Source of the DNA: an uncultured Spirochaetota bacterium
GTDB lineage: Bacteria; Spirochaetota; Spirochaetia; Treponematales; Rectinemataceae
Direction: 5' to 3'
NCBI GenBank assembly: GCA_903821875.1
Contig: CAIJMU010000124.1
Span: 1 to 64,000, forward strand
DNA: 64,000 nucleotides
Shown: one piece after another, positions 1-64,000 of the stretch
How the letters are laid out: each line of letters starts with the position of its first letter
Position numbering within the stretch: position 1 is the stretch's first letter
The notes under the pieces: model-generated
Database searches by the model: none
Told to the model about the DNA's origin: nothing
Seen by the model: only the letters and a program-made list of their open reading frames with translations
Program-made: the position numbers and the translations under genes

Positions 1-29
1 CGCAGTCGCTGGAAGGCCTCGAATCACTC

Positions 30-103
30 GGGCCCTTAGCTCAGTTGGTTAGAGCTGCGGACTCATAATCCGTAGGTCGCTGGTTCAAGTCCAGCAGGGC
101 CCA
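30..103 (+). tRNA. tRNA with CAU anticodon (tRNA-Ile2 or elongator tRNA-Met)
   Basis: The acceptor arms GGGCCCT (30-36) and AGGGCCC (96-102) pair fully, with discriminator A103. The D-loop, the anticodon loop with CAT at 64-66 on a five-pair stem, and a TTCAAGT T-loop are all present. CCA is not encoded. A CAU anticodon can belong to elongator Met or to lysidine-modified Ile2. The second half resembles the E. coli ileX gene as I remember it, and the acceptor has the C4-G69 and C5-G68 pairs used by TilS, so Ile2 is slightly favoured. It lies upstream of the selC-selA-selB cluster. Confidence 0.9.
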
Positions 104-164
104 TCGAGAGGAAGCGATCCTACGGGATCGCTTTTTCATTGGAGAGCCCTGCTGGACTTGAACC
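82..164. repeat. 19-bp perfect inverted copy of the tRNA 3' end
   Basis: GGTTCAAGTCCAGCAGGGC, the T-arm and acceptor 3' half of the CAU tRNA (82-100), recurs as its exact reverse complement at 146-164. The tRNA terminator hairpin lies between the arms. The downstream arm has no D-arm or anticodon arm, so it is not a second tRNA gene. It could be an integration scar, a remnant of an inverted tRNA, or an RNA-pairing element. Confidence 0.85.
112..136 (+). terminator. Intrinsic terminator of the CAU tRNA
   Basis: GCGATCC (114-120) pairs with GGATCGC (125-131) around a TACG tetraloop and is followed by TTTTT. It sits directly after the tRNA. Confidence 0.85.
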
Positions 165-178
165 GAAGCCCGCGTTCC

Positions 179-213
179 GAGCGGAGCGAGGACGAGCGGA
201 GCGAGGACGAGCG
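179..213. repeat. Two tandem copies of a 15-bp repeat plus a partial third
   Basis: GAGCGGAGCGAGGAC occurs at 179-193 and 194-208, followed by GAGCG at 209-213. No gene covers it. It lies in the gap between the two tRNAs, which otherwise shows nothing I recognise. Confidence 0.8.
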
Positions 214-315
214 CCAGGGATGGCGCGAGAGCGAGCTGAGGCGGCCTGGACGAAGCCGGCACGATGCTCCGGTCAATGATTGACATCCTTAAAGGACCCC
301 ACCTACTATCCTTTC

Positions 316-404
316 GGAAGTTGATGGGGTCTGGTGGTCTCCGCGGTCTTCAAAACCGCTGGCTGCAAATACTGCAGCGGCAGGTTCGATTCCTGCCTCT
401 TCCG
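316..404 (+). tRNA. selC: tRNA-Sec (UCA anticodon)
   Basis: The anticodon stem GCGGT/ACCGC (343-347, 355-359) presents TCA at 350-352. A long variable arm follows (GCTGCA pairing with TGCAGC), and the T-loop is TTCGATT. The acceptor GGAAG pairs with CTTCC, with discriminator G404. Positions 6-7 (TT) face TC and do not pair in my folding, so the acceptor looks weaker than in most selC genes. The UCA anticodon, long variable arm and selA starting 17 bases later make the call firm. It decodes UGA in grdB and grdA downstream. Confidence 0.93.
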
Positions 405-421
405 AAAAGGCCGGGGCCCTC

Positions 422-1795
422 ATGCCAAGCAATCCATACAGGGATATTCCGCAAGTCGAAAAGCTCTTGGCTGATCCACGAATCGTGGCCTGGAGCGATG
501 CACTTTCGCGACAGGTGGTGACTCGGGTTGTGATTGCGGCGACTGATGCGGCTCGCAGGGTTATCGCCGATTCAGGTACCTCCTCCAGCCCGGAGGAACT
601 AATAGGAAAGATCGAGGCTGAGTGTTGGCGACTGGCTTCCCGGAGGATCCGCAAGGTCATCAATGCAACGGGCGTCATCCTCCACACCAACATGGGGCGG
701 GCCCCGCTTTCGCCTAAGCTCTGGGATGCAGCGCGGGAAGCGAATGCCGGCTATTCAAATCTCGAACTTGACCTGGAAAACGGGAAACGGGGCAGCCGGG
801 CCGGCATCTGCCCCGAACTTATCAGCATCCTGACGGGCAGCGAAGACGGCCTCGTCGTCAATAACAACGCAGCGGCCATCCTCCTTGTCCTCTCGGCCCT
901 CGCCAGGGGCAGGGAGGTCATTGTTTCAAGAGGGGAGCAGGTGCAGATCGGAGGTGGATTCCGCATCCCTGATATCCTTGCCCTCTCGGGGGCGCGGCTC
1001 ATTGAGGTCGGAACCACAAACATCACGACCCAGGACGATTATCTCAGCGCTATCACTTCGGAGACGGCGATAATCCTTGTCGTCCACCCCTCCAACTTCA
1101 GGATTCGGGGCTTTACTGAAAAGCCAGACCTGGCTGCCCTTGCCAGGAGCATCCCTGCGCAGGTTGCCCTCGTGGTCGACCAGGGTTCAGGCGTCATTGG
1201 TGAAAAATTGCCTGGGGAAGTCGGAGTTGGCAGCTATATAAAGCAGGGTGCCCACGTAGTCTGTTTCTCAGGCGACAAGATCCTGGGCGGTCCCCAGGCA
1301 GGGATCATCGCTGGGAAAAAAAGATTTGTCGATCAACTCCGCGACCACCCGCTCATGCGCGCCTTCAGACCCGGCAAGGCAGTGTACTCGCTTTTAGAGG
1401 AGCACCTCATCAGGCGACTCCGGGGCTTGGACAAGGGGCATGCGGGCAAGCTCACTGCGCTTTCGATCAGCGAGTTGACTGCCTTTGGGGAGCGACTACT
1501 TCTGGGCATCCCTGAGGGAAAGGCCAGACTTCGACCTTGGCCAATTGCGACGGGCGGGGGGAGCGCTCCTGACGAGACCTTTCCCTCGGTTGCCATCGAA
1601 CTTGGGAATGGAGAGGGATCCCAAAACCTGCTTAGGGATTTGCGGGCACTCCCGGTTCCTGTCATCGGAGTCATTGCCAATGACCACGTAATCCTTTCTT
1701 TGGCAACAATGTACGGCGAAGATGAAGACTATATTGCCAGATCGATCACAAAGCTCCTTGGGTTCGGGAGCTGGGGAGGGCAACCATGTACGTGA
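422..1795 (+). CDS. selA: L-seryl-tRNA(Sec) selenium transferase
   Basis: SelA is a PLP enzyme that converts Ser-tRNA(Sec) to Sec-tRNA(Sec) with selenophosphate. The 457 residues match the usual bacterial length of about 460. Visible features are INATGVILHTNMGRAPLS near residues 80-97, the glycine-rich NNNAAAILLVLSALA stretch, and the PLP lysine region CFSGDKILGGPQAG. The ATG directly follows tRNA-Sec, and the gene overlaps selB by 10 bases, so the two are translationally coupled. The selenophosphate donor gene selD is not in the window and must lie elsewhere. Confidence 0.96.
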   Translation: MPSNPYRDIPQVEKLLADPRIVAWSDALSRQVVTRVVIAATDAARRVIADSGTSSSPEELIGKIEAECWRLASRRIRKVINATGVILHTNMGRAPLSPKLWDAAREANAGYSNLELDLENGKRGSRAGICPELISILTGSEDGLVVNNNAAAILLVLSALARGREVIVSRGEQVQIGGGFRIPDILALSGARLIEVGTTNITTQDDYLSAITSETAIILVVHPSNFRIRGFTEKPDLAALARSIPAQVALVVDQGSGVIGEKLPGEVGVGSYIKQGAHVVCFSGDKILGGPQAGIIAGKKRFVDQLRDHPLMRAFRPGKAVYSLLEEHLIRRLRGLDKGHAGKLTALSISELTAFGERLLLGIPEGKARLRPWPIATGGGSAPDETFPSVAIELGNGEGSQNLLRDLRALPVPVIGVIANDHVILSLATMYGEDEDYIARSITKLLGFGSWGGQPCT

Positions 1796-3642
1796 TCGGC
1801 ACTGCCGGTCACGTCGATCATGGCAAGACGAGCCTGATAGAAGCCTTGACGGGGACAAATCCCGATAGGCTCCCTGAGGAAAAGGCTCGTGGCATGACCA
1901 TCGACCTTGGCTTTGCCTGGTTTCCGGGGCGGGGAGGAGAACCCATCGGCGTGATCGATGTCCCCGGGCATGAACGCTATATCCGGAACATGGTGGCTGG
2001 AGCCTGGAGCCTGGACTGCGCACTCCTCCTGGTAGCAGCCGATGATGGCTGGATGCAACAGACCCAGGATCACGCGATAGTCCTTGCGGCACTGGGAGTG
2101 CCCTCCATCATCCTCGTTGTTGCCAAGATAGACGCGGTTGAACCTGCGCGAGTCGAGGAGGTTGGAAGGGACAGCCTCGAACGCTGCCAGTCCATTTTTG
2201 GCTATCGGCCGTCAACCATTTCGGTATCGGCCCACCTAGGCAAAAATGTGCAGGAACTCAAGGCACTCATTATTGAAACCTTGTCCTGCCTTGTGGCCGA
2301 TGCCTCGGCCCCACGCTTTCCATATATATATGTCGACCGCGTCTTCATAATGAAAGGTTCGGGCCTCGTGGTAACCGGCAGCCTCAAAGGCGCGCCCTTC
2401 GTAAAAGAAGAGGATCTTGTCATCCTCCCCCAGGGGGAGGCTATCCGCGTGCGAGCTGTGCAGAGCTACAACGAGGGCATCCTGCGTCCTGAACCGACCT
2501 CCCGTATCGGGCTGAACCTCCAGAAGACGAAGGCTGACATTCAGCGCGGCGATTGCATTACCCTGCGCAGGGCTCCCTTCGCCTGCGAGACTGAGTTCAT
2601 AGCGCGCATCGCCCCCATGAAGCCCTTCCTCCTGTCCGGATCGGCTCCGGAGGGGGGCGAGGCTAGCATTCGGAACCACAGCGAGGTCGAGGTTGCCCTT
2701 GGGACGGGACATGAGATAGCAGAGGTGCACTTTCTTGAGGACCGGCGTTTTGCCCGCTTTCTGCTACGTTCAAAGCTGCCGGGGCTTTGGAACCAGGCCT
2801 TCCTCATCATCCGTCACGGGGGCAGCACAATTCTTGGGAGTGGGCGGATTCTCTGGTTTGGTGATGTCCAGAAAGAGGCCCGCCGTCGGCTCTATCCGCT
2901 CATTGCCGCCCTACCCGATCCTGCGAGCGAGGTGGACCATTTCCTGCTTGACCTTCGTTTCGCTGGATTCTGCCCTGCGCCGACTGATGCATTTCTGCTC
3001 AAGGCCTGCGAAGGGGAGTCGATACTCCTCGAAACCTGGATCTTCCACCACGCATGGATGGATGCCATCACCCGAGAGATCGTAAAGCTCGCCTCGCGGC
3101 CACCAGGGATTTCCGAAAAGGAGCTCGAGAGCAAAATTGAGCTCGAAGCTGCGCCCTTATCCAAGATCCTTGCTTTCCTGCTAGCTGCCAAGACCCTGGA
3201 AGAGGTCAAGGGGCTCTATGTCCAGCCGGGAAACACAGCCTCAATCCAACTCGCTCCCCTCGCTCGCCGGATGCTGGCTGAGGTTAAAAAAGCCGGCAAG
3301 GCAGCCTTCGAGCTAAGCCGCGCTGGGGTTGATCCCGCCCATGGAGAGCTGAAGACGTTGACTCGTCTTGGTCTGGTCGTGAAGCTAGAGGGGCCGCTCT
3401 ATTATGAGCGTGGAGTCTATGAGGAAATTGCCTCGGAAGTGCTTGCAGGCTTGAATCCTGGAGAGCGCATTTCCGTTCCTGAAGCGAAAGAGCGCTGTGG
3501 GCTTTCCCGAAAATTCATGTTGCCTCTGCTCAATCACATGGAAAAAGAAGGTTGGTTGCGCCGTGAGGGCGATCAGCGCGTGGTATTAAAGGTGATGGGA
3601 CAGGAGGGCCTTCCATCCAGCAACAGCTCGGGCCGAGTCTGA
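1786..3642 (+). CDS. selB: Selenocysteine-specific elongation factor SelB
   Basis: SelB is an EF-Tu-like GTPase that carries Sec-tRNA to UGA codons marked by a SECIS hairpin. The N-terminal G domain has the P-loop GTAGHVDHGKT (residues 5-15), switch I with RGMTIDLGF, and DVPGHE. The remaining G-domain motif VAKID is clear. The C-terminal third forms the winged-helix array used for SECIS binding (for example ERCGLSRKFMLPLLNHMEKEGWLRREGD). The 618 residues agree with the family. It overlaps selA and completes the selC-selA-selB unit next to two selenoprotein genes. Confidence 0.96.
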   Translation: MYVIGTAGHVDHGKTSLIEALTGTNPDRLPEEKARGMTIDLGFAWFPGRGGEPIGVIDVPGHERYIRNMVAGAWSLDCALLLVAADDGWMQQTQDHAIVLAALGVPSIILVVAKIDAVEPARVEEVGRDSLERCQSIFGYRPSTISVSAHLGKNVQELKALIIETLSCLVADASAPRFPYIYVDRVFIMKGSGLVVTGSLKGAPFVKEEDLVILPQGEAIRVRAVQSYNEGILRPEPTSRIGLNLQKTKADIQRGDCITLRRAPFACETEFIARIAPMKPFLLSGSAPEGGEASIRNHSEVEVALGTGHEIAEVHFLEDRRFARFLLRSKLPGLWNQAFLIIRHGGSTILGSGRILWFGDVQKEARRRLYPLIAALPDPASEVDHFLLDLRFAGFCPAPTDAFLLKACEGESILLETWIFHHAWMDAITREIVKLASRPPGISEKELESKIELEAAPLSKILAFLLAAKTLEEVKGLYVQPGNTASIQLAPLARRMLAEVKKAGKAAFELSRAGVDPAHGELKTLTRLGLVVKLEGPLYYERGVYEEIASEVLAGLNPGERISVPEAKERCGLSRKFMLPLLNHMEKEGWLRREGDQRVVLKVMGQEGLPSSNSSGRV

Positions 3643-3665
3643 CAAGATTCGGGAAAGCATTAAAT

Positions 3666-3676
3666 CGGTCTGACCG
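3666..3676. promoter_or_regulatory. Putative GntR operator, copy 1
   Basis: CGGTCTGACCG is a perfect 11-bp palindrome centred on T3671. It shares the core GGTCTGACC with the sites at 4773 and 4909, matching the operator type of FadR/PdhR-class GntR proteins. It lies about 80 bases upstream of the SDR promoter. Confidence 0.55.
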
Positions 3677-3755
3677 GCCCTTCTCAAGAATGCCATTACC
3701 GAGTCAGATCGTCCTTTTTTTACCCACTTGTTCTTTTAGCACAAAGAATTATTTC

Positions 3756-3784
3756 TTGACGGCTTGATTTGCCCCAACTATAGT
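3756..3784 (+). promoter_or_regulatory. Sigma-70 promoter of the SDR gene
   Basis: TTGACG (3756-3761), a 17-base spacer and TATAGT (3779-3784). This is the strongest promoter-like sequence in the 308-base gap after selB. The imperfect operator at 3791 begins seven bases after the -10, so it would cover the start site. Confidence 0.7.
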
Positions 3785-3790
3785 GCCTTT

Positions 3791-3800
3791 TGGTCGGACA
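3791..3800. promoter_or_regulatory. Imperfect GntR operator overlapping the SDR start site
   Basis: TGGTCGGACA matches most of the TGGTCTGACCA core found at 4773 and 4909. Its distance to the -10 is nearly the same as at the GntR promoter, which supports a shared repression geometry. Confidence 0.4.
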
Positions 3801-3950
3801 GCTCTACCGGCAGGCCTGCCTGTGGTGAGCGGTCGAGGAAGAGGACTCACAGCTGAATCGAGCCATTCTCTTGAATGGCTCAGTGATTTCCAGAGGTAGG
3901 TGAGAGATGCACAACGCGAGGTTGCAGTACGAAATCCGGGGGCTGCGGGT

Positions 3951-4694
3951 ATGAGCGGCAAGCTTGAAGGCCAGACTGCCATTGTGACCGGCGGTGGACG
4001 GGGGATTGGTCGCGCCATAGCCCTTGTCCTTGCCCGAGAGGGAGCCACCGTAGTGATCGCCTCTCGAACCGTCTCGGAAGTTGAAAGGACCGTTGCTGAC
4101 ATAAAGGGACAGGGCGGAAAGGCCATAGCCGTCCCCACTGACGTAATGTCCAAGAAGTCGGTTGATGCCCTCGTCGCTGCAACACTGGCCGAAACCAAGC
4201 GCATCGACATAGTTGTCAACAATGCAGGCATCTTTGTGTGGAAGGGATTTGCCCAGCTCGAGGAAGAGGAATGGGATCGCATCCTTGCTACCAACCTCAA
4301 GTCAGCCTACCTGCTTACCCAGGCTGCCCTTCCTGCGCTCACCAACTCGGGAAAGGGAAACGTAGTCAACATTTCCTCGATCCACGGGCTCGTAGGTGAT
4401 GCCAACTTCACGGCTCATTGTGCTGCGAAGTTCGGTCTCATCGGCTTGACGAAGGCCCTCGCCGAGGAGCTTCGCGAGGTCGGTATCAGGGTCAATGCCG
4501 TGAATCCGGGGCAGACCGACAACAAGAACCTCGATATTGCTCCTGCTGCCCGTGCCAAGCCGCTCAAGGAAATCCTGAATGCGACGGACATCGCGGAGGC
4601 GGTTCTTTTCCTGGCGTCTCCTGCGGCTGCTGCCATCACTGGTTCGGTGATCGATGTCTGGGGTGGTACCACTGCGGCCGTCAAGACTTTCTAG
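3951..4694 (+). CDS. Short-chain dehydrogenase/reductase with His at the catalytic Tyr position
   Basis: A classical SDR of 247 residues for NAD(P)-dependent oxidation or reduction of an alcohol, ketone or sugar. The Rossmann motif is TGGGRGIG (13-20), followed by NNAG (90-93), N115 and the Ser region NISSIHG. The usual YxxxK catalytic pair appears as H156-C-A-A-K160: the codon is CAT where TAT is expected. Activity may be altered unless this is a sequencing error. I chose ATG 3951 because it gives the normal SDR N-terminus; a GTG at 3900 with its own ribosome site would add 17 residues. Promoter and operators suggest control by the adjacent GntR protein, and hence a role in the Grd-linked pathway. 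Confidence 0.85.
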   Translation: MSGKLEGQTAIVTGGGRGIGRAIALVLAREGATVVIASRTVSEVERTVADIKGQGGKAIAVPTDVMSKKSVDALVAATLAETKRIDIVVNNAGIFVWKGFAQLEEEEWDRILATNLKSAYLLTQAALPALTNSGKGNVVNISSIHGLVGDANFTAHCAAKFGLIGLTKALAEELREVGIRVNAVNPGQTDNKNLDIAPAARAKPLKEILNATDIAEAVLFLASPAAAAITGSVIDVWGGTTAAVKTF

Positions 4695-4772
4695 GCCTTT
4701 CCCTGCCCTGGGCTCGGGCAAAGAGGTCCGTGGCAGGCCTCTGACGAATGCTCCGAAGTAGCGCACGACGTG

Positions 4773-4789
4773 AACTGGTCTGACCAGTT
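4773..4789. promoter_or_regulatory. GntR operator, 17-bp perfect palindrome
   Basis: AACTGGTCTGACCAGTT is perfectly symmetric about T4781. It lies between the SDR and GntR genes, about 100 bases upstream of the GntR promoter. The form is typical of FCD-class GntR operators (TGGTnnnACCA). Confidence 0.7.
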
Positions 4790-4873
4790 GATGATCCTCT
4801 TGCTGCTCGAAGTATTGATTAGATAATTTTAATATGGATAAAAGAATAGTGATATTTCCTGAAGCCATTTTTG

Positions 4874-4902
4874 TTGACAAGTACTAGAATGGGGGCTAGG
4901 TT
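4874..4902 (+). promoter_or_regulatory. Promoter of gntR and probably the grd operon
   Basis: TTGACA (4874-4879), a 17-base spacer and TAGGTT (4897-4902). The -35 is consensus and the -10 is weak. No other clear promoter lies before grdB, so this one may drive gntR and the reductase operon together. Confidence 0.55.
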
Positions 4903-4908
4903 TCTGTT

Positions 4909-4921
4909 GTGGTCTGACCAC
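4909..4921. promoter_or_regulatory. GntR operator over the gntR start site
   Basis: GTGGTCTGACCAC is a perfect 13-bp palindrome beginning seven bases after the -10. Binding here would block initiation, implying autorepression relieved by an inducer. Confidence 0.7.
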
Positions 4922-4950
4922 CATACCAAGCCGGGTTTCAGGAAGGGACG

Positions 4951-5676
4951 ATGTTCGAGAAGCTGAACCAGCAAAAGAACTATATGCAGATCGCCCGGCA
5001 GATAAAGCACCTGATTCAGGATGGGACGCTGCATATCGGCGAAAAGCTGCCCTCGGAGCGGAAGCTCGTCGAGCTTTTCGGAGCCTCCCGCGCAAGCATC
5101 CGAGAAGCTTTGAGTGCGATGGAAATGCTTGGCCTCATCGAATGCAGGAGCGGTCAGGGCAACTACATAATGGCCGATGGGGCCGAAGGCACGATCGACG
5201 GGGAGCTGCTCAGGAACCTTCTGCAGGGTCACGACCCCTACGAGATTTTTGAGGCCCGCCTGGTGATCGAGCCAAGTCTCACAGGACTGGCCGCCAAGCG
5301 CGCCACACTCGAAGAGCGGGATAGGCTCAAAGGGCAGGTGGCGAGCCTGGAGGCCCTCGGCACGAGGATACTTGCGGGCGGCTTCCCGGAGACTGATACC
5401 GACACCTTTGTGGAGGAGGACCGTCGGCTCCATCTCGAGATCGGACGGGCTGCGCACAACGAGGTCCTGTTCACGGTGTTCTCCGGTGTCAACCTCATGA
5501 TGAAGGAAACACACTTCACTGCGCTGAAAAAAAAGGGTCTGATGCGCGAAGGTACCGTAAAGGCATATTCGGAGGAGCACAGCGCGCTGTTGAAGGCGCT
5601 GCTGACCGGTGATTCCGGGGCGGCACAGCGGATCTCGAAGGCCCATATCCTTTCACTGAAAAAAATACTCTTCTAG
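4951..5676 (+). CDS. GntR-family regulator, FadR/FCD class
   Basis: A winged-helix repressor of 241 residues. The N-terminal wHTH spans about 10-75, with QIARQIKHLIQDG, GEKLPSERKLVELFGASRAS and the recognition helix SRASIREALSAMEMLGLIE. The C-terminal helical FCD domain (about 90-235) carries the ligand-site pattern with FEARLVIEPSLTGLAA and HLEIGRAAHN. FCD members usually sense organic acids or sugar acids through a bound metal. Three perfect palindromes and one imperfect copy flank its gene and the SDR. It starts 30 bases after an operator and lies immediately before grdB, so it most likely controls the Grd pathway and itself. The ligand is unknown. Confidence 0.9.
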   Translation: MFEKLNQQKNYMQIARQIKHLIQDGTLHIGEKLPSERKLVELFGASRASIREALSAMEMLGLIECRSGQGNYIMADGAEGTIDGELLRNLLQGHDPYEIFEARLVIEPSLTGLAAKRATLEERDRLKGQVASLEALGTRILAGGFPETDTDTFVEEDRRLHLEIGRAAHNEVLFTVFSGVNLMMKETHFTALKKKGLMREGTVKAYSEEHSALLKALLTGDSGAAQRISKAHILSLKKILF

Positions 5677-5749
5677 TTATTCGTAGCGCAGTCGGGCTGT
5701 AGATGGTCCGTGTCGCGATATGGATCCGGCGCAGGAAAGGGAGCGATCG

Positions 5750-7072
5750 ATGGCAAAGAAGATCAGGATCGTCCATTACATAAACCAGTTCTTCGCTGGC
5801 ATCGGCGGCGAAGAAAAGGGTTCTTCCCCCCTCGGGCATTGTGTCGGACCCAAGGGTCCTGGCCTTGGCATCGTCCAGGCTATCGGTGACGAGGCAGAGA
5901 TTGTCCAGACGATCTGGTGCGGTGACAACCTCATCAACCAGGAGGAGGACAGGATCCTTGCGGAAATCGAGGCACTACTTGCCGAAGCCAAGCCCGACCT
6001 GGTAATTGCCGGGCCAGCCTTTGGCGCAGGTCGCTATGGCCTCGCCTGCGGCATGGTGGCGCGGCTCTGTACCCAGAAGCTGGGAATTCCCGCCGTGATA
6101 GGGCTGTACTGGGAAAACCCCGCAGTGGAGATCTACAGGAAGGACGCCTATATCTATCCCTGCGCAGAGACGGTCGCGGGTATGCGCAAGGACCTGCCGG
6201 GCTTTGCCCGCCTCGCCCTCAAGCTGGGCAAGAATGGCAGGCTCGGTCCTGCAACCGAGGACGGCTACCTTCCCCGCGGCTTCCGCTACAATGAGTTCGT
6301 TGAAAAGAATGCCGCAATTCGTTCCATCGAGATGCTCGGTCGCCGGCTCAGGGGCGAGGATCCGATGACGGAAGTGCCGCTTCGCGGCTTTGAGAAGGTG
6401 CCTCCCGCAGCGCCGATTGTGGACTTGAAAGCTGCAACGATCGCGATTGTGACGGGGGGAGGCATGGTGCCTCGAGGCAATCCCGATAAGCTGAAGCAGG
6501 CCTTCGCAGATGCCTTTGGGATATACTCGATCGCGGGCCTTTCCGAGCTGCCCGCAGGCGAATTCAAAGGCATCCATGGCGGCTTCGACTCAACCTGGGT
6601 GGACGAAGACCCGGACCGTGTCGTCCCCCTCGACGTCCTTCGTGCGATGGAAAAAGAGGGGCGCTTCAAGAAACTTCATAATGAGTATTTCTCGCTCTGC
6701 GGCATCGGCACCAATGTGGCCATGAGCAAGAAACTGGGAGCGGACATCGCCGAGGAGCTCAAGCGAAGACAGGTAAGCGCTGCCATCTATACCTCCACTT
6801 GAGGGACCTGCACCCGTTGCGTGTCAACGATGCAAAAAGAGGCTGAAAGGGTGGGTATCCCCGCAGCCTTGATTACCGCGATACCCTCCGTAGCCAAGTC
6901 CGTCGGAGTCAGCAGGATCATCACAGGTGGGGGCATCCCCTATCCGGCGGGCAATCCTTCCCTGCCGCGCGATCGGGAGATCGAGTTCAGGAAACGCCTC
7001 GTCGAGAGGGCCCTCGAGGCCATCTGCGCGGACGTAAAGGAACCGACCATCTTCGACGTGAGTCTGGCCTAG
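5750..7072 (+). CDS. grdB: GrdB-type selenoprotein, substrate-specific component B of a glycine/betaine/sarcosine reductase family enzyme (Sec at codon 351)
   Basis: The selenocysteine subunit of component B cleaves a carbon-heteroatom bond and passes the carbon moiety to GrdA. The frame crosses an in-frame TGA at 6800-6802 (codon 351) and continues for 89 residues that are clearly homologous. The redox motif is T-S-T-Sec-G-T-C-T-R-C, with Cys354 and Cys357. Total length is 440 residues, as expected for the family. ATG 5750 has AGGAAAGGGAG upstream. The tRNA-Sec/selA/selB unit lies 2 kb upstream. A hairpin can be drawn just after the UGA, but I could not fold it properly. The pre-UGA and post-UGA halves should not be annotated as two genes or a pseudogene. 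Substrate specificity (glycine GrdB, sarcosine GrdF, betaine GrdH or other) cannot be told by eye. Confidence 0.93.
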
Positions 7073-7082
7073 GGAGAGAACG

Positions 7083-8393
7083 ATGAAACTTGAACGGGGA
7101 TACTTTCAGGCCCGCGACTGTGTTTTCGGAAAAGTGACTAACTATGATGATGGGATCCTTTGCCTTGCGCGGGAATCGCTTGCGAAGGAGCTTCTCGACC
7201 TGGACGAGAATAAACACATCAAGACCCTTGAAATCGAAATCGTCAAGCCAGGAGAGGACGCGCGCATCGTACATGTACTCGATACGCTCCAGCCAGGAGT
7301 CAAGGTGGAAGGCGAGGGTGATTTCATGCCTGGCCAGCTCTGCGATCCGGTCATTGTCGGGAGTGGAAGGACCCATCTCCTTGAGAATGTGGCTGTAATG
7401 GAATGCGCGGAGCTGCCCTGGGCGGGGAAGTCTGCCCTCCTCTACGCACGGGACGCCATCGTCGACATGACTGGCCCTGCGGCGGGCTATTCTCCCTTCT
7501 CCGAGACCTTCAACCTCGTGCTTCGCATGACCATGACCGAGGGGGCCAGCGATGTCGAATACGACGAGGCTGTGCGCCATGCGGGCGTGCGTTTCGCGCG
7601 TCGTATAGGCTCGCTGCTCAAGGATCTGAAGCCCGACTGGACAGAGACCTTCGATTTTGACCTTGTGGTGGATCCCGCGCTGCCGAAGATAGCCTATGTG
7701 ACCCAGTGCCAGAACCAGGGAACCTATTCCAATACCTACCTTTATGGGAAGGAGGTGAGCAACCTCGTCCCGGCAGTGTACTCGCCCACTGAGATCATGG
7801 ATGGCTGCCTTGTCAGCGGCAACTATGTCTGGCCTTGCTTCAAGATTCCTTCCTTCATCCAGGCTAACCTGCCTGTTGTGATGGAACTGGCGCGTGAACA
7901 CGGCAAGACGGTCAATTTTGTCGGTGTGATCTTCGATCGCGGTCATAACAACTCCCACTTCGAAAAGATGCGCGTAGCCAACCTCGCGGCCGCACAGGTC
8001 AGGCGACTCGGCGCCCAGGGTGTCGTCATCTCCTGGGAGGGCGGTGGTAACGCGGCAACCGACGCCATGCTTACGCTGCAGACCTGCGAGCGCTGGGGCA
8101 TCAAGGCTGTGGCCTTTACCTTTGAGTTCGGTGGGCCCGATGGTACCGAGGGCGTCCTCCTGGTCGACGATGTGCCCGAGGCAAAATATCTGGTATCGGG
8201 TGGTTCGATCGAAAAGCCGACGACCATTCCCAGGGTAAAGCGTGTCGCAGGTGGCGATGTCCTCCGGCTTCGCAAGGAAACAGGAGGAGAGGCCGAGCCC
8301 GCTGATATAGAACGGACCCTCGACAACATCACAGCCTTCTACTGCGGCGGGAACCAGAGCGGCATCGGCAGGCTCGCAGGAGTCGGCTACTGA
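7083..8393 (+). CDS. grdE: GrdE-type component B proprotein lacking the pyruvoyl-forming Cys
   Basis: A 436-residue protein collinear with the GrdE/GrdG/GrdI proproteins of glycine, sarcosine and betaine reductase (GSGRTHLLENVAVM, VDMTGPAAGYSPFSET, SPTEIMDGCLVSGN). In characterised GrdE the precursor is cut at Asn-Cys (Cys242 in Clostridium sticklandii) and that Cys becomes the pyruvoyl cofactor that holds the amine substrate. Here the matching residue is Tyr248, in SGNYVWPC (codons AAC TAT). No shifted Asn-Cys is visible nearby. If the alignment is right, the protein is not processed and cannot form a Schiff base. It starts 10 bases after grdB and overlaps trxB by one base. The family call is firm; the consequence is inference. 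Confidence 0.9.
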   Translation: MKLERGYFQARDCVFGKVTNYDDGILCLARESLAKELLDLDENKHIKTLEIEIVKPGEDARIVHVLDTLQPGVKVEGEGDFMPGQLCDPVIVGSGRTHLLENVAVMECAELPWAGKSALLYARDAIVDMTGPAAGYSPFSETFNLVLRMTMTEGASDVEYDEAVRHAGVRFARRIGSLLKDLKPDWTETFDFDLVVDPALPKIAYVTQCQNQGTYSNTYLYGKEVSNLVPAVYSPTEIMDGCLVSGNYVWPCFKIPSFIQANLPVVMELAREHGKTVNFVGVIFDRGHNNSHFEKMRVANLAAAQVRRLGAQGVVISWEGGGNAATDAMLTLQTCERWGIKAVAFTFEFGGPDGTEGVLLVDDVPEAKYLVSGGSIEKPTTIPRVKRVAGGDVLRLRKETGGEAEPADIERTLDNITAFYCGGNQSGIGRLAGVGY

Positions 8394-9562
8394 TGGAGCT
8401 CTTCGATATCGTGATCATCGGGGCCGGTTCTGGTGGCCTATCCGCAGCGGTATACGCGGCGCGGGCCAAGCGGTCGACGCTTATACTGGACCGAAAGCGG
8501 CCCGGTGGGCAGGCGGCGACCACAGAGAAGATGGAAAACTACCCCGGCTTCCCAGGCGGCATCGGTGGGCGCGAGCTTATGGACCGCTTCCGGGACCATG
8601 CCAAGGAGATGGGCGCACGAGTCGAGCAGGCCGAGGTCATTGGATTCGGGGAAGAAGATGGGAACTATGTCATCCGCACAAGGAAGGGCGTGAGCTACGG
8701 GGCCAGGAGCATCATCCTTGCACCGGGCAGCGAGCCACGGAAGCTGGGCATCCCAGGGGAAGCCGACTACTCAGGTCGGGGCGTCTCCTACTGCGCGACC
8801 TGCGATGCGGAGCTTTTCGAGGGCGGCACGGTTGTCGTAATAGGTTCAGGTGAGACAGCTGTGGAGGAGGCAGGCTACATCAGCCGCTTCGCCGACAAGG
8901 TTGTCATGATCGTTGCCCATGACGAGGGTATCCTGACCTGCAACCGTACCCAGGCTGAGACGGCACTCGCCAATCCCAAACTCATCTGGAAGTGGAACCG
9001 CTCCACGCTTGCCATAGAGGGTGGAGAGACGGTGGAAGCTGTTCGTGTCAGGAACCTCAAAACCAATATGGAAGAACGGATTACTTGCGACGGAGTCTTC
9101 CTTTTTGTAGGAACTGTGCCTCAGACAGCCTTCCTCGGGGGCTTTGTCGAGACGCTCAAGGGCTATATTCCAACTGATGAGAAGATGGAAACGAACCGGC
9201 AACTTGTTTTCGCGGCTGGAGACGTCCGCGTGAAAAACCTCAGGCAGGTCGTCACTGCAGCCTCGGATGGCGCCATAGCGGCCTACTTCGCCGATCGTGA
9301 ACTCACCGAGAGGGAGGACTTCTCGAAGGCCGTGAAGCGCGCTGGACATAATTACCTCCTGTACTTCTACTCCCCCTCGGTGCAGCAGAGTCTCGACCTG
9401 GTTCCCGCTGCGGAGAGGAAGGCAGAGGCTCTCGGGCTGTCCCTGATCAAGCTGCATGCGCTCAAGTTCGGCACTGTCGCCGCACGCTACGAGGTGAAGG
9501 CTGCTCCCTGCCTCCTCCGGGTAGAGGGAGAAAATAAAGTCGAGACTATTACGGAGTTCTAG
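8393..9562 (+). CDS. trxB: NAD(P)H-thioredoxin reductase with a C-terminal thioredoxin-like domain
   Basis: A flavoprotein that reduces the operon's thioredoxin. The FAD fold GAGSGGLSAAVYAAR lies near residues 10-24, the active-site pair is C134-A-T-C137, and the nucleotide-binding motif is GSGETAVEEAGY. The body (about 1-310) matches low-molecular-weight TrxR. The remaining ~80 residues look like a thioredoxin fold: YLLYFYSPSVQQ, then VAARYEVKAAPCLLRVEGENKV. The usual CxxC position reads S-V-Q-Q, so this domain cannot itself do thiol exchange. The start overlaps the grdE stop. TrxB and Trx genes are normal members of grd operons, where they recycle the oxidised selenoproteins. Confidence 0.92.
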   Translation: MELFDIVIIGAGSGGLSAAVYAARAKRSTLILDRKRPGGQAATTEKMENYPGFPGGIGGRELMDRFRDHAKEMGARVEQAEVIGFGEEDGNYVIRTRKGVSYGARSIILAPGSEPRKLGIPGEADYSGRGVSYCATCDAELFEGGTVVVIGSGETAVEEAGYISRFADKVVMIVAHDEGILTCNRTQAETALANPKLIWKWNRSTLAIEGGETVEAVRVRNLKTNMEERITCDGVFLFVGTVPQTAFLGGFVETLKGYIPTDEKMETNRQLVFAAGDVRVKNLRQVVTAASDGAIAAYFADRELTEREDFSKAVKRAGHNYLLYFYSPSVQQSLDLVPAAERKAEALGLSLIKLHALKFGTVAARYEVKAAPCLLRVEGENKVETITEF

Positions 9563-9596
9563 AATTCGCATCACAGGATGGAAGGAGGTGATACGC

Positions 9597-10055
9597 ATGT
9601 TGGACGGAAAGAAGATCGTTGTACTTGGCGATCGCGATGGAATCCCCGGACAGGCCATTGAGGCTTGCCTGGCTGGCAAGGACCTGGAGGTCGTTTTCTC
9701 CGTTACTTCCTGCTTTGTTTGAACGTCCGCGGGTGCAATGGACCTTGAGAACCAGAAGAGGGTTCTCGATCTGGCGGAACTGCACGGCAAGGAGAACATC
9801 GTTGTTCTCTTAGGTGGAGCAGACGCAGAGGCGAGCGGCATGATTGCGGAGACAGTGATCTCCGGCGACCCCGCCTTCGCAGGTGCATTGACAGGAGTCC
9901 AGTTGGGACTCGCGACGTATCATGTTCTCGAATCCGAGATCAAGCAGGAAATCGATGCTGGCTTGTACGAAAGCAACATCGGCATGATGGAGATGGTTCT
10001 TCCTGTGGAGGAGATCATCAAGGAAGTGTCGTCCTTCCGCAATAAGGGCCCATGA
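9597..10055 (+). CDS. grdA: Selenoprotein A of the Grd reductase complex (Sec at codon 42)
   Basis: GrdA is the small carrier whose selenocysteine accepts the carboxymethyl-type group from component B and delivers it to component C. The ATG follows a near-perfect AAGGAGGTGAT site. The in-frame TGA is at 9720-9722 within T-S-C-F-V-Sec-T-S-A-G-A-M-D-L-E, the diagnostic GrdA motif (the literature numbers this Sec about 44). The frame then continues to 10055, giving 152 residues against about 155 in known GrdA. An ORF starting at 9738 is only its post-UGA part. Its position between trxB and trxA is the classical grd arrangement. Confidence 0.96.
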
Positions 10056-10077
10056 AGGGTGTTGGCAGGGGAGCGGG

Positions 10078-10398
10078 ATGAAAGAGCTCGACAAGGACAA
10101 TTTTGACGAGGCGGTGCTGGCCCACAAGGGGCTGTACCTGGTGGATTTCTGGGGAAGTACCTGCGAAGAATGCCTGGCGATGATGCCTGAGATCGAGGCG
10201 CTGGCGACAGCTCTGGATGGCCAGGTCGAGTTCGGAAAGGTAAATATCCAGGGGAACAGGCGTCTGGCCATGCGGGAAAAGGTACTGGGAGTACCGACGA
10301 TCCTCATATACAAGGATGGGATAAAAACCGCCACCTTCACGAAGGAATTCACCGCTGACGAGGTCAGGTCCGCTGTCGAGGAGCTTCGGCTTGGCTGA
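10078..10398 (+). CDS. trxA: Thioredoxin with a CEEC active site
   Basis: A 106-residue thioredoxin fold: VDFWGST, then C29-E-E-C32, and the cis-Pro loop VPTILIYKDG. The usual CGPC pair is replaced by CEEC, a variation typical of grd-operon thioredoxins, which mainly re-reduce GrdA and GrdB. It starts with a good ribosome site (AGGGGAGCGGG) 23 bases after grdA. Its last eight bases overlap the TTG start of the grdCD fusion. Confidence 0.92.
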   Translation: MKELDKDNFDEAVLAHKGLYLVDFWGSTCEECLAMMPEIEALATALDGQVEFGKVNIQGNRRLAMREKVLGVPTILIYKDGIKTATFTKEFTADEVRSAVEELRLG

Positions 10399-12991
10399 AA
10401 GGAATGCCGTGATCACGGCATGCTCGTATGGCCTCTTTCATGCTCCCTATTTTTCCCAGGAGCACGGGACGACGCCGGAGGCAGAACGATCCGCCAATCC
10501 CGGCTCTGCATTTCTCACTGCGCTGCCGTCATCGATGCGCAGCTTTGATCAGGTCGTGGCCTATCCGCCCAATCAGGCCTTTATCGGCAATCTCGACCCG
10601 CGCACGCTGCCGGCGAAACCCTGGCACACTGTGCCGCAGGGCGATGCCGAGTCTGGCGGTAGCCTTGGCCGGATCGTCGGGGAGGAAGTCCTCTATGCGC
10701 TCATCAAGTATTCCGATGCCTTCGATCTCGTAGTAATTAGCTCTGACTTTCGCGACGAAGCCCTTGCGATCTTCGCAGGTGACGAGGCTCTGGCAGGGGC
10801 AGACCCTTCGAGATTCAAGGAGGGAGTTGCTGCGCCGACCCTTGAAAAGCTCGTCGCCGATGGAGCCCTTCCTCTCATCTCCGGGGGGCGGGTTCTGGGC
10901 TGTGTCAAGTCGGCTCACCCGACCGACCTCAATCTAGGCGCGCATACAATCCTCGAGAATCTGGCCTGCAAGGCGACTGGTGTCTACGCGCTCCGTCGTC
11001 TCCTCGTCGACAATCGCATCGATCCCAAGGCTGTCGACTATATCATCGAGACCTCCGAGGAAGCCTGCGGGGATGCCAACCAGCGTGGAGGCGGGAATTT
11101 CGCAAAGGCCATCGGTGAGCTTTGCGGGCTTGCCAATGCCACGGGTTGCGACCTCAGGTCCTTTTGCGCTGGACCCGCACACGGATTGGTCCATGCTTCT
11201 GCGATGGTATCGGCGGGGACTGCGCGACGTGTCGTAGTTGTGGCCGGAGGGACTACCGCCAAGCTGGCCATGAACGCGAAGCGTCACATCGAGAAGGGTT
11301 TTCCTGTCCTTGAAGACTGCATGGCATCTTTTGCATTCATTGTCGACGGCGAGGCGGATGAGGGTCTTCTGATACGCGACAAGGTCGTGGGAATGCATAA
11401 GATCGGCTCAGGTTCTTCGCCGCAGGCAGTGATCCAGGACCTTGTCGTTGACCCCCTCGCACGGGCGGGACTCAGGCTCTCCGACATCGACGCGTATGCG
11501 CCCGAGTTGCAGAACTCGGAGATCACCGAAGCAGGTGGAGCGGGCAACGTGACGCTTGCCAACCTCAAGATGATAGCGGCCATGGCGGTGATGAAGGGTG
11601 AGATCGCGAAGACTGACATGGATGCCTTTATCGCAGCCCACGGCCTTCCCGGCTGGGCGCCGACCCAGGGTCATATCCCCTCTGGCGTGCCTGCCCTCGG
11701 ATGGTTCTTGAAGTGGGCCAGGGAGGGCAGCTTCTCGAAGGGCCTCCTGATGGGGAAGGGGAGCCTCTTCCTTGGGCGCATGACGGGACTCTTCGACGGG
11801 GTATCGGTGCTGCTCGAAGCATGGAAGCGGGAAGCGTCCGAGGCCGGATCCATGGGCCACGATGCTTTAGAGTCGGCGAAAATAGCAATTGGATTGACTA
11901 TCCCAGGTTCGGAGGGGGGTAGGGCGGAGCTCCTCCGCGGAGCCGCAGAAGCCGTCCGTGCCGACGGAACTCTCGAGGTCGTTCTGTTCGGCGATACCGG
12001 GAGTACTGGAGATGATGATCCTTCCGGCACAGGACTGGAGATGGCGAGAAGCGAGATGGAAAAGGCCCTTGCTGCCGGTACTATCAGAGCAGCGGTGACC
12101 TTCCATCATCCCTTTCCGATCGGTGTCGCCACGGTTGGCCACATGAAGGCTCCCGGCAATGGGCGAGACCTTTTCATCGCGAGCACTACGGGAGCCTCAT
12201 CCACCGACCGCGTCGAAGCCCTCGTTCTCAACGCAATCTCAGGTTTAGCCGTTGCGAAGGCCTTCGGGATTTCGCGCCCCAGTCTCGGGCTTCTCAACCT
12301 CGAAGGAGCGCCCCGGGCCTTGGCTATCCTGCGCGAACTCTGCACTGGTGGCTTCGCAATCGATTTTGGAGCCTCGGTAAGGGGAGCTGGCGCTTCGACG
12401 GGCGAGGGAGAAAGCCTCCTTCGGGGCAACGACATCCTGGCAGGGACGGTGGATGTCCTCGTCTGCGATTCACTGACGGGCAATGCCATCATGAAGCTGC
12501 TGGCGAGCTTCAGTACAGCCGGGAGGATCGAAGTGGCTGGGAGCGGCTATGGCCCCGGCGTCGGGCCTGCTGCGCCTGCGATAGCTATCATCTCGCGGAC
12601 AACTGCCGCGCCAGTCGTTGCCAACGCGATTGCCCTGATGGCGCGCATGGATCGCGGTGGCCTCGGGAAGATCTATGCTGAACTGCGGACCGATGCCGAG
12701 CGCTCAGGGCTCTCGAGATTGCTTTCACTCAAGATGAAGCGGAGCGGAGGAGGGCTTTCGGGAGGGCAGGGTCCGACCGCACTGCCAGCGAAAAAACCCG
12801 TCCAGCATGGAATCGAGGGTATCGATGTTGGAGAGCTTGAAGAGGCGATCGCGGCCCTCCAGGCTGAGGGCATTTATTGCGAAGCGGGCATGGGCTGCAC
12901 AGGGCCTGTCGTGATGGTTTCCGAAGAAGATGCCGCCCCTGCGGCAGCTTATCTGATCAAAGGCAAGTTCATCGGGGACAGAGAGTCATGA
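10391..12991 (+). CDS. grdC-grdD: Fused component C (GrdC-GrdD) of the Grd reductase complex
   Basis: Component C turns the Se-carboxymethyl group on GrdA into an acyl thioester and then an acyl phosphate (acetyl phosphate for glycine reductase). Residues 1 to about 475 match GrdC, the beta subunit with a thiolase/KAS-like fold (EEACGDANQRGGGNFAKAIG, GSGSSPQAVI, GHIPSGVP). Residues from about 490 to 866 match GrdD, the alpha subunit (PIGVATVGHMKAPG, CDSLTGNAIMK). GrdD's acyl-carrying cysteine is kept at Cys836 in GMGCTGP. Usually these are two genes of about 510 and 385 residues. Start is TTG 10391, eight bases after GAGGAG, overlapping trxA. Retained Cys836 implies an acyl-phosphate product. 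Confidence 0.93.
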   Translation: MAERNAVITACSYGLFHAPYFSQEHGTTPEAERSANPGSAFLTALPSSMRSFDQVVAYPPNQAFIGNLDPRTLPAKPWHTVPQGDAESGGSLGRIVGEEVLYALIKYSDAFDLVVISSDFRDEALAIFAGDEALAGADPSRFKEGVAAPTLEKLVADGALPLISGGRVLGCVKSAHPTDLNLGAHTILENLACKATGVYALRRLLVDNRIDPKAVDYIIETSEEACGDANQRGGGNFAKAIGELCGLANATGCDLRSFCAGPAHGLVHASAMVSAGTARRVVVVAGGTTAKLAMNAKRHIEKGFPVLEDCMASFAFIVDGEADEGLLIRDKVVGMHKIGSGSSPQAVIQDLVVDPLARAGLRLSDIDAYAPELQNSEITEAGGAGNVTLANLKMIAAMAVMKGEIAKTDMDAFIAAHGLPGWAPTQGHIPSGVPALGWFLKWAREGSFSKGLLMGKGSLFLGRMTGLFDGVSVLLEAWKREASEAGSMGHDALESAKIAIGLTIPGSEGGRAELLRGAAEAVRADGTLEVVLFGDTGSTGDDDPSGTGLEMARSEMEKALAAGTIRAAVTFHHPFPIGVATVGHMKAPGNGRDLFIASTTGASSTDRVEALVLNAISGLAVAKAFGISRPSLGLLNLEGAPRALAILRELCTGGFAIDFGASVRGAGASTGEGESLLRGNDILAGTVDVLVCDSLTGNAIMKLLASFSTAGRIEVAGSGYGPGVGPAAPAIAIISRTTAAPVVANAIALMARMDRGGLGKIYAELRTDAERSGLSRLLSLKMKRSGGGLSGGQGPTALPAKKPVQHGIEGIDVGELEEAIAALQAEGIYCEAGMGCTGPVVMVSEEDAAPAAAYLIKGKFIGDRES

Positions 12992-13055
12992 TGGCTCGCA
13001 TCCCACTATCGCCCAGGCCGGGAATTGGTCCCGACTGGGTTCAATTAGGTCCAAC

Positions 13056-13070
13056 GGCTTTGTCAAAGCC
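13056..13070 (+). other. Small stem-loop between grdCD and the BMP gene
   Basis: GGCTTTG-T-CAAAGCC; sterically this forms a GGCT/AGCC stem with a seven-base loop. A short T-run follows only at about 13080. It may be a weak terminator or attenuator in the 107-base gap, so the transporter genes might still be read from the grd promoter. Confidence 0.3.
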
Positions 13071-13098
13071 GGCATCAAGGTTTTTCGTGGAGGAAGCT

Positions 13099-14112
13099 AT
13101 GAGAAATGGATTTGTGCGCATCCTGGTCGCGCTGTTCGTGGCGTTGCTGGCTGTTCCGGCATTGACCGCAGCGCCGCTGAACGTCGCGGTCTTCATTCCG
13201 GGTGTTGTGGCCGGAAGCCCGACCTACGAGCAGATAGTGGCGGCAGCCGACAAGATGGCGGCTGCCGGCTCCATCACCTCGAAGGTAGTCGAGGGCGGTT
13301 TCAACCAGGCGGACTGGCCCGAGAAGGTTACCTCGCTGGCGGCGACGGGCAGCTATGACCTGATCCTTACCACCAACCCCTCGATGCCTGGCATCTGTGC
13401 AGACGTTGCAAAGGATTTCCCCAGTCAGAAGTTTGCGGTCGTGGACGGCATGCTCGCGGGAAATGCGCAGATCTACACCCTTCTCTACAACCAGGTCGAG
13501 CAGGGCTACTTTGCCGGCTACCTTGCCGGCCTCGTCACCAAGAGCACGATGAAGGGCGCCAACAAGGATCTCAAGGTCGGAGCCATCGTCGCCCAGGAGT
13601 ACCCGGCCCTCACCGTAGAAATGATCCCCGGCTACACGCAGGGCTTCAAGGCCATCGATTCCAAGATCACCCTCGATTATCGAATTGTGGGTAACTGGTA
13701 CGATGCCACCAAAGGCGCTGACCTTGCCAACAGCATGTTCGACTCCGGTGTCGATGTGATCCTTTGCATAGCCGGTGGCGCTGGACAGGGTGTAATCAAG
13801 GCAGCCCAGGATCGGGGCAAGTATGTCATCTACTTCGACGCCGACCTCTACAGCCTCGCGCCGAATACGATCGTCGGCTGTGCTACCCTCGACCAGGCGC
13901 GAGCCACGACCGAGGTCCTCAAGAAGGCCATTGCAGGTAGCCTGCCCTATGGCACGGCAGACATTGTGGCCACAAAGGACGGTTACGTCGATTTTGCCGA
14001 CAAGAACCCCCTCTACACCAAAGCGGTCACTAAGGATGTCCTGGACAAGATGGCCGTAATGCTGAAGCAGTTCCGCACTGGGGCAAAATCGCTGCCTGTT
14101 CCGAAGATGTAA
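13099..14112 (+). CDS. BMP-family (PnrA/Med-like) periplasmic substrate-binding protein
   Basis: A 337-residue ABC-importer receptor. The signal peptide is MRNGFVRILVALFVALLAVPALTA with likely cleavage at ALTA-A. There is no lipobox cysteine, unlike many spirochaetal or Gram-positive members, so it is probably soluble in the periplasm. The body has the BMP pattern (YEQIVAAADKM, DLILTTNPSM, EQGYFAGYLAGL, GNWYDATKGADLANSMFDSGVDVILCIAGG). Known BMP proteins bind purine nucleosides, riboflavin or related ribosides. Start ATG 13099 follows GGAGGA; earlier in-frame ATGs lack a signal peptide. ATPase and two permease genes follow, so the substrate of the Grd-linked pathway may be nucleoside-like or sugar-like. 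Confidence 0.92.
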   Translation: MRNGFVRILVALFVALLAVPALTAAPLNVAVFIPGVVAGSPTYEQIVAAADKMAAAGSITSKVVEGGFNQADWPEKVTSLAATGSYDLILTTNPSMPGICADVAKDFPSQKFAVVDGMLAGNAQIYTLLYNQVEQGYFAGYLAGLVTKSTMKGANKDLKVGAIVAQEYPALTVEMIPGYTQGFKAIDSKITLDYRIVGNWYDATKGADLANSMFDSGVDVILCIAGGAGQGVIKAAQDRGKYVIYFDADLYSLAPNTIVGCATLDQARATTEVLKKAIAGSLPYGTADIVATKDGYVDFADKNPLYTKAVTKDVLDKMAVMLKQFRTGAKSLPVPKM

Positions 14113-14121
14113 GGTATATAG

Positions 14122-14147
14122 CCGACCCGGCAGGCCTGCCGGATCGG
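14122..14147 (+). other. Stem-loop after the binding-protein gene
   Basis: CCGGCAGGCCTGCCGG (14127-14142), a perfect palindrome, is flanked by CCGA and TCGG that extend the stem. There is no T-run. Such hairpins after binding-protein genes commonly stabilise upstream mRNA so the receptor is made in excess. A related CCGGCAGGCCTGCC occurs at 3807-3820. Confidence 0.55.
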
Positions 14148-14222
14148 CGGCGAGGTGCAGGCGCTTGCCCCCCACGGGTGGATGGCGCCTGCGCCTTGCG
14201 ACACTTCATGTGTGAGGATTCG

Positions 14223-15809
14223 ATGCAGCTTTTGGAGATGAAGGGGATCACGAAACTCTATGCCGACGACCTGGTCGCCAATGATTCCGTGGACTTTTCC
14301 CTTGAAGAGAGGGAAATCCACGCCATCGTGGGCGAGAATGGCGCCGGAAAGACGACGCTCATGAAGATCCTGTATGGCCTCGAGCAGCCTGACTCAGGAT
14401 CCATCCTCTTTCGTGGTGTCAAGAAGAGTATCCATAGTCCCCTCGACGCCAACCGCCTGGGCATCGGCATGGTGCACCAGCACTTCAAGCTCATTCCGGA
14501 CTTCACGGTCGCAGAAAATGTGGTACTGGGAATCGAACCTCTGCGCGCGAAGATCTTCGTGGATCACGTCACGGCAGCCAGGGAGATCCGCCGAGTCATC
14601 GAGAGCCACGGTTTCAGCATCGACCCCAACGCACGGGTGAGAAGTCTGACCGTCGGGCAGATGCAGCAGGTTGAGATCGTCAAGATGCTCTATCGCAAGG
14701 CTGAGCTTCTCATCCTTGACGAGCCGACCTCGGTCCTGACCGAGCAGGAGATCGACAGCCTTTTCAGCACGCTGCGCAGCCTGCGCGAGGATGGGAAGAC
14801 CTGCATCATCATAACGCACAAGCTCCAGGAGGTGATGGACATCTCGGATCGGGTAACCGTGATGCGCAAGGGTGGGGTCGTTGCCGTCCGAAGTACCTCG
14901 GAGGTCGACAAGGCCGAGCTTTCGAGGCTCATGGTCGGCAAGAATATGCTCTTTCAATTGGATAGGAAATATGCAGCCTGCGGCGATTCGGCCCTTGAAT
15001 TCAAGGATGTTACCATCAGGCAGCGCGGCAGCAACCGACCCCTCCTTGACCGCGTGAACCTGACTGTCCGCTCCTGCGAAATCGTAGGCGTGGCAGGCGT
15101 GAGCGGCAATGGCCTCGGGGAGCTCGAGGACAGCGCAGCGGGCCTCCGGCGCATCGACTCCGGCCAGATCCTCTTCGACGGCCAAGACATCTCGGGGCTC
15201 TCGACCGGGGAGCTCCGCGCGCGGGGGTTGGCCTATGTGCCGGCAGACCGTCTGCACCGGGGTTCGAGCCTCAGTTCGACAGTGACTGAGAATCTCATAG
15301 TTACCAATCACCACAACTTCCTCAGGGCGGGATTCCTGAAGTCGGGGAAGATTCGGCACTACGCGACAAAGCTCGTGGAGAGCTTTGCGATCGACGGTGG
15401 CCCGCGCATTGCCATCGGCACCCTATCCGGGGGCAATATCCAGAAGGTCATCCTGGCGAGGGAGCTCACCGGGGAAGCGAAGATCGTTGTAGTCTCAGAG
15501 CCGACCTGGGGCCTCGACGTCGCGAGCAGCCAGTTTGTCTATGAGAAGATCCTTGAAATGCGTTCGGCCGGCGCCGGCATACTCTTCATCTCCTCCAACC
15601 TGGACGAGATCATCGGGATAGCCGACAGCATTGCCGTCATGTACCGAGGCAAGGTCGTGGGCTTCCTCCGCAACGAGCAGGACCAGTCGAAGGAGTTCAA
15701 GGAATTCATAGGAGAATACATGCTGGGACTTCGCGATGACTTCGTATCGCCGGACGACTTCGTATCGCGGGACGACTTCGCTGTGCGGGCGAAAGGGGAG
15801 TCCTCGTGA
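14223..15809 (+). CDS. ABC transporter ATPase with two ABC modules (NupO/YufO-like)
   Basis: A 528-residue double ATPase of the sugar/nucleoside importer class. Module 1 has Walker A GENGAGKTT (37-45), signature VGQMQQVEIVKML and Walker B LLILDEPT. Module 2 (from about residue 255) has a degenerate Walker A (GVSGNGLGELED), signature LSGGNIQKVILAREL and VVVSEPTWGLD, as usual for this family. The C-terminal tail carries three 18-bp repeats encoding DDFVSx. Start ATG 14223 follows GAGGATTCG. It overlaps the next permease by four bases. It powers the importer fed by the preceding BMP protein. Confidence 0.94.
   Translation: MQLLEMKGITKLYADDLVANDSVDFSLEEREIHAIVGENGAGKTTLMKILYGLEQPDSGSILFRGVKKSIHSPLDANRLGIGMVHQHFKLIPDFTVAENVVLGIEPLRAKIFVDHVTAAREIRRVIESHGFSIDPNARVRSLTVGQMQQVEIVKMLYRKAELLILDEPTSVLTEQEIDSLFSTLRSLREDGKTCIIITHKLQEVMDISDRVTVMRKGGVVAVRSTSEVDKAELSRLMVGKNMLFQLDRKYAACGDSALEFKDVTIRQRGSNRPLLDRVNLTVRSCEIVGVAGVSGNGLGELEDSAAGLRRIDSGQILFDGQDISGLSTGELRARGLAYVPADRLHRGSSLSSTVTENLIVTNHHNFLRAGFLKSGKIRHYATKLVESFAIDGGPRIAIGTLSGGNIQKVILARELTGEAKIVVVSEPTWGLDVASSQFVYEKILEMRSAGAGILFISSNLDEIIGIADSIAVMYRGKVVGFLRNEQDQSKEFKEFIGEYMLGLRDDFVSPDDFVSRDDFAVRAKGESS
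15735..15788. repeat. Three tandem 18-bp repeats inside the ABC ATPase gene
   Basis: Units at 15735-15752, 15753-15770 and 15771-15788 encode D-D-F-V-S-P, D-D-F-V-S-R and D-D-F-A-V-R. In-frame slippage adds an acidic tail without harming the ATPase core. Confidence 0.85.
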
Positions 15810-16852
15810 AAGGCAGGCAGTCGGCAAGCGGGGTGCTATCCACGGTGATGGGCCTCGCCCTCACCATACTGTTCTCTTTCGGCTTGGTGATACTTCTCAT
15901 TTTCCTGCTCAGCAAGATGCCGGCAAAGACAATCTACGCATTCTTCATTGGCCCCTTTTCGAACAAGTACTATTTAGGAAATATGCTGAATGTCGCCGTG
16001 CCGCTCATCTTTACGGGACTGGGTATCGCCGTCGCCTTCAAGTCCTCGGTGTTCAATCTCGGTGGCGAGGGCCAGGTCTATGCTGGCGGCCTCGCAGCGA
16101 CCATCGCCTGCCTCGCCATTCCGCACGCGCCAGGACTGGTCGGCATGGCGCTTGCCTTGGTGGCAGCAGCAACGGTATCGGCGGCCATCGCGGGTTTCTC
16201 GGGCTTCTTCCGGATGAAGTGGGATGCGGACGAGATGATCTCTTCCTTCCTCCTCTCCGCAGCTGTCGCACTGGTATGCAATTACTTTATAACTGGTCCC
16301 TTCGACGACCCGAACAACAACATCCTGTCGACCTATCCCATCGCCAAGCAGTTCGGCTTGCTGAAGATTTTCCCCCCTTCGAAGCTGAACGTCAGTGCCT
16401 TCCTCGCCATCGCGGCTGCGATACTCGTCTACATCTTCATGAACAAGACCCACGCTGGTTACGAGATGCGGATGTGCGGCTTGAACCGGGAGTTTTCCCG
16501 CTATGGTGGAATCAAGGTTTCCAGGTATCTGGTTCTGCCCATGATCCTCTCCGGTGCCCTCCACGGCCTTGGCGGCGGCTTGATGGTTCTGGGCACCTAC
16601 CAGGCGGCCATCAAGGGATTCTCCTTCGGCATGGGATGGAACGGTATTGCGGTAGCCCTCATAGCCCGGAACAATCCCCTCGGAGTCCTTCCGGCTGCCC
16701 TCCTCTTCGCCTATCTCGATGCCGGAGCCAAGTCGGCGATGCTCGGCGGGGACGTCACCTTCGAGATCGCCTCTATTGCCCAGTCTTTCATCTTCTACCT
16801 CGTTACCGCGCAGGCCCTTTATGACATCGTGCGCAAACGGAGGCGGGCATGA
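15806..16852 (+). CDS. ABC transporter permease (BmpB/NupP-like)
   Basis: A 348-residue polytopic membrane protein with about nine hydrophobic segments, starting with LSTVMGLALTILFSFGLVILLIFLL. The conserved family stretch ALKFxxSVFNLGGEGQ-like AFKSSVFNLGGEGQVYAGGL and the coupling region GYEMRMCGLNREFSRYGGI are visible. It pairs with the following permease to form the transmembrane channel. Both of its ends overlap neighbours by four bases (ATGA type), showing tight translational coupling. Confidence 0.93.
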   Translation: MKGRQSASGVLSTVMGLALTILFSFGLVILLIFLLSKMPAKTIYAFFIGPFSNKYYLGNMLNVAVPLIFTGLGIAVAFKSSVFNLGGEGQVYAGGLAATIACLAIPHAPGLVGMALALVAAATVSAAIAGFSGFFRMKWDADEMISSFLLSAAVALVCNYFITGPFDDPNNNILSTYPIAKQFGLLKIFPPSKLNVSAFLAIAAAILVYIFMNKTHAGYEMRMCGLNREFSRYGGIKVSRYLVLPMILSGALHGLGGGLMVLGTYQAAIKGFSFGMGWNGIAVALIARNNPLGVLPAALLFAYLDAGAKSAMLGGDVTFEIASIAQSFIFYLVTAQALYDIVRKRRRA

Positions 16853-17760
16853 GCTCCAATTCAAGCTACTCCGTTCCCCTCGTTTTCAATGCTGTAGAAA
16901 TCATGACTCCCTTCCTCCTCGCTGGCATAGGTGGGCTATTCACCGAGCTGGCTGGCATGCTCAACATAGCCCTCGAGGGGCTCATGCTCGCGGGGGCCTT
17001 CTTCAGCATCGTCTTCGCCGCAGCGACCGGGAATCTTTTTCTCGGGATAGCCATGGGAGTCCTGTCCTCCATGCTCCTCGCGCTGCTATTCGGCACGATC
17101 ACGCTCAAGTTGCGGGCCAACGTATTCATAACAGGGCTTGCGACGAACCTCTTTGCCTCGGGCTTCACCGTCGTGCTGGCCTATCAGCTGTTCCACACCA
17201 AGGGCGTCATCCAGTTCCAGAACATACCCAAGCTGCCTGTGCTCGTCGTACCGGATTTCCTCCAGCGGATACCCATCCTGGGAGACATCCTCTTCGGGCA
17301 CAACATCATTGTCTATCTCACCTGGGCCCTCGTCCTCCTTTCTGCCATTGTCATCTACCGCACGCCCTTCGGGCTCAGGCTCAGGGGCACGGGCATCAAC
17401 GCCGATACCATCGTCTCCCTCGGCCTGAGTCCGCAAAAGTATCAACTAGCAGGAATATTGATTTCGGGCTTTACCTGCGGGCTGGCCGGAGCGATGCTGA
17501 CCATCAGGCTCGCAGCCTTTGTCCCGGAAATAACCTCGGGTCGGGGCTGGATAGCCCTTGTTGCGATATATCTCGGCAACAAGACCCCATTTGGCATTGC
17601 AGTCGCGTCCTTCGTGTTTGGTCTCACCGAAAGCTTTTCCAATTATGCACAGGGGGCCATCAAGATCCCCTCCGATTTCATTCTGGCACTTCCCTACGTG
17701 ATCACCGTGGCTGCCATGATCCTCTACGCGGTCTGGCGGCACTCGCGTGCCACGAGATAG
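16849..17760 (+). CDS. ABC transporter permease (NupQ-like)
   Basis: A 303-residue partner permease with eight or more hydrophobic segments. The family motif GLFTELAGMLNIALEGLMLAGAF and the coupling region TPFGLRLRGTGINADTIVSLGLSPQ are clear. Together with the BMP receptor, the double ATPase and the first permease this completes an importer of the type known for nucleosides and ribose-like compounds. The ADH gene follows after 33 bases with its own ribosome site. Confidence 0.93.
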   Translation: MSSNSSYSVPLVFNAVEIMTPFLLAGIGGLFTELAGMLNIALEGLMLAGAFFSIVFAAATGNLFLGIAMGVLSSMLLALLFGTITLKLRANVFITGLATNLFASGFTVVLAYQLFHTKGVIQFQNIPKLPVLVVPDFLQRIPILGDILFGHNIIVYLTWALVLLSAIVIYRTPFGLRLRGTGINADTIVSLGLSPQKYQLAGILISGFTCGLAGAMLTIRLAAFVPEITSGRGWIALVAIYLGNKTPFGIAVASFVFGLTESFSNYAQGAIKIPSDFILALPYVITVAAMILYAVWRHSRATR

Positions 17761-17793
17761 AAGGCTTATCCAAGATCCAGGAAGGAGGACTGC

Positions 17794-18822
17794 ATGAAAG
17801 CAGCCGTGTTGCTCGCGCCCGAGAAGATAGAGATCCAGGAGGTTCCGACTCCGACCATCAAGCCGGGAGAGGTCCTGGTCAAGATAAAGAACTGCGGCAT
17901 CTGCACCCTCGAACAGCGGCTTTACGCAGGCGCCATGAAGATCTTTTATCCCATCATCCCCGGCCACGAGGCCGCGGGTGAGGTAGTGGAGGTAGGAGCG
18001 GATGTCCTTTCGGGTATCACGCCCGGAACCAGGGTCGCCATGGACCTGGTCGTGCGCTGCGACGAGTGCTATTTCTGCCGCACTGGCCAGTCCAACCTTT
18101 GTGCCAACCGTTTCAAGAACAATAAAAAGGTGCTTGGTGGTTTCGGTGAGTACATGGCTGTGTCCGCGAGTCAGGTCTATCCGATACCGGCCTCGCTTCC
18201 CTACGCGGAATCGGCCTTCGCCGAGCCCCTGTCCTGCTGCATCCGCTCGCTGAAGAAGGTTGGACTCAAGCTGGCCGAGGACCTCCTGGTCATCGGCGCC
18301 GGTCCGATGGGCCAGATGCACTTACAGATCGCGCAGCTCATGGGGGCCCGGGTCTTTGTTTCCGATCCGGACAAGGCGCGCCTCGCGATGGCCATGAAGC
18401 TGGGAGCCTTCCTCACCATTGATCCTAGTACTGAGGATCTCGTGAAGATCCTCAAGGAGCACACTGACGGCAGGGGCGTGGACGCCTGCGTAATTACGAG
18501 CATGGCTCCAATAGCCCTGACGACAGCCTTCGAGGCAGTCAACAAGGGCGGGCGGGTCAACATCTATACTTCCTACACCGACAAGCCCCCCCTTCCCATC
18601 GACGCGAATACCCTCCACCGCAACGAAGTCACCGTCACCGGCACCGAGGGTCGAACCGAGTCCGACTTCCTGGCCGCTGTGCGCTTGCTCTCCTTCGGTA
18701 AGGTCGACGTGAAACCGCTGATCAGCAAGGTCGTGGGCTATCCCTCCCTCGAGGCAGGCATCAAGGCAGCGATGACAAGCGATACCTATCGCGTACTCCT
18801 TGAGCAGGAAGGCAAGGCTTGA
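17794..18822 (+). CDS. Zinc-dependent alcohol/polyol dehydrogenase (MDR family)
   Basis: A 342-residue medium-chain dehydrogenase. Catalytic-zinc region C34-G-I-C37 and GHEAAGEV; structural-zinc cysteines in CDECYFCRTGQSNLC. The Rossmann motif is VIGAGPMGQMHLQIAQ, followed by VSDPDKARLAMA with an acidic residue favouring NAD(H). Members of this branch oxidise sorbitol, threonine or other polyols to ketones. The position between a sugar/nucleoside-type importer and an FGGY kinase fits oxidation of a polyol to a ketose before phosphorylation. ATG follows AGGAAGGAGG. The end overlaps the kinase start. Confidence 0.92.
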   Translation: MKAAVLLAPEKIEIQEVPTPTIKPGEVLVKIKNCGICTLEQRLYAGAMKIFYPIIPGHEAAGEVVEVGADVLSGITPGTRVAMDLVVRCDECYFCRTGQSNLCANRFKNNKKVLGGFGEYMAVSASQVYPIPASLPYAESAFAEPLSCCIRSLKKVGLKLAEDLLVIGAGPMGQMHLQIAQLMGARVFVSDPDKARLAMAMKLGAFLTIDPSTEDLVKILKEHTDGRGVDACVITSMAPIALTTAFEAVNKGGRVNIYTSYTDKPPLPIDANTLHRNEVTVTGTEGRTESDFLAAVRLLSFGKVDVKPLISKVVGYPSLEAGIKAAMTSDTYRVLLEQEGKA

Positions 18823-20285
18823 TCCTTACCGTCGATATCGGGACCTCGGTGCTCAAGGCGGCGTTGTTCGAGAAGAACGGCACAGCGACGCGTCGAGCCG
18901 AGTTCCCGATAGTCCTTCTGCCCAACCCCGATCCCCTGCGCCGCGAGGTAGATGCAGCGGATTGGCTGCGCGGCCTCCGTTCTGTCGCGGGGCAGCTCGG
19001 TCTCGCGGCATTCCCGGCCCGCGCAGGTTCTCCGGCGCTTGAGGCAGTAATAATCAGTGGCAACGGTCCTACCCTCGTCCCTGTGGCCGCCGACGGGACC
19101 ATCCTCGCAAAAGCGATGACCTGGATGGACAGGCGGGGTGTCGAGGAGGCGCGGATCGTTTCCGAGAAGCGGGGGAAGTACACCGACCCGGCCTTCACCC
19201 TGCCCAAGGCCCTTTGGCTCTTCCGCCATGAAAGGTCTATCTATGACCATACCCGCCATTTCCTTTCCCCCCCCGAATTCCTGACCTATGTGCTGACTGG
19301 CGAAGCCCTCACCTTCCTGCCCACTCCCCAATACAAGGAATCCATCATGTGGGATGAGGAGGCGGTGGAGATGCTGGGGATGGACAAGGGCAAGTTCCCG
19401 CCCTTCTGTGCCCCGGGTGCGATGGTCGGCAAAGTCGGCGCAGTTGGTTCTGCGGCGACAGGGCTACCTGTAGGCACGCCAGTCATTGCAGGCGCCCCCG
19501 ATTTCATAGTAGCCCTCCTCGGTACCGCGACCGTTCGGCCAGGGCGGGCCTGCGTGCGCTCAGGCACCTCCGAGGGCATCAACCTCTGCTCGACTGTTCC
19601 TGCGAACGACAAGCGCCTCCTCAGCGTCGGCCACCTCGCCGAGGGCCTCTACAACGTGTCCGGGGTGATCTCCACGACGGGGAAGGCCCTCGAGTGGTTC
19701 AAGAACCTATCGGGCAAGACTGAAACTAGTTATGAGAGCCTTTTCGAGGAGATAGCCGCTGTACCCGCAGGTGCCAACCGCCTCCTCTTCCTGCCCTACC
19801 TCGCCGGCGAAAGGGCGCCGCTCTGGGATCCCAGTGCACGCGGCAGCTTTATCGGCCTCAACCTCAACCACGGACTTGCCGACATGACGAGGGCTGTGGT
19901 CGAGTCGGTGGCCTTCGCAATCCGCGACGTGATCGAGGTCATGGGAGAGAACGGGCTCGCGGTAAGCGACCTCAGGATCATAGGCACTCCCTCAAAGAGC
20001 GCGATCTGGAACCAGATCCGTGCCGACGTCACGGGGCGCAGGATACTGGTGCCCGTCCTCCAGGACGCCGACCTTTCAGGCGATCTCTGCCTTGGGCTCT
20101 TCGGCCTTGGCGAATACCCCACCATCGCGGCAGCTTCCGAGGCTGTTGTGAGGATCGGTGCCATCTTCGAACCCCGCCCTGAAATGACCACCATTTACGA
20201 TGAGTTATTCCCATTGTACCGGCAGTCCTACAGGGGACTCCGGGAAGTCTTCACCCACTTATCCACAGCAAGGAGCCTTACATGA
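18819..20285 (+). CDS. FGGY-family carbohydrate kinase
   Basis: A 488-residue kinase of the xylulokinase/LsrK/gluconokinase group. N-terminal phosphate motif VDIGTSVLKAALFE, a mid-protein substrate region (TWMDRRGVEEAR), and C-terminal ATP-site glycines GTPSKSAIWNQIRADVTGR. The start is TTG 18819, overlapping the ADH stop (TTGA); the protein begins exactly at the first beta strand, so this start is convincing. With the following DhnA-type aldolase the arrangement resembles kinase-aldolase pairs such as LsrK-LsrF, but the sugar cannot be named. Confidence 0.92.
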   Translation: MILTVDIGTSVLKAALFEKNGTATRRAEFPIVLLPNPDPLRREVDAADWLRGLRSVAGQLGLAAFPARAGSPALEAVIISGNGPTLVPVAADGTILAKAMTWMDRRGVEEARIVSEKRGKYTDPAFTLPKALWLFRHERSIYDHTRHFLSPPEFLTYVLTGEALTFLPTPQYKESIMWDEEAVEMLGMDKGKFPPFCAPGAMVGKVGAVGSAATGLPVGTPVIAGAPDFIVALLGTATVRPGRACVRSGTSEGINLCSTVPANDKRLLSVGHLAEGLYNVSGVISTTGKALEWFKNLSGKTETSYESLFEEIAAVPAGANRLLFLPYLAGERAPLWDPSARGSFIGLNLNHGLADMTRAVVESVAFAIRDVIEVMGENGLAVSDLRIIGTPSKSAIWNQIRADVTGRRILVPVLQDADLSGDLCLGLFGLGEYPTIAAASEAVVRIGAIFEPRPEMTTIYDELFPLYRQSYRGLREVFTHLSTARSLT

Positions 20286-21076
20286 ATCTCGGGAAAAGCA
20301 TCAGGTCGACCAGCATCTTCCGAAGGAGCACGGGAAGGACGGTCATCGTGGCCCTGGACCACGGGGGCATCGCCGGGCCGATGCCCGGGATCATCAAGCC
20401 AGCCGAGGTCGTGCGGGCCTGCCGCGAGGGTGGGGCCGATTCCATCCTCGCGACGCGTGGAGTGTTGACGGCCTCCGAAGGGGAGTGGGATCGGAGCCTT
20501 TCGGCCGTCCTCCGCATCACTGGCGGCTTCACTGTCCTCGGCGGGAAGTTCGAGGAGGAGCTCATCTCCAGCCCCGAGTCAGCCCTCGCCTTGGGCGCTA
20601 CAGCAGTTGCAGTCACCGTCAAGTTCGGCCACGAGCGCGAAGGCGAGTTCACCAAGCAGGCTTCCCTCGTTGCCGACACCTGCGAACGCTGGGGCATCCC
20701 CCTGATGATCGAAGCCATGGCCAAGGCCAAGGACATGAAGTCCAGCGATCCCAAGGGCGTCTCCCTGGCGGCGCGCGCCGCCCAGGAAATCGGAGCAGAC
20801 ATCGTGAAGACCTACTACACGGGCGATCCCGAGAGCTTCCACAGCGTCGTCGAAGGCTGCCCGGTGCCCATCGTCATTCTCGGCGGCGAGAAGTCCGATA
20901 CCCTCGAGGCTGTGTTCACTGACGTGTTCTATTCCCTCCAGGCTGGCGGCAAGGGGATTGCCATAGGTAGGAACATCTGGCAGCACGGCAAGACCAAGGC
21001 GATGGTAGAGGCCATGGTCGGCCTCGTCCACGAGAACTGGACGGTGAAGCAAGCCCTGAACCACGTGGGGAGCTAA
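20282..21076 (+). CDS. Class I aldolase, DhnA/LsrF/FbaB type
   Basis: A 264-residue TIM-barrel Schiff-base aldolase. VALDHGGIAGP near residue 24 and the lysine in ADIVKTYYTGDP are family hallmarks, and the phosphate loop GGKGIAIGRNIWQ closes the barrel. It would split or thiolyse a phosphorylated ketose produced by the upstream kinase. It overlaps the kinase by four bases. Relatives include LsrF (AI-2 pathway) and archaeal fructose-bisphosphate aldolase. Confidence 0.9.
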   Translation: MNLGKSIRSTSIFRRSTGRTVIVALDHGGIAGPMPGIIKPAEVVRACREGGADSILATRGVLTASEGEWDRSLSAVLRITGGFTVLGGKFEEELISSPESALALGATAVAVTVKFGHEREGEFTKQASLVADTCERWGIPLMIEAMAKAKDMKSSDPKGVSLAARAAQEIGADIVKTYYTGDPESFHSVVEGCPVPIVILGGEKSDTLEAVFTDVFYSLQAGGKGIAIGRNIWQHGKTKAMVEAMVGLVHENWTVKQALNHVGS

Positions 21077-21079
21077 GGG

Positions 21080-22228
21080 ATGCCCGCTCTCGCCTTTGCT
21101 ACCAACTTCCTGTGGGTCATGGTGATCGGACTCCTGGGGCCGAATCTCCCGGCCATGGTAACAGACCTGGGCATCAGCTACGCCCAGGCTGGATTCTTCT
21201 TCACCCTCCTCTCACTCGGTTCCCTGGTTGGTACAAGCGTGGGAGGCATCGGCTCCGACTTCCTGCCGCGGAAGCTCCTCTATGGTTCCTGCGTACTCCT
21301 TCTATCCATCGGACTTCTCGTCATGGGCATCGCCCCCGGTTATCTGCTGATTGCATCCTGTGTGTTCTTCCTGAGCCTCTTCGGCAGTCCTATCGGAGCG
21401 ATCGGCCAAAGCATCATGCTGGGCATGTTTCCGACGAAGAGGGAGAAGTACCTCTCCCTCTTCACCCTCTTCGGGGCGACGGGGAGCCTCCTGGCGCCGA
21501 TCTTCGTATCTGTGAACTTTATTTTCTCCCTTTCCTGGCGCTGGGCCTTCATCGAGGCGGCTTGTGTAGGCTTCCTCGTCCTTGGTGCCCTCCTGACTGT
21601 CAAGATCCCCCCCCTTGCCGCGAACCACCAGAAGATCGGCTTGGCCGAAATAGCTGGTCACCGGGGCATTGTCGTCGTAGCCATCCTCATCTTCTTTTCC
21701 ACGGGCAGCGACTTCGGTTTTTCCTACTGGCTGGCTGAATACTTCAAGACGGAACTTCACGCCAGCCTCCGTCTCTCGAGCTCCGTCGTCGGAGTCTATC
21801 TGATTGGGATTATCCTCGGGCGTTCCCTGATCGGCGTCTTCCTAAGGAGAATGAGCCCACGGGCCATCACGATCATGGGACTCTGTATCTCCCTCGGCTC
21901 GATCATCCCCTTTATCCTGGTGCCCTCGATACCGGTCAAGGTGGCCCTCTGTTTCCTTTACGGATTCGGGACCGCGCCAGTCTTTCCCCTCCTCGTGGCC
22001 CGGGGCACCAAGCTCTTTCCCGCGCAGCCCGGCGCTGTCACGGGCATCCTCTATGGCTGCCTTTCGCTAGGAGGCATGGTCTTTCCCTTTTTGGTGGGTG
22101 TCCTCGCCGGGAACTTCGGGATCGCCTCTTCCTATTTTTTCTGCGCGCTCGTCGTTGCAGGCCTCCTCATTGCTGTCCTCCTGGGCAAGGCGCCGCGAAT
22201 CAGAGCGGATGCTCCAGTGTCCGCATGA
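21080..22228 (+). CDS. Major facilitator superfamily transporter
   Basis: A 382-residue MFS carrier with about twelve hydrophobic segments. Visible are the N-half loop GSDFLPRKLLYG after helix 2 (degenerate motif A) and its C-half counterpart GVFLRRMSPRAIT. It lies three bases after the aldolase and may import a second substrate or export a product of the pathway. The substrate is unknown. Confidence 0.88.
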   Translation: MPALAFATNFLWVMVIGLLGPNLPAMVTDLGISYAQAGFFFTLLSLGSLVGTSVGGIGSDFLPRKLLYGSCVLLLSIGLLVMGIAPGYLLIASCVFFLSLFGSPIGAIGQSIMLGMFPTKREKYLSLFTLFGATGSLLAPIFVSVNFIFSLSWRWAFIEAACVGFLVLGALLTVKIPPLAANHQKIGLAEIAGHRGIVVVAILIFFSTGSDFGFSYWLAEYFKTELHASLRLSSSVVGVYLIGIILGRSLIGVFLRRMSPRAITIMGLCISLGSIIPFILVPSIPVKVALCFLYGFGTAPVFPLLVARGTKLFPAQPGAVTGILYGCLSLGGMVFPFLVGVLAGNFGIASSYFFCALVVAGLLIAVLLGKAPRIRADAPVSA

Positions 22229-22269
22229 GTTGCACGAATCTGAGATCGATCGCCTTTTGGGGGTGAGAC

Positions 22270-22671
22270 ATGGGAACAGGATTTGACTTTGACTATGAGC
22301 ACTGCACCGAGTGCCAGCGCTGCATGATTGCCTGCTCGGTGGCCAAGGAGGGGCATGTCTTCCTCCGGCGCTCGAGAATTTCAATCGTGAGGGGCTGGCC
22401 CGAACTCCCTGAGATCCGCGTCTGCCGCTTCGATGACTGTGCTGGCCATCCCTGCGTCGAAGCCTGCCCGGTCGGAGCGATAACCTCTGAGGGCGGCCTC
22501 GTCCTGATCGATGCGGAGACCTGTACGGGCTGCGAAGCCTGCGTCGGGGTCTGTCCCAGCACGGCGATCACCATGATGGAGGGCATCGCGCAGAAATGCG
22601 ATTTCTGCGGTGGAGCGCCCGAATGCGTGAGTGCCTGCGGCACCCTGGCTATAACCCGGAAAGGAGCCTGA
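22270..22671 (+). CDS. Ferredoxin-like protein with four [4Fe-4S] sites (AOR partner)
   Basis: A 133-residue HycB/DmsB-type electron carrier with four cysteine groups: CTECQRCMIAC, CAGHPCVEACP, CTGCEACVGVCP and CDFCGGAPECVSAC. It ends two bases before the AOR start, and such ferredoxins commonly travel with tungsten aldehyde oxidoreductases as their electron-transfer subunit. It likely carries electrons from aldehyde oxidation to ferredoxin pools. Confidence 0.93.
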   Translation: MGTGFDFDYEHCTECQRCMIACSVAKEGHVFLRRSRISIVRGWPELPEIRVCRFDDCAGHPCVEACPVGAITSEGGLVLIDAETCTGCEACVGVCPSTAITMMEGIAQKCDFCGGAPECVSACGTLAITRKGA

Positions 22672-22673
22672 AG

Positions 22674-24479
22674 ATGGCCTCCAGCGCCCACGACCTACTC
22701 CTCCGCATTGACTGTACGTCGAAAAAAGTCAGCACTATGAAGGTTGATGCGGCTCTCAAGGCCTACGTCGGCGGCATGGGCTATGGCACGAAGATCCTTG
22801 TCGACGAAGTCGATCCCGCAGTCGATCCCCTTTCTCCAGCGAACAAGCTCATCCTGGCTGTCGGTCCCCTGACAGGAACGGCCGCCCCCATGTTTGCGCA
22901 GTCCTGCATCGTAACCAAGTCCCCCCTGTCGGGCACTATCCTCAACTGCTACGCGGGCGGCTTCCTGGGGGCGGAAATCAAGTTCGCTGGCATCGATGGA
23001 CTCATCCTCGAGGGGCAGGCCCCGGACTGGAGCCTCATCCTTGTCGATGACGGTCGCGTGAGCTTCCATGACGCGGGGCCTGTCATGGGTAGGGGTACGA
23101 GCGAGACCGAGGCCTACATGAGGGCCAGCTTTGGAAGAGATGTACGTACACTGTCCATCGGCCGCGCCGGCGAAAAGCTCGTGGCCATGGCCTCGGTCTT
23201 CACCGAGACCCGCACCTTTGGAAGGGGAGGAGCCGGGGCTGTCCTGGGTTCGAAGCGGATCAAGGGCATGGCCTTCCGGGGCAGCAAGGGTCTGGACGTC
23301 GTCGACCGAGTGGCCTTTTCTGCAGCGGTCGCGAAGAACCTCGAGATTATCAGGTCTGCCTGCGCCGAGCAGTACAACCTCCTGGGCATGTTCTCGAGGG
23401 TGGGCACCGGCGCGGGTGTGGGGCTCGTCAATGGCAAGCAGGTCCTCGCTACGAAAAACCACCTCCTGGGTACCTGGGCCGAAGCCGCGAAGATCGATGG
23501 CTTTAGTTATGCGAAGAATTTCTATACGCGGCCCGTTGCCTGTTATGGCTGCCCCGTGCACTGCGGCATGCTGCACAAATTCAGGAAGCCGGAAGGAGGG
23601 GAGTCCTGGCTCAGGGGGCCGGAATACGAGACCATGTACTCCCTCGGAACGGCCCTCCTCAACGCTGATCCGGTGACCCTCGCCGAGGCCAACCAGGTCT
23701 GCGAGGAATACGGGATGGACACACTGACTACGGGTGTGACGGTGGCCCTGGCCTTCGAGATGGCGGAGAAGGGCCTCGTCAGGGAACCGGGACTCTCCCT
23801 GGCCTTCGGTGATCGGGCTTCCATCCTCGAGCTGCTCCGGAAGATCGGCGAACGGGAAGGCTTAGGCGGTATCCTGGCCGATGGACCGAAAAAGGCGGCA
23901 GAGCGCGTAGGTGGCGGTGCTCTGTCCTACGCTATGCAGATCAAGAACTCCGGTTTTGCAGCCTGGATGCCCACACGGATGAAGGGCGTAGCCCTCTCCT
24001 TCGCCACCTCCAACCGGGGCGCCTGCCACAAGCGGGCACCGATAGGAGCAGAAATCACCGGCCAGGTCGACATGGATTCGAAGGTTGGCAAGGCCGAGAT
24101 GGTAAAGGGCATTCAGGATCTCGTGAATGCCTCCTTTACCCTGGTCGCCTGCCGCTTCCACGAGTTCGTGTCTCCCCACTCCCTGTACGTCGAACTCCTT
24201 GCAGCCGCCACGGGGCAGACGCTGAGCCTCGATGAGTTCGCGCTTCTGGGTGAGCGCATCTGGAACCTCGAGCGGCTCTTCAACCAGGGGGCGGGCTTTA
24301 CCCGGAGCGACGACAATCTCCCCGATCGCTGTTTTGAGCCCATGGAGGGCGAGGCTGCCGGAGGGCCGATCATTTCGAGGGAGGACCTGTCTGACATGCT
24401 CGACGAGTACTATGCCCTACGGGGCTGGACTTCCGAGGGCGTCCCGACGAAGGCTACGCGCGAAAGGCTCGGGATATAG
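22674..24479 (+). CDS. aor: Tungsten-dependent aldehyde:ferredoxin oxidoreductase
   Basis: A 601-residue AOR-family enzyme, matching the family's usual ~610. It oxidises aldehydes to acids with a tungstopterin and a [4Fe-4S] cluster. Cluster ligands are C290, C293 and C297 (CYGCPVHC), with C493 as the likely fourth. The pterin-binding region is SIGRAGEKLVAMASV with TFGRGGAGAVLGSK. ATG 22674 follows AAGGAGCC. As the last gene of the run it may detoxify or use the aldehyde released by the aldolase, yielding reduced ferredoxin. Confidence 0.95.
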   Translation: MASSAHDLLLRIDCTSKKVSTMKVDAALKAYVGGMGYGTKILVDEVDPAVDPLSPANKLILAVGPLTGTAAPMFAQSCIVTKSPLSGTILNCYAGGFLGAEIKFAGIDGLILEGQAPDWSLILVDDGRVSFHDAGPVMGRGTSETEAYMRASFGRDVRTLSIGRAGEKLVAMASVFTETRTFGRGGAGAVLGSKRIKGMAFRGSKGLDVVDRVAFSAAVAKNLEIIRSACAEQYNLLGMFSRVGTGAGVGLVNGKQVLATKNHLLGTWAEAAKIDGFSYAKNFYTRPVACYGCPVHCGMLHKFRKPEGGESWLRGPEYETMYSLGTALLNADPVTLAEANQVCEEYGMDTLTTGVTVALAFEMAEKGLVREPGLSLAFGDRASILELLRKIGEREGLGGILADGPKKAAERVGGGALSYAMQIKNSGFAAWMPTRMKGVALSFATSNRGACHKRAPIGAEITGQVDMDSKVGKAEMVKGIQDLVNASFTLVACRFHEFVSPHSLYVELLAAATGQTLSLDEFALLGERIWNLERLFNQGAGFTRSDDNLPDRCFEPMEGEAAGGPIISREDLSDMLDEYYALRGWTSEGVPTKATRERLGI

Positions 24480-24535
24480 GGCCTGGGCGAGGCTTCCACC
24501 TTGCGGAGATCGACCTCAGGCCCTACTCTGTTGTC

Positions 24536-24859
24536 ATGCCACACATCCGACTCCGAAATGTAGATCCAGATTTCGTCAGATCCCGGGCCTCCACCCTCGT
24601 TGACCGACTCACGGCGGCGGTGGGCTGCGAACGATCCTGGTTTACCGTCGAGATACTCGTAACTACCCCTATCGACACGGGCCTGGGCGATGAGGCCCGT
24701 CCCTTTGCCGAGGTCCTGTGGTTCAGGCGTCCCATCGAGATCAGGAAGCTCGTCGCGACGATCCTGACGGAGGAGCTCCGGGGCGACGCTGACTATCTGA
24801 CGACGGTCTTCTTCGACCTCGTGGACGGTGACTACTTCGAAAACGGCGAGGCTGTGTAG
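24536..24859 (+). CDS. DUF1904 family protein (tautomerase-like)
   Basis: A 107-residue small protein starting MPHIRLRNVDP, with a Pro after Met as in tautomerases, and the family pattern SWFTVEIL, PFAEVLWF and FFDLVDGDYFENGEAV. DUF1904 proteins have a predicted 4-oxalocrotonate tautomerase-like fold without an assigned role. It follows AOR by 57 bases, same strand. Confidence 0.75.
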   Translation: MPHIRLRNVDPDFVRSRASTLVDRLTAAVGCERSWFTVEILVTTPIDTGLGDEARPFAEVLWFRRPIEIRKLVATILTEELRGDADYLTTVFFDLVDGDYFENGEAV

Positions 24860-24938
24860 CCCCGAATCACCTGACGGGCAAGATTTGCCTCGTATGCCCC
24901 CTTGTTCAGAAGACGCTGTCCGGGTTTCACTTCCCTCC

Positions 24939-25568
24939 ATGCACGCAGGACCCAAACGCATACTCCTCGACTTTGGCTTTGTCTTCACCCAGGCCCAGGA
25001 CCCCAGCGTCTTCGATGCCCTCCTCGAAGAACTCGGCCTCGAACGAGGCCCCTTCATGGCAGCCTGGGCCCGGTATCGCCTCGAACTGGACCGTGGCAGC
25101 CTTACGCCTGCCGCATACTGGAAAACGGTCCTGGCTTCCTGCGGAGTCGAGGGGGCAGAGGGCTTTGTGGATGCGCGGCTGGCCGAGTTAGTCGAAACTG
25201 ACCTGGCCGCCTGGATGCTCCCGAGGAAGGATGTCCACGCATTGCTGCAAGGCTTTCTCGATGCTGGCATCGATCTGGCCATCCTTTCCAACATGCCACC
25301 CGGTATCGGCGCCCGCTTCGAGGCTGCCTGGCCCTGGATCCAGAGGATTCCCCACCGCCTCTTTTCGGGCGATATCGGCCTTGAAAAACCCAACCCCGCC
25401 TTCTATTTCCATTTCCTGGAGCGAAGTGGCTGGGAGGCTGCTTCCACGCTCTTTGTCGATGACCTAAAGGTGAACATCGAGGCTGCCGCCGCCCTCGGCT
25501 TTGCGGTTCATCACTTTATCGAAGAGGCTGACGCGATGCGCGCCATGAGCGAGTGGGTGGCCGCGTAG
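24939..25568 (+). CDS. HAD-superfamily hydrolase
   Basis: A 209-residue HAD phosphatase, subfamily IA type. Motif I is LLDFGFVFT (nucleophile Asp; the usual second Asp is Gly), motif II AILSNMP, motif III EKPNPAFY and motif IV FVDDLKVN. The lack of the second motif I acid is known among DFGGV-type members, but catalysis is uncertain. I used ATG 24939; longer starts overlap the previous gene without homology. Substrate unknown. Confidence 0.8.
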   Translation: MHAGPKRILLDFGFVFTQAQDPSVFDALLEELGLERGPFMAAWARYRLELDRGSLTPAAYWKTVLASCGVEGAEGFVDARLAELVETDLAAWMLPRKDVHALLQGFLDAGIDLAILSNMPPGIGARFEAAWPWIQRIPHRLFSGDIGLEKPNPAFYFHFLERSGWEAASTLFVDDLKVNIEAAAALGFAVHHFIEEADAMRAMSEWVAA

Positions 25569-25620
25569 CCGACGCTTTCGCAGCCGGAGGGCCGGCACTA
25601 TCCTAGGGGGGGAGGCAGGA

Positions 25621-26253
25621 ATGAAACTGGACTGGAAAAAGGATGACAAGCGTTTCTATCAGCCTGCGGCCGAACCGGGCCTCATCGAGGTTCCGGCCTT
25701 CCAGTATTTTGCGGTAAAGGGGCAGGCTAATCCGGATAGCGATGAATTCACTCGCCATGTCGGGCTCTTATACGCGCTCAGTTATGCGATCAGGATGTCG
25801 CCGAAAAAAAACCGGGCACCGGCGGGCTATGTCGAGTATACGGTCTTTCCCCTCGAAGGAATTTGGGACATCAGCGAGGAGGCGAAACGGCGTCCGAAGG
25901 TCACCGGGGCGCCCGTCGACCGGGATGCCCTCGTCTTCGACCTCATGATACGGCAGCCATCCTTCGTGAGCCCCGACTATGCCGCTGGCATCATCGAGGA
26001 GCTGAAGAAAAAAGAGAAGGATCCCTTCCTCGGCGGAGTGCGCTTCGAGTCCATCGCTGACGGCAGCTGCGTGCAGATGATGCACCTCGGGCCCTATGCC
26101 ACCGAAGCCGCGAGCTTTGCACGCATGGAGGCCTTTGCGACGGAAAAGGGCCTCCGGCGGCTCTCGTTGGTGCACCGGGAAATCTACCTCTCGGATCCGA
26201 GGAAGACCGCTGCGGAAAAGTTGCGCACAGTACTGAGATTCAAGGTGGGCTGA
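25621..26253 (+). CDS. GyrI-like small-molecule-binding domain protein
   Basis: A 210-residue stand-alone GyrI/SOUL-like domain (EVPAFQYFAVKGQANP, YAIRMSPKKN, CVQMMHLGPYATEAASFARM, HREIYLSDPRKTAAEKLRTVLR). Such proteins bind hydrophobic small molecules and some hydrolyse cyclopropanoid toxins. ATG follows GGGGGGAGG. It converges on the Wadjet operon, ending six bases before jetD's stop. Confidence 0.8.
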   Translation: MKLDWKKDDKRFYQPAAEPGLIEVPAFQYFAVKGQANPDSDEFTRHVGLLYALSYAIRMSPKKNRAPAGYVEYTVFPLEGIWDISEEAKRRPKVTGAPVDRDALVFDLMIRQPSFVSPDYAAGIIEELKKKEKDPFLGGVRFESIADGSCVQMMHLGPYATEAASFARMEAFATEKGLRRLSLVHREIYLSDPRKTAAEKLRTVLRFKVG

Positions 26254-26259
26254 ATGCCT

Positions 26260-27417
26260 TCAGGCCTTGTACCAGGCCCTGATTTCCCTGCTGGCCCATT
26301 CGAGGGGGATGCGTTCCTGCTCGAGGCGCAGGCCGACCCCGTGGACATTGTCCCGAAGCTCCGAGAAGAGCTCTGACTCTGCCTCGTCAAGTCCGGATGG
26401 GGCTTCGCCCGAGCGGGCTGTCTCCTCGAAGGACCAGAGGTCGCGATGTTCGAAAAGGGTGGCCCTATTCATCATAATTGACTGCATGTGTGGAACGCGT
26501 GCACTGGCCTGCCCGCGCGCGCGGGCGAGGATGGCGAGCCCGTGCGTGTCGAGGTCGCCCCAGTAGCCGACGGGTATGGAGGCCAGCCAGGGGATGGAGG
26601 AGAGGGCTTCCACCGCGTAGCCCAGGTGAAGGATGGCGATGCAGCCCGGAACGTCCGGGAGGGCCAGCCCGGTCTCGAGGTTTTCGATCACGAGGGCGCA
26701 GTCGAAGTGGAGGCGGAGGCCCGCGAGTTCTGCCACCGAGGTCGCCGCCGAATCGATGCCGCCTAAGGCGTCGCGGAGGGCCTGGTCGAGGAGGCGCCAG
26801 CGGATGAGGCGGGGCGGCGCGCGCAGCCCCAAGGACTCGAGGCAGGGCCTGCCGGGCTGGGTCGCCACAAACTCTGCCACCATGGAAGCCCGGGTCTCGA
26901 GCCACTTGGAATGGATGCCCCTGACGGGCACGGCGCGCCTGAAAAGGCCGGATGCGGGGTTGGCCTGGAGCCATTCGACGACAGCTTCGAGGCGCTCGAG
27001 GTCCGCATCGGTTTCGGCGACGAGCTGCGCCAGATTGGCTTCGATGGCCGCCTCCGAAGCTGGCCATCGCACAAGGATGCGCTGCCTGATTGCGCGGGCG
27101 CGGCGCAGAGAGGCGGGGCGCCCGAGCCAGGAGGCAAGGCAGTCCGCGTCGCGGAAGACCACCGCCTTCGGAAGGGTTTGACGGCCGTGCGCCCGCGAAG
27201 GGACTTCTTCCCACTCGAGCTCGCAGACCCCCTCTTCGGCGCGCCAGGCCTCGATCCAGGCGCGCAGTCCTGCCGCTGCATCCTGCCATGCTGCCGAAGC
27301 GGGCTTGCCGAGCGTGATGCGAAGCGGCCAATCTCCGCGCTCGCAGGCCCAGGCCGCCCATTCCGCGTCGAGCTTCCTGCCCAGGGCTAGCCTGAGGCCC
27401 TCAGGCTTCTTCAGCAT
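26260..27417 (-). CDS. jetD: Wadjet protein JetD (DUF3322/DUF2220, Toprim nuclease subunit)
   Basis: The nuclease subunit of the type I Wadjet system, which cuts plasmid DNA after the SMC complex has extruded it. It has 385 residues, with an N-terminal DUF3322 arm and a C-terminal Toprim/TopoVI-A-like domain. The Toprim glutamate lies in ALVIENLETGLAL and the acidic pair in GYWGDLDTHGLAIL. I chose ATG 27417, which has a GGGGGA site upstream and overlaps jetC by 17 bases; an upstream start at 27453 is possible. Last gene of jetABCD. Confidence 0.92.
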   Translation of the reverse strand: MLKKPEGLRLALGRKLDAEWAAWACERGDWPLRITLGKPASAAWQDAAAGLRAWIEAWRAEEGVCELEWEEVPSRAHGRQTLPKAVVFRDADCLASWLGRPASLRRARAIRQRILVRWPASEAAIEANLAQLVAETDADLERLEAVVEWLQANPASGLFRRAVPVRGIHSKWLETRASMVAEFVATQPGRPCLESLGLRAPPRLIRWRLLDQALRDALGGIDSAATSVAELAGLRLHFDCALVIENLETGLALPDVPGCIAILHLGYAVEALSSIPWLASIPVGYWGDLDTHGLAILARARGQASARVPHMQSIMMNRATLFEHRDLWSFEETARSGEAPSGLDEAESELFSELRDNVHGVGLRLEQERIPLEWASREIRAWYKA

Positions 27418-30400
27418 TGCTTGCAATTCCCCCGGGCTTCGAGAAGATCTCAAGGCGGCCCGTGGCCGGGTCGAGGGCTATGGGGAGGAGCCGGGAGTCG
27501 CGCTCATCGATGATGCCCACGTAGCAGGCTCCGCCAATGTAGGGCTCGAGGCTCATCACGGCCTTGTTGGGCGTGGCCATGATCATCTGGAAGCCAAACT
27601 CGCGGAAGACTTCCATCACCCGCGCGGTGAATTCACTGTCGGCCTTGTCGAAGGCCTCGTCCATGCTGATCATCGCAAAGCGGGGGAGGCCGTGGTGGAT
27701 TCCACCTAATTGATAGCGAAGGGCAGCCGCGAGGCAGGTCGTGGCAAGGCGTTGTCGCTGTCCGCCCGATTTGCCCGCCCCGCTTCGGTAGACCTGCACT
27801 ATCCTTCCGTCCCCGTCGACCTCGTCGGCGACGAACTCCACATGGTTGCGGACATCGAGCACGAGGGACTTCCAGCGCTCGTCCGCAGCCTCCTTCGATT
27901 CCAGGCGCTTGACGAGGCGGCGGACCTCCTCGAAACGGCGCTCCGCCCGCACCTCGTCCCCCGAAGGTACCTCGTCGAGGCTCGAGCGCAGCGAGGCGCG
28001 GAACTCCATGACATCGGCGAGCTGGCGGTCGAGGGTCTCGATGGCGAGGTGGGTCTCGGGACCGAAGGGCGCCTTGGCGAGGCTTGCGTTGACGAGGTCC
28101 ATCCGAAGCCGGATTTCCTTCCGGGCCCTGTCCATGCGCGCCAGAAGATCGGAGAGGTGCTTGTAGCCCTGGTCCTGGAGATACTCACGAAAACGCGCTT
28201 CGTGGGCGGGGAGGTCCTCGGTTTCGAGCCTGTCGAGGCGGGCCATGAAATCGGGGACGCTTTCGACGCTGGCGTCGAGGCCTCCCGACTCTGCCCTCCA
28301 CTCGCGGATAAAGTCGCGGAAGGCCTGGAGCATGGATGATTCGAGCCCAGCCTGCCGCTCGGTAAGAGTCCTGACGCGGTTTCCAATCTGGCGCTCGGCG
28401 CGCCGGGCCCGCTCGTCGAGGCTGCCTGGGCCTTCAAGGGCAAAGGGACGCGGGTCCTCCGAAAAGAGCGCCTCGATGGCAGCTGAAATACGCGCGGGAA
28501 TGGCAGGGCCCCTGGCGATCTCCCGCAAGCCCGAAAGCTGCTTGTTCATAGTTGTGACCAAATCATCGTTCTTGCCGCGCGCGAGTTCCGAGGCGCGGAG
28601 GATTTTCCCGGCCTCGTCGCGCCTGTGCCGTTGCCCGGCCACCGAGGCTGCCAGTCGGGCGAGGTCCCCATCCTTGCGCCGTGCCTCAGCCAGGGATTTT
28701 TCGAGGAAGACAGCGCGTGAAACGAGGCTTTCCACGTCGATGTCGCGCCACTCGAGGGCGGAGAGGCGCTGGAAGGCTGCGGCCAGGGATGCTTCCCTGG
28801 CGCTGGCTCCTTCGAGTTCCGCTAACCTGGCTTCGAGGGCGGCCAGACTGCGGCCGGTCGCCTCGGCCTTGGTCGCAAAGGCTGCCCGCCGTGGCCCGTT
28901 GTCGAAGCCGAGGGTCCAGGAAGAAGGATCGTCCACGCGCGAGCGGTCGTCCTTTTCGAAGCGGTCGCGGCCAAGTCTGACCTGGCCAGCCCGAGTCACC
29001 GCACGCTCGTTTGCTCCCAGATCCCTGAGGTTTTCCACGCAGCGCAGGTCAAAGCGAGCGGCCAGTTCGCCAGCGAGCCAGATCTGCCAGGGGCCCTCCC
29101 GCAGCTCAAGCTTGCCCGGAATGCGGTCGCGCCTTCCCGCAGCCCCGCCGGTCACTGCGGTCACTGATGCGGCGCGCTTCGAATCGCCCAAGGCGTCCGG
29201 TACGCGGAAATACACGAGGCGGTAGCCGAGGAAGCGCTGGTCTACGACCCGCGCGAGGCTGGACCAGTCTGCCTCCGATACGAGGAGGGAAAGGGAAAAG
29301 GAGCGGAGTACCCGTTCAATTGCCCCGCGCCAGGGTTCCTCGCCCGGCAGGACTTCGAGGAGCTCGCCGACAAAGGGGAGGCGGGATTCCTGGATGCCGG
29401 ACTCCCGGGCCAGCTCGCGTCGACGGGCAAGGAAGTCGGCCGGAATGTTGGAGGGCTGACGCTCCATGGCGGAGAGCTCGACCTCAAGTGATCGTAACGC
29501 TGCCTTTGTCTCATTGCGCCCCGCTACCAGATCGTCGCGTTCCTTCTGGCGCGCGATGGAAGCGCCCTGGGGATCGGCCCAGGACTCCAGGAAGTCGCGC
29601 CCTTCGCAGACCAGCTCGACAAAGGCCTCCGCGCTTGCAGGCACTTCCCGGCCCAGGCTGCGAAGGCTGAGGGCGAGGCTGTCCCGCTTCTTTTTTCTCG
29701 AAGCGCGTTCTTCGCCGTTGCGCCCGAGCTCATCCTCGAGGCGCTCGAGCTCTGCCCCACCCTCGGCGCGATACCGGGATTCGAGTTCGCTGAGCCTCCG
29801 CTCCTCTTCCCCCAGGGCGGCTTGATCCACCGTGTGGATTTCCGCCAGCCCCTCGGCCTCGCGTCCGAGTTCATGGAGCCTGGCTCCGAACAGCTCGATC
29901 TTCTGGGCATTGATCCAATCTTCAAAGTGATCCTGAATTCCACCTGCCTCGACGAGGGCGGTGACGCAGGCTTCGCGTTCCGAACGCGCCGCGCGGGCGG
30001 GCCTCAGGGTCTCGATCTGGCGACGCGCGTCGATGAGGGCCTTGTGGGCTTCGTCGAGCTTGCCGAACTCTTCGACCATGGCTTCCGCAGCCTCGAAGGT
30101 ATCGGGGCGGTCGAGCATGAAGTCACGAAAAAAGGCGTTGAGGTCGCCGAGGTTTTTTGCCGACTGGGTCTTGTGGACGAGGCGCAGTGCCTCCTCGCGC
30201 TCGATGCCCAAAAGGCGGGTAAAGCGTTCCTGGTAGGCGGAGAACTCCTGCTCGCAAAAGTCTTCAGCATACTGTTTTTTTATTTTGCGCACGTCGAGGT
30301 CGAAGGCCTCGAACTCCTTCAAGGATACGGCGCGGGGCAGGATGAGGTAGAGTCGCTTGACGTCCTCGTTGCGGTTGGCGCGGCCGCGTATCCACAGGAG

Positions 30401-30802
30401 CTGCACGAGGGACAAAAGGCCGCCGTAGCCATCGTCGAACTCGAGGGCGAGGGCCGACCAGGTGGTTTCGGCCCTGAGGTAGCGCGTCGCGAACTCGCCC
30501 GATTCCTCGTCACGGTTCTGGCTCCACGCGCCACGCAGGTAGGAAACGAGGCTGCGGTCGCGGCCTTTCCGCTCCTGGTCGCGGGCAGCCGCGTTGAAGT
30601 CGTGCCAGCGTGGTGGCACGAGGAGGGCAGCCATGGCGTCGAGGAGGCTCGACTTGCCGGCACCAGAAGCACCAACTATGAGGAAGCCGTCGCGGGAGAT
30701 GTCCATGCGGTGGAGGCCCTGGAAGGTGCCCCAGTTGTGCAGCTGGAGGCTGCTCGCGCGGTACTGCTGGGCGTTCTCGAGGCCGAGTTCGAATTCGCTC
30801 AT
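27401..30802 (-). CDS. jetC: Wadjet protein JetC (MukB/SMC-like ATPase)
   Basis: The motor of the Wadjet complex, 1133 residues. Walker A is VGASGAGKSSLLDAMAALL near residue 42. Two long coiled-coil stretches rich in R, E, A and L flank a hinge-like central region. The C-terminal head has the signature SGGQRQRLATTCLAAAL and Walker B FAMISMDEAFDKAD. In type I Wadjet it extrudes DNA loops and senses small circular DNA. Overlaps with jetB and jetD indicate one transcript. Confidence 0.95.
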   Translation of the reverse strand: MSEFELGLENAQQYRASSLQLHNWGTFQGLHRMDISRDGFLIVGASGAGKSSLLDAMAALLVPPRWHDFNAAARDQERKGRDRSLVSYLRGAWSQNRDEESGEFATRYLRAETTWSALALEFDDGYGGLLSLVQLLWIRGRANRNEDVKRLYLILPRAVSLKEFEAFDLDVRKIKKQYAEDFCEQEFSAYQERFTRLLGIEREEALRLVHKTQSAKNLGDLNAFFRDFMLDRPDTFEAAEAMVEEFGKLDEAHKALIDARRQIETLRPARAARSEREACVTALVEAGGIQDHFEDWINAQKIELFGARLHELGREAEGLAEIHTVDQAALGEEERRLSELESRYRAEGGAELERLEDELGRNGEERASRKKKRDSLALSLRSLGREVPASAEAFVELVCEGRDFLESWADPQGASIARQKERDDLVAGRNETKAALRSLEVELSAMERQPSNIPADFLARRRELARESGIQESRLPFVGELLEVLPGEEPWRGAIERVLRSFSLSLLVSEADWSSLARVVDQRFLGYRLVYFRVPDALGDSKRAASVTAVTGGAAGRRDRIPGKLELREGPWQIWLAGELAARFDLRCVENLRDLGANERAVTRAGQVRLGRDRFEKDDRSRVDDPSSWTLGFDNGPRRAAFATKAEATGRSLAALEARLAELEGASAREASLAAAFQRLSALEWRDIDVESLVSRAVFLEKSLAEARRKDGDLARLAASVAGQRHRRDEAGKILRASELARGKNDDLVTTMNKQLSGLREIARGPAIPARISAAIEALFSEDPRPFALEGPGSLDERARRAERQIGNRVRTLTERQAGLESSMLQAFRDFIREWRAESGGLDASVESVPDFMARLDRLETEDLPAHEARFREYLQDQGYKHLSDLLARMDRARKEIRLRMDLVNASLAKAPFGPETHLAIETLDRQLADVMEFRASLRSSLDEVPSGDEVRAERRFEEVRRLVKRLESKEAADERWKSLVLDVRNHVEFVADEVDGDGRIVQVYRSGAGKSGGQRQRLATTCLAAALRYQLGGIHHGLPRFAMISMDEAFDKADSEFTARVMEVFREFGFQMIMATPNKAVMSLEPYIGGACYVGIIDERDSRLLPIALDPATGRLEIFSKPGGIASNAEEA

Positions 30803-31509
30803 TCCTCATCCTCCCGGCCGTCGACTCCGGCCTCGTCAGGAGGGCCGCCGCCATCATCGCTGTCCCCGAGCGAGGCTCCCGCCTTGATCGCTTCGTAGCG
30901 CCTGGCGAGGGCGGCGATCTCCTCGGCGGGAAAGAGGATGGCGAGGGCAGGCGAGACCTCGTAGCGCTCCTCCGTACCGGGCAGCTTTGATAACAATGCG
31001 TTCTTTTTCAGCTTTTCAACAGCCGAGGAGGCGCGTTTTGCGAAGAGGGCATGGTCGGTGTCTCCGCTGCGCTCGTAGATCGCCATGTGGTCGAGGAGTT
31101 CTGCAGGCTCGACGACCGCGCGCTCGCCCCGGGCCGCCGAGTCGGAGAGGAGCCTCCGCAGGTGGAGGAGGAGGACCGAGTCGATAAAGCTGAGGCTCAT
31201 GGTCCGGAGGAGCCGAGGGAACTCGAGCCCGGAGGGTTCGGCCTGGCGGGTAAAGGCGACCTTGAGCTCGGTGTCGACAACCAGGTCGAGGAAGATGTCC
31301 CCGAGGCGCTCACGTACGAGATCCTCGTCACGCAGGAGGCTGCGCCAGAGGATGGAATGCCGCCGCTCGTCGATGAAGGGCCCCTGGAGGAGCTGGACGA
31401 GGACCCTTCGCGTTTCGAGGGGAATGCGCCCGCTGTCTCCCTCAAACAAAGCTCTGCGTACTGGTTCCTGTTCGCCCTCGCCGGGCTCGGGCGGCTCATG
31501 CAAGTTCAT
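30799..31509 (-). CDS. jetB: Wadjet protein JetB (DUF4194, MksE/kite-like)
   Basis: A 236-residue DUF4194 protein, the kite subunit bridging JetA and the JetC heads. Winged-helix-like segments are RRVLVQLLQGPFIDERRHSILWRSLL and RLGDIFLDLVVDTELKVAFTRQ. The C-terminal tail is Gly/Asp/Glu-rich. It overlaps jetA by 14 bases and jetC by four. Confidence 0.9.
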   Translation of the reverse strand: MNLHEPPEPGEGEQEPVRRALFEGDSGRIPLETRRVLVQLLQGPFIDERRHSILWRSLLRDEDLVRERLGDIFLDLVVDTELKVAFTRQAEPSGLEFPRLLRTMSLSFIDSVLLLHLRRLLSDSAARGERAVVEPAELLDHMAIYERSGDTDHALFAKRASSAVEKLKKNALLSKLPGTEERYEVSPALAILFPAEEIAALARRYEAIKAGASLGDSDDGGGPPDEAGVDGREDEE

Positions 31510-32950
31510 CGATGCTTTCCTTCAGGAAATAGGCGAGGGGGATGGTAGCATGACGCTCCTCGCCCTTGGTAATCCAGCTTACGGCCTCAGTGGAATCCGC
31601 GATATGGCCATAGCGGAAGGCGAGGTCGACCAGGCCGACAAGGCTGCCGAGACCCTGCTCCGCCGGGTAGGCGCACAACACATCCCCGACGCTCACCTGG
31701 TCACGGGTTTGTAGGAGGCTCCGTATCCACTCCTTGAGCGCGCGATAGTCGATCTCGGCTGCGAGGAAACGCGCCGCGAGTTCTCCGGGATCAACCTCGC
31801 TGTCCTGGGCCTCCAGCATGGGCGAGGGGCTCCAGGCCATGGCGGGGTCGTAGAGGCGCCACTGCCCGATGGAACGCAGCCTCGCGCTCGTGCGGTCAAG
31901 CCTGATGCCTAGTTCTGCGAAGGGCTTGATGTCCTCGTGCAGGGAGAGGGCTGCCCGCTCCGCCTCAGCGAGAAGTCCCGCAATGCGGCGTTTTTCCAGA
32001 TACTCACGACTCTGAAGGAAGTCGCGCAGGCTGCGCGCGAGCCTGACCTGGGTTTCACGCACGCGGCTGCCCCGGTCGAGGAGGATGTCCGTAAAGCCCG
32101 CGAGGAACTCCCGTTCCTCCATGGAAAGCCTGCCTGAAAAGTCGCGGGCGAGTATCGCCTCAAGGGAGGTTTCGAGTGACTCGCGGCTGCCCGGGTTCAT
32201 CAGTAGTCTGAAGAAGCCCTCGAAGGCCCGTCCCGCTTCGGTCTGCGCGATGTGGTCGATGCCCGTGAAAACCTGGCCGAGCCCGGAGCCACGGTTCATC
32301 TCGCCCTCGACGAGGGAGTGCCGTAGCTCGCGGTTGAGCTTTTCGAATTCGGCACCAACTCTGATGAAATCGTCCGACAGCTCCCCCGCGAGGGCGACGA
32401 TCTCGCGGGCACGCTCCAGGGCACGTTGGGTATCCATGGAGGCGAGGGAATCCGAGCGTAGCTCATCGATGCGCTTTTCAATGCGCTCCTTTTCAGCCTC
32501 GAGGGTGGCGATGCGCGAGGCAGGGTTCGGATCAGTCTCTTCCTCGAGGCGCTCGACGAGGGTTACCACTGTGGCGAGGCGACTTTCCGTGGCGGCCTGG
32601 CGCGGGCGGGAGAGTCCTTCCACGAGGCGTATGGCCTGGGCCGCGTCGAGCGATAGTTCGTAGCTCTCCTCGCTTTCGCCGGGGAGAAAGCGGCGCTCGA
32701 GCAAGCCTGCGTAAACCCACTGCGCGATGTATTGAGGCGCTTGATTGACGAGGGCCTCGCCCTGGGAGCGCAGATCCTCGAGGTCGCGGCGCACGAACTC
32801 GCGGAGTGCCGAGGCCGCGACACGCCCGCCCTCCCCAAAGCGCTCGGCGAGTATGGCCAGGGTCTGCGGTCCGTTGGTTGCAGCGAGCAGCCTCCAAGCG
32901 GGGCTTTCGCGGAGGCGGCGGAACTCGATGGCGCGGGTGCTGAGCGACAT
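31496..32950 (-). CDS. jetA: Wadjet protein JetA (DUF3375, MksF/kleisin-like)
   Basis: A 484-residue DUF3375 protein, the kleisin subunit of type I Wadjet. Typical segments are the N-terminal winged helix (SPAWRLLAATNGPQTLAILAERFGE), a coiled-coil middle (ATLEAEKERIEKRIDELRSD) and a C-terminal winged helix (VSVGDVLCAYPAEQGLGSLVGLVDLA). First gene of the operon; the consensus promoter at 33108-33079 lies about 120 bases upstream of ATG 32950. Confidence 0.93.
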   Translation of the reverse strand: MSLSTRAIEFRRLRESPAWRLLAATNGPQTLAILAERFGEGGRVAASALREFVRRDLEDLRSQGEALVNQAPQYIAQWVYAGLLERRFLPGESEESYELSLDAAQAIRLVEGLSRPRQAATESRLATVVTLVERLEEETDPNPASRIATLEAEKERIEKRIDELRSDSLASMDTQRALERAREIVALAGELSDDFIRVGAEFEKLNRELRHSLVEGEMNRGSGLGQVFTGIDHIAQTEAGRAFEGFFRLLMNPGSRESLETSLEAILARDFSGRLSMEEREFLAGFTDILLDRGSRVRETQVRLARSLRDFLQSREYLEKRRIAGLLAEAERAALSLHEDIKPFAELGIRLDRTSARLRSIGQWRLYDPAMAWSPSPMLEAQDSEVDPGELAARFLAAEIDYRALKEWIRSLLQTRDQVSVGDVLCAYPAEQGLGSLVGLVDLAFRYGHIADSTEAVSWITKGEERHATIPLAYFLKESIDELA

Positions 32951-33078
32951 GCTGTCGGCTATCCTCTGAGAGAGGTTCCTGCCGCAGTCGAGGGGCTTTG
33001 AGTCGAGGTGGCGCTGCGTGGCATGGAGGCGGCTGAAGCGAGGGGGGCGAGGGGAATTTGTGCCGCATTCATGGGCGC

Positions 33079-33108
33079 ATTATAGCGAGCTTCTCCGCGG
33101 CTAGTCAA
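33079..33108 (-). promoter_or_regulatory. Consensus sigma-70 promoter of jetABCD
   Basis: On the minus strand, TTGACT (33108-33103), an 18-base spacer and TATAAT (33084-33079). The -10 is perfect. It implies a leader of about 120 bases before jetA. Confidence 0.75.
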
Positions 33109-33143
33109 AGCGAGCTGCATGCCAAGTGGGATGCCTCGATTGT

Positions 33144-33179
33144 CAGAATTGACACTACTGAGTGTCAGCTGTGATTCTG
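33144..33179. promoter_or_regulatory. Palindrome in the jetA/outer-membrane-protein divergent gap
   Basis: TGACACT-ACTG-AGTGTCA (33150-33167) is a perfect 7-bp-arm inverted repeat, flanked by CAGAAT (33144) and ATTCTG (33174). There is no T-run, so an operator is more likely than a terminator. It sits about 40 bases upstream of the jet promoter in the 379-base gap; otherwise I see no gene there. Confidence 0.45.
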
Positions 33180-33329
33180 TGGTGTCGAGCCCATCCTCTT
33201 GCGCTGCGCCAGCAATAATTGCCTTCTCGTAATTACTTGTTGGAGAATAAGTTAAGAAAGATGGCTTCTGGAGCTAAATAGCAATCACTCTGGCATGATA
33301 CCTGCTTTTCTGTTCTGTGGAGGTGCTTC

Positions 33330-33995
33330 ATGAACAAAGCTGTAGTAGTTGGGATGCTCCTGCTCCTGGCTGCTTCGATAGCCGCTCAGGATCTGGAAAG
33401 TCGGATTGTGGCCCTCGAGCAGGAAGACGAGCGGATAAAAGCAGCTATCGATGAGCTTCAAAGGAAGCGGGTCGCCAATGATCCAGTCAAGCTTGCCGAG
33501 GCCCTCCAATGGGGTAAGGGCTGGGCTCTGGATTTGAGTGTCGGAGCGCCAAGTAACTCACCTATCGGCACCCTGGGATTCGCATCGCCGAAATTCATGA
33601 ACATGATCAGCGTTGACCTTAGGGCTGGGCTTGGCGCTGAATTGCTTTTCACCTCTGGAGAGCCACCGGTAACCGATTATGGCTTGTTGCTCGCTCCACG
33701 AGTAGCTGCCTGGACCCCTATGCTCTTTAATTTCATGCGGGCATACGCAGGACTCGAAGGATACTTCACTGCGACGAATACAATTGCCAGCTTCAATGGC
33801 GCGCAATTCAGTCTGGGCGGGAAAGCCCTGGCAGGCCTTGAGGTCTACGTGTCGAAATGGTTGGCGCTATTTGCGGAGGCGGGAGGGCCAGTCAGCCACC
33901 AGTACTACTTCGGTGCGAGCAAAAATCCGAGTCAGATCAGTTACACCTCTGCCCCGTTTTTTACGGCCGGACTTCGATTCTACGTCGGCCAATGA
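33330..33995 (+). CDS. Small predicted outer-membrane beta-barrel protein with N-terminal coiled coil
   Basis: A 221-residue secreted protein. The signal peptide MNKAVVVGMLLLLAASIAA is cut before QDLESR. A short coiled coil (about 20-50, ESRIVALEQEDERIKAAIDEL) precedes alternating-hydrophobicity strands (LDLSVGAP, MISVDLRAGLGAELLF, LLAPRVAAW, RAYAGLEGYFTA) and a C-terminal strand ending in GLRFYVGQ. The final aromatic pattern is that of outer-membrane barrels. It resembles the next gene along its whole length, so they are tandem paralogues. Function unknown. Confidence 0.75.
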   Translation: MNKAVVVGMLLLLAASIAAQDLESRIVALEQEDERIKAAIDELQRKRVANDPVKLAEALQWGKGWALDLSVGAPSNSPIGTLGFASPKFMNMISVDLRAGLGAELLFTSGEPPVTDYGLLLAPRVAAWTPMLFNFMRAYAGLEGYFTATNTIASFNGAQFSLGGKALAGLEVYVSKWLALFAEAGGPVSHQYYFGASKNPSQISYTSAPFFTAGLRFYVGQ

Positions 33996-34023
33996 CGGAT
34001 CGTGCCCATCAAGGAGGGACAAA

Positions 34024-34698
34024 GTGAACAAGATATGTGCTGCCATTCTGATGGCAGGGTTTGGAATTTCGACGATGGCGCAGGATCAGGAAGGCCGGAT
34101 TGCTGCGCTCGAACGGGACTATGCGAAGCTGCAGTCTGACCTCGAAGCCCTGCAAGAAAAGCAGGCAGGTGGTGAAAATCTGACGCTGACCCAGGATATC
34201 CAGTGGGGCAGGGGTCCAGGCCTGGACCTGAGTTCTGGCGCACGGGGCCAGCCAGCAGAAGCTTCACTGGGCATTCTTTCACCGAAATTCGGGAACACCC
34301 TCAGCCTTGACCTGCGTGCCTATCTGATGGCTGTCCATGATTGGCGAGTTCTGTCTGACTCGACGAAAGTATATTATACGTACATGCTCCAGCTTGCCCC
34401 TCGGGTTGCCCTGTGGACTCCGATGTTCTTCAATTTTACCCGTGCCTACGCCGGGGTCGAAGGTACCCTTACTGGCCTTCTCGGAGGGGTAGCGGGAAAC
34501 GCTGGTCGCTATGCCCTTGGTGTCAATGTCCTTGTCGGCATGGAATTCTATCTCGCCAGATGGCTTTCTGTTTTCGCTGAGGCGGGCGGAACGGTGTTCG
34601 AGCCATTCTACATAATTCCCGACAAGGATTATTCCGTGATCGAGAATGCCCGCGGTGGGTCGGTCGCTATTGGTGTACGCTTCTATCTGGGGAAGTAG
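34024..34698 (+). CDS. Paralogous small predicted outer-membrane protein
   Basis: A 224-residue paralogue of the preceding gene: signal peptide MNKICAAILMAGFGISTMA, a coiled coil (QEGRIAALERDYAKLQSDLEALQEKQ), the shared DIQWGRGPGLDLSSGA and LGILSPKFGNTLSLDLRAY segments, and a barrel-like end GVRFYLGK. The start is GTG 34024 with AAGGAGGGA just upstream; the frame is open further upstream, but only this start yields a signal peptide. Tandem duplication of a coiled-coil/barrel protein suggests surface variation, but no function is known. Confidence 0.75.
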   Translation: MNKICAAILMAGFGISTMAQDQEGRIAALERDYAKLQSDLEALQEKQAGGENLTLTQDIQWGRGPGLDLSSGARGQPAEASLGILSPKFGNTLSLDLRAYLMAVHDWRVLSDSTKVYYTYMLQLAPRVALWTPMFFNFTRAYAGVEGTLTGLLGGVAGNAGRYALGVNVLVGMEFYLARWLSVFAEAGGTVFEPFYIIPDKDYSVIENARGGSVAIGVRFYLGK

Positions 34699-34707
34699 CC
34701 ACGAACC

Positions 34708-35220
34708 ATGCAAGCCCTCCTGTACTGGCTCCAGATCGGTATAGCCATGACGATCGGATTCCTCGATCCGGTGGCGGCCTTCGATGGCCGCCAGTTTGTC
34801 GTGCGGTTGGAGACAAAGGCCCTGTTCACGGATCGCATGCGCGATCTGGTGGCGCATGGCCTGACGCTGACCCTCGACCTCGATGCCTCGCTGAAGGTGG
34901 AGAACCCAAATGGCAGTACTCTGAGGATATACCGCAACCAACGAAGGTCGCTCAGGCAGGATCCCTTGACGAAGCACTACCTGCTCGAGGACGAAACAGG
35001 AAGGAAGGAATACCTGGATCTTGACGCCCTTGAAAAGGCTGCCCGAAGTTTCCAGCCATTCGCTTTTCCATTGCCGGAAGCCTGGAAGTCCCTTTCGCTC
35101 TTCGCAAAGCTCCGCCTGGTGGATGACGCGGTCCTTTCAGCGCGGCTCGGTATCCCGGCAAGCGAGCTCTGGGAGGGCTACTCACCCACGATCATCAAGG
35201 AATGGAAGGCTCCACCGTGA
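34708..35220 (+). CDS. DUF4390-like secreted protein linked to NtrYX
   Basis: A 170-residue protein with a hydrophobic N-terminus (LLYWLQIGIAMTIGFLDPVAA), then a beta-rich domain (FVVRLETKALFTDRMRDLVAHGLTLTL). In many proteobacteria DUF4390 genes directly precede ntrY-like kinase genes, as here. It overlaps the kinase start by four bases. The family assignment rests on recalled pattern and synteny. Confidence 0.55.
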   Translation: MQALLYWLQIGIAMTIGFLDPVAAFDGRQFVVRLETKALFTDRMRDLVAHGLTLTLDLDASLKVENPNGSTLRIYRNQRRSLRQDPLTKHYLLEDETGRKEYLDLDALEKAARSFQPFAFPLPEAWKSLSLFAKLRLVDDAVLSARLGIPASELWEGYSPTIIKEWKAPP

Positions 35221-36401
35221 GGCGCCTTGTCGCTGGCCTGGTACTCCTCGCGGCGCTCTGGGCGCTGGGAGCGAGTCTTCTGCTTTCGGACTTGATCTCG
35301 CGGGAAACCGCCCTCTTCGACCTCGCGGGCGAGCGAAGGTTAGCTGATCTGGCAGCCGAGTACGCGGCGGCCTTCGCCTCCCTGGATCGGATACAGGGTG
35401 GCGCACATGATACTACTATTGAATTACCTGACCGCGCCCGCGTCGAGGCCGACTCCCGTTTCATAGCCGAGCGCAGGGCCTTTCTCTACTCCTGGGGCTA
35501 CTTCGAGCAGCGGATCCGCTCACGCTGGATCATCGTCTATGCCGCCGCCTCCATAGCCCTCCTGTTACTTGTCGCCGCGCTGGGTGTCGTCCTGTTTCGA
35601 AGGTCGCTCCGGCTTGCCGCCGCCCTCGTCGCTGACCTTCGCTCCTGGTCCCGCGAAGGCCTGATACCCCGGCTCCGGAAAACCGGCGACAAGGAAACCC
35701 AGGCCCTGCAAAGCGCCCTCATCGAGGCCCTGCATGCGGCTTCCGAGCGTGAGCGCTTCAGGCGCACCCAGGCGAGCGTGGGCGAGTGGCGGGCCCAGGG
35801 TCGCCTTCTTGTCCACGAGATCAAGAATCGCCTGTCGCCTCTCCGCCTCGGCATGGATACTTTGCATGACAGCTCCGAGGCCTTGCCGGAGGGGCAGCGC
35901 GCGGTGCTTGCCAGGATGGAGTCGAACCTCCTCCGTCTCGACGATCTCCTTTCGGCCTTTCGTGTCTTTTCCGGACTGCCCGAGCCGGTCTATGGGCAGG
36001 TCGATCCAGCGGCTCTATTGCGCGCGGTCGCGGGCCGGCTCGACAGCGGGCAGAGGGTGGCGGTCGGGCAGGCGCAGGGCCCTTCCGTCGTCACCGACGA
36101 GCGCTATCTCGATATCATCATAACTAATCTTATCCTGAACGCCCTTGAGGCTGACAGTGACAGTCGCGTGCTCTGTGCCTGGAAAGACCGCATTCTGACG
36201 ATCTCCGACAATGGCCCGGGAATGGACGAGGAGACGCTGGCCCGCGCCTTTGCCGCAGGATTCACCACCAAGGACCAGGGCAGCGGCATGGGCCTTGCCA
36301 TAGTCGAGGGTCTGTGCCGAATATTGGGCATCGCTGTTTCAGTCGAGTCCGCAGCGGGCAAGGGTACTGCCTTCAGGCTCGATTTCAAGGGGGAGGGATG
36401 A
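35217..36401 (+). CDS. Sensor histidine kinase (NtrY-like)
   Basis: A membrane kinase of 394 residues. TM1 is about 4-26, TM2 about 105-128, with a short periplasmic part between. The H-box is LLVHEIKNRLSPLRLGMD, the N-box TNLILNALEAD, and the G-boxes DNGPGM and GSGMGLAIVEG. GTG 35217 overlaps the previous stop (GTGA); ATG 35202 would add five residues. Its stop overlaps the regulator start (ATGA), so the two form a two-component pair. Confidence 0.9.
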   Translation: MRRLVAGLVLLAALWALGASLLLSDLISRETALFDLAGERRLADLAAEYAAAFASLDRIQGGAHDTTIELPDRARVEADSRFIAERRAFLYSWGYFEQRIRSRWIIVYAAASIALLLLVAALGVVLFRRSLRLAAALVADLRSWSREGLIPRLRKTGDKETQALQSALIEALHAASERERFRRTQASVGEWRAQGRLLVHEIKNRLSPLRLGMDTLHDSSEALPEGQRAVLARMESNLLRLDDLLSAFRVFSGLPEPVYGQVDPAALLRAVAGRLDSGQRVAVGQAQGPSVVTDERYLDIIITNLILNALEADSDSRVLCAWKDRILTISDNGPGMDEETLARAFAAGFTTKDQGSGMGLAIVEGLCRILGIAVSVESAAGKGTAFRLDFKGEG

Positions 36402-37759
36402 CCGTCGCCATTCTCGACGATGACCGGGATATCCTCGACTCGCTTTCTGCGATGCTCGCTGATTGTGGCTTTGTCGCGGAAACCTTCGTCCGCGCCTCCG
36501 ATTTCCGGAGCGCCTGGGCAGGCTCACACTGGGAAGCGGCCCTCCTTGACCTCAACCTGCCCGTGGACTCGGGCCTCAAAATCCTGGGGGAACTCAGGCG
36601 GCAGTGGCCAGAATTGCCAATTGCGATTATCTCGGGCACCTCGGAGGTAGGGCTTGCCGTCGAGGCCCTTCGTGCAGGGGCCCGGGAGTTTTTCGAAAAG
36701 CCCCTGGCGAAAAAGCCTATTGTCGAGTGGCTTCGCAGGCTCGAGTCAGTCGGCGAATCCGAGTGCGAGCGTCAGCGCCTCGCGGGTGACGCGCTGGAGC
36801 GCTACCGCCTGGTGGGAGAATCCGGGGCCATGGAGGGAGTCCGTGAAAAGATCGAACGCTTCGCCGACCTTTCGGAACCAGTGCTCGTGCATGGTGAGAC
36901 CGGGACGGGCAAGGAACTCGTGGCGGGCCTTCTCCATTACCGTTCGCGCCGCAGGGGCAAACCCTTCAGTACGGTAAACGCCGCAGCACTCTCCGAAGCG
37001 CTGCTCGACAGCCAGCTCTTCGGCCACGCGAAGGGCTCTTTTTCCGGGGCGGACTCCGAAAACCCCGGGCTCATCCGTGCCAGCGAGGGAGGCTCCTTTT
37101 TTCTCGACGAGATCGGAGAACTCAAACGCGAGTCACAGGCCAAGCTCCTTCGCGTGCTCCAGGACGGAATGGTGCTCGGCGTGGGCCAGCTGCGCGCAAT
37201 ACAGACAACTGCGCGCTTTATCCTGGCTACCAACCGCGAACTGCCCGCTGAAATCAAGCGTGGGGACTTCCGCGAAGACCTCTACTACCGCATCGCGACA
37301 TTTTCCATCGAGGTCCCACCGCTTCGGGAGCGCCGCGAGGACATAGCCAGTCTTGCGGAACATTTCATGCGCGCGGCCTGCCACGAATACAACCTGCCGC
37401 AGAAGGAAATCGCCGCCGATACCCGTGCGGCACTTGCCGCCTGGCCCTGGCCGGGCAATGTCAGGGAGCTTCGATCGGTAATCCTCAATGGAACGATAAA
37501 TGCCGGGAGGGCAGAGGTGATCCTGGCGCGGGACATCGTCCTCGGTGCGTCGACATCAGGGCAGGGCAGGTTCAGCGCCGCAAGCCAGGACCTTTGGGAT
37601 GAGGCCATGCCGCTCGCCGAAGCCAATCGGAAATTCGAGCGATACTATATCGAGAGGCAGCTACGCCTTCATGGCGGCAGGGTCAGCGAGGCTGCCACGA
37701 CCCTGGGAATACTGCCCTCCAACTTGCATCGCAAGATGCGGGAGCACGGGCTCGGCTAG
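36398..37759 (+). CDS. Sigma-54-dependent response regulator (NtrX/NtrC-like)
   Basis: A 453-residue regulator. The REC domain (1-115) has phosphoacceptor Asp in LLDLNLP. The AAA+ domain has Walker A GETGTGKE, the sigma-54 loop as GSFSGA instead of GAFTGA, and Walker B GGSFFLDEIGEL. A Fis-type HTH ends the protein (GGRVSEAATTLGILPSNLHRKMREHG). The altered GAFTGA loop may affect sigma-54 contact, though F/T to F/S changes are tolerated in some family members. The start is set by the four-base overlap with the kinase. Confidence 0.92.
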   Translation: MTVAILDDDRDILDSLSAMLADCGFVAETFVRASDFRSAWAGSHWEAALLDLNLPVDSGLKILGELRRQWPELPIAIISGTSEVGLAVEALRAGAREFFEKPLAKKPIVEWLRRLESVGESECERQRLAGDALERYRLVGESGAMEGVREKIERFADLSEPVLVHGETGTGKELVAGLLHYRSRRRGKPFSTVNAAALSEALLDSQLFGHAKGSFSGADSENPGLIRASEGGSFFLDEIGELKRESQAKLLRVLQDGMVLGVGQLRAIQTTARFILATNRELPAEIKRGDFREDLYYRIATFSIEVPPLRERREDIASLAEHFMRAACHEYNLPQKEIAADTRAALAAWPWPGNVRELRSVILNGTINAGRAEVILARDIVLGASTSGQGRFSAASQDLWDEAMPLAEANRKFERYYIERQLRLHGGRVSEAATTLGILPSNLHRKMREHGLG

Positions 37760-37769
37760 GCCGACCGCG

Positions 37770-38924
37770 TCACATGCTTCCGGCGAGCGACTTCCATCCC
37801 CTTACCGCGATTCCCTCCCGGAATGATGATGCATCGCCTCCGTACAGCAGTGTGGATGACCTCATATCCGGCAGGAGCGCCGAGGCCCAGCGCAGTGGCG
37901 CAAGAAAATCCTCGCCGACCGTCGAACCGGATTTGATTTCCATTTGGTCGATGCCTTCCCCGCCGACAAGAAAAAGGTCAATCTCCTGTCCGCCCGAATC
38001 CCTGAAGAAGCTCATAGTACCGAGTGTGCCTTCATGGCTCCGTTGCTTGAGGATGTCAGCGACGACCATCGTCTCAAAGAGATGCCCGCGAAGTGGATGG
38101 CTGGAGAGTACCTGGGGGCTTCCAATCGACAGGAGGGCGCAGGCCAGGCCAGTGTCGATGAAATGAAGTTTGGGGCTCTTGATCAGGCGTTTCCCGATAT
38201 TGCCGTGCCAAGGGCGGAGCAGAAACAGGACATAGCTCGTTTCGAGGAGGGAGAGCCAGTCCTTGGCAGTGTTCTGGCTGACACCGGAATCCGCAGCGAG
38301 GGAAGCGATGTTGAGCAATTGGCCTGTCCTGCCAGCACAGAGTATGAGGAAGGTCTCAAAGCGACCAAGATCTTTTATCGAGGACAGGTTTCGTATATCG
38401 CGTTCGACATAGGTCCTGAGATAGGATGAGCAGGCTTCAGCAGGATCCAGACGGTCGGCTATGACCCGTGGATAGAATCCTGTATGGATGCTTTCCCAGG
38501 GATCGCCGAGTTCTCTGGTCGCAGAAATTTCCCCGAGGGTCAATGGATACAACTCGGCAATGGCTGTCCGGCCTGCGAGCGATTGGGAAATCCCACTCAT
38601 CAAGGCGAAGCTCTGGCTGCCCGTCAATACGAACATTCCCTTGGTCTGCTTGGAGTCCACGATTCCCTGTATATAGGAGAGAAGGTCGGGAACTCGCTGG
38701 ATCTCGTCAAAGACTGCTCCCTCCGGAAAGCCCGCAAGAAAGCCGCGGGGATCGCTTTGTGCAAAGCGCCGAATATCGAGGTCCTCCAGCGAGGCATAGG
38801 GCTTGTCGGGAAAGATGTGTCGAACCAAAGTCGTCTTTCCAGATTGCCGGGGACCGGTCAGTGTGAGGATTGGATACTGGGCTGCCAGCCGAAGGAGCCT
38901 TGCCGTGGCTGTTCTCTCTATCAT
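37770..38924 (-). CDS. ATP-binding protein, AAA+ with DUF4143
   Basis: A 384-residue AAA+/DUF4143 protein. Walker A is LTGPRQSGKTTLVRH (about 22-36), Walker B AVFDEIQR, and a sensor region FVLTGSQSFALM. The C-terminal DUF4143 part (LHFIDTGLACALL, LFETMVVADILKQ, GQEIDLFLVGGEGIDQMEIKSG) resembles a PD-(D/E)XK nuclease fold. These proteins are abundant, mobile and of unknown role. A paralogue lies at 48485-49654. I chose ATG 38924, the point where paralogues align. Confidence 0.88.
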   Translation of the reverse strand: MIERTATARLLRLAAQYPILTLTGPRQSGKTTLVRHIFPDKPYASLEDLDIRRFAQSDPRGFLAGFPEGAVFDEIQRVPDLLSYIQGIVDSKQTKGMFVLTGSQSFALMSGISQSLAGRTAIAELYPLTLGEISATRELGDPWESIHTGFYPRVIADRLDPAEACSSYLRTYVERDIRNLSSIKDLGRFETFLILCAGRTGQLLNIASLAADSGVSQNTAKDWLSLLETSYVLFLLRPWHGNIGKRLIKSPKLHFIDTGLACALLSIGSPQVLSSHPLRGHLFETMVVADILKQRSHEGTLGTMSFFRDSGGQEIDLFLVGGEGIDQMEIKSGSTVGEDFLAPLRWASALLPDMRSSTLLYGGDASSFREGIAVRGWKSLAGSM

Positions 38925-39262
38925 GTTGCAACGATAATCCACGTTCTGCAATTATGCAATTCAAGTGCGGAAATACACTCGTCTTTACTGGAGAATGAAT
39001 TAAACTCCTAGCACGGTCCTCTACATCTCGACCAGGAAACTGCACCGCGTGACTTCTAGGCTTGCTGCATACGTACGACGTGTCCGCTACCTCGACATCC
39101 ATGAGGGCGAACCCTTGGATGAGGCACAGTTTGTGGGCTGGATTCAGCAGGCGGCCGCACTGCCAGGCTGGGTTCCCTAGGGCCAACTCCCAGATGGCGC
39201 ATAACGCGTGAGCGTGGCGGTGGCGGCTTATCCAGAACATTCCTTTTTGCTATATTGAAGGC
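38925..39262. other. 338-base gap between divergent ATPase and XRE genes
   Basis: AT-rich near 38930-39005 with repeated TGCAA motifs, probably the promoter of the minus-strand ATPase. It contains one small open frame at 39049-39180 (listed separately). A TATATT box at about 39252 lies close to the XRE start. Nothing else is recognised. Confidence 0.5.
39049..39180 (+). CDS. Small hypothetical ORF (43 residues, GTG start)
   Basis: GTG 39049 opens a 43-codon frame ending at TAG 39180. The product reads VTSRLAAYVRRVRYLDIHEG and ends QQAAALPGWVP. Composition looks protein-like (hydrophobic, acidic and basic residues mixed, no low complexity), but the ribosome site is weak. It could be a gene remnant. 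Not recognised. Confidence 0.25.
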   Translation: MTSRLAAYVRRVRYLDIHEGEPLDEAQFVGWIQQAAALPGWVP

Positions 39263-40159
39263 ATGGACATGAGTGCGTGGGGAACAGAGCTTAAGAATCA
39301 CCGCAGCGCGCTGAATCTAACCCAGACCGAGATGGGGAAAATGCTGGGGCTGAGCCAGGTCACGATTGCCAACTACGAACGCGGCACTCGTTTTCCAAAA
39401 AAAGAAACCCTGCTGGATCTTGCCCGGATCTTCGATGTTTCACTGGATGTCTTGTTGAAGGCCCCGGAATCTTCTGCCTCGTCCAGTTCATTTTCAGGTG
39501 AATTCCATTTTGGAGTTGATAGCCTTATCTCTTTATTGCTGAATGAAACACTTGATGCGGCGATTACCTACACCGGGAGCTGGAAGCAGGAGCAAAACCT
39601 GGACCTGGCGGCCTTGTATGAGACTGTTCTTATACCAGCCCTGGTCAGGACGGGAAGCCTTTGGTTTGAGGGCGAAATCCTCGTATCCGAAGAGCACCTC
39701 ATCTCCGACAAGATTCGTGAGCTTGTTTTTTACCACTCCAATCGGGAGCGTGAGCGCTGTCCGCTCAAACCCGCTGTGGCAGGGCGGTGGATGGGCCTCT
39801 GCGCTCCCGGAGAAAAGCACGAACTGGCACTATTGATGCTCTCCCACATTGTGCGCCTCGCAGGATGGCAGACGACCTACCTGGGTACCCAGGTGCCCTT
39901 TCACGATCTCTCGGAAATCATAAAAAAGCAGGAACCTGACGTGCTGGCTATCTCCATCACCATGGATGAGAACCTTGCGGGCCTGGAAATGTACCTTAGA
40001 CAGCTGGAGACCACCTTCGGAAGCCGGCCGGCCATCATGCTCGGGGGGGCAGGGGCCCATAAGCTGGACAGGAAGAAGTTTCCCCGGATTCATACCGGTG
40101 CTCAAACCCTCGGGGATGCTGCAACACAACTTGGGCGACTTCTAGCGTCCAGTAACTAG
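39263..40159 (+). CDS. XRE-family regulator fused to a CarH-like cobalamin-binding sensor
   Basis: A 298-residue regulator. Residues 8-65 form an XRE helix-turn-helix (LNLTQTEMGKMLGLSQVTIANYERG). Residues about 85-165 resemble the four-helix B12-capping domain of CarH/LitR and contain its W-x9-E-H signature as W134 to E144-H145. Residues about 170-295 form the Rossmann B12 domain, with the likely lower axial ligand His186 in GEKHELAL, then GWQTTYLG, VLAISIT and IMLGGAGA. CarH proteins use a MerR-type DNA-binding domain, so an XRE head is a domain swap. It probably senses adenosylcobalamin and perhaps light, and controls the adjacent gene at 40297 through the repeats at 40217-40280. Confidence 0.85.
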   Translation: MDMSAWGTELKNHRSALNLTQTEMGKMLGLSQVTIANYERGTRFPKKETLLDLARIFDVSLDVLLKAPESSASSSSFSGEFHFGVDSLISLLLNETLDAAITYTGSWKQEQNLDLAALYETVLIPALVRTGSLWFEGEILVSEEHLISDKIRELVFYHSNRERERCPLKPAVAGRWMGLCAPGEKHELALLMLSHIVRLAGWQTTYLGTQVPFHDLSEIIKKQEPDVLAISITMDENLAGLEMYLRQLETTFGSRPAIMLGGAGAHKLDRKKFPRIHTGAQTLGDAATQLGRLLASSN

Positions 40160-40216
40160 TGGCCCCACCTTCTATTAAGCCCTGTCCGGGGAGGAAAGCG
40201 AGGTTAACTCTCCATC

Positions 40217-40280
40217 GAAATATTACAAAATGAAATATTATGCTGACTTTGGACACGCTCCGTATTATATTCTGTAATAT
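40217..40280. promoter_or_regulatory. Promoter and repeated operator-like sites before the gene at 40297
   Basis: GAAATATTAC (40217-40226) and GAAATATTAT (40232-40241) are direct repeats 15 bp apart. ATATTACA (40220-40227) recurs inverted as TGTAATAT (40273-40280). A promoter can be read as TTGGAC (40249-40254), 18 bases, TGTAAT (40273-40278), so the inverted copy overlaps the -10. The layout suits repression by the neighbouring XRE-B12 regulator. Confidence 0.5.
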
Positions 40281-40296
40281 AGCCGGAGGTGATACG

Positions 40297-41208
40297 ATGA
40301 CAGGCAAGGAACTGAATGAGTACGTGAAGGCGACTGAATTGATGGTTGTTCCAGGCAAAGTGGCACAGGTCAGCCAGTTTTCTTCATTCCTGCAAAAACT
40401 GCCCTTGAAGTGGCAGAAGGGCATTGCAGCGCGAGGGGCCAAGACCAACCCCTATATGGGTTTTATTGTAGAACCCTACAGCTTTTTCCTCTCGTATGAG
40501 GTCACCGACATCGATGCAGCCCAGAAGCTTCTCCCTGAAGGCTACCGGATTGTCCCTACCTCGATGTTCGCGGAATCGCGCCCCAGGCCGAGTGTCATCA
40601 TCGGTGCCTTTAATATCCATACCAGCGTTTTCTGGGGTAGCCGCGTCGAAGTGTACCTGATTGCTGAGAACATCAAGACCGGACTTCTGTCATGGATCAT
40701 CGTCACCTATGAAACCAATACCAACAGTTTTGACCCCGGTCAGGGCTTTATCGGAGCCACGACCTCACGGTCAGTGGTGACAACCTCGTATCGCGGTGAC
40801 GTTATTGTCGATGTGGAGGGGACTGACTCCGGTCACCGGATTGCCCTGAGTGCACCTGTTGGCGCAGGAACCCTGGCTGCCCTGAATCAGCGACTCTGGA
40901 TCGAGGGGAACCTCTCGGTCGATTACGGCTCCACGCTGACCGATGGCCCAAGCGAACCCTTTGGCCTCATCTTCGATCCCCGCGAGATGGAAAGCGCTCT
41001 GATGATTCCCCTCGAGAAGGTAAGTGTAGATATAAACACCCTCTGCGGAACCTATACTGCCAAGGAACCCTATGAGGCGGGATGCTTTCCCTTTGCCCAG
41101 CACTTCGTGACAACCAGCATGCCCAAGGGCACCAACATGAAGAACGCCCAGGATCTGGAGGATGCGGCCCTGAGCTTCAAGGATGGGACGCTGTCGAAGG
41201 GGCGGTGA
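40297..41208 (+). CDS. Unknown protein, possibly acetoacetate decarboxylase-like fold
   Basis: A 303-residue soluble protein with no signal peptide. The ATG follows AGCCGGAGGTGAT, a strong ribosome site. The order of segments SYEVTDIDAAQKLLPEGYRI, then VIIGAFNIHTSVFWGSRVEVYLI, vaguely recalls acetoacetate-decarboxylase-superfamily proteins, where a substrate cone is built from similar strands, but I cannot place the catalytic lysine. Its regulation by the adjacent B12-sensing XRE protein is the best clue to its role. Treat as hypothetical. Confidence 0.75.
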   Translation: MTGKELNEYVKATELMVVPGKVAQVSQFSSFLQKLPLKWQKGIAARGAKTNPYMGFIVEPYSFFLSYEVTDIDAAQKLLPEGYRIVPTSMFAESRPRPSVIIGAFNIHTSVFWGSRVEVYLIAENIKTGLLSWIIVTYETNTNSFDPGQGFIGATTSRSVVTTSYRGDVIVDVEGTDSGHRIALSAPVGAGTLAALNQRLWIEGNLSVDYGSTLTDGPSEPFGLIFDPREMESALMIPLEKVSVDINTLCGTYTAKEPYEAGCFPFAQHFVTTSMPKGTNMKNAQDLEDAALSFKDGTLSKGR

Positions 41209-41242
41209 GCCTGACGGGCGGAAAGATTGCAGTGACTCGCAA

Positions 41243-42811
41243 TCACAACCAATTGAAACCAATGAGTCCCCGTTCCGCCCTTCCGAAGACTATCCCCAGC
41301 TCGAAGAGCTGCTGGCCTGGCAGTTCCCGGTACTTGGAGGCATAGTCCATCTTCCTGATCTGGGCGAGGGCCGGATTGCCAACTCCATCGGCCGGCAATT
41401 CGGTCAGGGACGCCGACGAGGGAAGAACCTTGATTTCCATGATAATGCGGACATTCTTTATGCCGATGGTCAGGTCTGCCTGGCCATGGTTACTGATGTC
41501 CTCGGGGATGACCTCGCAACCCATGGCCGTGAAGAAGGCATAGAGCACCGAGGCGTAGTAGCCCTCGAAGTCGGCCAGGTCGTTGTTGGTAAAGTTGCGC
41601 CAGGGCACGCCGGCGAATAGACGGCGGATAACCTTTTCCAGCCTCGGTAGATCCGCGGTTTGTAGCGCTTCCCAGGCCTCATTCTGGTACGGGATGCGCT
41701 GTTCGGCCTGACCGGACCAGGCGGAAAAAAGGCTGCTGCTCAAGGCAGTCTTGACTTCGTGGTTGGGGATTCGCAGGGTATATTGCATCGCTCCAAGCTT
41801 GAACTCGACATGGTCGATGGTCAGATAGCCGCTTTGGAACAGGAGGGTTACGGGTTCGATGCGATCCAGGTCAAAGGAACTCAGGAGCTCCTCGCCTGCC
41901 TGTATGCTCTCGAAATTCGGAAGGAAGTAGCTGTTTTTCTGGAAGAGCTTGATGAGGAAGCTCGGGCTGCCGGTTTCAAACCAATAGTTGCGATAAAACT
42001 TTCCTTGTCCGAGAAACAGGAGAATGTCAAAGGGATTGTAGACCGGCTCTCCCATGAAATTGTAGCCATTGTACCAAAAGCGCAGTTCTTCCCTATCCAC
42101 TCCCGATAGCTGCTCCGCAAAGCTGCATTCAAGCTCCATTTGTGTATAGCCGCACAGCGAGGCGTAGCCTGGGTCAAGCGTCAGGTCGCTGAGGTTGTTG
42201 ATACCACTGAAGATGCTCACCTTGCTGAACTTGCTGACCCCGGTCAGCAAGACAAACTGGAGTTCCGCGTCCCTGGCCTTGATTACGGAGTAGAGGCTCT
42301 TGAGTTCTTCCCGCATCAGGGCTGCCTTATCTGGATTCTCGATGTTCTCGAGGATGGGTTTGTCGTATTCATCGATGAGGAGGACCACGCGGCTGCCTGT
42401 CGACCTGGCAACGTGCAGGATGAGTTCGTCCAGCTTGTTGGAGCTGCCCGAGTTGCGAAAGGAGTAGTTATATACATCACCATACTGGATGAATAGGGCC
42501 TCCATCTTCCGGTGGAAATCCTCTGGCGTCGAACTGGAGCCTCCCGCGAAGTCGATTTTAAGAACGGGGTAGCTTTTGCTCCAGTCCCAATTATCGTGGA
42601 CGGAAAGGCCACGGAAGAGTGCCTCGTTGCCCTCGAGCAATTCCTTCAGGGTGTCGAGAAAGAGGCTCTTGCCAAAGCGGCGGGGGCGGGACAGGAAATA
42701 GCGCCCAGGTTTTTTTGCCAGCTCTTCGGCAAACATTGTTTTGTCGACGTAGACCATCCCGGATTCGATGATGGTCTTGAGCGAACTTATGCCGATCGGC
42801 AAATCTTTCAT
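41243..42811 (-). CDS. AAA-ATPase-like protein with PD-(D/E)XK C-terminus
   Basis: A 522-residue protein of the AAA-ATPase_like/PDDEXK_9 family. The N-terminus MKDLPIGISSLKTIIESGMV and YFLSRPRRFGKSLFLDTL (Walker A type) are typical, with Walker B VVLLIDEYDKPI. The C-terminal nuclease-like motif is ADLTIGIKNVRIIMEIKVL. Paralogues are common in spirochaetes, Bacteroidetes and Clostridia. Start ATG 42811 follows GGAAGAAGGAACAG; the frame is open for 43 more codons upstream, but these look non-coding. Role unknown. Confidence 0.88.
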   Translation of the reverse strand: MKDLPIGISSLKTIIESGMVYVDKTMFAEELAKKPGRYFLSRPRRFGKSLFLDTLKELLEGNEALFRGLSVHDNWDWSKSYPVLKIDFAGGSSSTPEDFHRKMEALFIQYGDVYNYSFRNSGSSNKLDELILHVARSTGSRVVLLIDEYDKPILENIENPDKAALMREELKSLYSVIKARDAELQFVLLTGVSKFSKVSIFSGINNLSDLTLDPGYASLCGYTQMELECSFAEQLSGVDREELRFWYNGYNFMGEPVYNPFDILLFLGQGKFYRNYWFETGSPSFLIKLFQKNSYFLPNFESIQAGEELLSSFDLDRIEPVTLLFQSGYLTIDHVEFKLGAMQYTLRIPNHEVKTALSSSLFSAWSGQAEQRIPYQNEAWEALQTADLPRLEKVIRRLFAGVPWRNFTNNDLADFEGYYASVLYAFFTAMGCEVIPEDISNHGQADLTIGIKNVRIIMEIKVLPSSASLTELPADGVGNPALAQIRKMDYASKYRELPGQQLFELGIVFGRAERGLIGFNWL

Positions 42812-43269
42812 GCCTCTGTTCCTTCTTCCACAGTCAAAGTATACGCCTGTGCTTGAGGTCTGAACAAGGGAAGTCTTGCCATTCGGATGGTTGAACGTAG
42901 CCCGTCGGGAGCTTTGCTGCTTTGGGCTTGACGTGGCCATCTCCGGTCGCTTGGCAAGATGCTCCCTTGGTGACTTCGTGGTGACAGGGTCTTCGCTGTC
43001 GGGCCAATAGTTGGATTTACCCCATGGCTTTAGGCTAAGGCTCCCTTTCTACCCGCAGCACGGGGTCACCCGGAGACATGGCAAAGTCGGAGTTTGCATG
43101 CGCTGAGTCCAACCCGACGGGGCAAAGGTGACAACAGTCGACCTTCAGGCCTCGACCTTTTTTTTCAAAACCCCTCTTGCCCGCCTGCACGTGCTCAATT
43201 AGACTACACGTATCGCCAAAAATGCACGTATCAAGCATGCGGCACGTGTAGATGGCGGAAGGCGGGGCT
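42812..43269. other. 458-base gap between ATPase and RHH genes
   Basis: No convincing gene. A possible weak terminator is GTCGA (43137) pairing with TCGAC (43152) followed by a run of T (43158-43165). The right end holds the CACGT boxes listed separately. Confidence 0.4.
43186..43251. promoter_or_regulatory. Four CACGT boxes upstream of the RHH gene
   Basis: TGCACGTG (43186), TACACGTA (43205), TGCACGTA (43223) and GGCACGTG (43241) are spaced 19, 18 and 18 bp. CTACACGT (43204-43211) and ACGTGTAG (43244-43251) form an exact inverted pair at the ends. Regular repeats of this kind are typical operators of ribbon-helix-helix proteins, suggesting autoregulation. Confidence 0.6.
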
Positions 43270-43749
43270 ATGGCCAAGAAAATCACGCTGACAGTCAACG
43301 AAAGCCTTTTCCAGAAAATAGATACCTGGCGATCCTCCTTCAACCTCTCTCGCCTGTTTCAGGACGCGGTGACCGAGGCTATCAACCAGAAGGAGAACCT
43401 CCAGCACCGCCTGGCGGGAAAGGTCGACCTTCCCCGCATCATCGAGCGGCTCAAGGCGGAAAAGCTCGGGGTTCTGGAAAAGGCGGGTAAGGCCGGAGAG
43501 GCGGATGGAAGCGCCTGGGCAGGCCGTGCCCACTACGCAGAACTCGTGCAGGCGATCACGGAATTCGAGGTGAATGGGACCGTAGCCGGAGAAAGGGATG
43601 AGGCTGCCCTTCACTGGGAGGCCTATCCTCTGGCAGCTGGGATGGAAGGAAAGGAAGGCGGGGCTGCGCGCGAGGCCTATCGGGATGGATGGCGGCGGGG
43701 CGTGCGTGGACTGTGGGATCTTGTGAAGGATCAATTGACGGATCTGTGA
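43270..43749 (+). CDS. Ribbon-helix-helix DNA-binding protein
   Basis: A 159-residue protein whose first 45 residues match a CopG/CcdA-like RHH fold: KKITLTVNESLFQKIDTWR (strand and first helix), then NLSRLFQDAVTEAINQKE. The remainder is charged and helical with no domain I recognise. ATG 43270 follows GGCGGGG; ATG 43252 would sit in the operator. The downstream 1452-residue gene starts 15 bases later, so the pair is probably one operon controlled by this protein. Confidence 0.75.
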   Translation: MAKKITLTVNESLFQKIDTWRSSFNLSRLFQDAVTEAINQKENLQHRLAGKVDLPRIIERLKAEKLGVLEKAGKAGEADGSAWAGRAHYAELVQAITEFEVNGTVAGERDEAALHWEAYPLAAGMEGKEGGAAREAYRDGWRRGVRGLWDLVKDQLTDL

Positions 43750-43764
43750 TCGGCGGGGGATGTC

Positions 43765-46700
43765 ATGAGGGGAAAAAACTGGATACTTGGCCTTGATATC
43801 GGTTCGGTTGCGGTGGCAGCAGTGACCGTCGACGAGACTGGTGCGGTCCGGGAACGTTTCTACCGTCTGCATGGCGGGAGCGTCGCTGCAGCCCTTGAGG
43901 GCATCGATGCCGACATGGACCTGTCGAGGGTGGGAGCAGCAGCGTTGACGGGGCGCCCGCCAGCCGAGATTGCCGGAGACGCGAGCTACGATTCCCAGGT
44001 GGCTGCCCTCGAATCGGTGGCTGCCCGCCATCCGGAGGCCGGGGCTCTTCTCCTGGTCGGCGGAGAAAAGTACCTGCTGGCACGCCTGACCGAAGACGGG
44101 GACTATGAGGGCGGTCGCGGCAACTCTGGCTGTGCCGCAGGCACGGGTAGCTTCCTCGACCAGCAGGCTGGCCGACTCGGCCTCCGCGATTCGGGCGAGC
44201 TTTCGGGCTTGGCTCTTTCCAATTCTGATAATCCACCCCGGGTGGCGACGCGTTGTGCGGTCTTTGCCAAGACCGACCTGATCCACGCGCAGCAGGAGGG
44301 GCGGTCGCTGCCTGCGATCAGCGACGGTCTGTGCAGGGGGTTGGCCCGCAACATCGTGGATGCCCTCTTCAAGGGAGAGCCTGTCCGCGAGCCGGTGGTT
44401 TTTACCGGCGGTGTCGCGCTGAACGGGGCGGTAGTGGAAGGCATCCGCAAATTGACGGGTCTGGAAATCCTTGTCGACAGGGAAGCGGCCTGGCAGGGAG
44501 CGATCGGGGCGGCCCTCCTCTTTGGCCGCGAGGGGAAGAAAAGCGGTAGCTTCACCACCGCGGTGGCCTTGAGGCACGAAATTCCCATCGAACGGGCAGC
44601 CTTTCTCCCTCCACTTGATCTCAGGCTGTCTTCCTATCCTGACTTCGCAGCCCATGAATGCTGGGTGGAACCCACGCGCGCCCGGGGTGGGCGGCCCGGC
44701 GGCGAGGTGGAGGTCGATCTCTACCAGCAAGCTCCCTCCTGTTGCGAGGTGTTCCTGGGAATCGACATCGGTTCGACCAGTACCAAGGCTGCCCTTGTCG
44801 ATGCTGCGGGCCGGATGCTTGCCGGATTCTATACGAGGACCTCAGGCCGTCCGGTGGAGGCTTTTCAGGCCCTCTTCGAAGCCGTGGAGAAGCTATGCGA
44901 GCGCAAGGACTTCGCAATCCGTGTCATCGGCTGCGCGACCACCGGCTCTGGCCGGAAGTTCGTGGGCGGAATAGCCGGCGCGGACCTGGTGCTGGACGAG
45001 ATCAGCGCCCATGCCCGCGCTGCCGTCGAGCTCGATCCATCTGTCGACACGATCATCGAGATCGGCGGCCAGGACTCGAAGTTCACGACCTTGAGCGAGG
45101 GGCGGGTCACCTCCTCGATCATGAACAACGTCTGCGCGGCTGGCACGGGCAGCTTTATCGAGGAGCAGGCCCGGAAGCTCGGGGTCGATGTGGGGGGTTA
45201 CGCTGATCTCACCTGGGGCGTGCGCTCTCCCCGTGTCAGCGATCGCTGCACCGTCTTCATGGAGCGGGACATCAACCACCTCCTGGCGCAGGGTTGCACG
45301 GTCCCGGAGGTGCTGGCAGCGGCTCTCCACGCGGTGCGGGAAAACTACCTGCGCAAGGTCGCCTCGGAAAAGGCCATCGGCAAGGTCGTATTCTTCCAGG
45401 GCGCTACTGCCAAGAACCGCTCCCTCGTTGCGGCCTTCGAGCAGAAGCTCGGGCGGCCCATCCTGGTTTCGCCCTTCTGTCACCTGACCGGAGCCTACGG
45501 TGCAGCCCTGGCGCTGCGGGACGAAGGGCTCGAGGCAAAAGCCACAATTACTACGATATTCCGGGGGCTCGGACTGCATCGGGAGGAGTTGCCGGTCCGG
45601 TCGGAGGTCTGCGGGCTCTGCAACAATAACTGCAAGCTCTCGGTCGCCACCATCGGTGGGTCTGGGCCGGCTGGTGGCGAGGAGGTCGCCTTCGGTTTCC
45701 TCTGCGGCCGGGACTACGGTACGAAGTCCTTTGTGGCCAAGAAGCCCGGAGTCGCGCGCCTTTCGACTCTGCGCGCAGGCGCGGAGGCTGCAGCCCTTAA
45801 GGCAATCACAGTTAGTCCGAATGGGATGCCTCCTCGCCCGCTTCGGGCCGCTCGCGCCCCGGTCATCGGGCTGCCCGTGGCTTTGTCGCTGGTGGAGGAT
45901 CTGGGCTTCTGGAAGCTCTTCTTCTCGACACTGGGTATCGAGACGCGCACAAGCGAGGGCCTTGCGGAAGCTGTAGGCAAGGGCAAGGAGCGCATGGGCG
46001 CAGAGTTCTGCGCACCCCTGGCAGCCTTTCACGGGCATGCACTCTCCCTCCTGGATACTGTCGACTTTGTCTTCATGCCCATCATGCTGGAGAAAAAATC
46101 AGACAAGGCCGAGGGTGACCGCCACTTCTGTTATGCCACCCAGTTCACGCCGGCCATGGTTTCGCAGCTGGCCGACGGGGATCGATTCCTGATGCCCTTG
46201 GTCGAGTCGGATTACCTGAGCTTCAGGGTCAAGGAGGAGCTTCGCCGCTGCCTTGTCGAAAAGGCGGGATTCCCGGTGACCTTCAACGAGGTTTCGGAGG
46301 CCTGGGACCGGGCGGAGGCATTCCGCTCGGAGCGGGATCGCCGATATAGGGAATTGTTCGCGACGCAAACCGTGATCACGCGGCCAGGAAAGGGCGAGAT
46401 CGACATAGTACTGATTGGAAGACCCTACTCGGTCATTTCCCCTGGCATGAACAAGGGCATTCCGGACATCATGGCCGACCGGGGAATCAGGGTCTGGTTC
46501 CAGGACATGGTAGCGACATTGCCCGATGCGGAATCGAAGATCCTTCCCCTTATTCAGGAAATACCCTGGGAATACGGCAAGCGCATGCTGCGCGCTGCCG
46601 AGGCTGCTGCACGTACTGAAAACCTCTACCCGACCCTCGTGACCTCCTTCAAGTGTGGCCCGGATTCCTTTGTCGTCGATGCCTTCAAGGCAGTCATGGA

Positions 46701-48123
46701 GGCTTACGGCAAGCCCTTTCTTGTGCTCGAACTCGACGAGCACGACAGCGCGGTGGGCTATGAGACACGCATAGAAGCCGCGATCCGGTCCTTCCGCAAC
46801 CACCGGGAACGAAGCGGCTTGGCGGTGACAGCCAGCGGCGCTTTGGCCGATACCCTCTGGGCAGAGCGCGATTTCTCGGCGGTAAACCCGAATTACTCCA
46901 CGCAACTCAAGGGCAAGACCCTCCTCCTCCCCTGCTGGGACGACCTGGCGGCCCCCCTCCTGGTAGCAACGCTCCATGCAGCCGGGATACAGGCAATTGT
47001 AATGGATGAGACCGACGAAACCATCCGCGCGAGCCTGTCGACCAACAACGGCCAGTGCCTCCCCCTCAACGCCATCGCCGAATCCTATGCGGCAACGGTA
47101 CGGAGGCGCGGGCTCGATCCCGCGACCTCGGCGCTCTGGATGGCCAAGATCAGCTTCTCCTGCAACATCCCCCTCTATCCGCACCAGATAAAGAGGATCC
47201 TCGAGGGCATGGGCGGGGGCATGGAAAAAGCGGGCCTGTACACGGGCGAGCTTACCTTCGTGGAGATATCCCCTCTGGCCGCCCTCGACGCCTACCTTTC
47301 CTACCTCTTTGCCGGACTCATCCGCCGCCTCGCCTGCCGGATCAGGCCCTACGAGGCGGTTCCTGGCATGACGGATGCCATGGTCAGGCGGGCCATCGAG
47401 ATCCTCGTTCCTGTCTTCGAGGACCGCAGGAAGAACAAGGTCAAGGCTGCCGAAGAAATCGTAGCCCTCTTTGAGGCTATCCCCTTTGACAAGACACGGA
47501 GGAATACCCAGGTCGGGCTCTTTGGCGATTTCTATGTGCGAGACAACCGGGTGATGAACCAGGATGTCATCCGCTTCATCGAGGCCAATGGCGGCGAGGT
47601 CATATCGATGCCCTACAACCAGTATGCCAAGATGGTCGCAGGCACCTACTTTGCGCGCTGGATCAAAGAGGGCCGCCTTGCTCCCCTCCTGGGCTTCAAC
47701 GCCCTCCTCGCGGCCTCCAAGGTCCTGGAAAAGGCCTACTACAGATTGTTCGGACGCCTCCTGGATGAGACTGATCCTAATTACGATGATCCTAGTGCTT
47801 CGATACTGGCCCGTTACGGGGTGCTCGAGGAGAACTCCGGCGAGTCTGCCGAGAACCTCCTCAAGACCTGGTACATCAAGAAGCACTTCCCGGATATAGC
47901 CCTCTTTGTCCAGCTGAGTCCCGTGTTCTGCTGCGCTGGACTTGTCACCGAGGCGATGAACCAGCGCATCGAGGAAGTGACAGGAGTGCCCGTGCTTTCG
48001 CTGATCTACGACGGAACGGGTGGATCCAAGAACGAGGCCATAGCCCCCTATCTGCGCTATCCAAGGAAGGCGAGGGTTGAGCCGGAGCCAGAGCTGAAGC
48101 CAGCGGACCGGAGGATTGGGTAG
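43765..48123 (+). CDS. Giant 2-hydroxyacyl-CoA dehydratase activase-type fusion protein
   Basis: A 1452-residue member of the acyl-CoA dehydratase activase-related family. Two BadF/BcrA/HgdC ASKHA ATPase modules come first: about 1-260 (LGLDIGSVAVAAVTV, SGCAAGTGSFLDQQ, VVFTGGVALNGA) and about 330-600 (LGIDIGSTSTKAALVD, IGGQDSKFTTL, NVCAAGTGSFIEEQ). A cysteine cluster CGLCNNNC ... FLCGRDYG follows. DUF2229 spans about 690-900, and the last third is HgdB-like. Activases drive an electron into dehydratases with ATP and a [4Fe-4S] cluster between two subunits. Here two modules on one chain could form an internal dimer. No HgdAB dehydratase lies nearby, so its target is unknown. Confidence 0.9.
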   Translation: MRGKNWILGLDIGSVAVAAVTVDETGAVRERFYRLHGGSVAAALEGIDADMDLSRVGAAALTGRPPAEIAGDASYDSQVAALESVAARHPEAGALLLVGGEKYLLARLTEDGDYEGGRGNSGCAAGTGSFLDQQAGRLGLRDSGELSGLALSNSDNPPRVATRCAVFAKTDLIHAQQEGRSLPAISDGLCRGLARNIVDALFKGEPVREPVVFTGGVALNGAVVEGIRKLTGLEILVDREAAWQGAIGAALLFGREGKKSGSFTTAVALRHEIPIERAAFLPPLDLRLSSYPDFAAHECWVEPTRARGGRPGGEVEVDLYQQAPSCCEVFLGIDIGSTSTKAALVDAAGRMLAGFYTRTSGRPVEAFQALFEAVEKLCERKDFAIRVIGCATTGSGRKFVGGIAGADLVLDEISAHARAAVELDPSVDTIIEIGGQDSKFTTLSEGRVTSSIMNNVCAAGTGSFIEEQARKLGVDVGGYADLTWGVRSPRVSDRCTVFMERDINHLLAQGCTVPEVLAAALHAVRENYLRKVASEKAIGKVVFFQGATAKNRSLVAAFEQKLGRPILVSPFCHLTGAYGAALALRDEGLEAKATITTIFRGLGLHREELPVRSEVCGLCNNNCKLSVATIGGSGPAGGEEVAFGFLCGRDYGTKSFVAKKPGVARLSTLRAGAEAAALKAITVSPNGMPPRPLRAARAPVIGLPVALSLVEDLGFWKLFFSTLGIETRTSEGLAEAVGKGKERMGAEFCAPLAAFHGHALSLLDTVDFVFMPIMLEKKSDKAEGDRHFCYATQFTPAMVSQLADGDRFLMPLVESDYLSFRVKEELRRCLVEKAGFPVTFNEVSEAWDRAEAFRSERDRRYRELFATQTVITRPGKGEIDIVLIGRPYSVISPGMNKGIPDIMADRGIRVWFQDMVATLPDAESKILPLIQEIPWEYGKRMLRAAEAAARTENLYPTLVTSFKCGPDSFVVDAFKAVMEAYGKPFLVLELDEHDSAVGYETRIEAAIRSFRNHRERSGLAVTASGALADTLWAERDFSAVNPNYSTQLKGKTLLLPCWDDLAAPLLVATLHAAGIQAIVMDETDETIRASLSTNNGQCLPLNAIAESYAATVRRRGLDPATSALWMAKISFSCNIPLYPHQIKRILEGMGGGMEKAGLYTGELTFVEISPLAALDAYLSYLFAGLIRRLACRIRPYEAVPGMTDAMVRRAIEILVPVFEDRRKNKVKAAEEIVALFEAIPFDKTRRNTQVGLFGDFYVRDNRVMNQDVIRFIEANGGEVISMPYNQYAKMVAGTYFARWIKEGRLAPLLGFNALLAASKVLEKAYYRLFGRLLDETDPNYDDPSASILARYGVLEENSGESAENLLKTWYIKKHFPDIALFVQLSPVFCCAGLVTEAMNQRIEEVTGVPVLSLIYDGTGGSKNEAIAPYLRYPRKARVEPEPELKPADRRIG

Positions 48124-48167
48124 GAGCCTATTCCCCCCCCCTCCGCAAAAAACCCTACAATGAGCAT

Positions 48168-48275
48168 ATGAGCAAGCCCACGCTGCCCATCGGCAAGAGC
48201 CTCCTCATCGATACCCTGGACTGGGCCTTTTCCGGGAGGCGCGAGCTGTTTGCGGAGAAACCCAGGACCCGTTAG
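48168..48275 (+). pseudogene. 5' fragment of a J-domain-type gene interrupted by the ATPase cassette
   Basis: ATG 48168 opens a 35-codon frame (SKPTLPIGKSLLIDTLDW, then RRELFAEKP) and soon stops. Its Glu-Lys codons GAGAAA (48255-48260) match in frame the GAGAAG (49682-49687) that opens the frame of the J-domain gene 1.4 kb downstream. Joining the two at GAGAA restores one continuous protein: LFAEK to AGLAIIGLLNEAF. I infer that this is the broken-off start of that gene. Confidence 0.45.
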
Positions 48276-48484
48276 GAGTCAAGAAACATCGAGGAATGGG
48301 AAACGGAGTAGGGAGTCAAGGAACGCTAGACCGAATGTGTGGACTTATCGGGATTCTGGTCCGATGCTCGGTGCTTTTCAAGGTCGAGGCTAGGCACTCC
48401 GAGGTAGTCCATGTGACCGTGCTGCCATTCAAGCTGATTTCAAGTCTAACTTGAATATATCTTAATATTGGCCTACGATGGGCT
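48276..48484. other. Non-coding left part of the ATPase cassette
   Basis: It holds no gene I can support. Its right end carries a promoter-like pair, TTGAAT (48451-48456), 17 bases, TACGAT (48474-48479), ending only five bases before the ATPase ATG, so the transcript would be nearly leaderless. Confidence 0.4.
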
Positions 48485-49654
48485 ATGCTCGACCGAGAAC
48501 TCAGCGACGAACTCCGATTCCTCGCCCGCGAATATCCGGTCCTCACCCTCCTCGGGCCACGCCAAAGCGGCAAGACTACCCTTTGTCGCGCGATCTTCCC
48601 AGACCACCGCTATATCAACCTCGAAGAGCCCGAGATCCGCGCCCTCGCCCTGGCCGATCCGCGCGCTTTTTTTAAGCAGAACCCGCCGCCCCTCATCCTC
48701 GACGAAATCCAGCGCGCGCCTGAACTTTGTTCATGGATACAGGTGATCGTCGATGAGAGGAAGACGAAGGGCGAGTTCATTCTGACCGGAAGCTCCCAGC
48801 CCACACTCCTCGCAGCGATCAGCCAGAGCCTTGCGGGTCGAAACGCACTCGCGACCCTCTATCCCTTTACCATCGGGGAACTGCGTTCGGGCGGCATCGA
48901 GACCGGCCGTGACGACGGCATCCTCGCGGGCTTTTTCCCGCGGGTCCATGCGGAGAAGCAGGAACCGACACGCGCCTACCGCAATTACATCCAGACCTAC
49001 ATCGAGCGCGATATCCGCCAGATCCTCAACATCAAGAACCTCTCAGCCTTCGAGCGCTTTCTCGGCCTCCTGGCGGGCAGGATCGGTCAGCTTGTCAATC
49101 TCTCATCCCTCGCCGCTGACACGGGAGTGAGCTCGACAACCCTTGCGGAATGGCTCAACGCCCTCGAAAGCTCCTTCCTCGTCTATCGGCTCAGGCCCTT
49201 CCACGCGAAGCTCGGCAAGCGCCTCGTCAAGGCACCCAAGCTCTACTTCAGCGATGTGGGGCTCGCATCGGCACTGATCGGCCTCAAGACGACCGATGCC
49301 GTCGCCCGCGACAAGCTCCTGGGCGTTCTCTTCGAAAACCTCGTCGTGATGGAGGCGGTCAAGCAATTCTGCAATCATGGCGAAACGCCTCCGCTGTGGT
49401 TCTACCGCGACCAGAACGGTCGCGAGATCGACCTCATCGTCGATCGGAACCGGCAACTCATACCAATTGAGATCAAAGCCTCGATGACCTGGAATCCCGA
49501 GTTCGCCAAGGGAGTGACCTGGTTCCAGGAGCTTGCCGCGCGGGAGGCAGGCAGGCAGCTGCCAGAGCGCGCTCTGGTCGTCTACGCCGGAGAGCGGCGC
49601 GTCGAGAGCGAGCGCTACGAGGCTCTGCCCTTCGGGGAGCTGCGCGTGGTCTGA
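48485..49654 (+). CDS. ATP-binding protein, AAA+ with DUF4143 (second copy)
   Basis: A 389-residue paralogue of the protein encoded at 38924-37770. Walker A LLGPRQSGKTTLCRA, Walker B LILDEIQRAPEL, then FILTGSSQPTLL and the DUF4143 part (LYFSDVGLASALIGL, LFENLVVMEAVKQF, GREIDLIVDRNRQLIPIEIKAS). It occupies a 1.4-kb segment that appears to split a J-domain gene, with GAGAA at both borders. Its 3' end has a degenerate echo at 51147-51182. These features point to a mobile cassette. Confidence 0.88.
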   Translation: MLDRELSDELRFLAREYPVLTLLGPRQSGKTTLCRAIFPDHRYINLEEPEIRALALADPRAFFKQNPPPLILDEIQRAPELCSWIQVIVDERKTKGEFILTGSSQPTLLAAISQSLAGRNALATLYPFTIGELRSGGIETGRDDGILAGFFPRVHAEKQEPTRAYRNYIQTYIERDIRQILNIKNLSAFERFLGLLAGRIGQLVNLSSLAADTGVSSTTLAEWLNALESSFLVYRLRPFHAKLGKRLVKAPKLYFSDVGLASALIGLKTTDAVARDKLLGVLFENLVVMEAVKQFCNHGETPPLWFYRDQNGREIDLIVDRNRQLIPIEIKASMTWNPEFAKGVTWFQELAAREAGRQLPERALVVYAGERRVESERYEALPFGELRVV

Positions 49655-49708
49655 ATCCGACCGCTTCGCACTTCATAGGGCGAGAAGGCGGGCCTGGCGA
49701 TCATTGGC

Positions 49709-50482
49709 TTGCTCAATGAGGCTTTTAGCCTTGTGGAACCTGATGAGAATGCGCAAGCCCTGTTTACGCACTGGAACGATGTCAGCTTCGAGGACGAAGC
49801 AGAGTTCCAGGAATGGGATATGAACAAGATGCTTGCGGACACTTTGAGCGAGCATCTTGGCGTCGAGATCGATTCGGAGACCATGAAAAAGGGGCCGGAA
49901 GCCGTATTGGAGGCCCTCCGTAAAGCCTATCCTGAATTCGATGAACAAGCCGCGCCGAGGAAGAAGACCGCCAGGCAGACCGCCAGGGAGGCCCTGGCGC
50001 GGAAGGCCGAGGAGCAGGTGCAGAAGGGCCTGCGTTCCCTCTACCTCTCCCTCGTAAAGGTCCTCCATCCCGACCTCGAGGCCGATCCCCAGACGAGGGA
50101 AATCAAAGAACGAACTATGAAGGAATTGACCTCGGCCTACGAGGCGAACGATCTTCACGCCCTCCTTCGGATCGAGGCTGAGTGGATAGCCAGTGCGACT
50201 GACGGTCTCCTGACCGAGGATAGGCTGAAGGCCTACATCACGGCCCTTGGCGAGCAGGCCAAGGAGCTCGAAGACGAGCTTGATATGCTCGAGTATTCCC
50301 CGCGCTACGCCCCTATCGGGGACTTCATTGGTCTGGATGCTCATGAGGCGCTGGAGGTGGTCAGCAAGGCGAGCAAGATGCTAAAGCGCAGGATCAAGTT
50401 CCTTGCGGATCTTGTGAAGCTCTATTCAGAGCCGATGGTGAAGAAGGATTTCATGCTGGGGATCAAGGAGATGGTCGAGTAG
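49709..50482 (+). CDS. J-domain (DnaJ-like) protein, probably missing its N-terminus
   Basis: A 257-residue frame from TTG 49709 (the open frame begins at 49679). The J-domain HPD triad is at 120-122 (SLVKVLHPDLEAD), preceded by helix II LRSLYLSLVKVL and followed by ERTMKELTSAYEANDLHALL. Flanking parts are charged and helical. J proteins stimulate DnaK ATPase. The lack of a good ribosome site, and the in-frame match to the fragment at 48168, suggest it was cut by insertion of the DUF4143 ATPase segment. It may now be expressed from the ATPase transcript or not at all. Confidence 0.7.
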   Translation: MLNEAFSLVEPDENAQALFTHWNDVSFEDEAEFQEWDMNKMLADTLSEHLGVEIDSETMKKGPEAVLEALRKAYPEFDEQAAPRKKTARQTAREALARKAEEQVQKGLRSLYLSLVKVLHPDLEADPQTREIKERTMKELTSAYEANDLHALLRIEAEWIASATDGLLTEDRLKAYITALGEQAKELEDELDMLEYSPRYAPIGDFIGLDAHEALEVVSKASKMLKRRIKFLADLVKLYSEPMVKKDFMLGIKEMVE

Positions 50483-50585
50483 CGGGTTGCCATGGCGACC
50501 TGCTTGAATGTGCTGGATACGGCGATGTTCGCGACCACGCCGATCGCCATAGGAACGCTTGCAGTCGAGCAGTCGCGGTGAGACC

Positions 50586-50834
50586 TCACCCAAACAGAAT
50601 ACTGGCGAGTTGATCCTTGGTCATTGCGTGAAAAGCAGCCAAATCGTCGAGAATAGCGCTGAGGGTTCCAATCTTCAAGGGTGCATGGGCGGGGATAGTG
50701 ATGTGGTGTTCGCCTTTGGGGACCGTGCAGGATAACCGCATGTGACTACCGCTTTGCCGAACGACACTGTACCCAAGTTTTTGCAAACTTCGTGCCAATT
50801 CCGTCCCATCAAGGTCTCGCGGTAGTTTAGGCAT
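50586..50834 (-). CDS. hicA: HicA-family mRNA interferase toxin
   Basis: An 82-residue HicA/YcfA protein with the double-stranded-RNA-binding-like fold: ELARSLQKLGYSVVRQSGSHMRLS with the catalytic His in GSHMRL, then HHITIPAHAPLKIGTLSAIL. HicA cleaves mRNA and is neutralised by HicB, encoded just upstream; the two genes overlap by eight bases. Confidence 0.93.
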   Translation of the reverse strand: MPKLPRDLDGTELARSLQKLGYSVVRQSGSHMRLSCTVPKGEHHITIPAHAPLKIGTLSAILDDLAAFHAMTKDQLASILFG

Positions 50835-51033
50835 AGGCGAGAATTTCGTCCCGGACTATGTGGAGGTGAAGCATTTTGGGTTTGGCATCGGAGAAGTGGC
50901 ATTCGACGGCGTCCCGGATAGCGTCCCGGACTTCATCCAGAGTCTCGCCTTGGGTGAAAATGGACTGTCCAAGGGCGCGGGCTGAAAAGCCCCCCTCCGG
51001 TGATTCCTCTACCAAGAAAAACAGCTCTTCCAT
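50827..51033 (-). CDS. hicB: HicB-family antitoxin (short form)
   Basis: A 68-residue partial-RNase-H-fold HicB: EELFFLVEESPEGGFSARAL, SIFTQGETLDEVRDAIRDAVECHF. It lacks a separate C-terminal DNA-binding domain, as in many short HicB proteins, so autoregulation may depend on another protein. Start ATG 51033 was chosen because upstream residues do not fit the family. Encoded first, toxin second. Confidence 0.9.
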   Translation of the reverse strand: MEELFFLVEESPEGGFSARALGQSIFTQGETLDEVRDAIRDAVECHFSDAKPKMLHLHIVRDEILAYA

Positions 51034-51146
51034 GACAGAAGCATAGCACCGAATCGATGACGAACCCAAGAGATTCAACGTGCATTGATGAGCCTCGGCG
51101 TGAGTCACCGTATTGCCTGCATATCTCGCTGTCAAAACCCGTGATC

Positions 51147-51182
51147 CAGGCTCTGCACTTCGGGGAGCTGTGCTTGGTCTGA
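51147..51182 (+). pseudogene. Remnant of a DUF4143 ATPase 3' end
   Basis: Thirty-six bases reading QALHFGELCLV-stop match the last 36 bases of the intact ATPase gene at 49619-49654 (EALPFGELRVV-stop) with four mismatches. It lies beside hicB. It suggests an earlier copy of the same cassette, now mostly lost. Confidence 0.4.
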
Positions 51183-51315
51183 TTATTTCCGCAGCGCGCC
51201 TCAAGGACGAGGAACATGGAGGACGTTTCAAACTGGTCAACCCCGGTTACCCGCCCGCAAAATGGCTGCCCCTCCCGCCCGTTGAATTCACGCGCGCAGG
51301 CCAGACTTCTTCACT

Positions 51316-51707
51316 CCATGACACCCGGCAAGGCCACCTGCCTCAAAAACGAGGCCTGGCTCCCCAAGATTCTCAGGGCTGTGAAAGATCGAATTATCTG
51401 TTCTGTATCCTATGAGTCGAGGTCGAGCGGAATCATTTCCACCTATCCCGTCCATCCCCTGGCCGCCTTCGAGAGCGAGGACGGCCTCTACCTCTACGTC
51501 GAGCTGCCCGGCTCAGGCTCCATTCGCATTCTCGCCCTCGAATGCCTGCAAGAGTTCGGTGTCGGCACCGAGCGCTTCGAGAGCCCCGCAGGGTTCAGCG
51601 CAGAGGAGCGCCTCGCTGACCCCTTCGGCCTCCGCGACGATCAGTCGCCATCGCCATCGCCTCCCTCTTCCTCCCCCTTGCCCCGATCCTCGCCCTCGCC
51701 CTGCTGA
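51316..51707 (+). pseudogene. WYL-domain remnant
   Basis: The frame reads ILRAVKDRIICSVSYESRSS, then YPVHPLAAFESEDGLYLYVE, RILALECLQEFGVGTERFES and FSAEERLADPFGL. This follows the strand order of a WYL ligand-sensing domain. No N-terminal HTH precedes it, and a Ser/Pro repeat tail follows, running antisense into the cytochrome c gene. I read it as a truncated transcription-regulator remnant. Confidence 0.45.
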
Positions 51708-52405
51708 CCCTTCCGCTCCATTGTGTCCTTGTCCGGACTCCGATGGCATTCAACACAATTGTCATAGTTCCTGATGCCTTCCTCGATATGGACCGAGCGC
51801 ATTTCCGAAGCCCGGTGCTCGTGGCAGCCATAGCAGGAGTAGAGCCTGTAGTCGGCACCGCCGTGGCAGGTGGCACAGCGGACGGCATGGTCCTTGTCCA
51901 GCGCGAAGAACCTGTCGTGCTCGAAGGAGGCTGGCGTCCATTTCCCCTGACTGTGGCACTGGGCGCAGTTTCCAGAGATCTGCCGGTGGAGGCTGTCCTC
52001 GGGCACCCGGTGGCAGTCCACACATCTATCGCGCGTCTCCTGCTCAAGAAGGCCATGGTTGAATCCACCCTGCGGCCGCGTGCGCATCACCCCGGCGTGA
52101 TCGCTGTGGCAGGCGACGCAGTCTTTCAGGAGAAGCTTCTGATGGAAGGGTGTCTTGACCAGGGGCTTTGAGATCGGCAGGCCTGTGGTGGTAAGGACTC
52201 CGATGGCCTCGGGCTTGTGACAGGCCACGCATCGATTGGCCTTGGCCCCGCCAAAGGGCGTATGACAGGCGAGGCAGTCGCCGTTCAAGCTCCTATGGCC
52301 CGGGATCAGGGTCCCTGGTTCGACCATCACGCCCGGCTTCGCGATCACCAGGATGGCTACCGTGACGAGGGCGACGGCCAGGCCGGTCCTGACGAGGCGC
52401 TTCAT
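51641..52405 (-). CDS. Octahaem c-type cytochrome
   Basis: A 254-residue exported cytochrome with an N-terminal anchor (LVRTGLAVALVTVAILVIA) and eight CxxCH haem sites: CLACH, CVACH, CVACH, CVDCH, CAQCH, CATCH, CYGCH and CVECH. The C-terminus is a low-complexity Gly/Glu/Asp tail. ATG 52405 overlaps the stop of the cytochrome b gene (ATGA), so they form a pair passing electrons between quinol and periplasm. No terminal reductase is next to it. Confidence 0.92.
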   Translation of the reverse strand: MKRLVRTGLAVALVTVAILVIAKPGVMVEPGTLIPGHRSLNGDCLACHTPFGGAKANRCVACHKPEAIGVLTTTGLPISKPLVKTPFHQKLLLKDCVACHSDHAGVMRTRPQGGFNHGLLEQETRDRCVDCHRVPEDSLHRQISGNCAQCHSQGKWTPASFEHDRFFALDKDHAVRCATCHGGADYRLYSCYGCHEHRASEMRSVHIEEGIRNYDNCVECHRSPDKDTMERKGQQGEGEDRGKGEEEGGDGDGD

Positions 52406-52968
52406 GCCCAGCTCCAGAAGAGCATAATACTGATGATATGGCCCGAGGCAAGGACCAGGAAGGCTACGAAGATCGGGATATGCACCTGGCGCCACCTGGC
52501 CATGATGCCGAGCATCACCGAGTCCCAGAATACGGCTTGCTCGGTCAGAGCTGGCGGCTCGCACTCTTCCGGCTGCTTGCGCATCTGGCTGCGCGAGCGA
52601 TCCAGGAGCAATTTGCCGACCATGCCGCTCACAACGGTGACAGCCATGGCCAGAGTCGCAAGCCAGGGAAGGACGGCGTTGAAATGGATGCCGGCATGGA
52701 CCAGGATCAGGAGGGACCCAAGCCAGGCGCAGAATTCATGGAAGGTCAACAGGGACTTCGGCCTTCCCATCGAGATGAGCTTTCTCTTGCGCAGGGAATA
52801 GACGAAGGATCCGGCAATGAGCAGGGTCCCGGGAATGCCCAGGTATCGTCCGACCCAGCCGAGGTCAAGCCAATGCAGGAGGTAATCGCAAATCAGTGTT
52901 GCAGCTGCCAGCAAAATCACCAGCGCCATAAAGGGCATGACCTGCCGGACCGGAGACGGTGTCGTCAT
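52402..52968 (-). CDS. Cytochrome b-like integral membrane protein
   Basis: A 188-residue protein with about four or five hydrophobic helices (MPFMALVILLAAATLICDYLL, GIPGTLLIAGSFVYSL, FCAWLGSLLILVHAGIHF, VHIPIFVAFLVLASGHIISIML). Helix histidines (H in FHEF, VHAGIHF, VHIPI, SGHII) can bind two b haems, as in DUF4405/cytochrome b561-like proteins. ATG 52968 has AGGAG seven bases before it. It likely links menaquinol to the octahaem cytochrome. Confidence 0.82.
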   Translation of the reverse strand: MTTPSPVRQVMPFMALVILLAAATLICDYLLHWLDLGWVGRYLGIPGTLLIAGSFVYSLRKRKLISMGRPKSLLTFHEFCAWLGSLLILVHAGIHFNAVLPWLATLAMAVTVVSGMVGKLLLDRSRSQMRKQPEECEPPALTEQAVFWDSVMLGIMARWRQVHIPIFVAFLVLASGHIISIMLFWSWA

Positions 52969-53081
52969 GGAAAGCACTCCTCGCTTTTGATTTCTCGATC
53001 TTGGAGGAACACCACGACACTTTTCCATGAACAAGTTATAGTACACTAACCTTTCAAGGGTAACCTGATAATGGAGGCTAT

Positions 53082-53300
53082 ATGCGTCGACTTCCCCTTC
53101 TGGCAATTCCCCTTGTCCTGTTTGCCGCCTGTGCAGGTAGCGTTGTGCCGAGCGGACCAGCTGGTCACACGATCAATCGCGATGGCGTATTGCACAACAC
53201 GGGAACGCCCCCGGCAGCTTGCGTAAGCTGTCATGGTACCACGCTCCAAGGTAGCGGGAGCGCTCCCTCCTGCACTAAATGTCACGGCGTGGAATGGTAG
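53082..53300 (+). CDS. Small dihaem cytochrome c lipoprotein
   Basis: A 72-residue protein: signal MRRLPLLAIPLVLFAAC with a lipobox ending at Cys17, then two haem sites, CVSCH and CTKCH. It is divergent from the cytochrome b/c pair across a 113-base gap and probably acts with them as a periplasmic electron shuttle. Confidence 0.85.
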   Translation: MRRLPLLAIPLVLFAACAGSVVPSGPAGHTINRDGVLHNTGTPPAACVSCHGTTLQGSGSAPSCTKCHGVEW

Positions 53301-53406
53301 AAGCGCAGGCTGTTCTCAAGCCTGGACAGGGCGGATTGGAAGCCGTGTAGTTCGATCCTTGCCCCAGGCCTCGGCTGGAAGTCTCAATATGCGCTAAGCT
53401 CGGGAC

Positions 53407-54297
53407 ATGGAACTGCGTCATCTCCGGTATTTTGTGGCCGTTGCCCGCAAGGGTAGCTTTGTAAAGGCTGCGGAGGCACTCAATATTTCCCAGCCTCCGC
53501 TTTCCAGGCAGATTCGGGAGCTGGAGAACGAGATCGGAACGGAGCTCCTCGACCGGAGCGGCAAGCGCAGCAGGATGACCCTGGCGGGTGAGTACTTCCT
53601 GTCGGCCGCCGAGAGCATCCTGGAGGGTCTGGCTGCTTCGTGCCGCACCGCAAAGATCATCGGCGATTCCAGGACAGGCGACCTCAAGATCGGCTGCGTG
53701 ACCTTTCTCCTCGAAACCGTACTGCTCCCCCTGCTCGGAGAGTTCCGGGAAAATTCCCCTGGGACGAAACTCGACATCATGAGCATGTCCACCGAGGAGC
53801 AGCAGCGGGCACTGCGGGCGGGATCCATCGATATCGGAATCGTCGGATCCTGGATGGACGATCCAGAGCTGGACTTTTCGATCCTCATTGACGAGTGTCT
53901 CTCGCTCGTCTTTCCGCCCGGGTACTGCCGGGGGAAGGATGCCACTGCCTGCATGCGGCGCCTGTCCACTCTCCCCTTTGTTACGATGTCATCGGCTGTA
54001 GCACCTGGCTTGCGCAAGCGGCTCGAGAAGGTCTGTGGGGAGTATGGCTACAAGCTCGAAGCCGGACTCGAATGCAATGACGCGTCTGTCATCATCAAGC
54101 TTGTGGCCTCTGGCCTTGGCTGGTCTATCGTCCCTATCTTCATGGTGCCCGATGCCGATCTTGGCGGGGTGGGTACCATCGAACTGCCGCAGGGTATTTC
54201 TTTTGGACTCTGTCGGCGTCCGGCCCCCCTCTCATCCCAGGGTGAAGCCTTTTGCGAGCTGGCGCTTCACCACTTCGGGAAGGTATCAAAGAGCTAG
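53407..54297 (+). CDS. LysR-family transcriptional regulator
   Basis: A 296-residue LTTR. N-terminal wHTH MELRHLRYFVAVARKGSFVKAAEALNISQPPLSRQIRELE; the linker helix and a periplasmic-binding-protein-like effector domain (GDLKIGCVTFLLETVLLPLL, DIGIVGSWM) follow. LTTRs often regulate a divergent neighbour; none is divergent here (the small cytochrome gene is upstream on the same strand), so its target is unclear. Confidence 0.93.
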   Translation: MELRHLRYFVAVARKGSFVKAAEALNISQPPLSRQIRELENEIGTELLDRSGKRSRMTLAGEYFLSAAESILEGLAASCRTAKIIGDSRTGDLKIGCVTFLLETVLLPLLGEFRENSPGTKLDIMSMSTEEQQRALRAGSIDIGIVGSWMDDPELDFSILIDECLSLVFPPGYCRGKDATACMRRLSTLPFVTMSSAVAPGLRKRLEKVCGEYGYKLEAGLECNDASVIIKLVASGLGWSIVPIFMVPDADLGGVGTIELPQGISFGLCRRPAPLSSQGEAFCELALHHFGKVSKS

Positions 54298-54635
54298 CAG
54301 CGCGCTTGAACTATACCTTTGAGGTATGACCATCAACAAAAAGAGTATTGGCGTTCCTGCATGCTTGCTGTCAGATTCTGATGTAGCGAGATCGAAGTTG
54401 CCACGCAGAACGGTGTGCTGTTCTCCTGCCGCAGGGTAGCCACACTCCGATGCCAGCAGCATCGCGGCCCGTGAAGCTGCCGAAATTCTTCCGGCGTCGA
54501 ACTGGCCTCCGGGCGCGACTGTCGCCCAGCATTAAAAAAACACGGCCGGAATGGGGTTGCCTCCTCCCCTTTCCGGCTTCTTTTTTTTGGGATCGGCTTA
54601 CCCAGCACTCCTGCGGGATACATCAACAGGAATGG
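54298..54635. other. 338-base gap between convergent LysR and amidohydrolase genes
   Basis: It contains the bidirectional terminator at 54533-54588. The rest shows no open frame with protein-like content and no RNA motif I recognise. Confidence 0.5.
54533..54588. terminator. Bidirectional intrinsic terminator
   Basis: GCCGGAA (54545-54551) pairs with TTCCGGC (54571-54577), extended by GGGG/CCCC inside. An A-run (54534-54540) precedes and a T-run (54578-54588) follows, so it can stop both the lysR transcript and the minus-strand microcompartment operon. Confidence 0.8.
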
Positions 54636-56144
54636 TCAGCGATTGTCGAGCCGACGCCGCAAGTACCGACCTCTCGGCGCGCTGCTTGAATCGAGGGGGA
54701 TCCCTCCCTTGACGACCAGGCATGGCCATCCCCTGAGCATCTCCCCTTCGTGAAGGGCGAAATCCGATCTCGACCCTGCCCGCTCGGGGGTGACCAGCTC
54801 TCGTTTTTGCAGGTCAAGCATGACTATGTCAGCGTCGGAGCCTGGGAGAAGGCTGCCCTTCCGTGGGTAGATCCCGAAGATCTCCGCAGGAGCCTGGCAC
54901 ATTTTTCGCACAAGGGCATCGAGGGGAAAACCGTTTCGAAGAGCACTATCCACAAGGGATGGCAGATGGGTCCCGACTGCCGGATAGCCAAAGCCTGCCT
55001 CGGGGTAGAGGGAACCGAGGCGCTTCTGGGAGGAATCGAGAGGCGTGTGATCGGTACCGATCGAGTCGAGAAGACCCTCCTTCAATCCTCGCCAGAGCGC
55101 CAGGCGATCTTCGCCTCCACGGAGCGGCGGGACCATGAGAGTGCGGCTGTCGTCGCTCGATCCCGGCTCGAGGGTCAGATAGGGCGAAGTGGTTTCGGCT
55201 CGGATCTCGCGTCCTTCGTGCTTTAACTCCCTGATCGCCTGGAGACCCTCGGAAGAGGACACATGGACGAAATAGAGCTTCACCCCCGCCGTCTTTCCAA
55301 GGAAGGCAGCCCTCCGGATGGCTTCTTCCTCGATGTAGGAAGGCCTGGAGCTTGCCCAGGACGCGGGATCGAGGCCCTTGGGGCGCTGAAGCATGGCGGC
55401 CGCTGAAGCCCGGTCTGCGAGGGCTTCATTCTCGGCGTGGACGCAGAGGAGTGCTCCCTCACCGAGCTTTGCCACAGCTTCCATGACGTCAAGGGCGAAG
55501 GCATCATCGGCTCCCGGGAAGATGCCCGGAACCCCGCATAAATAGAGTTTAAACGAGGTGATGCCGAATCGAGACGCATAGATTGGTATTTCCTCGACCT
55601 GCTCCCGGGTGAATATGGCGAGGTTGAGAAAGAGGTCGGCACTAGCGAGCCTGTCCACTTCGCCGATTGTCGCTTCGAGGGTCTTGAGGTAGGGCTCCAT
55701 GCTGCCATAGAAAAGACCGAGGGTAGTGACACCGTTCAAGGCTGCTGATCGGGTCTCGCTGGCGAGCTCCTCGCGAAAGCCACCGAAGATGCCCAGGTGG
55801 ACATGGGGATCCACAACACCGGGGATAAGGAGCTTTCCCCGGGTGTCGATCAGCTTGGCGCCCTCTGTTGGAAGATTTCTCCCAAGGGCCTCGATCGTGT
55901 CGCCCCTCGTGAGAAGATCGGCTTCGATGATCCCCTGGTCGGGCAGGACAAGCGATCCACCTTTGAACAGCAGGGAGGGACCGCTCCCCCCACCCGCACT
56001 CGAAGATGCACCGCCTTTTGCCCAGGAAGGAAGGAAGGAACCTCGCCCGCCTCCCTCGACCCAGTCTGGCACGAATCCCGCCGGGCGCGGCACCGGCCCG
56101 TGGCTCCGATGAGCTCCGGTCCCGGCTCGGTTACCGTCGCTCAT
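54636..56144 (-). CDS. Hydantoinase/dihydropyrimidinase-like amidohydrolase with an N-terminal targeting-like extension
   Basis: A 502-residue cyclic-amidohydrolase (hydantoinase, allantoinase, dihydropyrimidinase and dihydroorotase group). Metal ligands are visible as DPHVHLG, the carboxylated Lys in TSFKLYLCG, HAENE, HVSS and GTDHTP. It should hydrolyse a cyclic amide; the substrate is unknown. The first ~57 residues are extra and rich in Gly, Ser and Pro, with two copies of a motif, GFVPDWVEGG (23-32) and SFLPSWAKGG (36-45). The same motif occurs in the aminotransferase of this operon. The start is fixed by a four-base overlap with the BMC-T gene, so the extension is real. It is a likely cargo signal for the shell. 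Confidence 0.9.
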   Translation of the reverse strand: MSDGNRAGTGAHRSHGPVPRPAGFVPDWVEGGGRGSFLPSWAKGGASSSAGGGSGPSLLFKGGSLVLPDQGIIEADLLTRGDTIEALGRNLPTEGAKLIDTRGKLLIPGVVDPHVHLGIFGGFREELASETRSAALNGVTTLGLFYGSMEPYLKTLEATIGEVDRLASADLFLNLAIFTREQVEEIPIYASRFGITSFKLYLCGVPGIFPGADDAFALDVMEAVAKLGEGALLCVHAENEALADRASAAAMLQRPKGLDPASWASSRPSYIEEEAIRRAAFLGKTAGVKLYFVHVSSSEGLQAIRELKHEGREIRAETTSPYLTLEPGSSDDSRTLMVPPLRGGEDRLALWRGLKEGLLDSIGTDHTPLDSSQKRLGSLYPEAGFGYPAVGTHLPSLVDSALRNGFPLDALVRKMCQAPAEIFGIYPRKGSLLPGSDADIVMLDLQKRELVTPERAGSRSDFALHEGEMLRGWPCLVVKGGIPLDSSSAPRGRYLRRRLDNR

Positions 56145-56761
56145 GCTCGATGTCGCTCCAAGGCGTACAGTGCCGCATCCTGCGCGACCCTGATATCCGA
56201 CTCGCTCCCCGAAAGGAAGAGCCGGCCGAAGCGTCCAAAGGGATTGAAGTGAATGAGGGAGACATCTGAAGCCTTTTCAGCCTCGTTCGCTGCCTGGACG
56301 ATATAGGCCGCCGGCTCGACCTCCATGACCAGGAGGGAACGGCCGGAAAGGAGGAGGTTGCCCTTGCTCTTTTTGTTGATCTGCTGGGCCTGGTAGGGAT
56401 CGACCTTGTGGATGATCCTCGAGGAGACGACCGTTGGCTTCATCCGGTCATCTTCATTCAGGCCGCAGGCTTTCAGGATGCTGTAGCCCGCGTCCTTGAC
56501 CGTGTCGACGGATTCGGAATGAAGCTCGAGGAGACCGAACTCGCGCTCCACCATCTGCAAGCCCGGTCGTACCGCCGTGGCCTTCAGCGCTGCATCGAGA
56601 AGATTGTAAACCTCGCTGCCGGGCGCCAGCTCGAGCCAAAGCTCGGCCATACCCGAGAGCACGACGTCTCCGTCGAGTTCCGAACCCAGGAATGCCGCGT
56701 ACTGAGGCTGCATGGAATCGATGAAGGCGTAGCTCCGGAGCTGGAAAGTGGATTGAGTCAC
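56141..56761 (-). CDS. BMC-T (tandem-domain) microcompartment shell protein
   Basis: A 206-residue protein with two BMC-like halves: SELDGDVVLSGMAELWLELA to GLLELHSES, then LLLSGRSLLVMEVEPAAYIVQAAN to DAALYALERH. It would form pseudohexameric trimers, often with larger gated pores than BMC-H. It lies between the BMC-H and amidohydrolase genes and overlaps the latter. Similar to PduT- or EutL-like groups only in general layout. Confidence 0.82.
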   Translation of the reverse strand: MTQSTFQLRSYAFIDSMQPQYAAFLGSELDGDVVLSGMAELWLELAPGSEVYNLLDAALKATAVRPGLQMVEREFGLLELHSESVDTVKDAGYSILKACGLNEDDRMKPTVVSSRIIHKVDPYQAQQINKKSKGNLLLSGRSLLVMEVEPAAYIVQAANEAEKASDVSLIHFNPFGRFGRLFLSGSESDIRVAQDAALYALERHRA

Positions 56762-56778
56762 GGCACTCGGCTCGGGAA

Positions 56779-57066
56779 TCAGGCGAGCTTCGTCTTGAAC
56801 AACTCTTCAAGAACCTTGACCGTATCGTCATTGGGCCGCGAGATTATATGAACCGAGACGACCTCGCCTATCTGCTTTGCGGAGGCCGCACCGGCGTCCA
56901 CAGCGGCCTTCACCGCGCCCACATCTCCCTGCACATACACGGAAACCAGACCACCACCGATCTCCTTCAATCCGAGGATGTTGACCTCCGCGGATTTGGA
57001 CATCGAATCCGTCGCCTCGATGGCGGCCACGAGACCCCTCGTCTCGATCATTCCTAATGCTTTCAT
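56779..57066 (-). CDS. BMC-H hexameric microcompartment shell protein
   Basis: A 95-residue canonical BMC-domain protein (PduA/EutM-like): [65 protein letters not shown]. The segment [10 protein letters not shown] contains the pore-loop region. It forms the flat hexagonal facets of the shell. Its ATG overlaps the BMC-P stop. Confidence 0.96.
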
Positions 57067-57365
57067 TTGCCTTCCTCCTCGCGAGAATATGTTTCCTTGC
57101 CGTCCACGACGACGCTGTCGATGATTGCTACTACCACCGCGTCCAGGGGCGCGTTATCGATGGCGAGGGATCTCGCTGCCGCGGCGCCCATGCAGACCGC
57201 CACCGTCTCGCCTTCCCCGGCGCCGACCGCGTCGATCGCCAGAAAAAGGGGACCGGAGAGCCGGGCTGACGCGTCCAGATCCCTGAGAACAAGAAGCTTT
57301 GTACCTACCAGGCTGGCGTGCTTGACCGTCGCCAGGGCCTTCCCGACTACCCGACAAATTCTCAT
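57063..57365 (-). CDS. BMC-P (EutN/CcmL) pentameric vertex protein
   Basis: A 100-residue EutN/CcmL protein: [68 protein letters not shown]. Pentamers cap the shell vertices, so with BMC-H and BMC-T a closed compartment is possible. Confidence 0.95.
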
Positions 57366-57378
57366 TCCCTGCCTCCGA

Positions 57379-58764
57379 TCATTTCTGTAGCACCTTCACC
57401 ATGGCATCGAGGACCAGATCAATATCCTCGAGTCTGGTGAAAAAGTGCGGCGCAATCCTGACGACATCCCCGCGCGCGGAGGCAATGATTCCCCGCTTGA
57501 GGAGGGCAACTTCGACCGCGTGCGAGTCCTTGCCGACCCTGATGGCCGTTGTCGGCGCTTTCCGGGCTATGTCGAGGGGACTTGCGACCTCGAGGCCACG
57601 GGCGAGTGCGCCATCGATGCAGCGCCGCGAAAGGATATCGGTCCACGCCTGTATCGCCGCAGGGCCGACCTCGTTGATGACAGCCATGCCCGCTCGGGCT
57701 ATGTAAGCCGTCATCACAGGTGGTGTTCCGTTGTCGAAGCGGCGCGCATCTTTGGCGTAATCGAGTTCGAGCTTGAAGGCGAAGGGGTTGGACTGGCCGA
57801 ACCAGCCGGTGAAGGCGGGATTCAGGTAAGGGACCAGCTCTTTCTTGACGTAGAGAAATGCGACTCCGGGGATACCGCAGAGATACTTGAGATTCCCTGT
57901 CCCAAGCATATCGATGTCGAGGGCCTTGACGTCTATGGGATGGCTGCCGATGCCCTGATAGGCATCGACGTACGCGAGGGCCCCAGCTGCGTGGATCTTG
58001 GGGATAATCGCCTTGAGGTCCTGCTTGAAGCCATTGTAGTAGTAGACATCGAAGATGGAGGCGATGAGGGTACGCTCATCGAGGACGCGATCGTACTCCG
58101 AAGGATCGATCCTGCCATCCCGAAGGGGTATGAACACGGGGTCGAATCCGTATTTCCTGAAAGCGTTCCAGACATTGCCAACGGTCGGGAATTCCGCGTC
58201 GGTCGTGACGACCCTCGTCCGACCAGTGTCGAGGGGAAGTGAGCTGGCTATCGTGCTCGTGAGTTCGGATATCGAAGTTCCGATGGCGATTTCAGAGGGA
58301 TCGGCGTTGATCAGCCGCGCGAATTCAGCCTTCGCCAGCGCAATTTCCTCCATCCAGCGGCCCCAATCCATGCCCATGCCGTTCCAGTTGTCGAGATAAG
58401 AAAGGGCAGCCTCGCGGGTAGCGTCGCATTGGGGCGATTGGGAGCAGTTCGCGACATGGATTGCGGTCTTCAAGATAGGGAATTTTTTCCGCCAGGCCTC
58501 CAGGTCGTACCCAGGTGTTCCTGGCGATGCCGCAACCTGTCCCCCGTGGGCGAAGCTGGGGATGAAGGCAGAATTCCCGCTTGATCGGGCGCCAGCGAGC
58601 AGTCCCGGAAGAGCGGCGGAGCTGCCGCTTACAAGGCGTATACCGAGTTTGTCCGCTTTTTCCCGGGCGATACCGGTGACGATGGCAGCTTCTGAAATGA
58701 TCATCTCGCCCTGGCCTGCCCTGTGAACCCGGTCGATATCCGACCCCGTGACGATCTCCCTCAT
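57379..58764 (-). CDS. Class V aminotransferase with a BMC-type N-terminal extension
   Basis: A 461-residue PLP enzyme of the class V group (SufS, kynureninase, serine/alanine-glyoxylate aminotransferase). The core from about residue 86 shows DAYQGIGSHPI and the PLP lysine in GTGNLKYLCGIPG. Ahead of it, MREIVTGSDIDRV with AIVTGIAREKADKLGI resembles short N-terminal modules of other microcompartment proteins, then a Gly/Ser linker containing AFIPSFAHGG (66-75). That motif matches two copies in the amidohydrolase. ATG follows AAGGGAG; first gene of the operon. It probably moves an amino group from the ring-opened product or to/from glyoxylate-like acceptors. Confidence 0.9.
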   Translation of the reverse strand: MREIVTGSDIDRVHRAGQGEMIISEAAIVTGIAREKADKLGIRLVSGSSAALPGLLAGARSSGNSAFIPSFAHGGQVAASPGTPGYDLEAWRKKFPILKTAIHVANCSQSPQCDATREAALSYLDNWNGMGMDWGRWMEEIALAKAEFARLINADPSEIAIGTSISELTSTIASSLPLDTGRTRVVTTDAEFPTVGNVWNAFRKYGFDPVFIPLRDGRIDPSEYDRVLDERTLIASIFDVYYYNGFKQDLKAIIPKIHAAGALAYVDAYQGIGSHPIDVKALDIDMLGTGNLKYLCGIPGVAFLYVKKELVPYLNPAFTGWFGQSNPFAFKLELDYAKDARRFDNGTPPVMTAYIARAGMAVINEVGPAAIQAWTDILSRRCIDGALARGLEVASPLDIARKAPTTAIRVGKDSHAVEVALLKRGIIASARGDVVRIAPHFFTRLEDIDLVLDAMVKVLQK

Positions 58765-58804
58765 CGAAGCTCCCTTGCTATCTGTTCTCGCGAGAGTATA
58801 TCCG

Positions 58805-59314
58805 CTAAACGAGAAGCATTCTATTTGATTTGTAGCGCTTGAAAAGGAACTCCGATGCTATGCCCTGCACGCCAGGTATAGTGGAGACGAAGGAATTGAC
58901 GAAGCAGGAAACCTCTTCGATATCCTTGAAAAAACCGTGGACGTGGAGGGCGTTGACGCCGCTCATCTGGTAGACGATGACGATGTCCGGGTGGGAGGAA
59001 ATTTTCAGCGCCGCGTCCTCGAGGAGGTCGGGGGTGAATTTCAGATCGAAAAATACGGGGAGTGGTTTGCCGATGTGCTTGGCGGGAATCTGAATGGTAA
59101 AACGTTCGATGACACCGAGGCGCTTGAGTTCGCTGACCCTTTCCTTGATGCTTACGCGTGACAGGCCCACCTTTTCGGAGAGGGTGGAATAGGAAATTCG
59201 CGCGTCCTCCTCAAGAAAGGCAAGTATTTTCATGTCGATATCGTCGAGCTTGATTTCATCGTGCTTGGCCCCGTGCTTCTCGGGAGCTTCCTTCTCGTCA
59301 TTGTCCGACATCAT
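58805..59314 (-). CDS. Lrp/AsnC-family transcriptional regulator
   Basis: A 169-residue regulator: an N-terminal charged tail, then HTH DIDMKILAFLEEDARISYSTLSEKVGLSRVSIKERV, and a RAM ligand domain (IVIVYQMSGVNALHVHGFFKD). It lies between the microcompartment operon (same strand) and the divergent por operon, so it may co-regulate both in response to an amino acid or 2-oxo acid. Confidence 0.92.
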   Translation of the reverse strand: MMSDNDEKEAPEKHGAKHDEIKLDDIDMKILAFLEEDARISYSTLSEKVGLSRVSIKERVSELKRLGVIERFTIQIPAKHIGKPLPVFFDLKFTPDLLEDAALKISSHPDIVIVYQMSGVNALHVHGFFKDIEEVSCFVNSFVSTIPGVQGIASEFLFKRYKSNRMLLV

Positions 59315-59485
59315 CCTGCCTCCACCTGCGTCCGAGCCGATCCGGCTGAGGATACCCTATTCGTTCGCGCGTATTGGATATGTACCCTGGAATTGGCGGG
59401 AGCGCGAAAGGTTTTCACCATTGGCCAAGACAAACATATGGTATAATTGCAGAAATAGCTATCTTTTTGGTAGTTAAAATTGCGA

Positions 59486-59514
59486 TTGACTTAGCAATTT
59501 GTAGGGTCTATAGT
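59486..59514 (+). promoter_or_regulatory. Sigma-70 promoter of the porCDAB-acd operon
   Basis: TTGACT (59486-59491), a 17-base spacer and TATAGT (59509-59514), about 40 bases before the first gene. It lies in the divergent region after the Lrp gene. A TATAAT at about 59441-59446 lacks a good -35. Confidence 0.75.
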
Positions 59515-59555
59515 AGGTGTTGCCTACAGACTTAGGCTTGCGGAGGATTGTGCCC

Positions 59556-60098
59556 ATGATTGAAATCCGGCTGCATGGACGAGGGGGGATGGGGACCGTC
59601 AAGGCTGCCGAGGTCATTGTCCATGCGAGGGTGGCAGAGGGCGGTTACGGCAATTCCATCCCTTTTTTTGGTTTCGAGCGCCAGGGTGCGCCCGTCACGT
59701 CCTTCGTTCGGCTCGACGACAAGCCCATACGGCCCAAAACCCAGGTCTATGAGCCAAATTGCGTCATAGTACTGGACAGTACTCTGCGTCAGGCTGTCGA
59801 CATATTCGAGGGAATTCGCAACGAGGGAATTCTGGTCATCAACACGCCGGAGGCTCCCGAAGCGATTGCTGCTCCCGATTGCATCCGGACGATCGCTACT
59901 GTCGATGCCTCTGAACTTTCCTTCAGGATGATCGGGAAAGCGATACCGAATACAGCCATGCTCGGTGCCTTCATAAAATGCACCGGATGGGTGTCGATCG
60001 ATGTTGTCGCCGATCGAGTCGCTGCGCTTTGGGGCGACATCAACGCGGCAATTGTGCGGGAAGCCTACAAGTCCACCCGCATATTCAGACGTCCATAA
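59556..60098 (+). CDS. porC: 2-oxoacid:ferredoxin oxidoreductase, gamma subunit
   Basis: A 180-residue gamma subunit: MIEIRLHGRGGMGTVKAAEV, FFGFERQGAPV, NTAMLGAFIK. It contributes to the CoA-binding part of pyruvate/2-oxoacid:ferredoxin oxidoreductase. ATG 59556 has CGGAGGA upstream. Confidence 0.94.
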   Translation: MIEIRLHGRGGMGTVKAAEVIVHARVAEGGYGNSIPFFGFERQGAPVTSFVRLDDKPIRPKTQVYEPNCVIVLDSTLRQAVDIFEGIRNEGILVINTPEAPEAIAAPDCIRTIATVDASELSFRMIGKAIPNTAMLGAFIKCTGWVSIDVVADRVAALWGDINAAIVREAYKSTRIFRRP

Positions 60099-60110
60099 GC
60101 TGGAGGAGCA

Positions 60111-60371
60111 ATGGAAAAGGATTATATCGCTCCAGTCGGCGAAGGCTTGTATATCGCGCGAACCGGGGATTGGCGGACCAGGCGCCCGCAGCTCGATCAA
60201 GCCAGCTGCAGACGCTGTGGCATCTGCCTCATGTACTGCCCGGTAAACTCCATCGTCCGCTCCGAGGCCGGCGAATATTCTATCGATTATGAATTTTGCA
60301 AGGGTTGCGGGATCTGCTCGGTTGAGTGCCCGGCGAAGTCGATCTCCATGCACGCGGCGGTCAGGGCATGA
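60111..60371 (+). CDS. porD: 2-oxoacid:ferredoxin oxidoreductase, delta (ferredoxin) subunit
   Basis: An 86-residue subunit with two [4Fe-4S] motifs, CRRCGICLMYCPVNSI and CKGCGICSVECPAKSI, carrying electrons from the TPP centre to ferredoxin. It overlaps porA by four bases. Confidence 0.95.
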   Translation: MEKDYIAPVGEGLYIARTGDWRTRRPQLDQASCRRCGICLMYCPVNSIVRSEAGEYSIDYEFCKGCGICSVECPAKSISMHAAVRA

Positions 60372-61567
60372 GCCAGGTCGAGGTTTTCAACGGCAATCTT
60401 GCAGCCGCCCACGCGGCGCGGCTTTCCCGACCCGAGGTCATTGCTGCCTACCCGATAACGCCGCAGACGCCGGTGGTCGAGTATCTCACGCAGTTTCATG
60501 CTGACGGCCTCCTCGACTGTCAGATGACTGAGGCCGAATCGGAACACGGCGCAATGTCGATACTGTCGGGGGCTTCGCTCACCGGCGTGCGATGCTACAC
60601 GGCCACCTCGTCCCAGGGTTTGGCCCTGATGTACGAACCCTACTTTCGCGCCTCCACGCTCCGTCTCCCCATAGTCATGAACATCGTCAATCGGGAGATG
60701 ATCAGTCCTCAGACGGTCTGGGGCGGTCCGCAGGATTCGCTCACCCTCCGGGATGCGGGCTGGATACAGCTCTACGTCGAGGACAATCAGGAAATACTCG
60801 ACACGACGATCCAGGCCTTCAAGATAGCCGAGCATCCGGAGGTTCTCCTCCCCGTGAACGTCTGCTACGACGGCTTCTACCTCTCTCACATGTCCGAACG
60901 AGTGGAGCTCCCCACGCTGGCTGAGGTGGATGGCTTTCTCCCGCCCTATAGTTCGCGCCACATCATCCTCGATCCTGATCATCCGATGGCCGTCGACCCC
61001 CTGACCAACGGCAGGCTCCTCATGGGATACCGGCGGAAACACATGGAAGCCCAGGCAGCTGCCCTCAGGGTAATCGAGCAGGTCGACTCGGAATACAGCG
61101 ACCGCTTCGGTCGATCCTGGGGAGGCCTTGTCGGCGAATATTGCGCCCAGGACGCTGACTACCTCATGATCAGCCTGGGTTCAGTTTGTGGAGCCCTCCG
61201 CGAATGCGTCGATGAGTTTCGCTCCCGAGGTCTGCGTGTTGGCCTCCTCAAGATCCGCAGCCTGCGTCCCTTCCCACGCGAGCGGGTGATCCGCGCCCTC
61301 GACGGCAAGAAGGGCTTTGGGGTCATCGACCGGAACGTCTCTTTCGGCACCAATACGGGCATTCTCTACCAGGAGATTCGCGCCGCACTCTATTCCGCAT
61401 CGAAGCGTTATCCTGCGGCCGCCTTTATCGGCGGGCTCGGTGGCGAGGATCTCACCCTTGAGATTGTCGAGAGGGCGATTGATGCGACCATGGCGAGTGT
61501 CGATGCAGGCGAGGTCGCCGAGGCGGCGACCTGGCTGATCAGGCCCGAAAAACGAGGAAACTCATGA
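60368..61567 (+). CDS. porA: 2-oxoacid:ferredoxin oxidoreductase, alpha subunit
   Basis: A 399-residue alpha subunit: VIAAYPITPQTPVVEYL, AESEHGAMSILSGASLTGVRCYTATSSQG, and a C-terminal transketolase-like domain (GLLKIRSLRPFPRERVIRAL). ATG 60368 overlaps porD; the frame extends upstream, but this start fits the family. Confidence 0.95.
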   Translation: MSQVEVFNGNLAAAHAARLSRPEVIAAYPITPQTPVVEYLTQFHADGLLDCQMTEAESEHGAMSILSGASLTGVRCYTATSSQGLALMYEPYFRASTLRLPIVMNIVNREMISPQTVWGGPQDSLTLRDAGWIQLYVEDNQEILDTTIQAFKIAEHPEVLLPVNVCYDGFYLSHMSERVELPTLAEVDGFLPPYSSRHIILDPDHPMAVDPLTNGRLLMGYRRKHMEAQAAALRVIEQVDSEYSDRFGRSWGGLVGEYCAQDADYLMISLGSVCGALRECVDEFRSRGLRVGLLKIRSLRPFPRERVIRALDGKKGFGVIDRNVSFGTNTGILYQEIRAALYSASKRYPAAAFIGGLGGEDLTLEIVERAIDATMASVDAGEVAEAATWLIRPEKRGNS

Positions 61568-62493
61568 CCCTCATCGACAAGCTTGCGAATAGGGAAGACC
61601 TCATATCCCCCGGCATCTCAGCCTGTGTCGGCTGCAACGTCGAACTGACCCTTCGCACAGTTCTCAAGATTCTGGGACCGAACACTGTTCTCGCCGTACC
61701 GCCAGGCTGCATGGGTGGTGTCGGCGTCGTCGGCTGGGACAAGAAAGCTGGTGCCAAGATACCCGTGTTCTTCCCTCTCCTGGACAATGTGGCGAGCATG
61801 CTCGCCGGCATCAGGCTCGGCTTCAACGCCCGCGGCCGCGATGCCCATGTTGTCGCCTTTGCGGGGGACGGCGCGACGGTGGATGCCGGCTTCCAGGCCC
61901 TCTCCGGGGCGGCGGAGCGCGGAGATCGCATCCTCTACATCTGCTATGACAACGAAGGCTATATGAACACGGGCTACCAGCGAAGTTCCTCCACGTCGAA
62001 GGGCTCCTGGACGAGCACAACCCCTGTTTCCCGCGAGGGGAAGGGGGGGAAGGCGCAGCACCGCAAGGACTTTCCACTCATCATGGCCCTCCACGATCTT
62101 CCCTATGTGGCTACCGCCTCGCCGGCCTTCATTCCCGACCTGGTTCGAAAAGTCGAGCGCGCGATGGAAGTCCGCGACGGCCTTGCCTATATCCATATCT
62201 ACAACCCCTGCCCGACGGGCTGGTCCTTCAAGGCCGAGGATTCCATCGCGATTTCCCGCCTTTCGGTAAAGAGCCGCTTCTTCCCCCTCTGGGAGTCACG
62301 GGGCAGGAAGCTCACCATCACCGTACGCGAACAACGACCAGTGCCCGTAGCCGACTATGTTGCGAAGATAGGCAAGTTTCGCCACCTCGGACCTGAGGGT
62401 ATTGCAGAACTCCAGGCCCTGACGGACGAGCGATATCGCTATCTTGAAGCGATGGAGAAGAGTGGGGCGGGTGGCGATGGCACGGGCGCTTGA
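61564..62493 (+). CDS. porB: 2-oxoacid:ferredoxin oxidoreductase, beta (TPP) subunit
   Basis: A 309-residue TPP-binding subunit: ACVGCNVELTLRTVL, PPGCMGGVGVVGW, the TPP motif GDGATVDAGFQALSGAAERGD and YICYDNEGYMNTGYQRS. With C, D and A it completes a four-subunit archaeal-type POR. Which 2-oxo acid it uses is not decidable by eye; the neighbouring aminotransferase suggests an amino-acid-derived one. Confidence 0.95.
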   Translation: MTLIDKLANREDLISPGISACVGCNVELTLRTVLKILGPNTVLAVPPGCMGGVGVVGWDKKAGAKIPVFFPLLDNVASMLAGIRLGFNARGRDAHVVAFAGDGATVDAGFQALSGAAERGDRILYICYDNEGYMNTGYQRSSSTSKGSWTSTTPVSREGKGGKAQHRKDFPLIMALHDLPYVATASPAFIPDLVRKVERAMEVRDGLAYIHIYNPCPTGWSFKAEDSIAISRLSVKSRFFPLWESRGRKLTITVREQRPVPVADYVAKIGKFRHLGPEGIAELQALTDERYRYLEAMEKSGAGGDGTGA

Positions 62494-63910
62494 GGAAATT
62501 TTCAGGCCTGCCGGCTGCGCCATCGTCGGCGCCTCCGCAAACCCCTCGAAGGCGGGCCACCAGATCGTTGCGAACATGCTGGCTGCCGGATATGAGGGCG
62601 GTCTGTATCCCGTCAATCCCGGAGGGGAGGCGGTCCTCGGACTGGCGGGTATCTCTTCGGTCTCGGCGATAGCGGGGCTGGTGGAACTCGTCGTCCTCGC
62701 CTCCCCCGCCGCGACCACAGCGGCTGTCGTCGAGGATCTTGGCCATCGCATGGACGCGAGGGCTGACATCAAGGGGATCATCTGTTCTGCTGCAGGCTAC
62801 GCGGAGCTGGGGACGCCCGAGGGCCGGGCATTCCAGGAGCAGCTCGCCGGTTTTTGCCGCCAACGCGGCATTCGGCTCATCGGACCTAATTGTGTCGGCA
62901 TCATCGATACGGAATCAAGGGTAGATACGACCTTCATTGCCGGCATCGTCCACGCCCGGGGAGGCATTTCCCTCGCATCCCAGAGCGGAGCCTTGGGCGC
63001 CTGGCTCCTCATGGACTGGAGCGCGACTCCCGCGGGTCGGGTGGGCTTTCACCGATTCATCACGGTCGGCAACATGGCCGATGTCGATATCATCGAAGGC
63101 ATCGCCACCCTTGGTGACGATTCGCGGACGAAGGTCCTCGGACTCTATGTCGAGGGATCTCCCGAGGCGAGACGCCTCGTGGAGGCTGTCGGCGCGGTGG
63201 CTCGCACGAAGCCCGTCCTGGTGCTCAAGGTTGGAAGAAGCGACGATGGCGCCCGGGCGGCCAAGTCGCACACGGGTTCTCTCGCGGGGACAGACGCCCT
63301 CTATGAAGGGGCTTTCCGTCAGTTCGGGGTCCTCCGCGTAGCCAGCCCCCGTGAACTTTCGGACGGCCTTCGCGCCTTTGACGCCCTGCCCCTTCCCCGC
63401 GGCGGGGCGACCTTCATTCTCACCCAGGCCGGCGGTCCCGGAATATTCTGCGTCGATGAGATGTCAGCCGCAGGCAACCTCGGTTTCCCGGTGGTCACCG
63501 AGGCTACCAAAGAGGCGATCCGTCGCTCTGCCCCTGCCATCGCCTCGGTCTGCGAACCTGAGGGGCATGCCGACATAACGGCTGCAGCTGGAGCCGATCA
63601 TCACGTCGACTCGCTCGAGGCCATACTCCGGGACGATGCGGTCGATGCGGTAATCTTCATCACCGTGGCTACCTTGTTTCTCGATCTTAGCGGCATGGCG
63701 AAAAAGCTACTCGACATGCTCGCGGCCCTTCGCGTCGAGGGGATCGATAAGCCCGTCTTCCCGGTGATCCTCTCCGGCGCATGGGTACTGCCCTGCAGGC
63801 GGATACTCGAGGAAGGGGGGCTGCCGACCTGGGACTCCCCCGAGCGGGCGGTCCGCGCGCTTTCCCTCATGGTGGAACGTACTCACTCTACCGAGCGGGT
63901 GAGAACATGA
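62477..63910 (+). CDS. acdA: ADP-forming acyl-CoA synthetase, alpha subunit
   Basis: A 477-residue NDP-forming acetyl-CoA synthetase alpha subunit: CoA-binding Rossmann part (AIVGASANPSKAGHQIVANML, GPNCVGIIDT) and a ligase domain with the phospho-His in KSHTGSLAGTDALYEG. It makes ATP from acyl-CoA, ADP and phosphate, the energy step after POR. It overlaps porB by 17 bases. Confidence 0.94.
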   Translation: MARALEEIFRPAGCAIVGASANPSKAGHQIVANMLAAGYEGGLYPVNPGGEAVLGLAGISSVSAIAGLVELVVLASPAATTAAVVEDLGHRMDARADIKGIICSAAGYAELGTPEGRAFQEQLAGFCRQRGIRLIGPNCVGIIDTESRVDTTFIAGIVHARGGISLASQSGALGAWLLMDWSATPAGRVGFHRFITVGNMADVDIIEGIATLGDDSRTKVLGLYVEGSPEARRLVEAVGAVARTKPVLVLKVGRSDDGARAAKSHTGSLAGTDALYEGAFRQFGVLRVASPRELSDGLRAFDALPLPRGGATFILTQAGGPGIFCVDEMSAAGNLGFPVVTEATKEAIRRSAPAIASVCEPEGHADITAAAGADHHVDSLEAILRDDAVDAVIFITVATLFLDLSGMAKKLLDMLAALRVEGIDKPVFPVILSGAWVLPCRRILEEGGLPTWDSPERAVRALSLMVERTHSTERVRT

Positions 63911-64000
63911 GAGTCCTCGACGAATACGCTGCCCGCGAGTATCTCTCTGGCCGTGGCCCCCGGGTGGCCCGCGCCATCCTGGCCGTGTCGGCCGAGGAGG
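63907..64000 (+). CDS. acdB: ADP-forming acyl-CoA synthetase, beta subunit (partial, runs off the window)
   Basis: ATG 63907 overlaps the acdA stop (ATGA). The 31 visible residues, MRVLDEYAAREYLSGRGPRV, then ARAILAVSAEE, fit the ATP-grasp beta subunit start, where an AREYL-type helix is typical. Context makes the call likely. Confidence 0.7.
   Translation, partial: MRVLDEYAAREYLSGRGPRVARAILAVSAEE

Follow-up and report, generated by a model that had tools for sequence, protein, structure and literature searches.

This locus raises the question of what a GrdE-like subunit does when it lacks the cysteine from which the pyruvoyl group of its relatives is formed. The subunit is encoded on the plus strand at positions 7083–8393 of the window, by which we mean the whole stretch of 64,000 nucleotides of uncultured Spirochaetota DNA that was analyzed. 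The initial annotation had noticed Tyr248 where this cysteine is expected, and had proposed that the protein remains uncleaved and that its substrate may not be an amine. The main result of our analysis, which that annotation had missed, is a likely substrate, namely a carboxymethylated flavin.

The processing position of the GrdE-like subunit

The 7083–8393 ORF encodes 436 amino acid residues, of which residues 1–430 match PF09338 (384.9 bits against a cut-off of 22.2, E = 4.7e-115), and it is the only PF09338 protein (n = 1) in the source genome. In an alignment of 57 homologues, Tyr248 (codon TAT, 7824–7826) occupied the column of the pyruvoyl-forming Cys, as had been noticed earlier, and the Asn-Cys dipeptide was found nowhere in the protein. 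At this signature, GrdE and GrdG read SGNC, the window protein SGNY, GrdI SGSF, and PrdA LTC. The SGNC sequences came from Acetoanaerobium, Peptoclostridium, Photobacterium, and many spirochaete genomes; the genus names given to the genomes that carry homologues are mostly our presumed attribution.

A genome scan returned six relatives of the window protein at 72–82% identity, all of them in spirochaete metagenome assemblies. Two further Tyr homologues at 47–48% identity, both from a single genus, Treponema, were found when 394 genomes of the order were searched. No members of this group beyond these nine were found in a class-wide search, and no relatives were found among the viral contigs searched. 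The nine proteins formed one clade with 100/100 support. Tyr was present at the processing column in all nine, encoded by TAT or TAC, which rules out sequencing error or chance. Whole-sequence checks found the Asn-Cys dipeptide in 0 of the 9 proteins: where pyruvoyl-type GrdE and GrdG have Asn-Cys, all members of the clade have Asn-Tyr. Because the lost residue takes part in catalysis in relatives, the protein could also be a decayed GrdE without function. This is highly improbable, because nine genomes of several genera and families encode the protein at full length, the codon at the site varies synonymously between TAT and TAC, the residues around Tyr248 are mostly invariant across the clade, and the operon is intact.

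A second cysteine, Cys242 (DGC, codon 7806–7808), was invariant in 9/9 members of the Tyr clade, including those from Treponema. The same column held Ala in GrdE, GrdG, and most GrdI, and Cys was not present there in any of these three types. The processing site might therefore have moved, with Gly241-Cys242 being cut instead of Asn-Cys, so that an N-terminal pyruvoyl group would be kept and amines could still be bound. Cleavage after Gly occurs in some pyruvoyl enzymes, and the Thr-Cys that PrdA has at the aligned processing site also speaks for this alternative. Nevertheless, a shifted site is unlikely, because Cys242 sits six residues upstream of the aligned processing site, the Treponema Tyr proteins lack the second Cys that is conserved at the GrdE site (C252 column), and the neighboring genes give no hint of an amine. 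We infer that GrdE(Tyr) stays uncleaved, as the initial annotation had proposed, with the invariant Cys242 leaving a small chance of cleavage at the shifted site. An AlphaFold model built from seven close sequences reached a mean pLDDT of 49, and ~25–32 near Tyr248, and was set aside.

Selenoprotein machinery and comparison with known reductases

The window encodes the machinery for selenocysteine on its plus strand. The gene for tRNA-Sec (selC, anticodon UCA) lies at 315–405 and adjoins selA for selenocysteine synthase (422–1795), homologues of which lie beside the same cluster in relatives; the gene for the Sec-specific elongation factor (selB) is located at 1786–3642. The GrdB-like selenoprotein (PF07355) is encoded at 5720–7072, with Sec at TGA 6800–6802 (STUGTCTRC), and the GrdA selenoprotein at 9597–10055, with Sec at TGA 9720–9722 (CFVUTSAG). 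The reading of these UGA codons as Sec is supported by the presence of selC, SelA, and SelB in the same window. SECIS folding 3' of the TGA in the window GrdB was not significant (z 0.8); the Treponema GrdB matched SECIS_4. The remaining genes of the set, all on the plus strand, encode a thioredoxin reductase-like protein (8393–9562; TIGR01292, 319 bits, just below the cut-off), a thioredoxin (10078–10398; PF00085), and a GrdC-GrdD fusion (10391–12991), i.e., the component C that makes acetyl phosphate (NF040746, 605 bits, and NF040747, 372 bits, both above the cut-off). The initial annotation had stated that GrdB and GrdA retain Sec and that GrdD retains its acyl Cys. All three motifs were indeed intact, including YCEAGMGCTGP at the C-terminus of the GrdD part, but GrdD is not a separate gene: it is fused with GrdC in a single ORF, in the window and likewise in the relatives. 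The Sec residues of GrdB and GrdA, the selC-selA-selB genes, and the GrdC-GrdD scores above the cut-offs therefore argue that the Sec system is functional and yields acetyl phosphate.

The window pair shares with glycine GrdE/GrdB and sarcosine GrdG/GrdF the Pfam families and Sec in GrdB (STUG, with CxxC) and GrdA; components A and C are common to these systems, and acetyl phosphate is the expected product. In contrast to GrdE and GrdG, to which it is ~35% identical, the window subunit has Tyr in place of Cys and scores far under the subfamily cut-offs (263.8 bits against 780 for sarcosine GrdG, NF040793). Its GrdB-like partner scored 472 bits with TIGR01918, which is under the glycine, sarcosine, and betaine cut-offs. 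Moreover, grdB precedes grdE in the window, whereas grdG and grdI precede the genes of their GrdB-type partners in the annotated operons compared, and the window operon, unlike glycine and sarcosine reductase, includes catabolic side-chain genes.

Betaine GrdI/GrdH resembles the window pair more closely in one respect, as GrdI also lacks the processing Cys (Phe is found there) and its substrate is unable to form a Schiff base. However, the window protein reads SGNY and not SGSF and is only 32% identical to GrdI, its partner scored 410 bits against the GrdH cut-off of 775, and the GrdI operon carries a betaine-type (BCCT) transporter. In the fluoroacetate system FarE/FarB, FarE is also reported to be without processing cysteines, and the substrate is an X-CH2-COO- compound without an amine. 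Nonetheless, the window subunit scored 152.8 bits against a FarE cut-off of 675 (NF053623), and FarB is reported without the CxxC that the window GrdB keeps. Neither FarE nor GrdI is a pro-protein (PMC10838667). Two substrates unable to form a Schiff base are therefore already known to be handled by proteins without the pyruvoyl Cys, and with GrdI and FarE as precedents its absence is not new by itself. The earlier suggestion that the substrate may not be an amine holds only in part. The neighboring genes point to something other than a simple amine, but a non-amine substrate is not deducible from the absent Cys, because betaine, a quaternary amine, is handled without pyruvoyl. In two trees, GrdI was the likely sister of the Tyr clade (support 97/94 and 91/93), although this placement is not secure, as long branches meet there and one of the two trees has no star on it.

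Gene neighborhood and a candidate flavin route

The Grd genes belong to an operon on the plus strand that spans 4951–24479, with overlaps or short gaps (107 bases at most) between its genes, in the order GntR, grdB, grdE, trxB, grdA, trxA, grdCD, ABC importer (four genes), dehydrogenase, kinase, aldolase, MFS, ferredoxin, and AOR. The GntR/FCD regulator (4951–5676) is kept ahead of the cluster in relatives. The importer consists of a lipoprotein of the BMP type (13099–14112), predicted to be an RfuA-type riboflavin-binding protein, an ATPase (14178–15809, with its start possibly further downstream), and two permeases (15806–16852, PF02653; and 16849–17760, in synteny with relatives). These genes are followed by a zinc alcohol/polyol dehydrogenase (17794–18822; orthologues in relatives 59–76% identical), a xylulokinase-like FGGY kinase (18819–20285), and a DhnA/LsrF-type class I aldolase (20282–21076) with the conserved Lys motif DIVKTYYTGD and orthologues of 69–84% identity in four close-relative genomes. 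The last genes encode an MFS transporter (21080–22228), a 4Fe-4S ferredoxin-like protein recognized from its translation (22270–22671; a similar gene precedes AOR in locus L006), and a tungsten-type aldehyde:ferredoxin oxidoreductase (AOR; 22596–24479; PF01314/PF02730; 366 bits with PDB 1aor). In L003, L005, and L006, too, AOR was found in linkage with the Grd genes. Elsewhere in the window, the minus strand carries a complete Wadjet type I plasmid-defence operon (JetA, JetB, JetC, and JetD) at 26260–32950.

Two known pathways were considered for this operon and rejected. For the autoinducer-2 (Lsr) pathway, the kinase scored 109 bits against a cut-off of 528 and the aldolase 185 against 297, and neither LsrG nor an Lsr importer was seen. 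For the methylthioribose route, a kinase and an isomerase would be expected, and not the polyol dehydrogenase and FGGY kinase of the operon.

The closest solved relative of the lipoprotein was TpN38(b) of T. pallidum, which we take to be RfuA (PDB 4iil; 250 bits, 40% identity over 309 of 337 residues), and the next solved match was TmpC with 79 bits. The orthologue in L101 behaved similarly, with 269 bits for 4iil and 68 bits for the next match. T. pallidum RfuA binds riboflavin, the system is present in spirochaetes, and RfuA orthologues have been called at 38% identity (PMC4418817), a value that the window lipoprotein exceeds over most of its length. With an RfuA-type lipoprotein, an ATPase, and two permeases, the window importer resembles RfuABCD of T. 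pallidum. It differs in that it sits within a catabolic operon and in that an FMN riboswitch was not found in the window.

These genes would fit a stepwise breakdown of the riboflavin side chain. Riboflavin would be imported by the RfuA-type ABC importer, the dehydrogenase would oxidize the ribityl chain at C4' to the ketone, and the FGGY kinase (in Treponema, riboflavin kinase) would phosphorylate C5' to give a ketose-1-phosphate analogue. The class I aldolase could cut this analogue into dihydroxyacetone phosphate and 10-formylmethylflavin, which AOR (in Treponema, aldehyde dehydrogenase) would convert to 10-carboxymethylflavin. The N10-CH2 carbon of the latter would be attacked by the GrdB selenolate, and lumichrome would be expelled as a stable anion. 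GrdA would take over the carboxymethyl group, and GrdC-GrdD would release it as acetyl phosphate, as in glycine reductase. Lumichrome is a far better leaving group than ammonia. Because the leaving group would already be good, a Schiff base would be unnecessary, and the Asn-Cys pyruvoyl site could therefore have been replaced by Asn-Tyr. On balance, and with confidence somewhat above even, we propose that GrdE(Tyr) belongs to the substrate-specific component B of an enzyme of the glycine reductase family that works without pyruvoyl, acting most likely on 10-carboxymethylflavin derived from riboflavin. The substrate and each of the reaction steps are inferred from the neighboring genes, the transporter, and the shared gene set described below.

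In the six close relatives, the genes upstream of grdB are those for hydantoinase A/B, an octopine-dehydrogenase-like protein, and an ornithine-type carbamoyltransferase, a set that is either complete or truncated where the contig ends, and xanthine-dehydrogenase subunits are encoded downstream where the contigs are sufficiently long. In two of the four relatives with an orthologous aldolase, the importer, dehydrogenase, kinase, aldolase, MFS, selB, and selA genes were located ~20 kb from grdE, after genes for xanthine dehydrogenase, an SsnA-like aminohydrolase, and a PreA-like protein. The side-chain genes therefore form one large cluster with the Grd genes, of which the window genome has the side-chain and Grd parts only. 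Genes of the ring type (hydantoinase A/B, carbamoyltransferase, xanthine dehydrogenase, SsnA-like, PreA-like, and octopine-dehydrogenase-like) are found in L006 (2545–8654 and 17645–21253) and L100 (1533–4097). No hydantoinase B was found in the source genome, which nonetheless keeps the Grd and side-chain genes; the Grd pair therefore goes with the side chain. For the same reason, a creatinine/hydantoin-to-sarcosine route, to which the hydantoinase and carbamoyltransferase of the relatives had pointed, was rejected. Separately, L002 contains a two-part transketolase between the carbamoyltransferase and grdB (6760–8620), seen in this one relative only, and in L103, from the same genome, the genes for the dehydrogenase and FGGY kinase occur again after the first set (7580–10159).

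The 35–40 kb cluster of the relatives may go on to anaerobic opening of the flavin pyrimidine ring. More tentatively than for the side chain, possible roles are opening of the lumichrome imide ring for the hydantoinase, release of the ureido group (as carbamoyl phosphate) for the carbamoyltransferase, and deamination of the resulting product for the SsnA-like protein. However, these three genes, together with those for xanthine dehydrogenase and PreA, might just as well act on a different heterocycle. Such genes are typical of purine and pyrimidine rings, and BMP proteins bind nucleosides too. A pyruvoyl-free reductase acting on another X-CH2-COO- substrate, either a different glycityl heterocycle (lumazine, purine, or pterin-like) or a quaternary ammonium acid, would also agree with the sister position of GrdI and its aromatic residue at the same column, insecure as that position is. 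We give this alternative roughly one chance in five; against it, the clear RfuA preference of the transporter, the RibF of the Treponema operon, and the match to the fin cluster all name flavin.

The Treponema denticola operon and the fin cluster

A Tyr-type grdE is present in T. denticola ATCC 35405 (8513–9832, minus strand, of locus L088). Its position, strand, and adjacent DeoC-type aldolase agree with TDE0078 (GrdB1), TDE0077 (GrdE1), and TDE0076 (PMC3946380, PMC3914990). The operon comprises genes for an aldehyde dehydrogenase (ALDH), an HTH-cupin regulator, grdB, grdE(Tyr), the aldolase, an alcohol dehydrogenase (ADH), a permease, and ribF. This ribF is the sole PF01687 gene in both Treponema genomes that have the Tyr protein, and no PF01687 gene was found in the congener genome without it. 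The Treponema aldolase and ADH are only 33–37% identical to those of the window, and the transporter of the operon is an amino-acid-type permease.

The same set of genes has been described in a different context. C. scindens degrades riboflavin to lumichrome anaerobically, and high riboflavin induces a cluster encoding RibF, a class I aldolase, ADH, ALDH, and two glycine/betaine/sarcosine reductase homologues (PMC12934955, preprint, February 2026). F. fissicatena, which is without both Grd genes, makes hydroxyethylflavin (PMC12934955). In the preprint, overflow metabolism, or else damage independent of the cluster, is put forward, and a Grd-based route is not proposed; selenium, carboxymethylflavin, and acetyl phosphate are not mentioned in its main text. 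Hydroxyethylflavin is the reduced form of 10-formylmethylflavin, the aldehyde predicted here, and without the Grd pair this aldehyde would be reduced to hydroxyethylflavin, as in F. fissicatena. Judged by gene description, the T. denticola operon has the same gene set as the fin cluster (FinB, FinC, FinD, FinG, FinH, and FinI). In contrast to the fin cluster, the window has an FGGY kinase and AOR in place of RibF and ALDH, and the non-Treponema spirochaetes use an Rfu ABC importer, the FGGY kinase, the tungsten AOR, and a dedicated GrdA-GrdCD set. The putative side-chain route was derived from the spirochaete clusters independently of PMC12934955, and the gene sets appear to agree.

In its full form, our proposal is that a Sec enzyme, a 10-carboxymethylflavin reductase, cleaves the flavin N10-carbon bond, and thereby removes the final two carbons of the vitamin B2 side chain from the ring, to yield acetyl phosphate and lumichrome. 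It would be the third pyruvoyl-free type of component B and would account for the final, so far unexplained step in the anaerobic breakdown of riboflavin, both in environmental spirochaetes and in T. denticola; we judge the chances of this complete proposal to be evenly balanced. If it is true, the anaerobic route from riboflavin to lumichrome, for which the preprint could offer genes only, gains a chemical mechanism, and hydroxyethylflavin is explained as the end product in an organism without the Grd pair. A vitamin would then join the substrates of selenoprotein-based fermentation, and its side chain could yield energy. The family would also follow a rule, in which the pyruvoyl group is dropped where the substrate brings a good leaving group.

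The role of the GrdE pyruvoyl is itself debated. In the model of Andreesen, in the part quoted in PMC9908766, glycine is bound by a carbonyl on GrdB, and the GrdE pyruvoyl serves for maintenance. By this model, the Tyr proteins could belong to an ordinary glycine or sarcosine reductase with a dispensable GrdE pyruvoyl and the amine-binding carbonyl on GrdB, and TDE0077/0078 are in fact annotated as glycine reductase B1, i.e., GrdE1/GrdB1 (PMC3946380, PMC3914990). We consider this improbable, even more so than a shifted processing site, because the Cys is kept in all glycine and sarcosine forms sampled and the window GrdB and GrdE score far under the available glycine, sarcosine, and betaine cut-offs. 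In addition, T. denticola encodes another GrdE, of the Cys type, at 2.15 Mb, and the Tyr protein is therefore not its ordinary glycine subunit. If the flavin proposal is true, GrdE1/GrdB1 of T. denticola would seem to have been misread as a glycine reductase, and the regulation of TDE0077 in co-culture studies may reflect flavin and not glycine metabolism; the claim can be tested in a cultured organism.

Besides these sequences, the Treponema-related loci L080, L084, and L085 contained two more divergent Cys-type GrdE lineages, which read SGNCVSPGSK and DNAVISGNCVAACDK.
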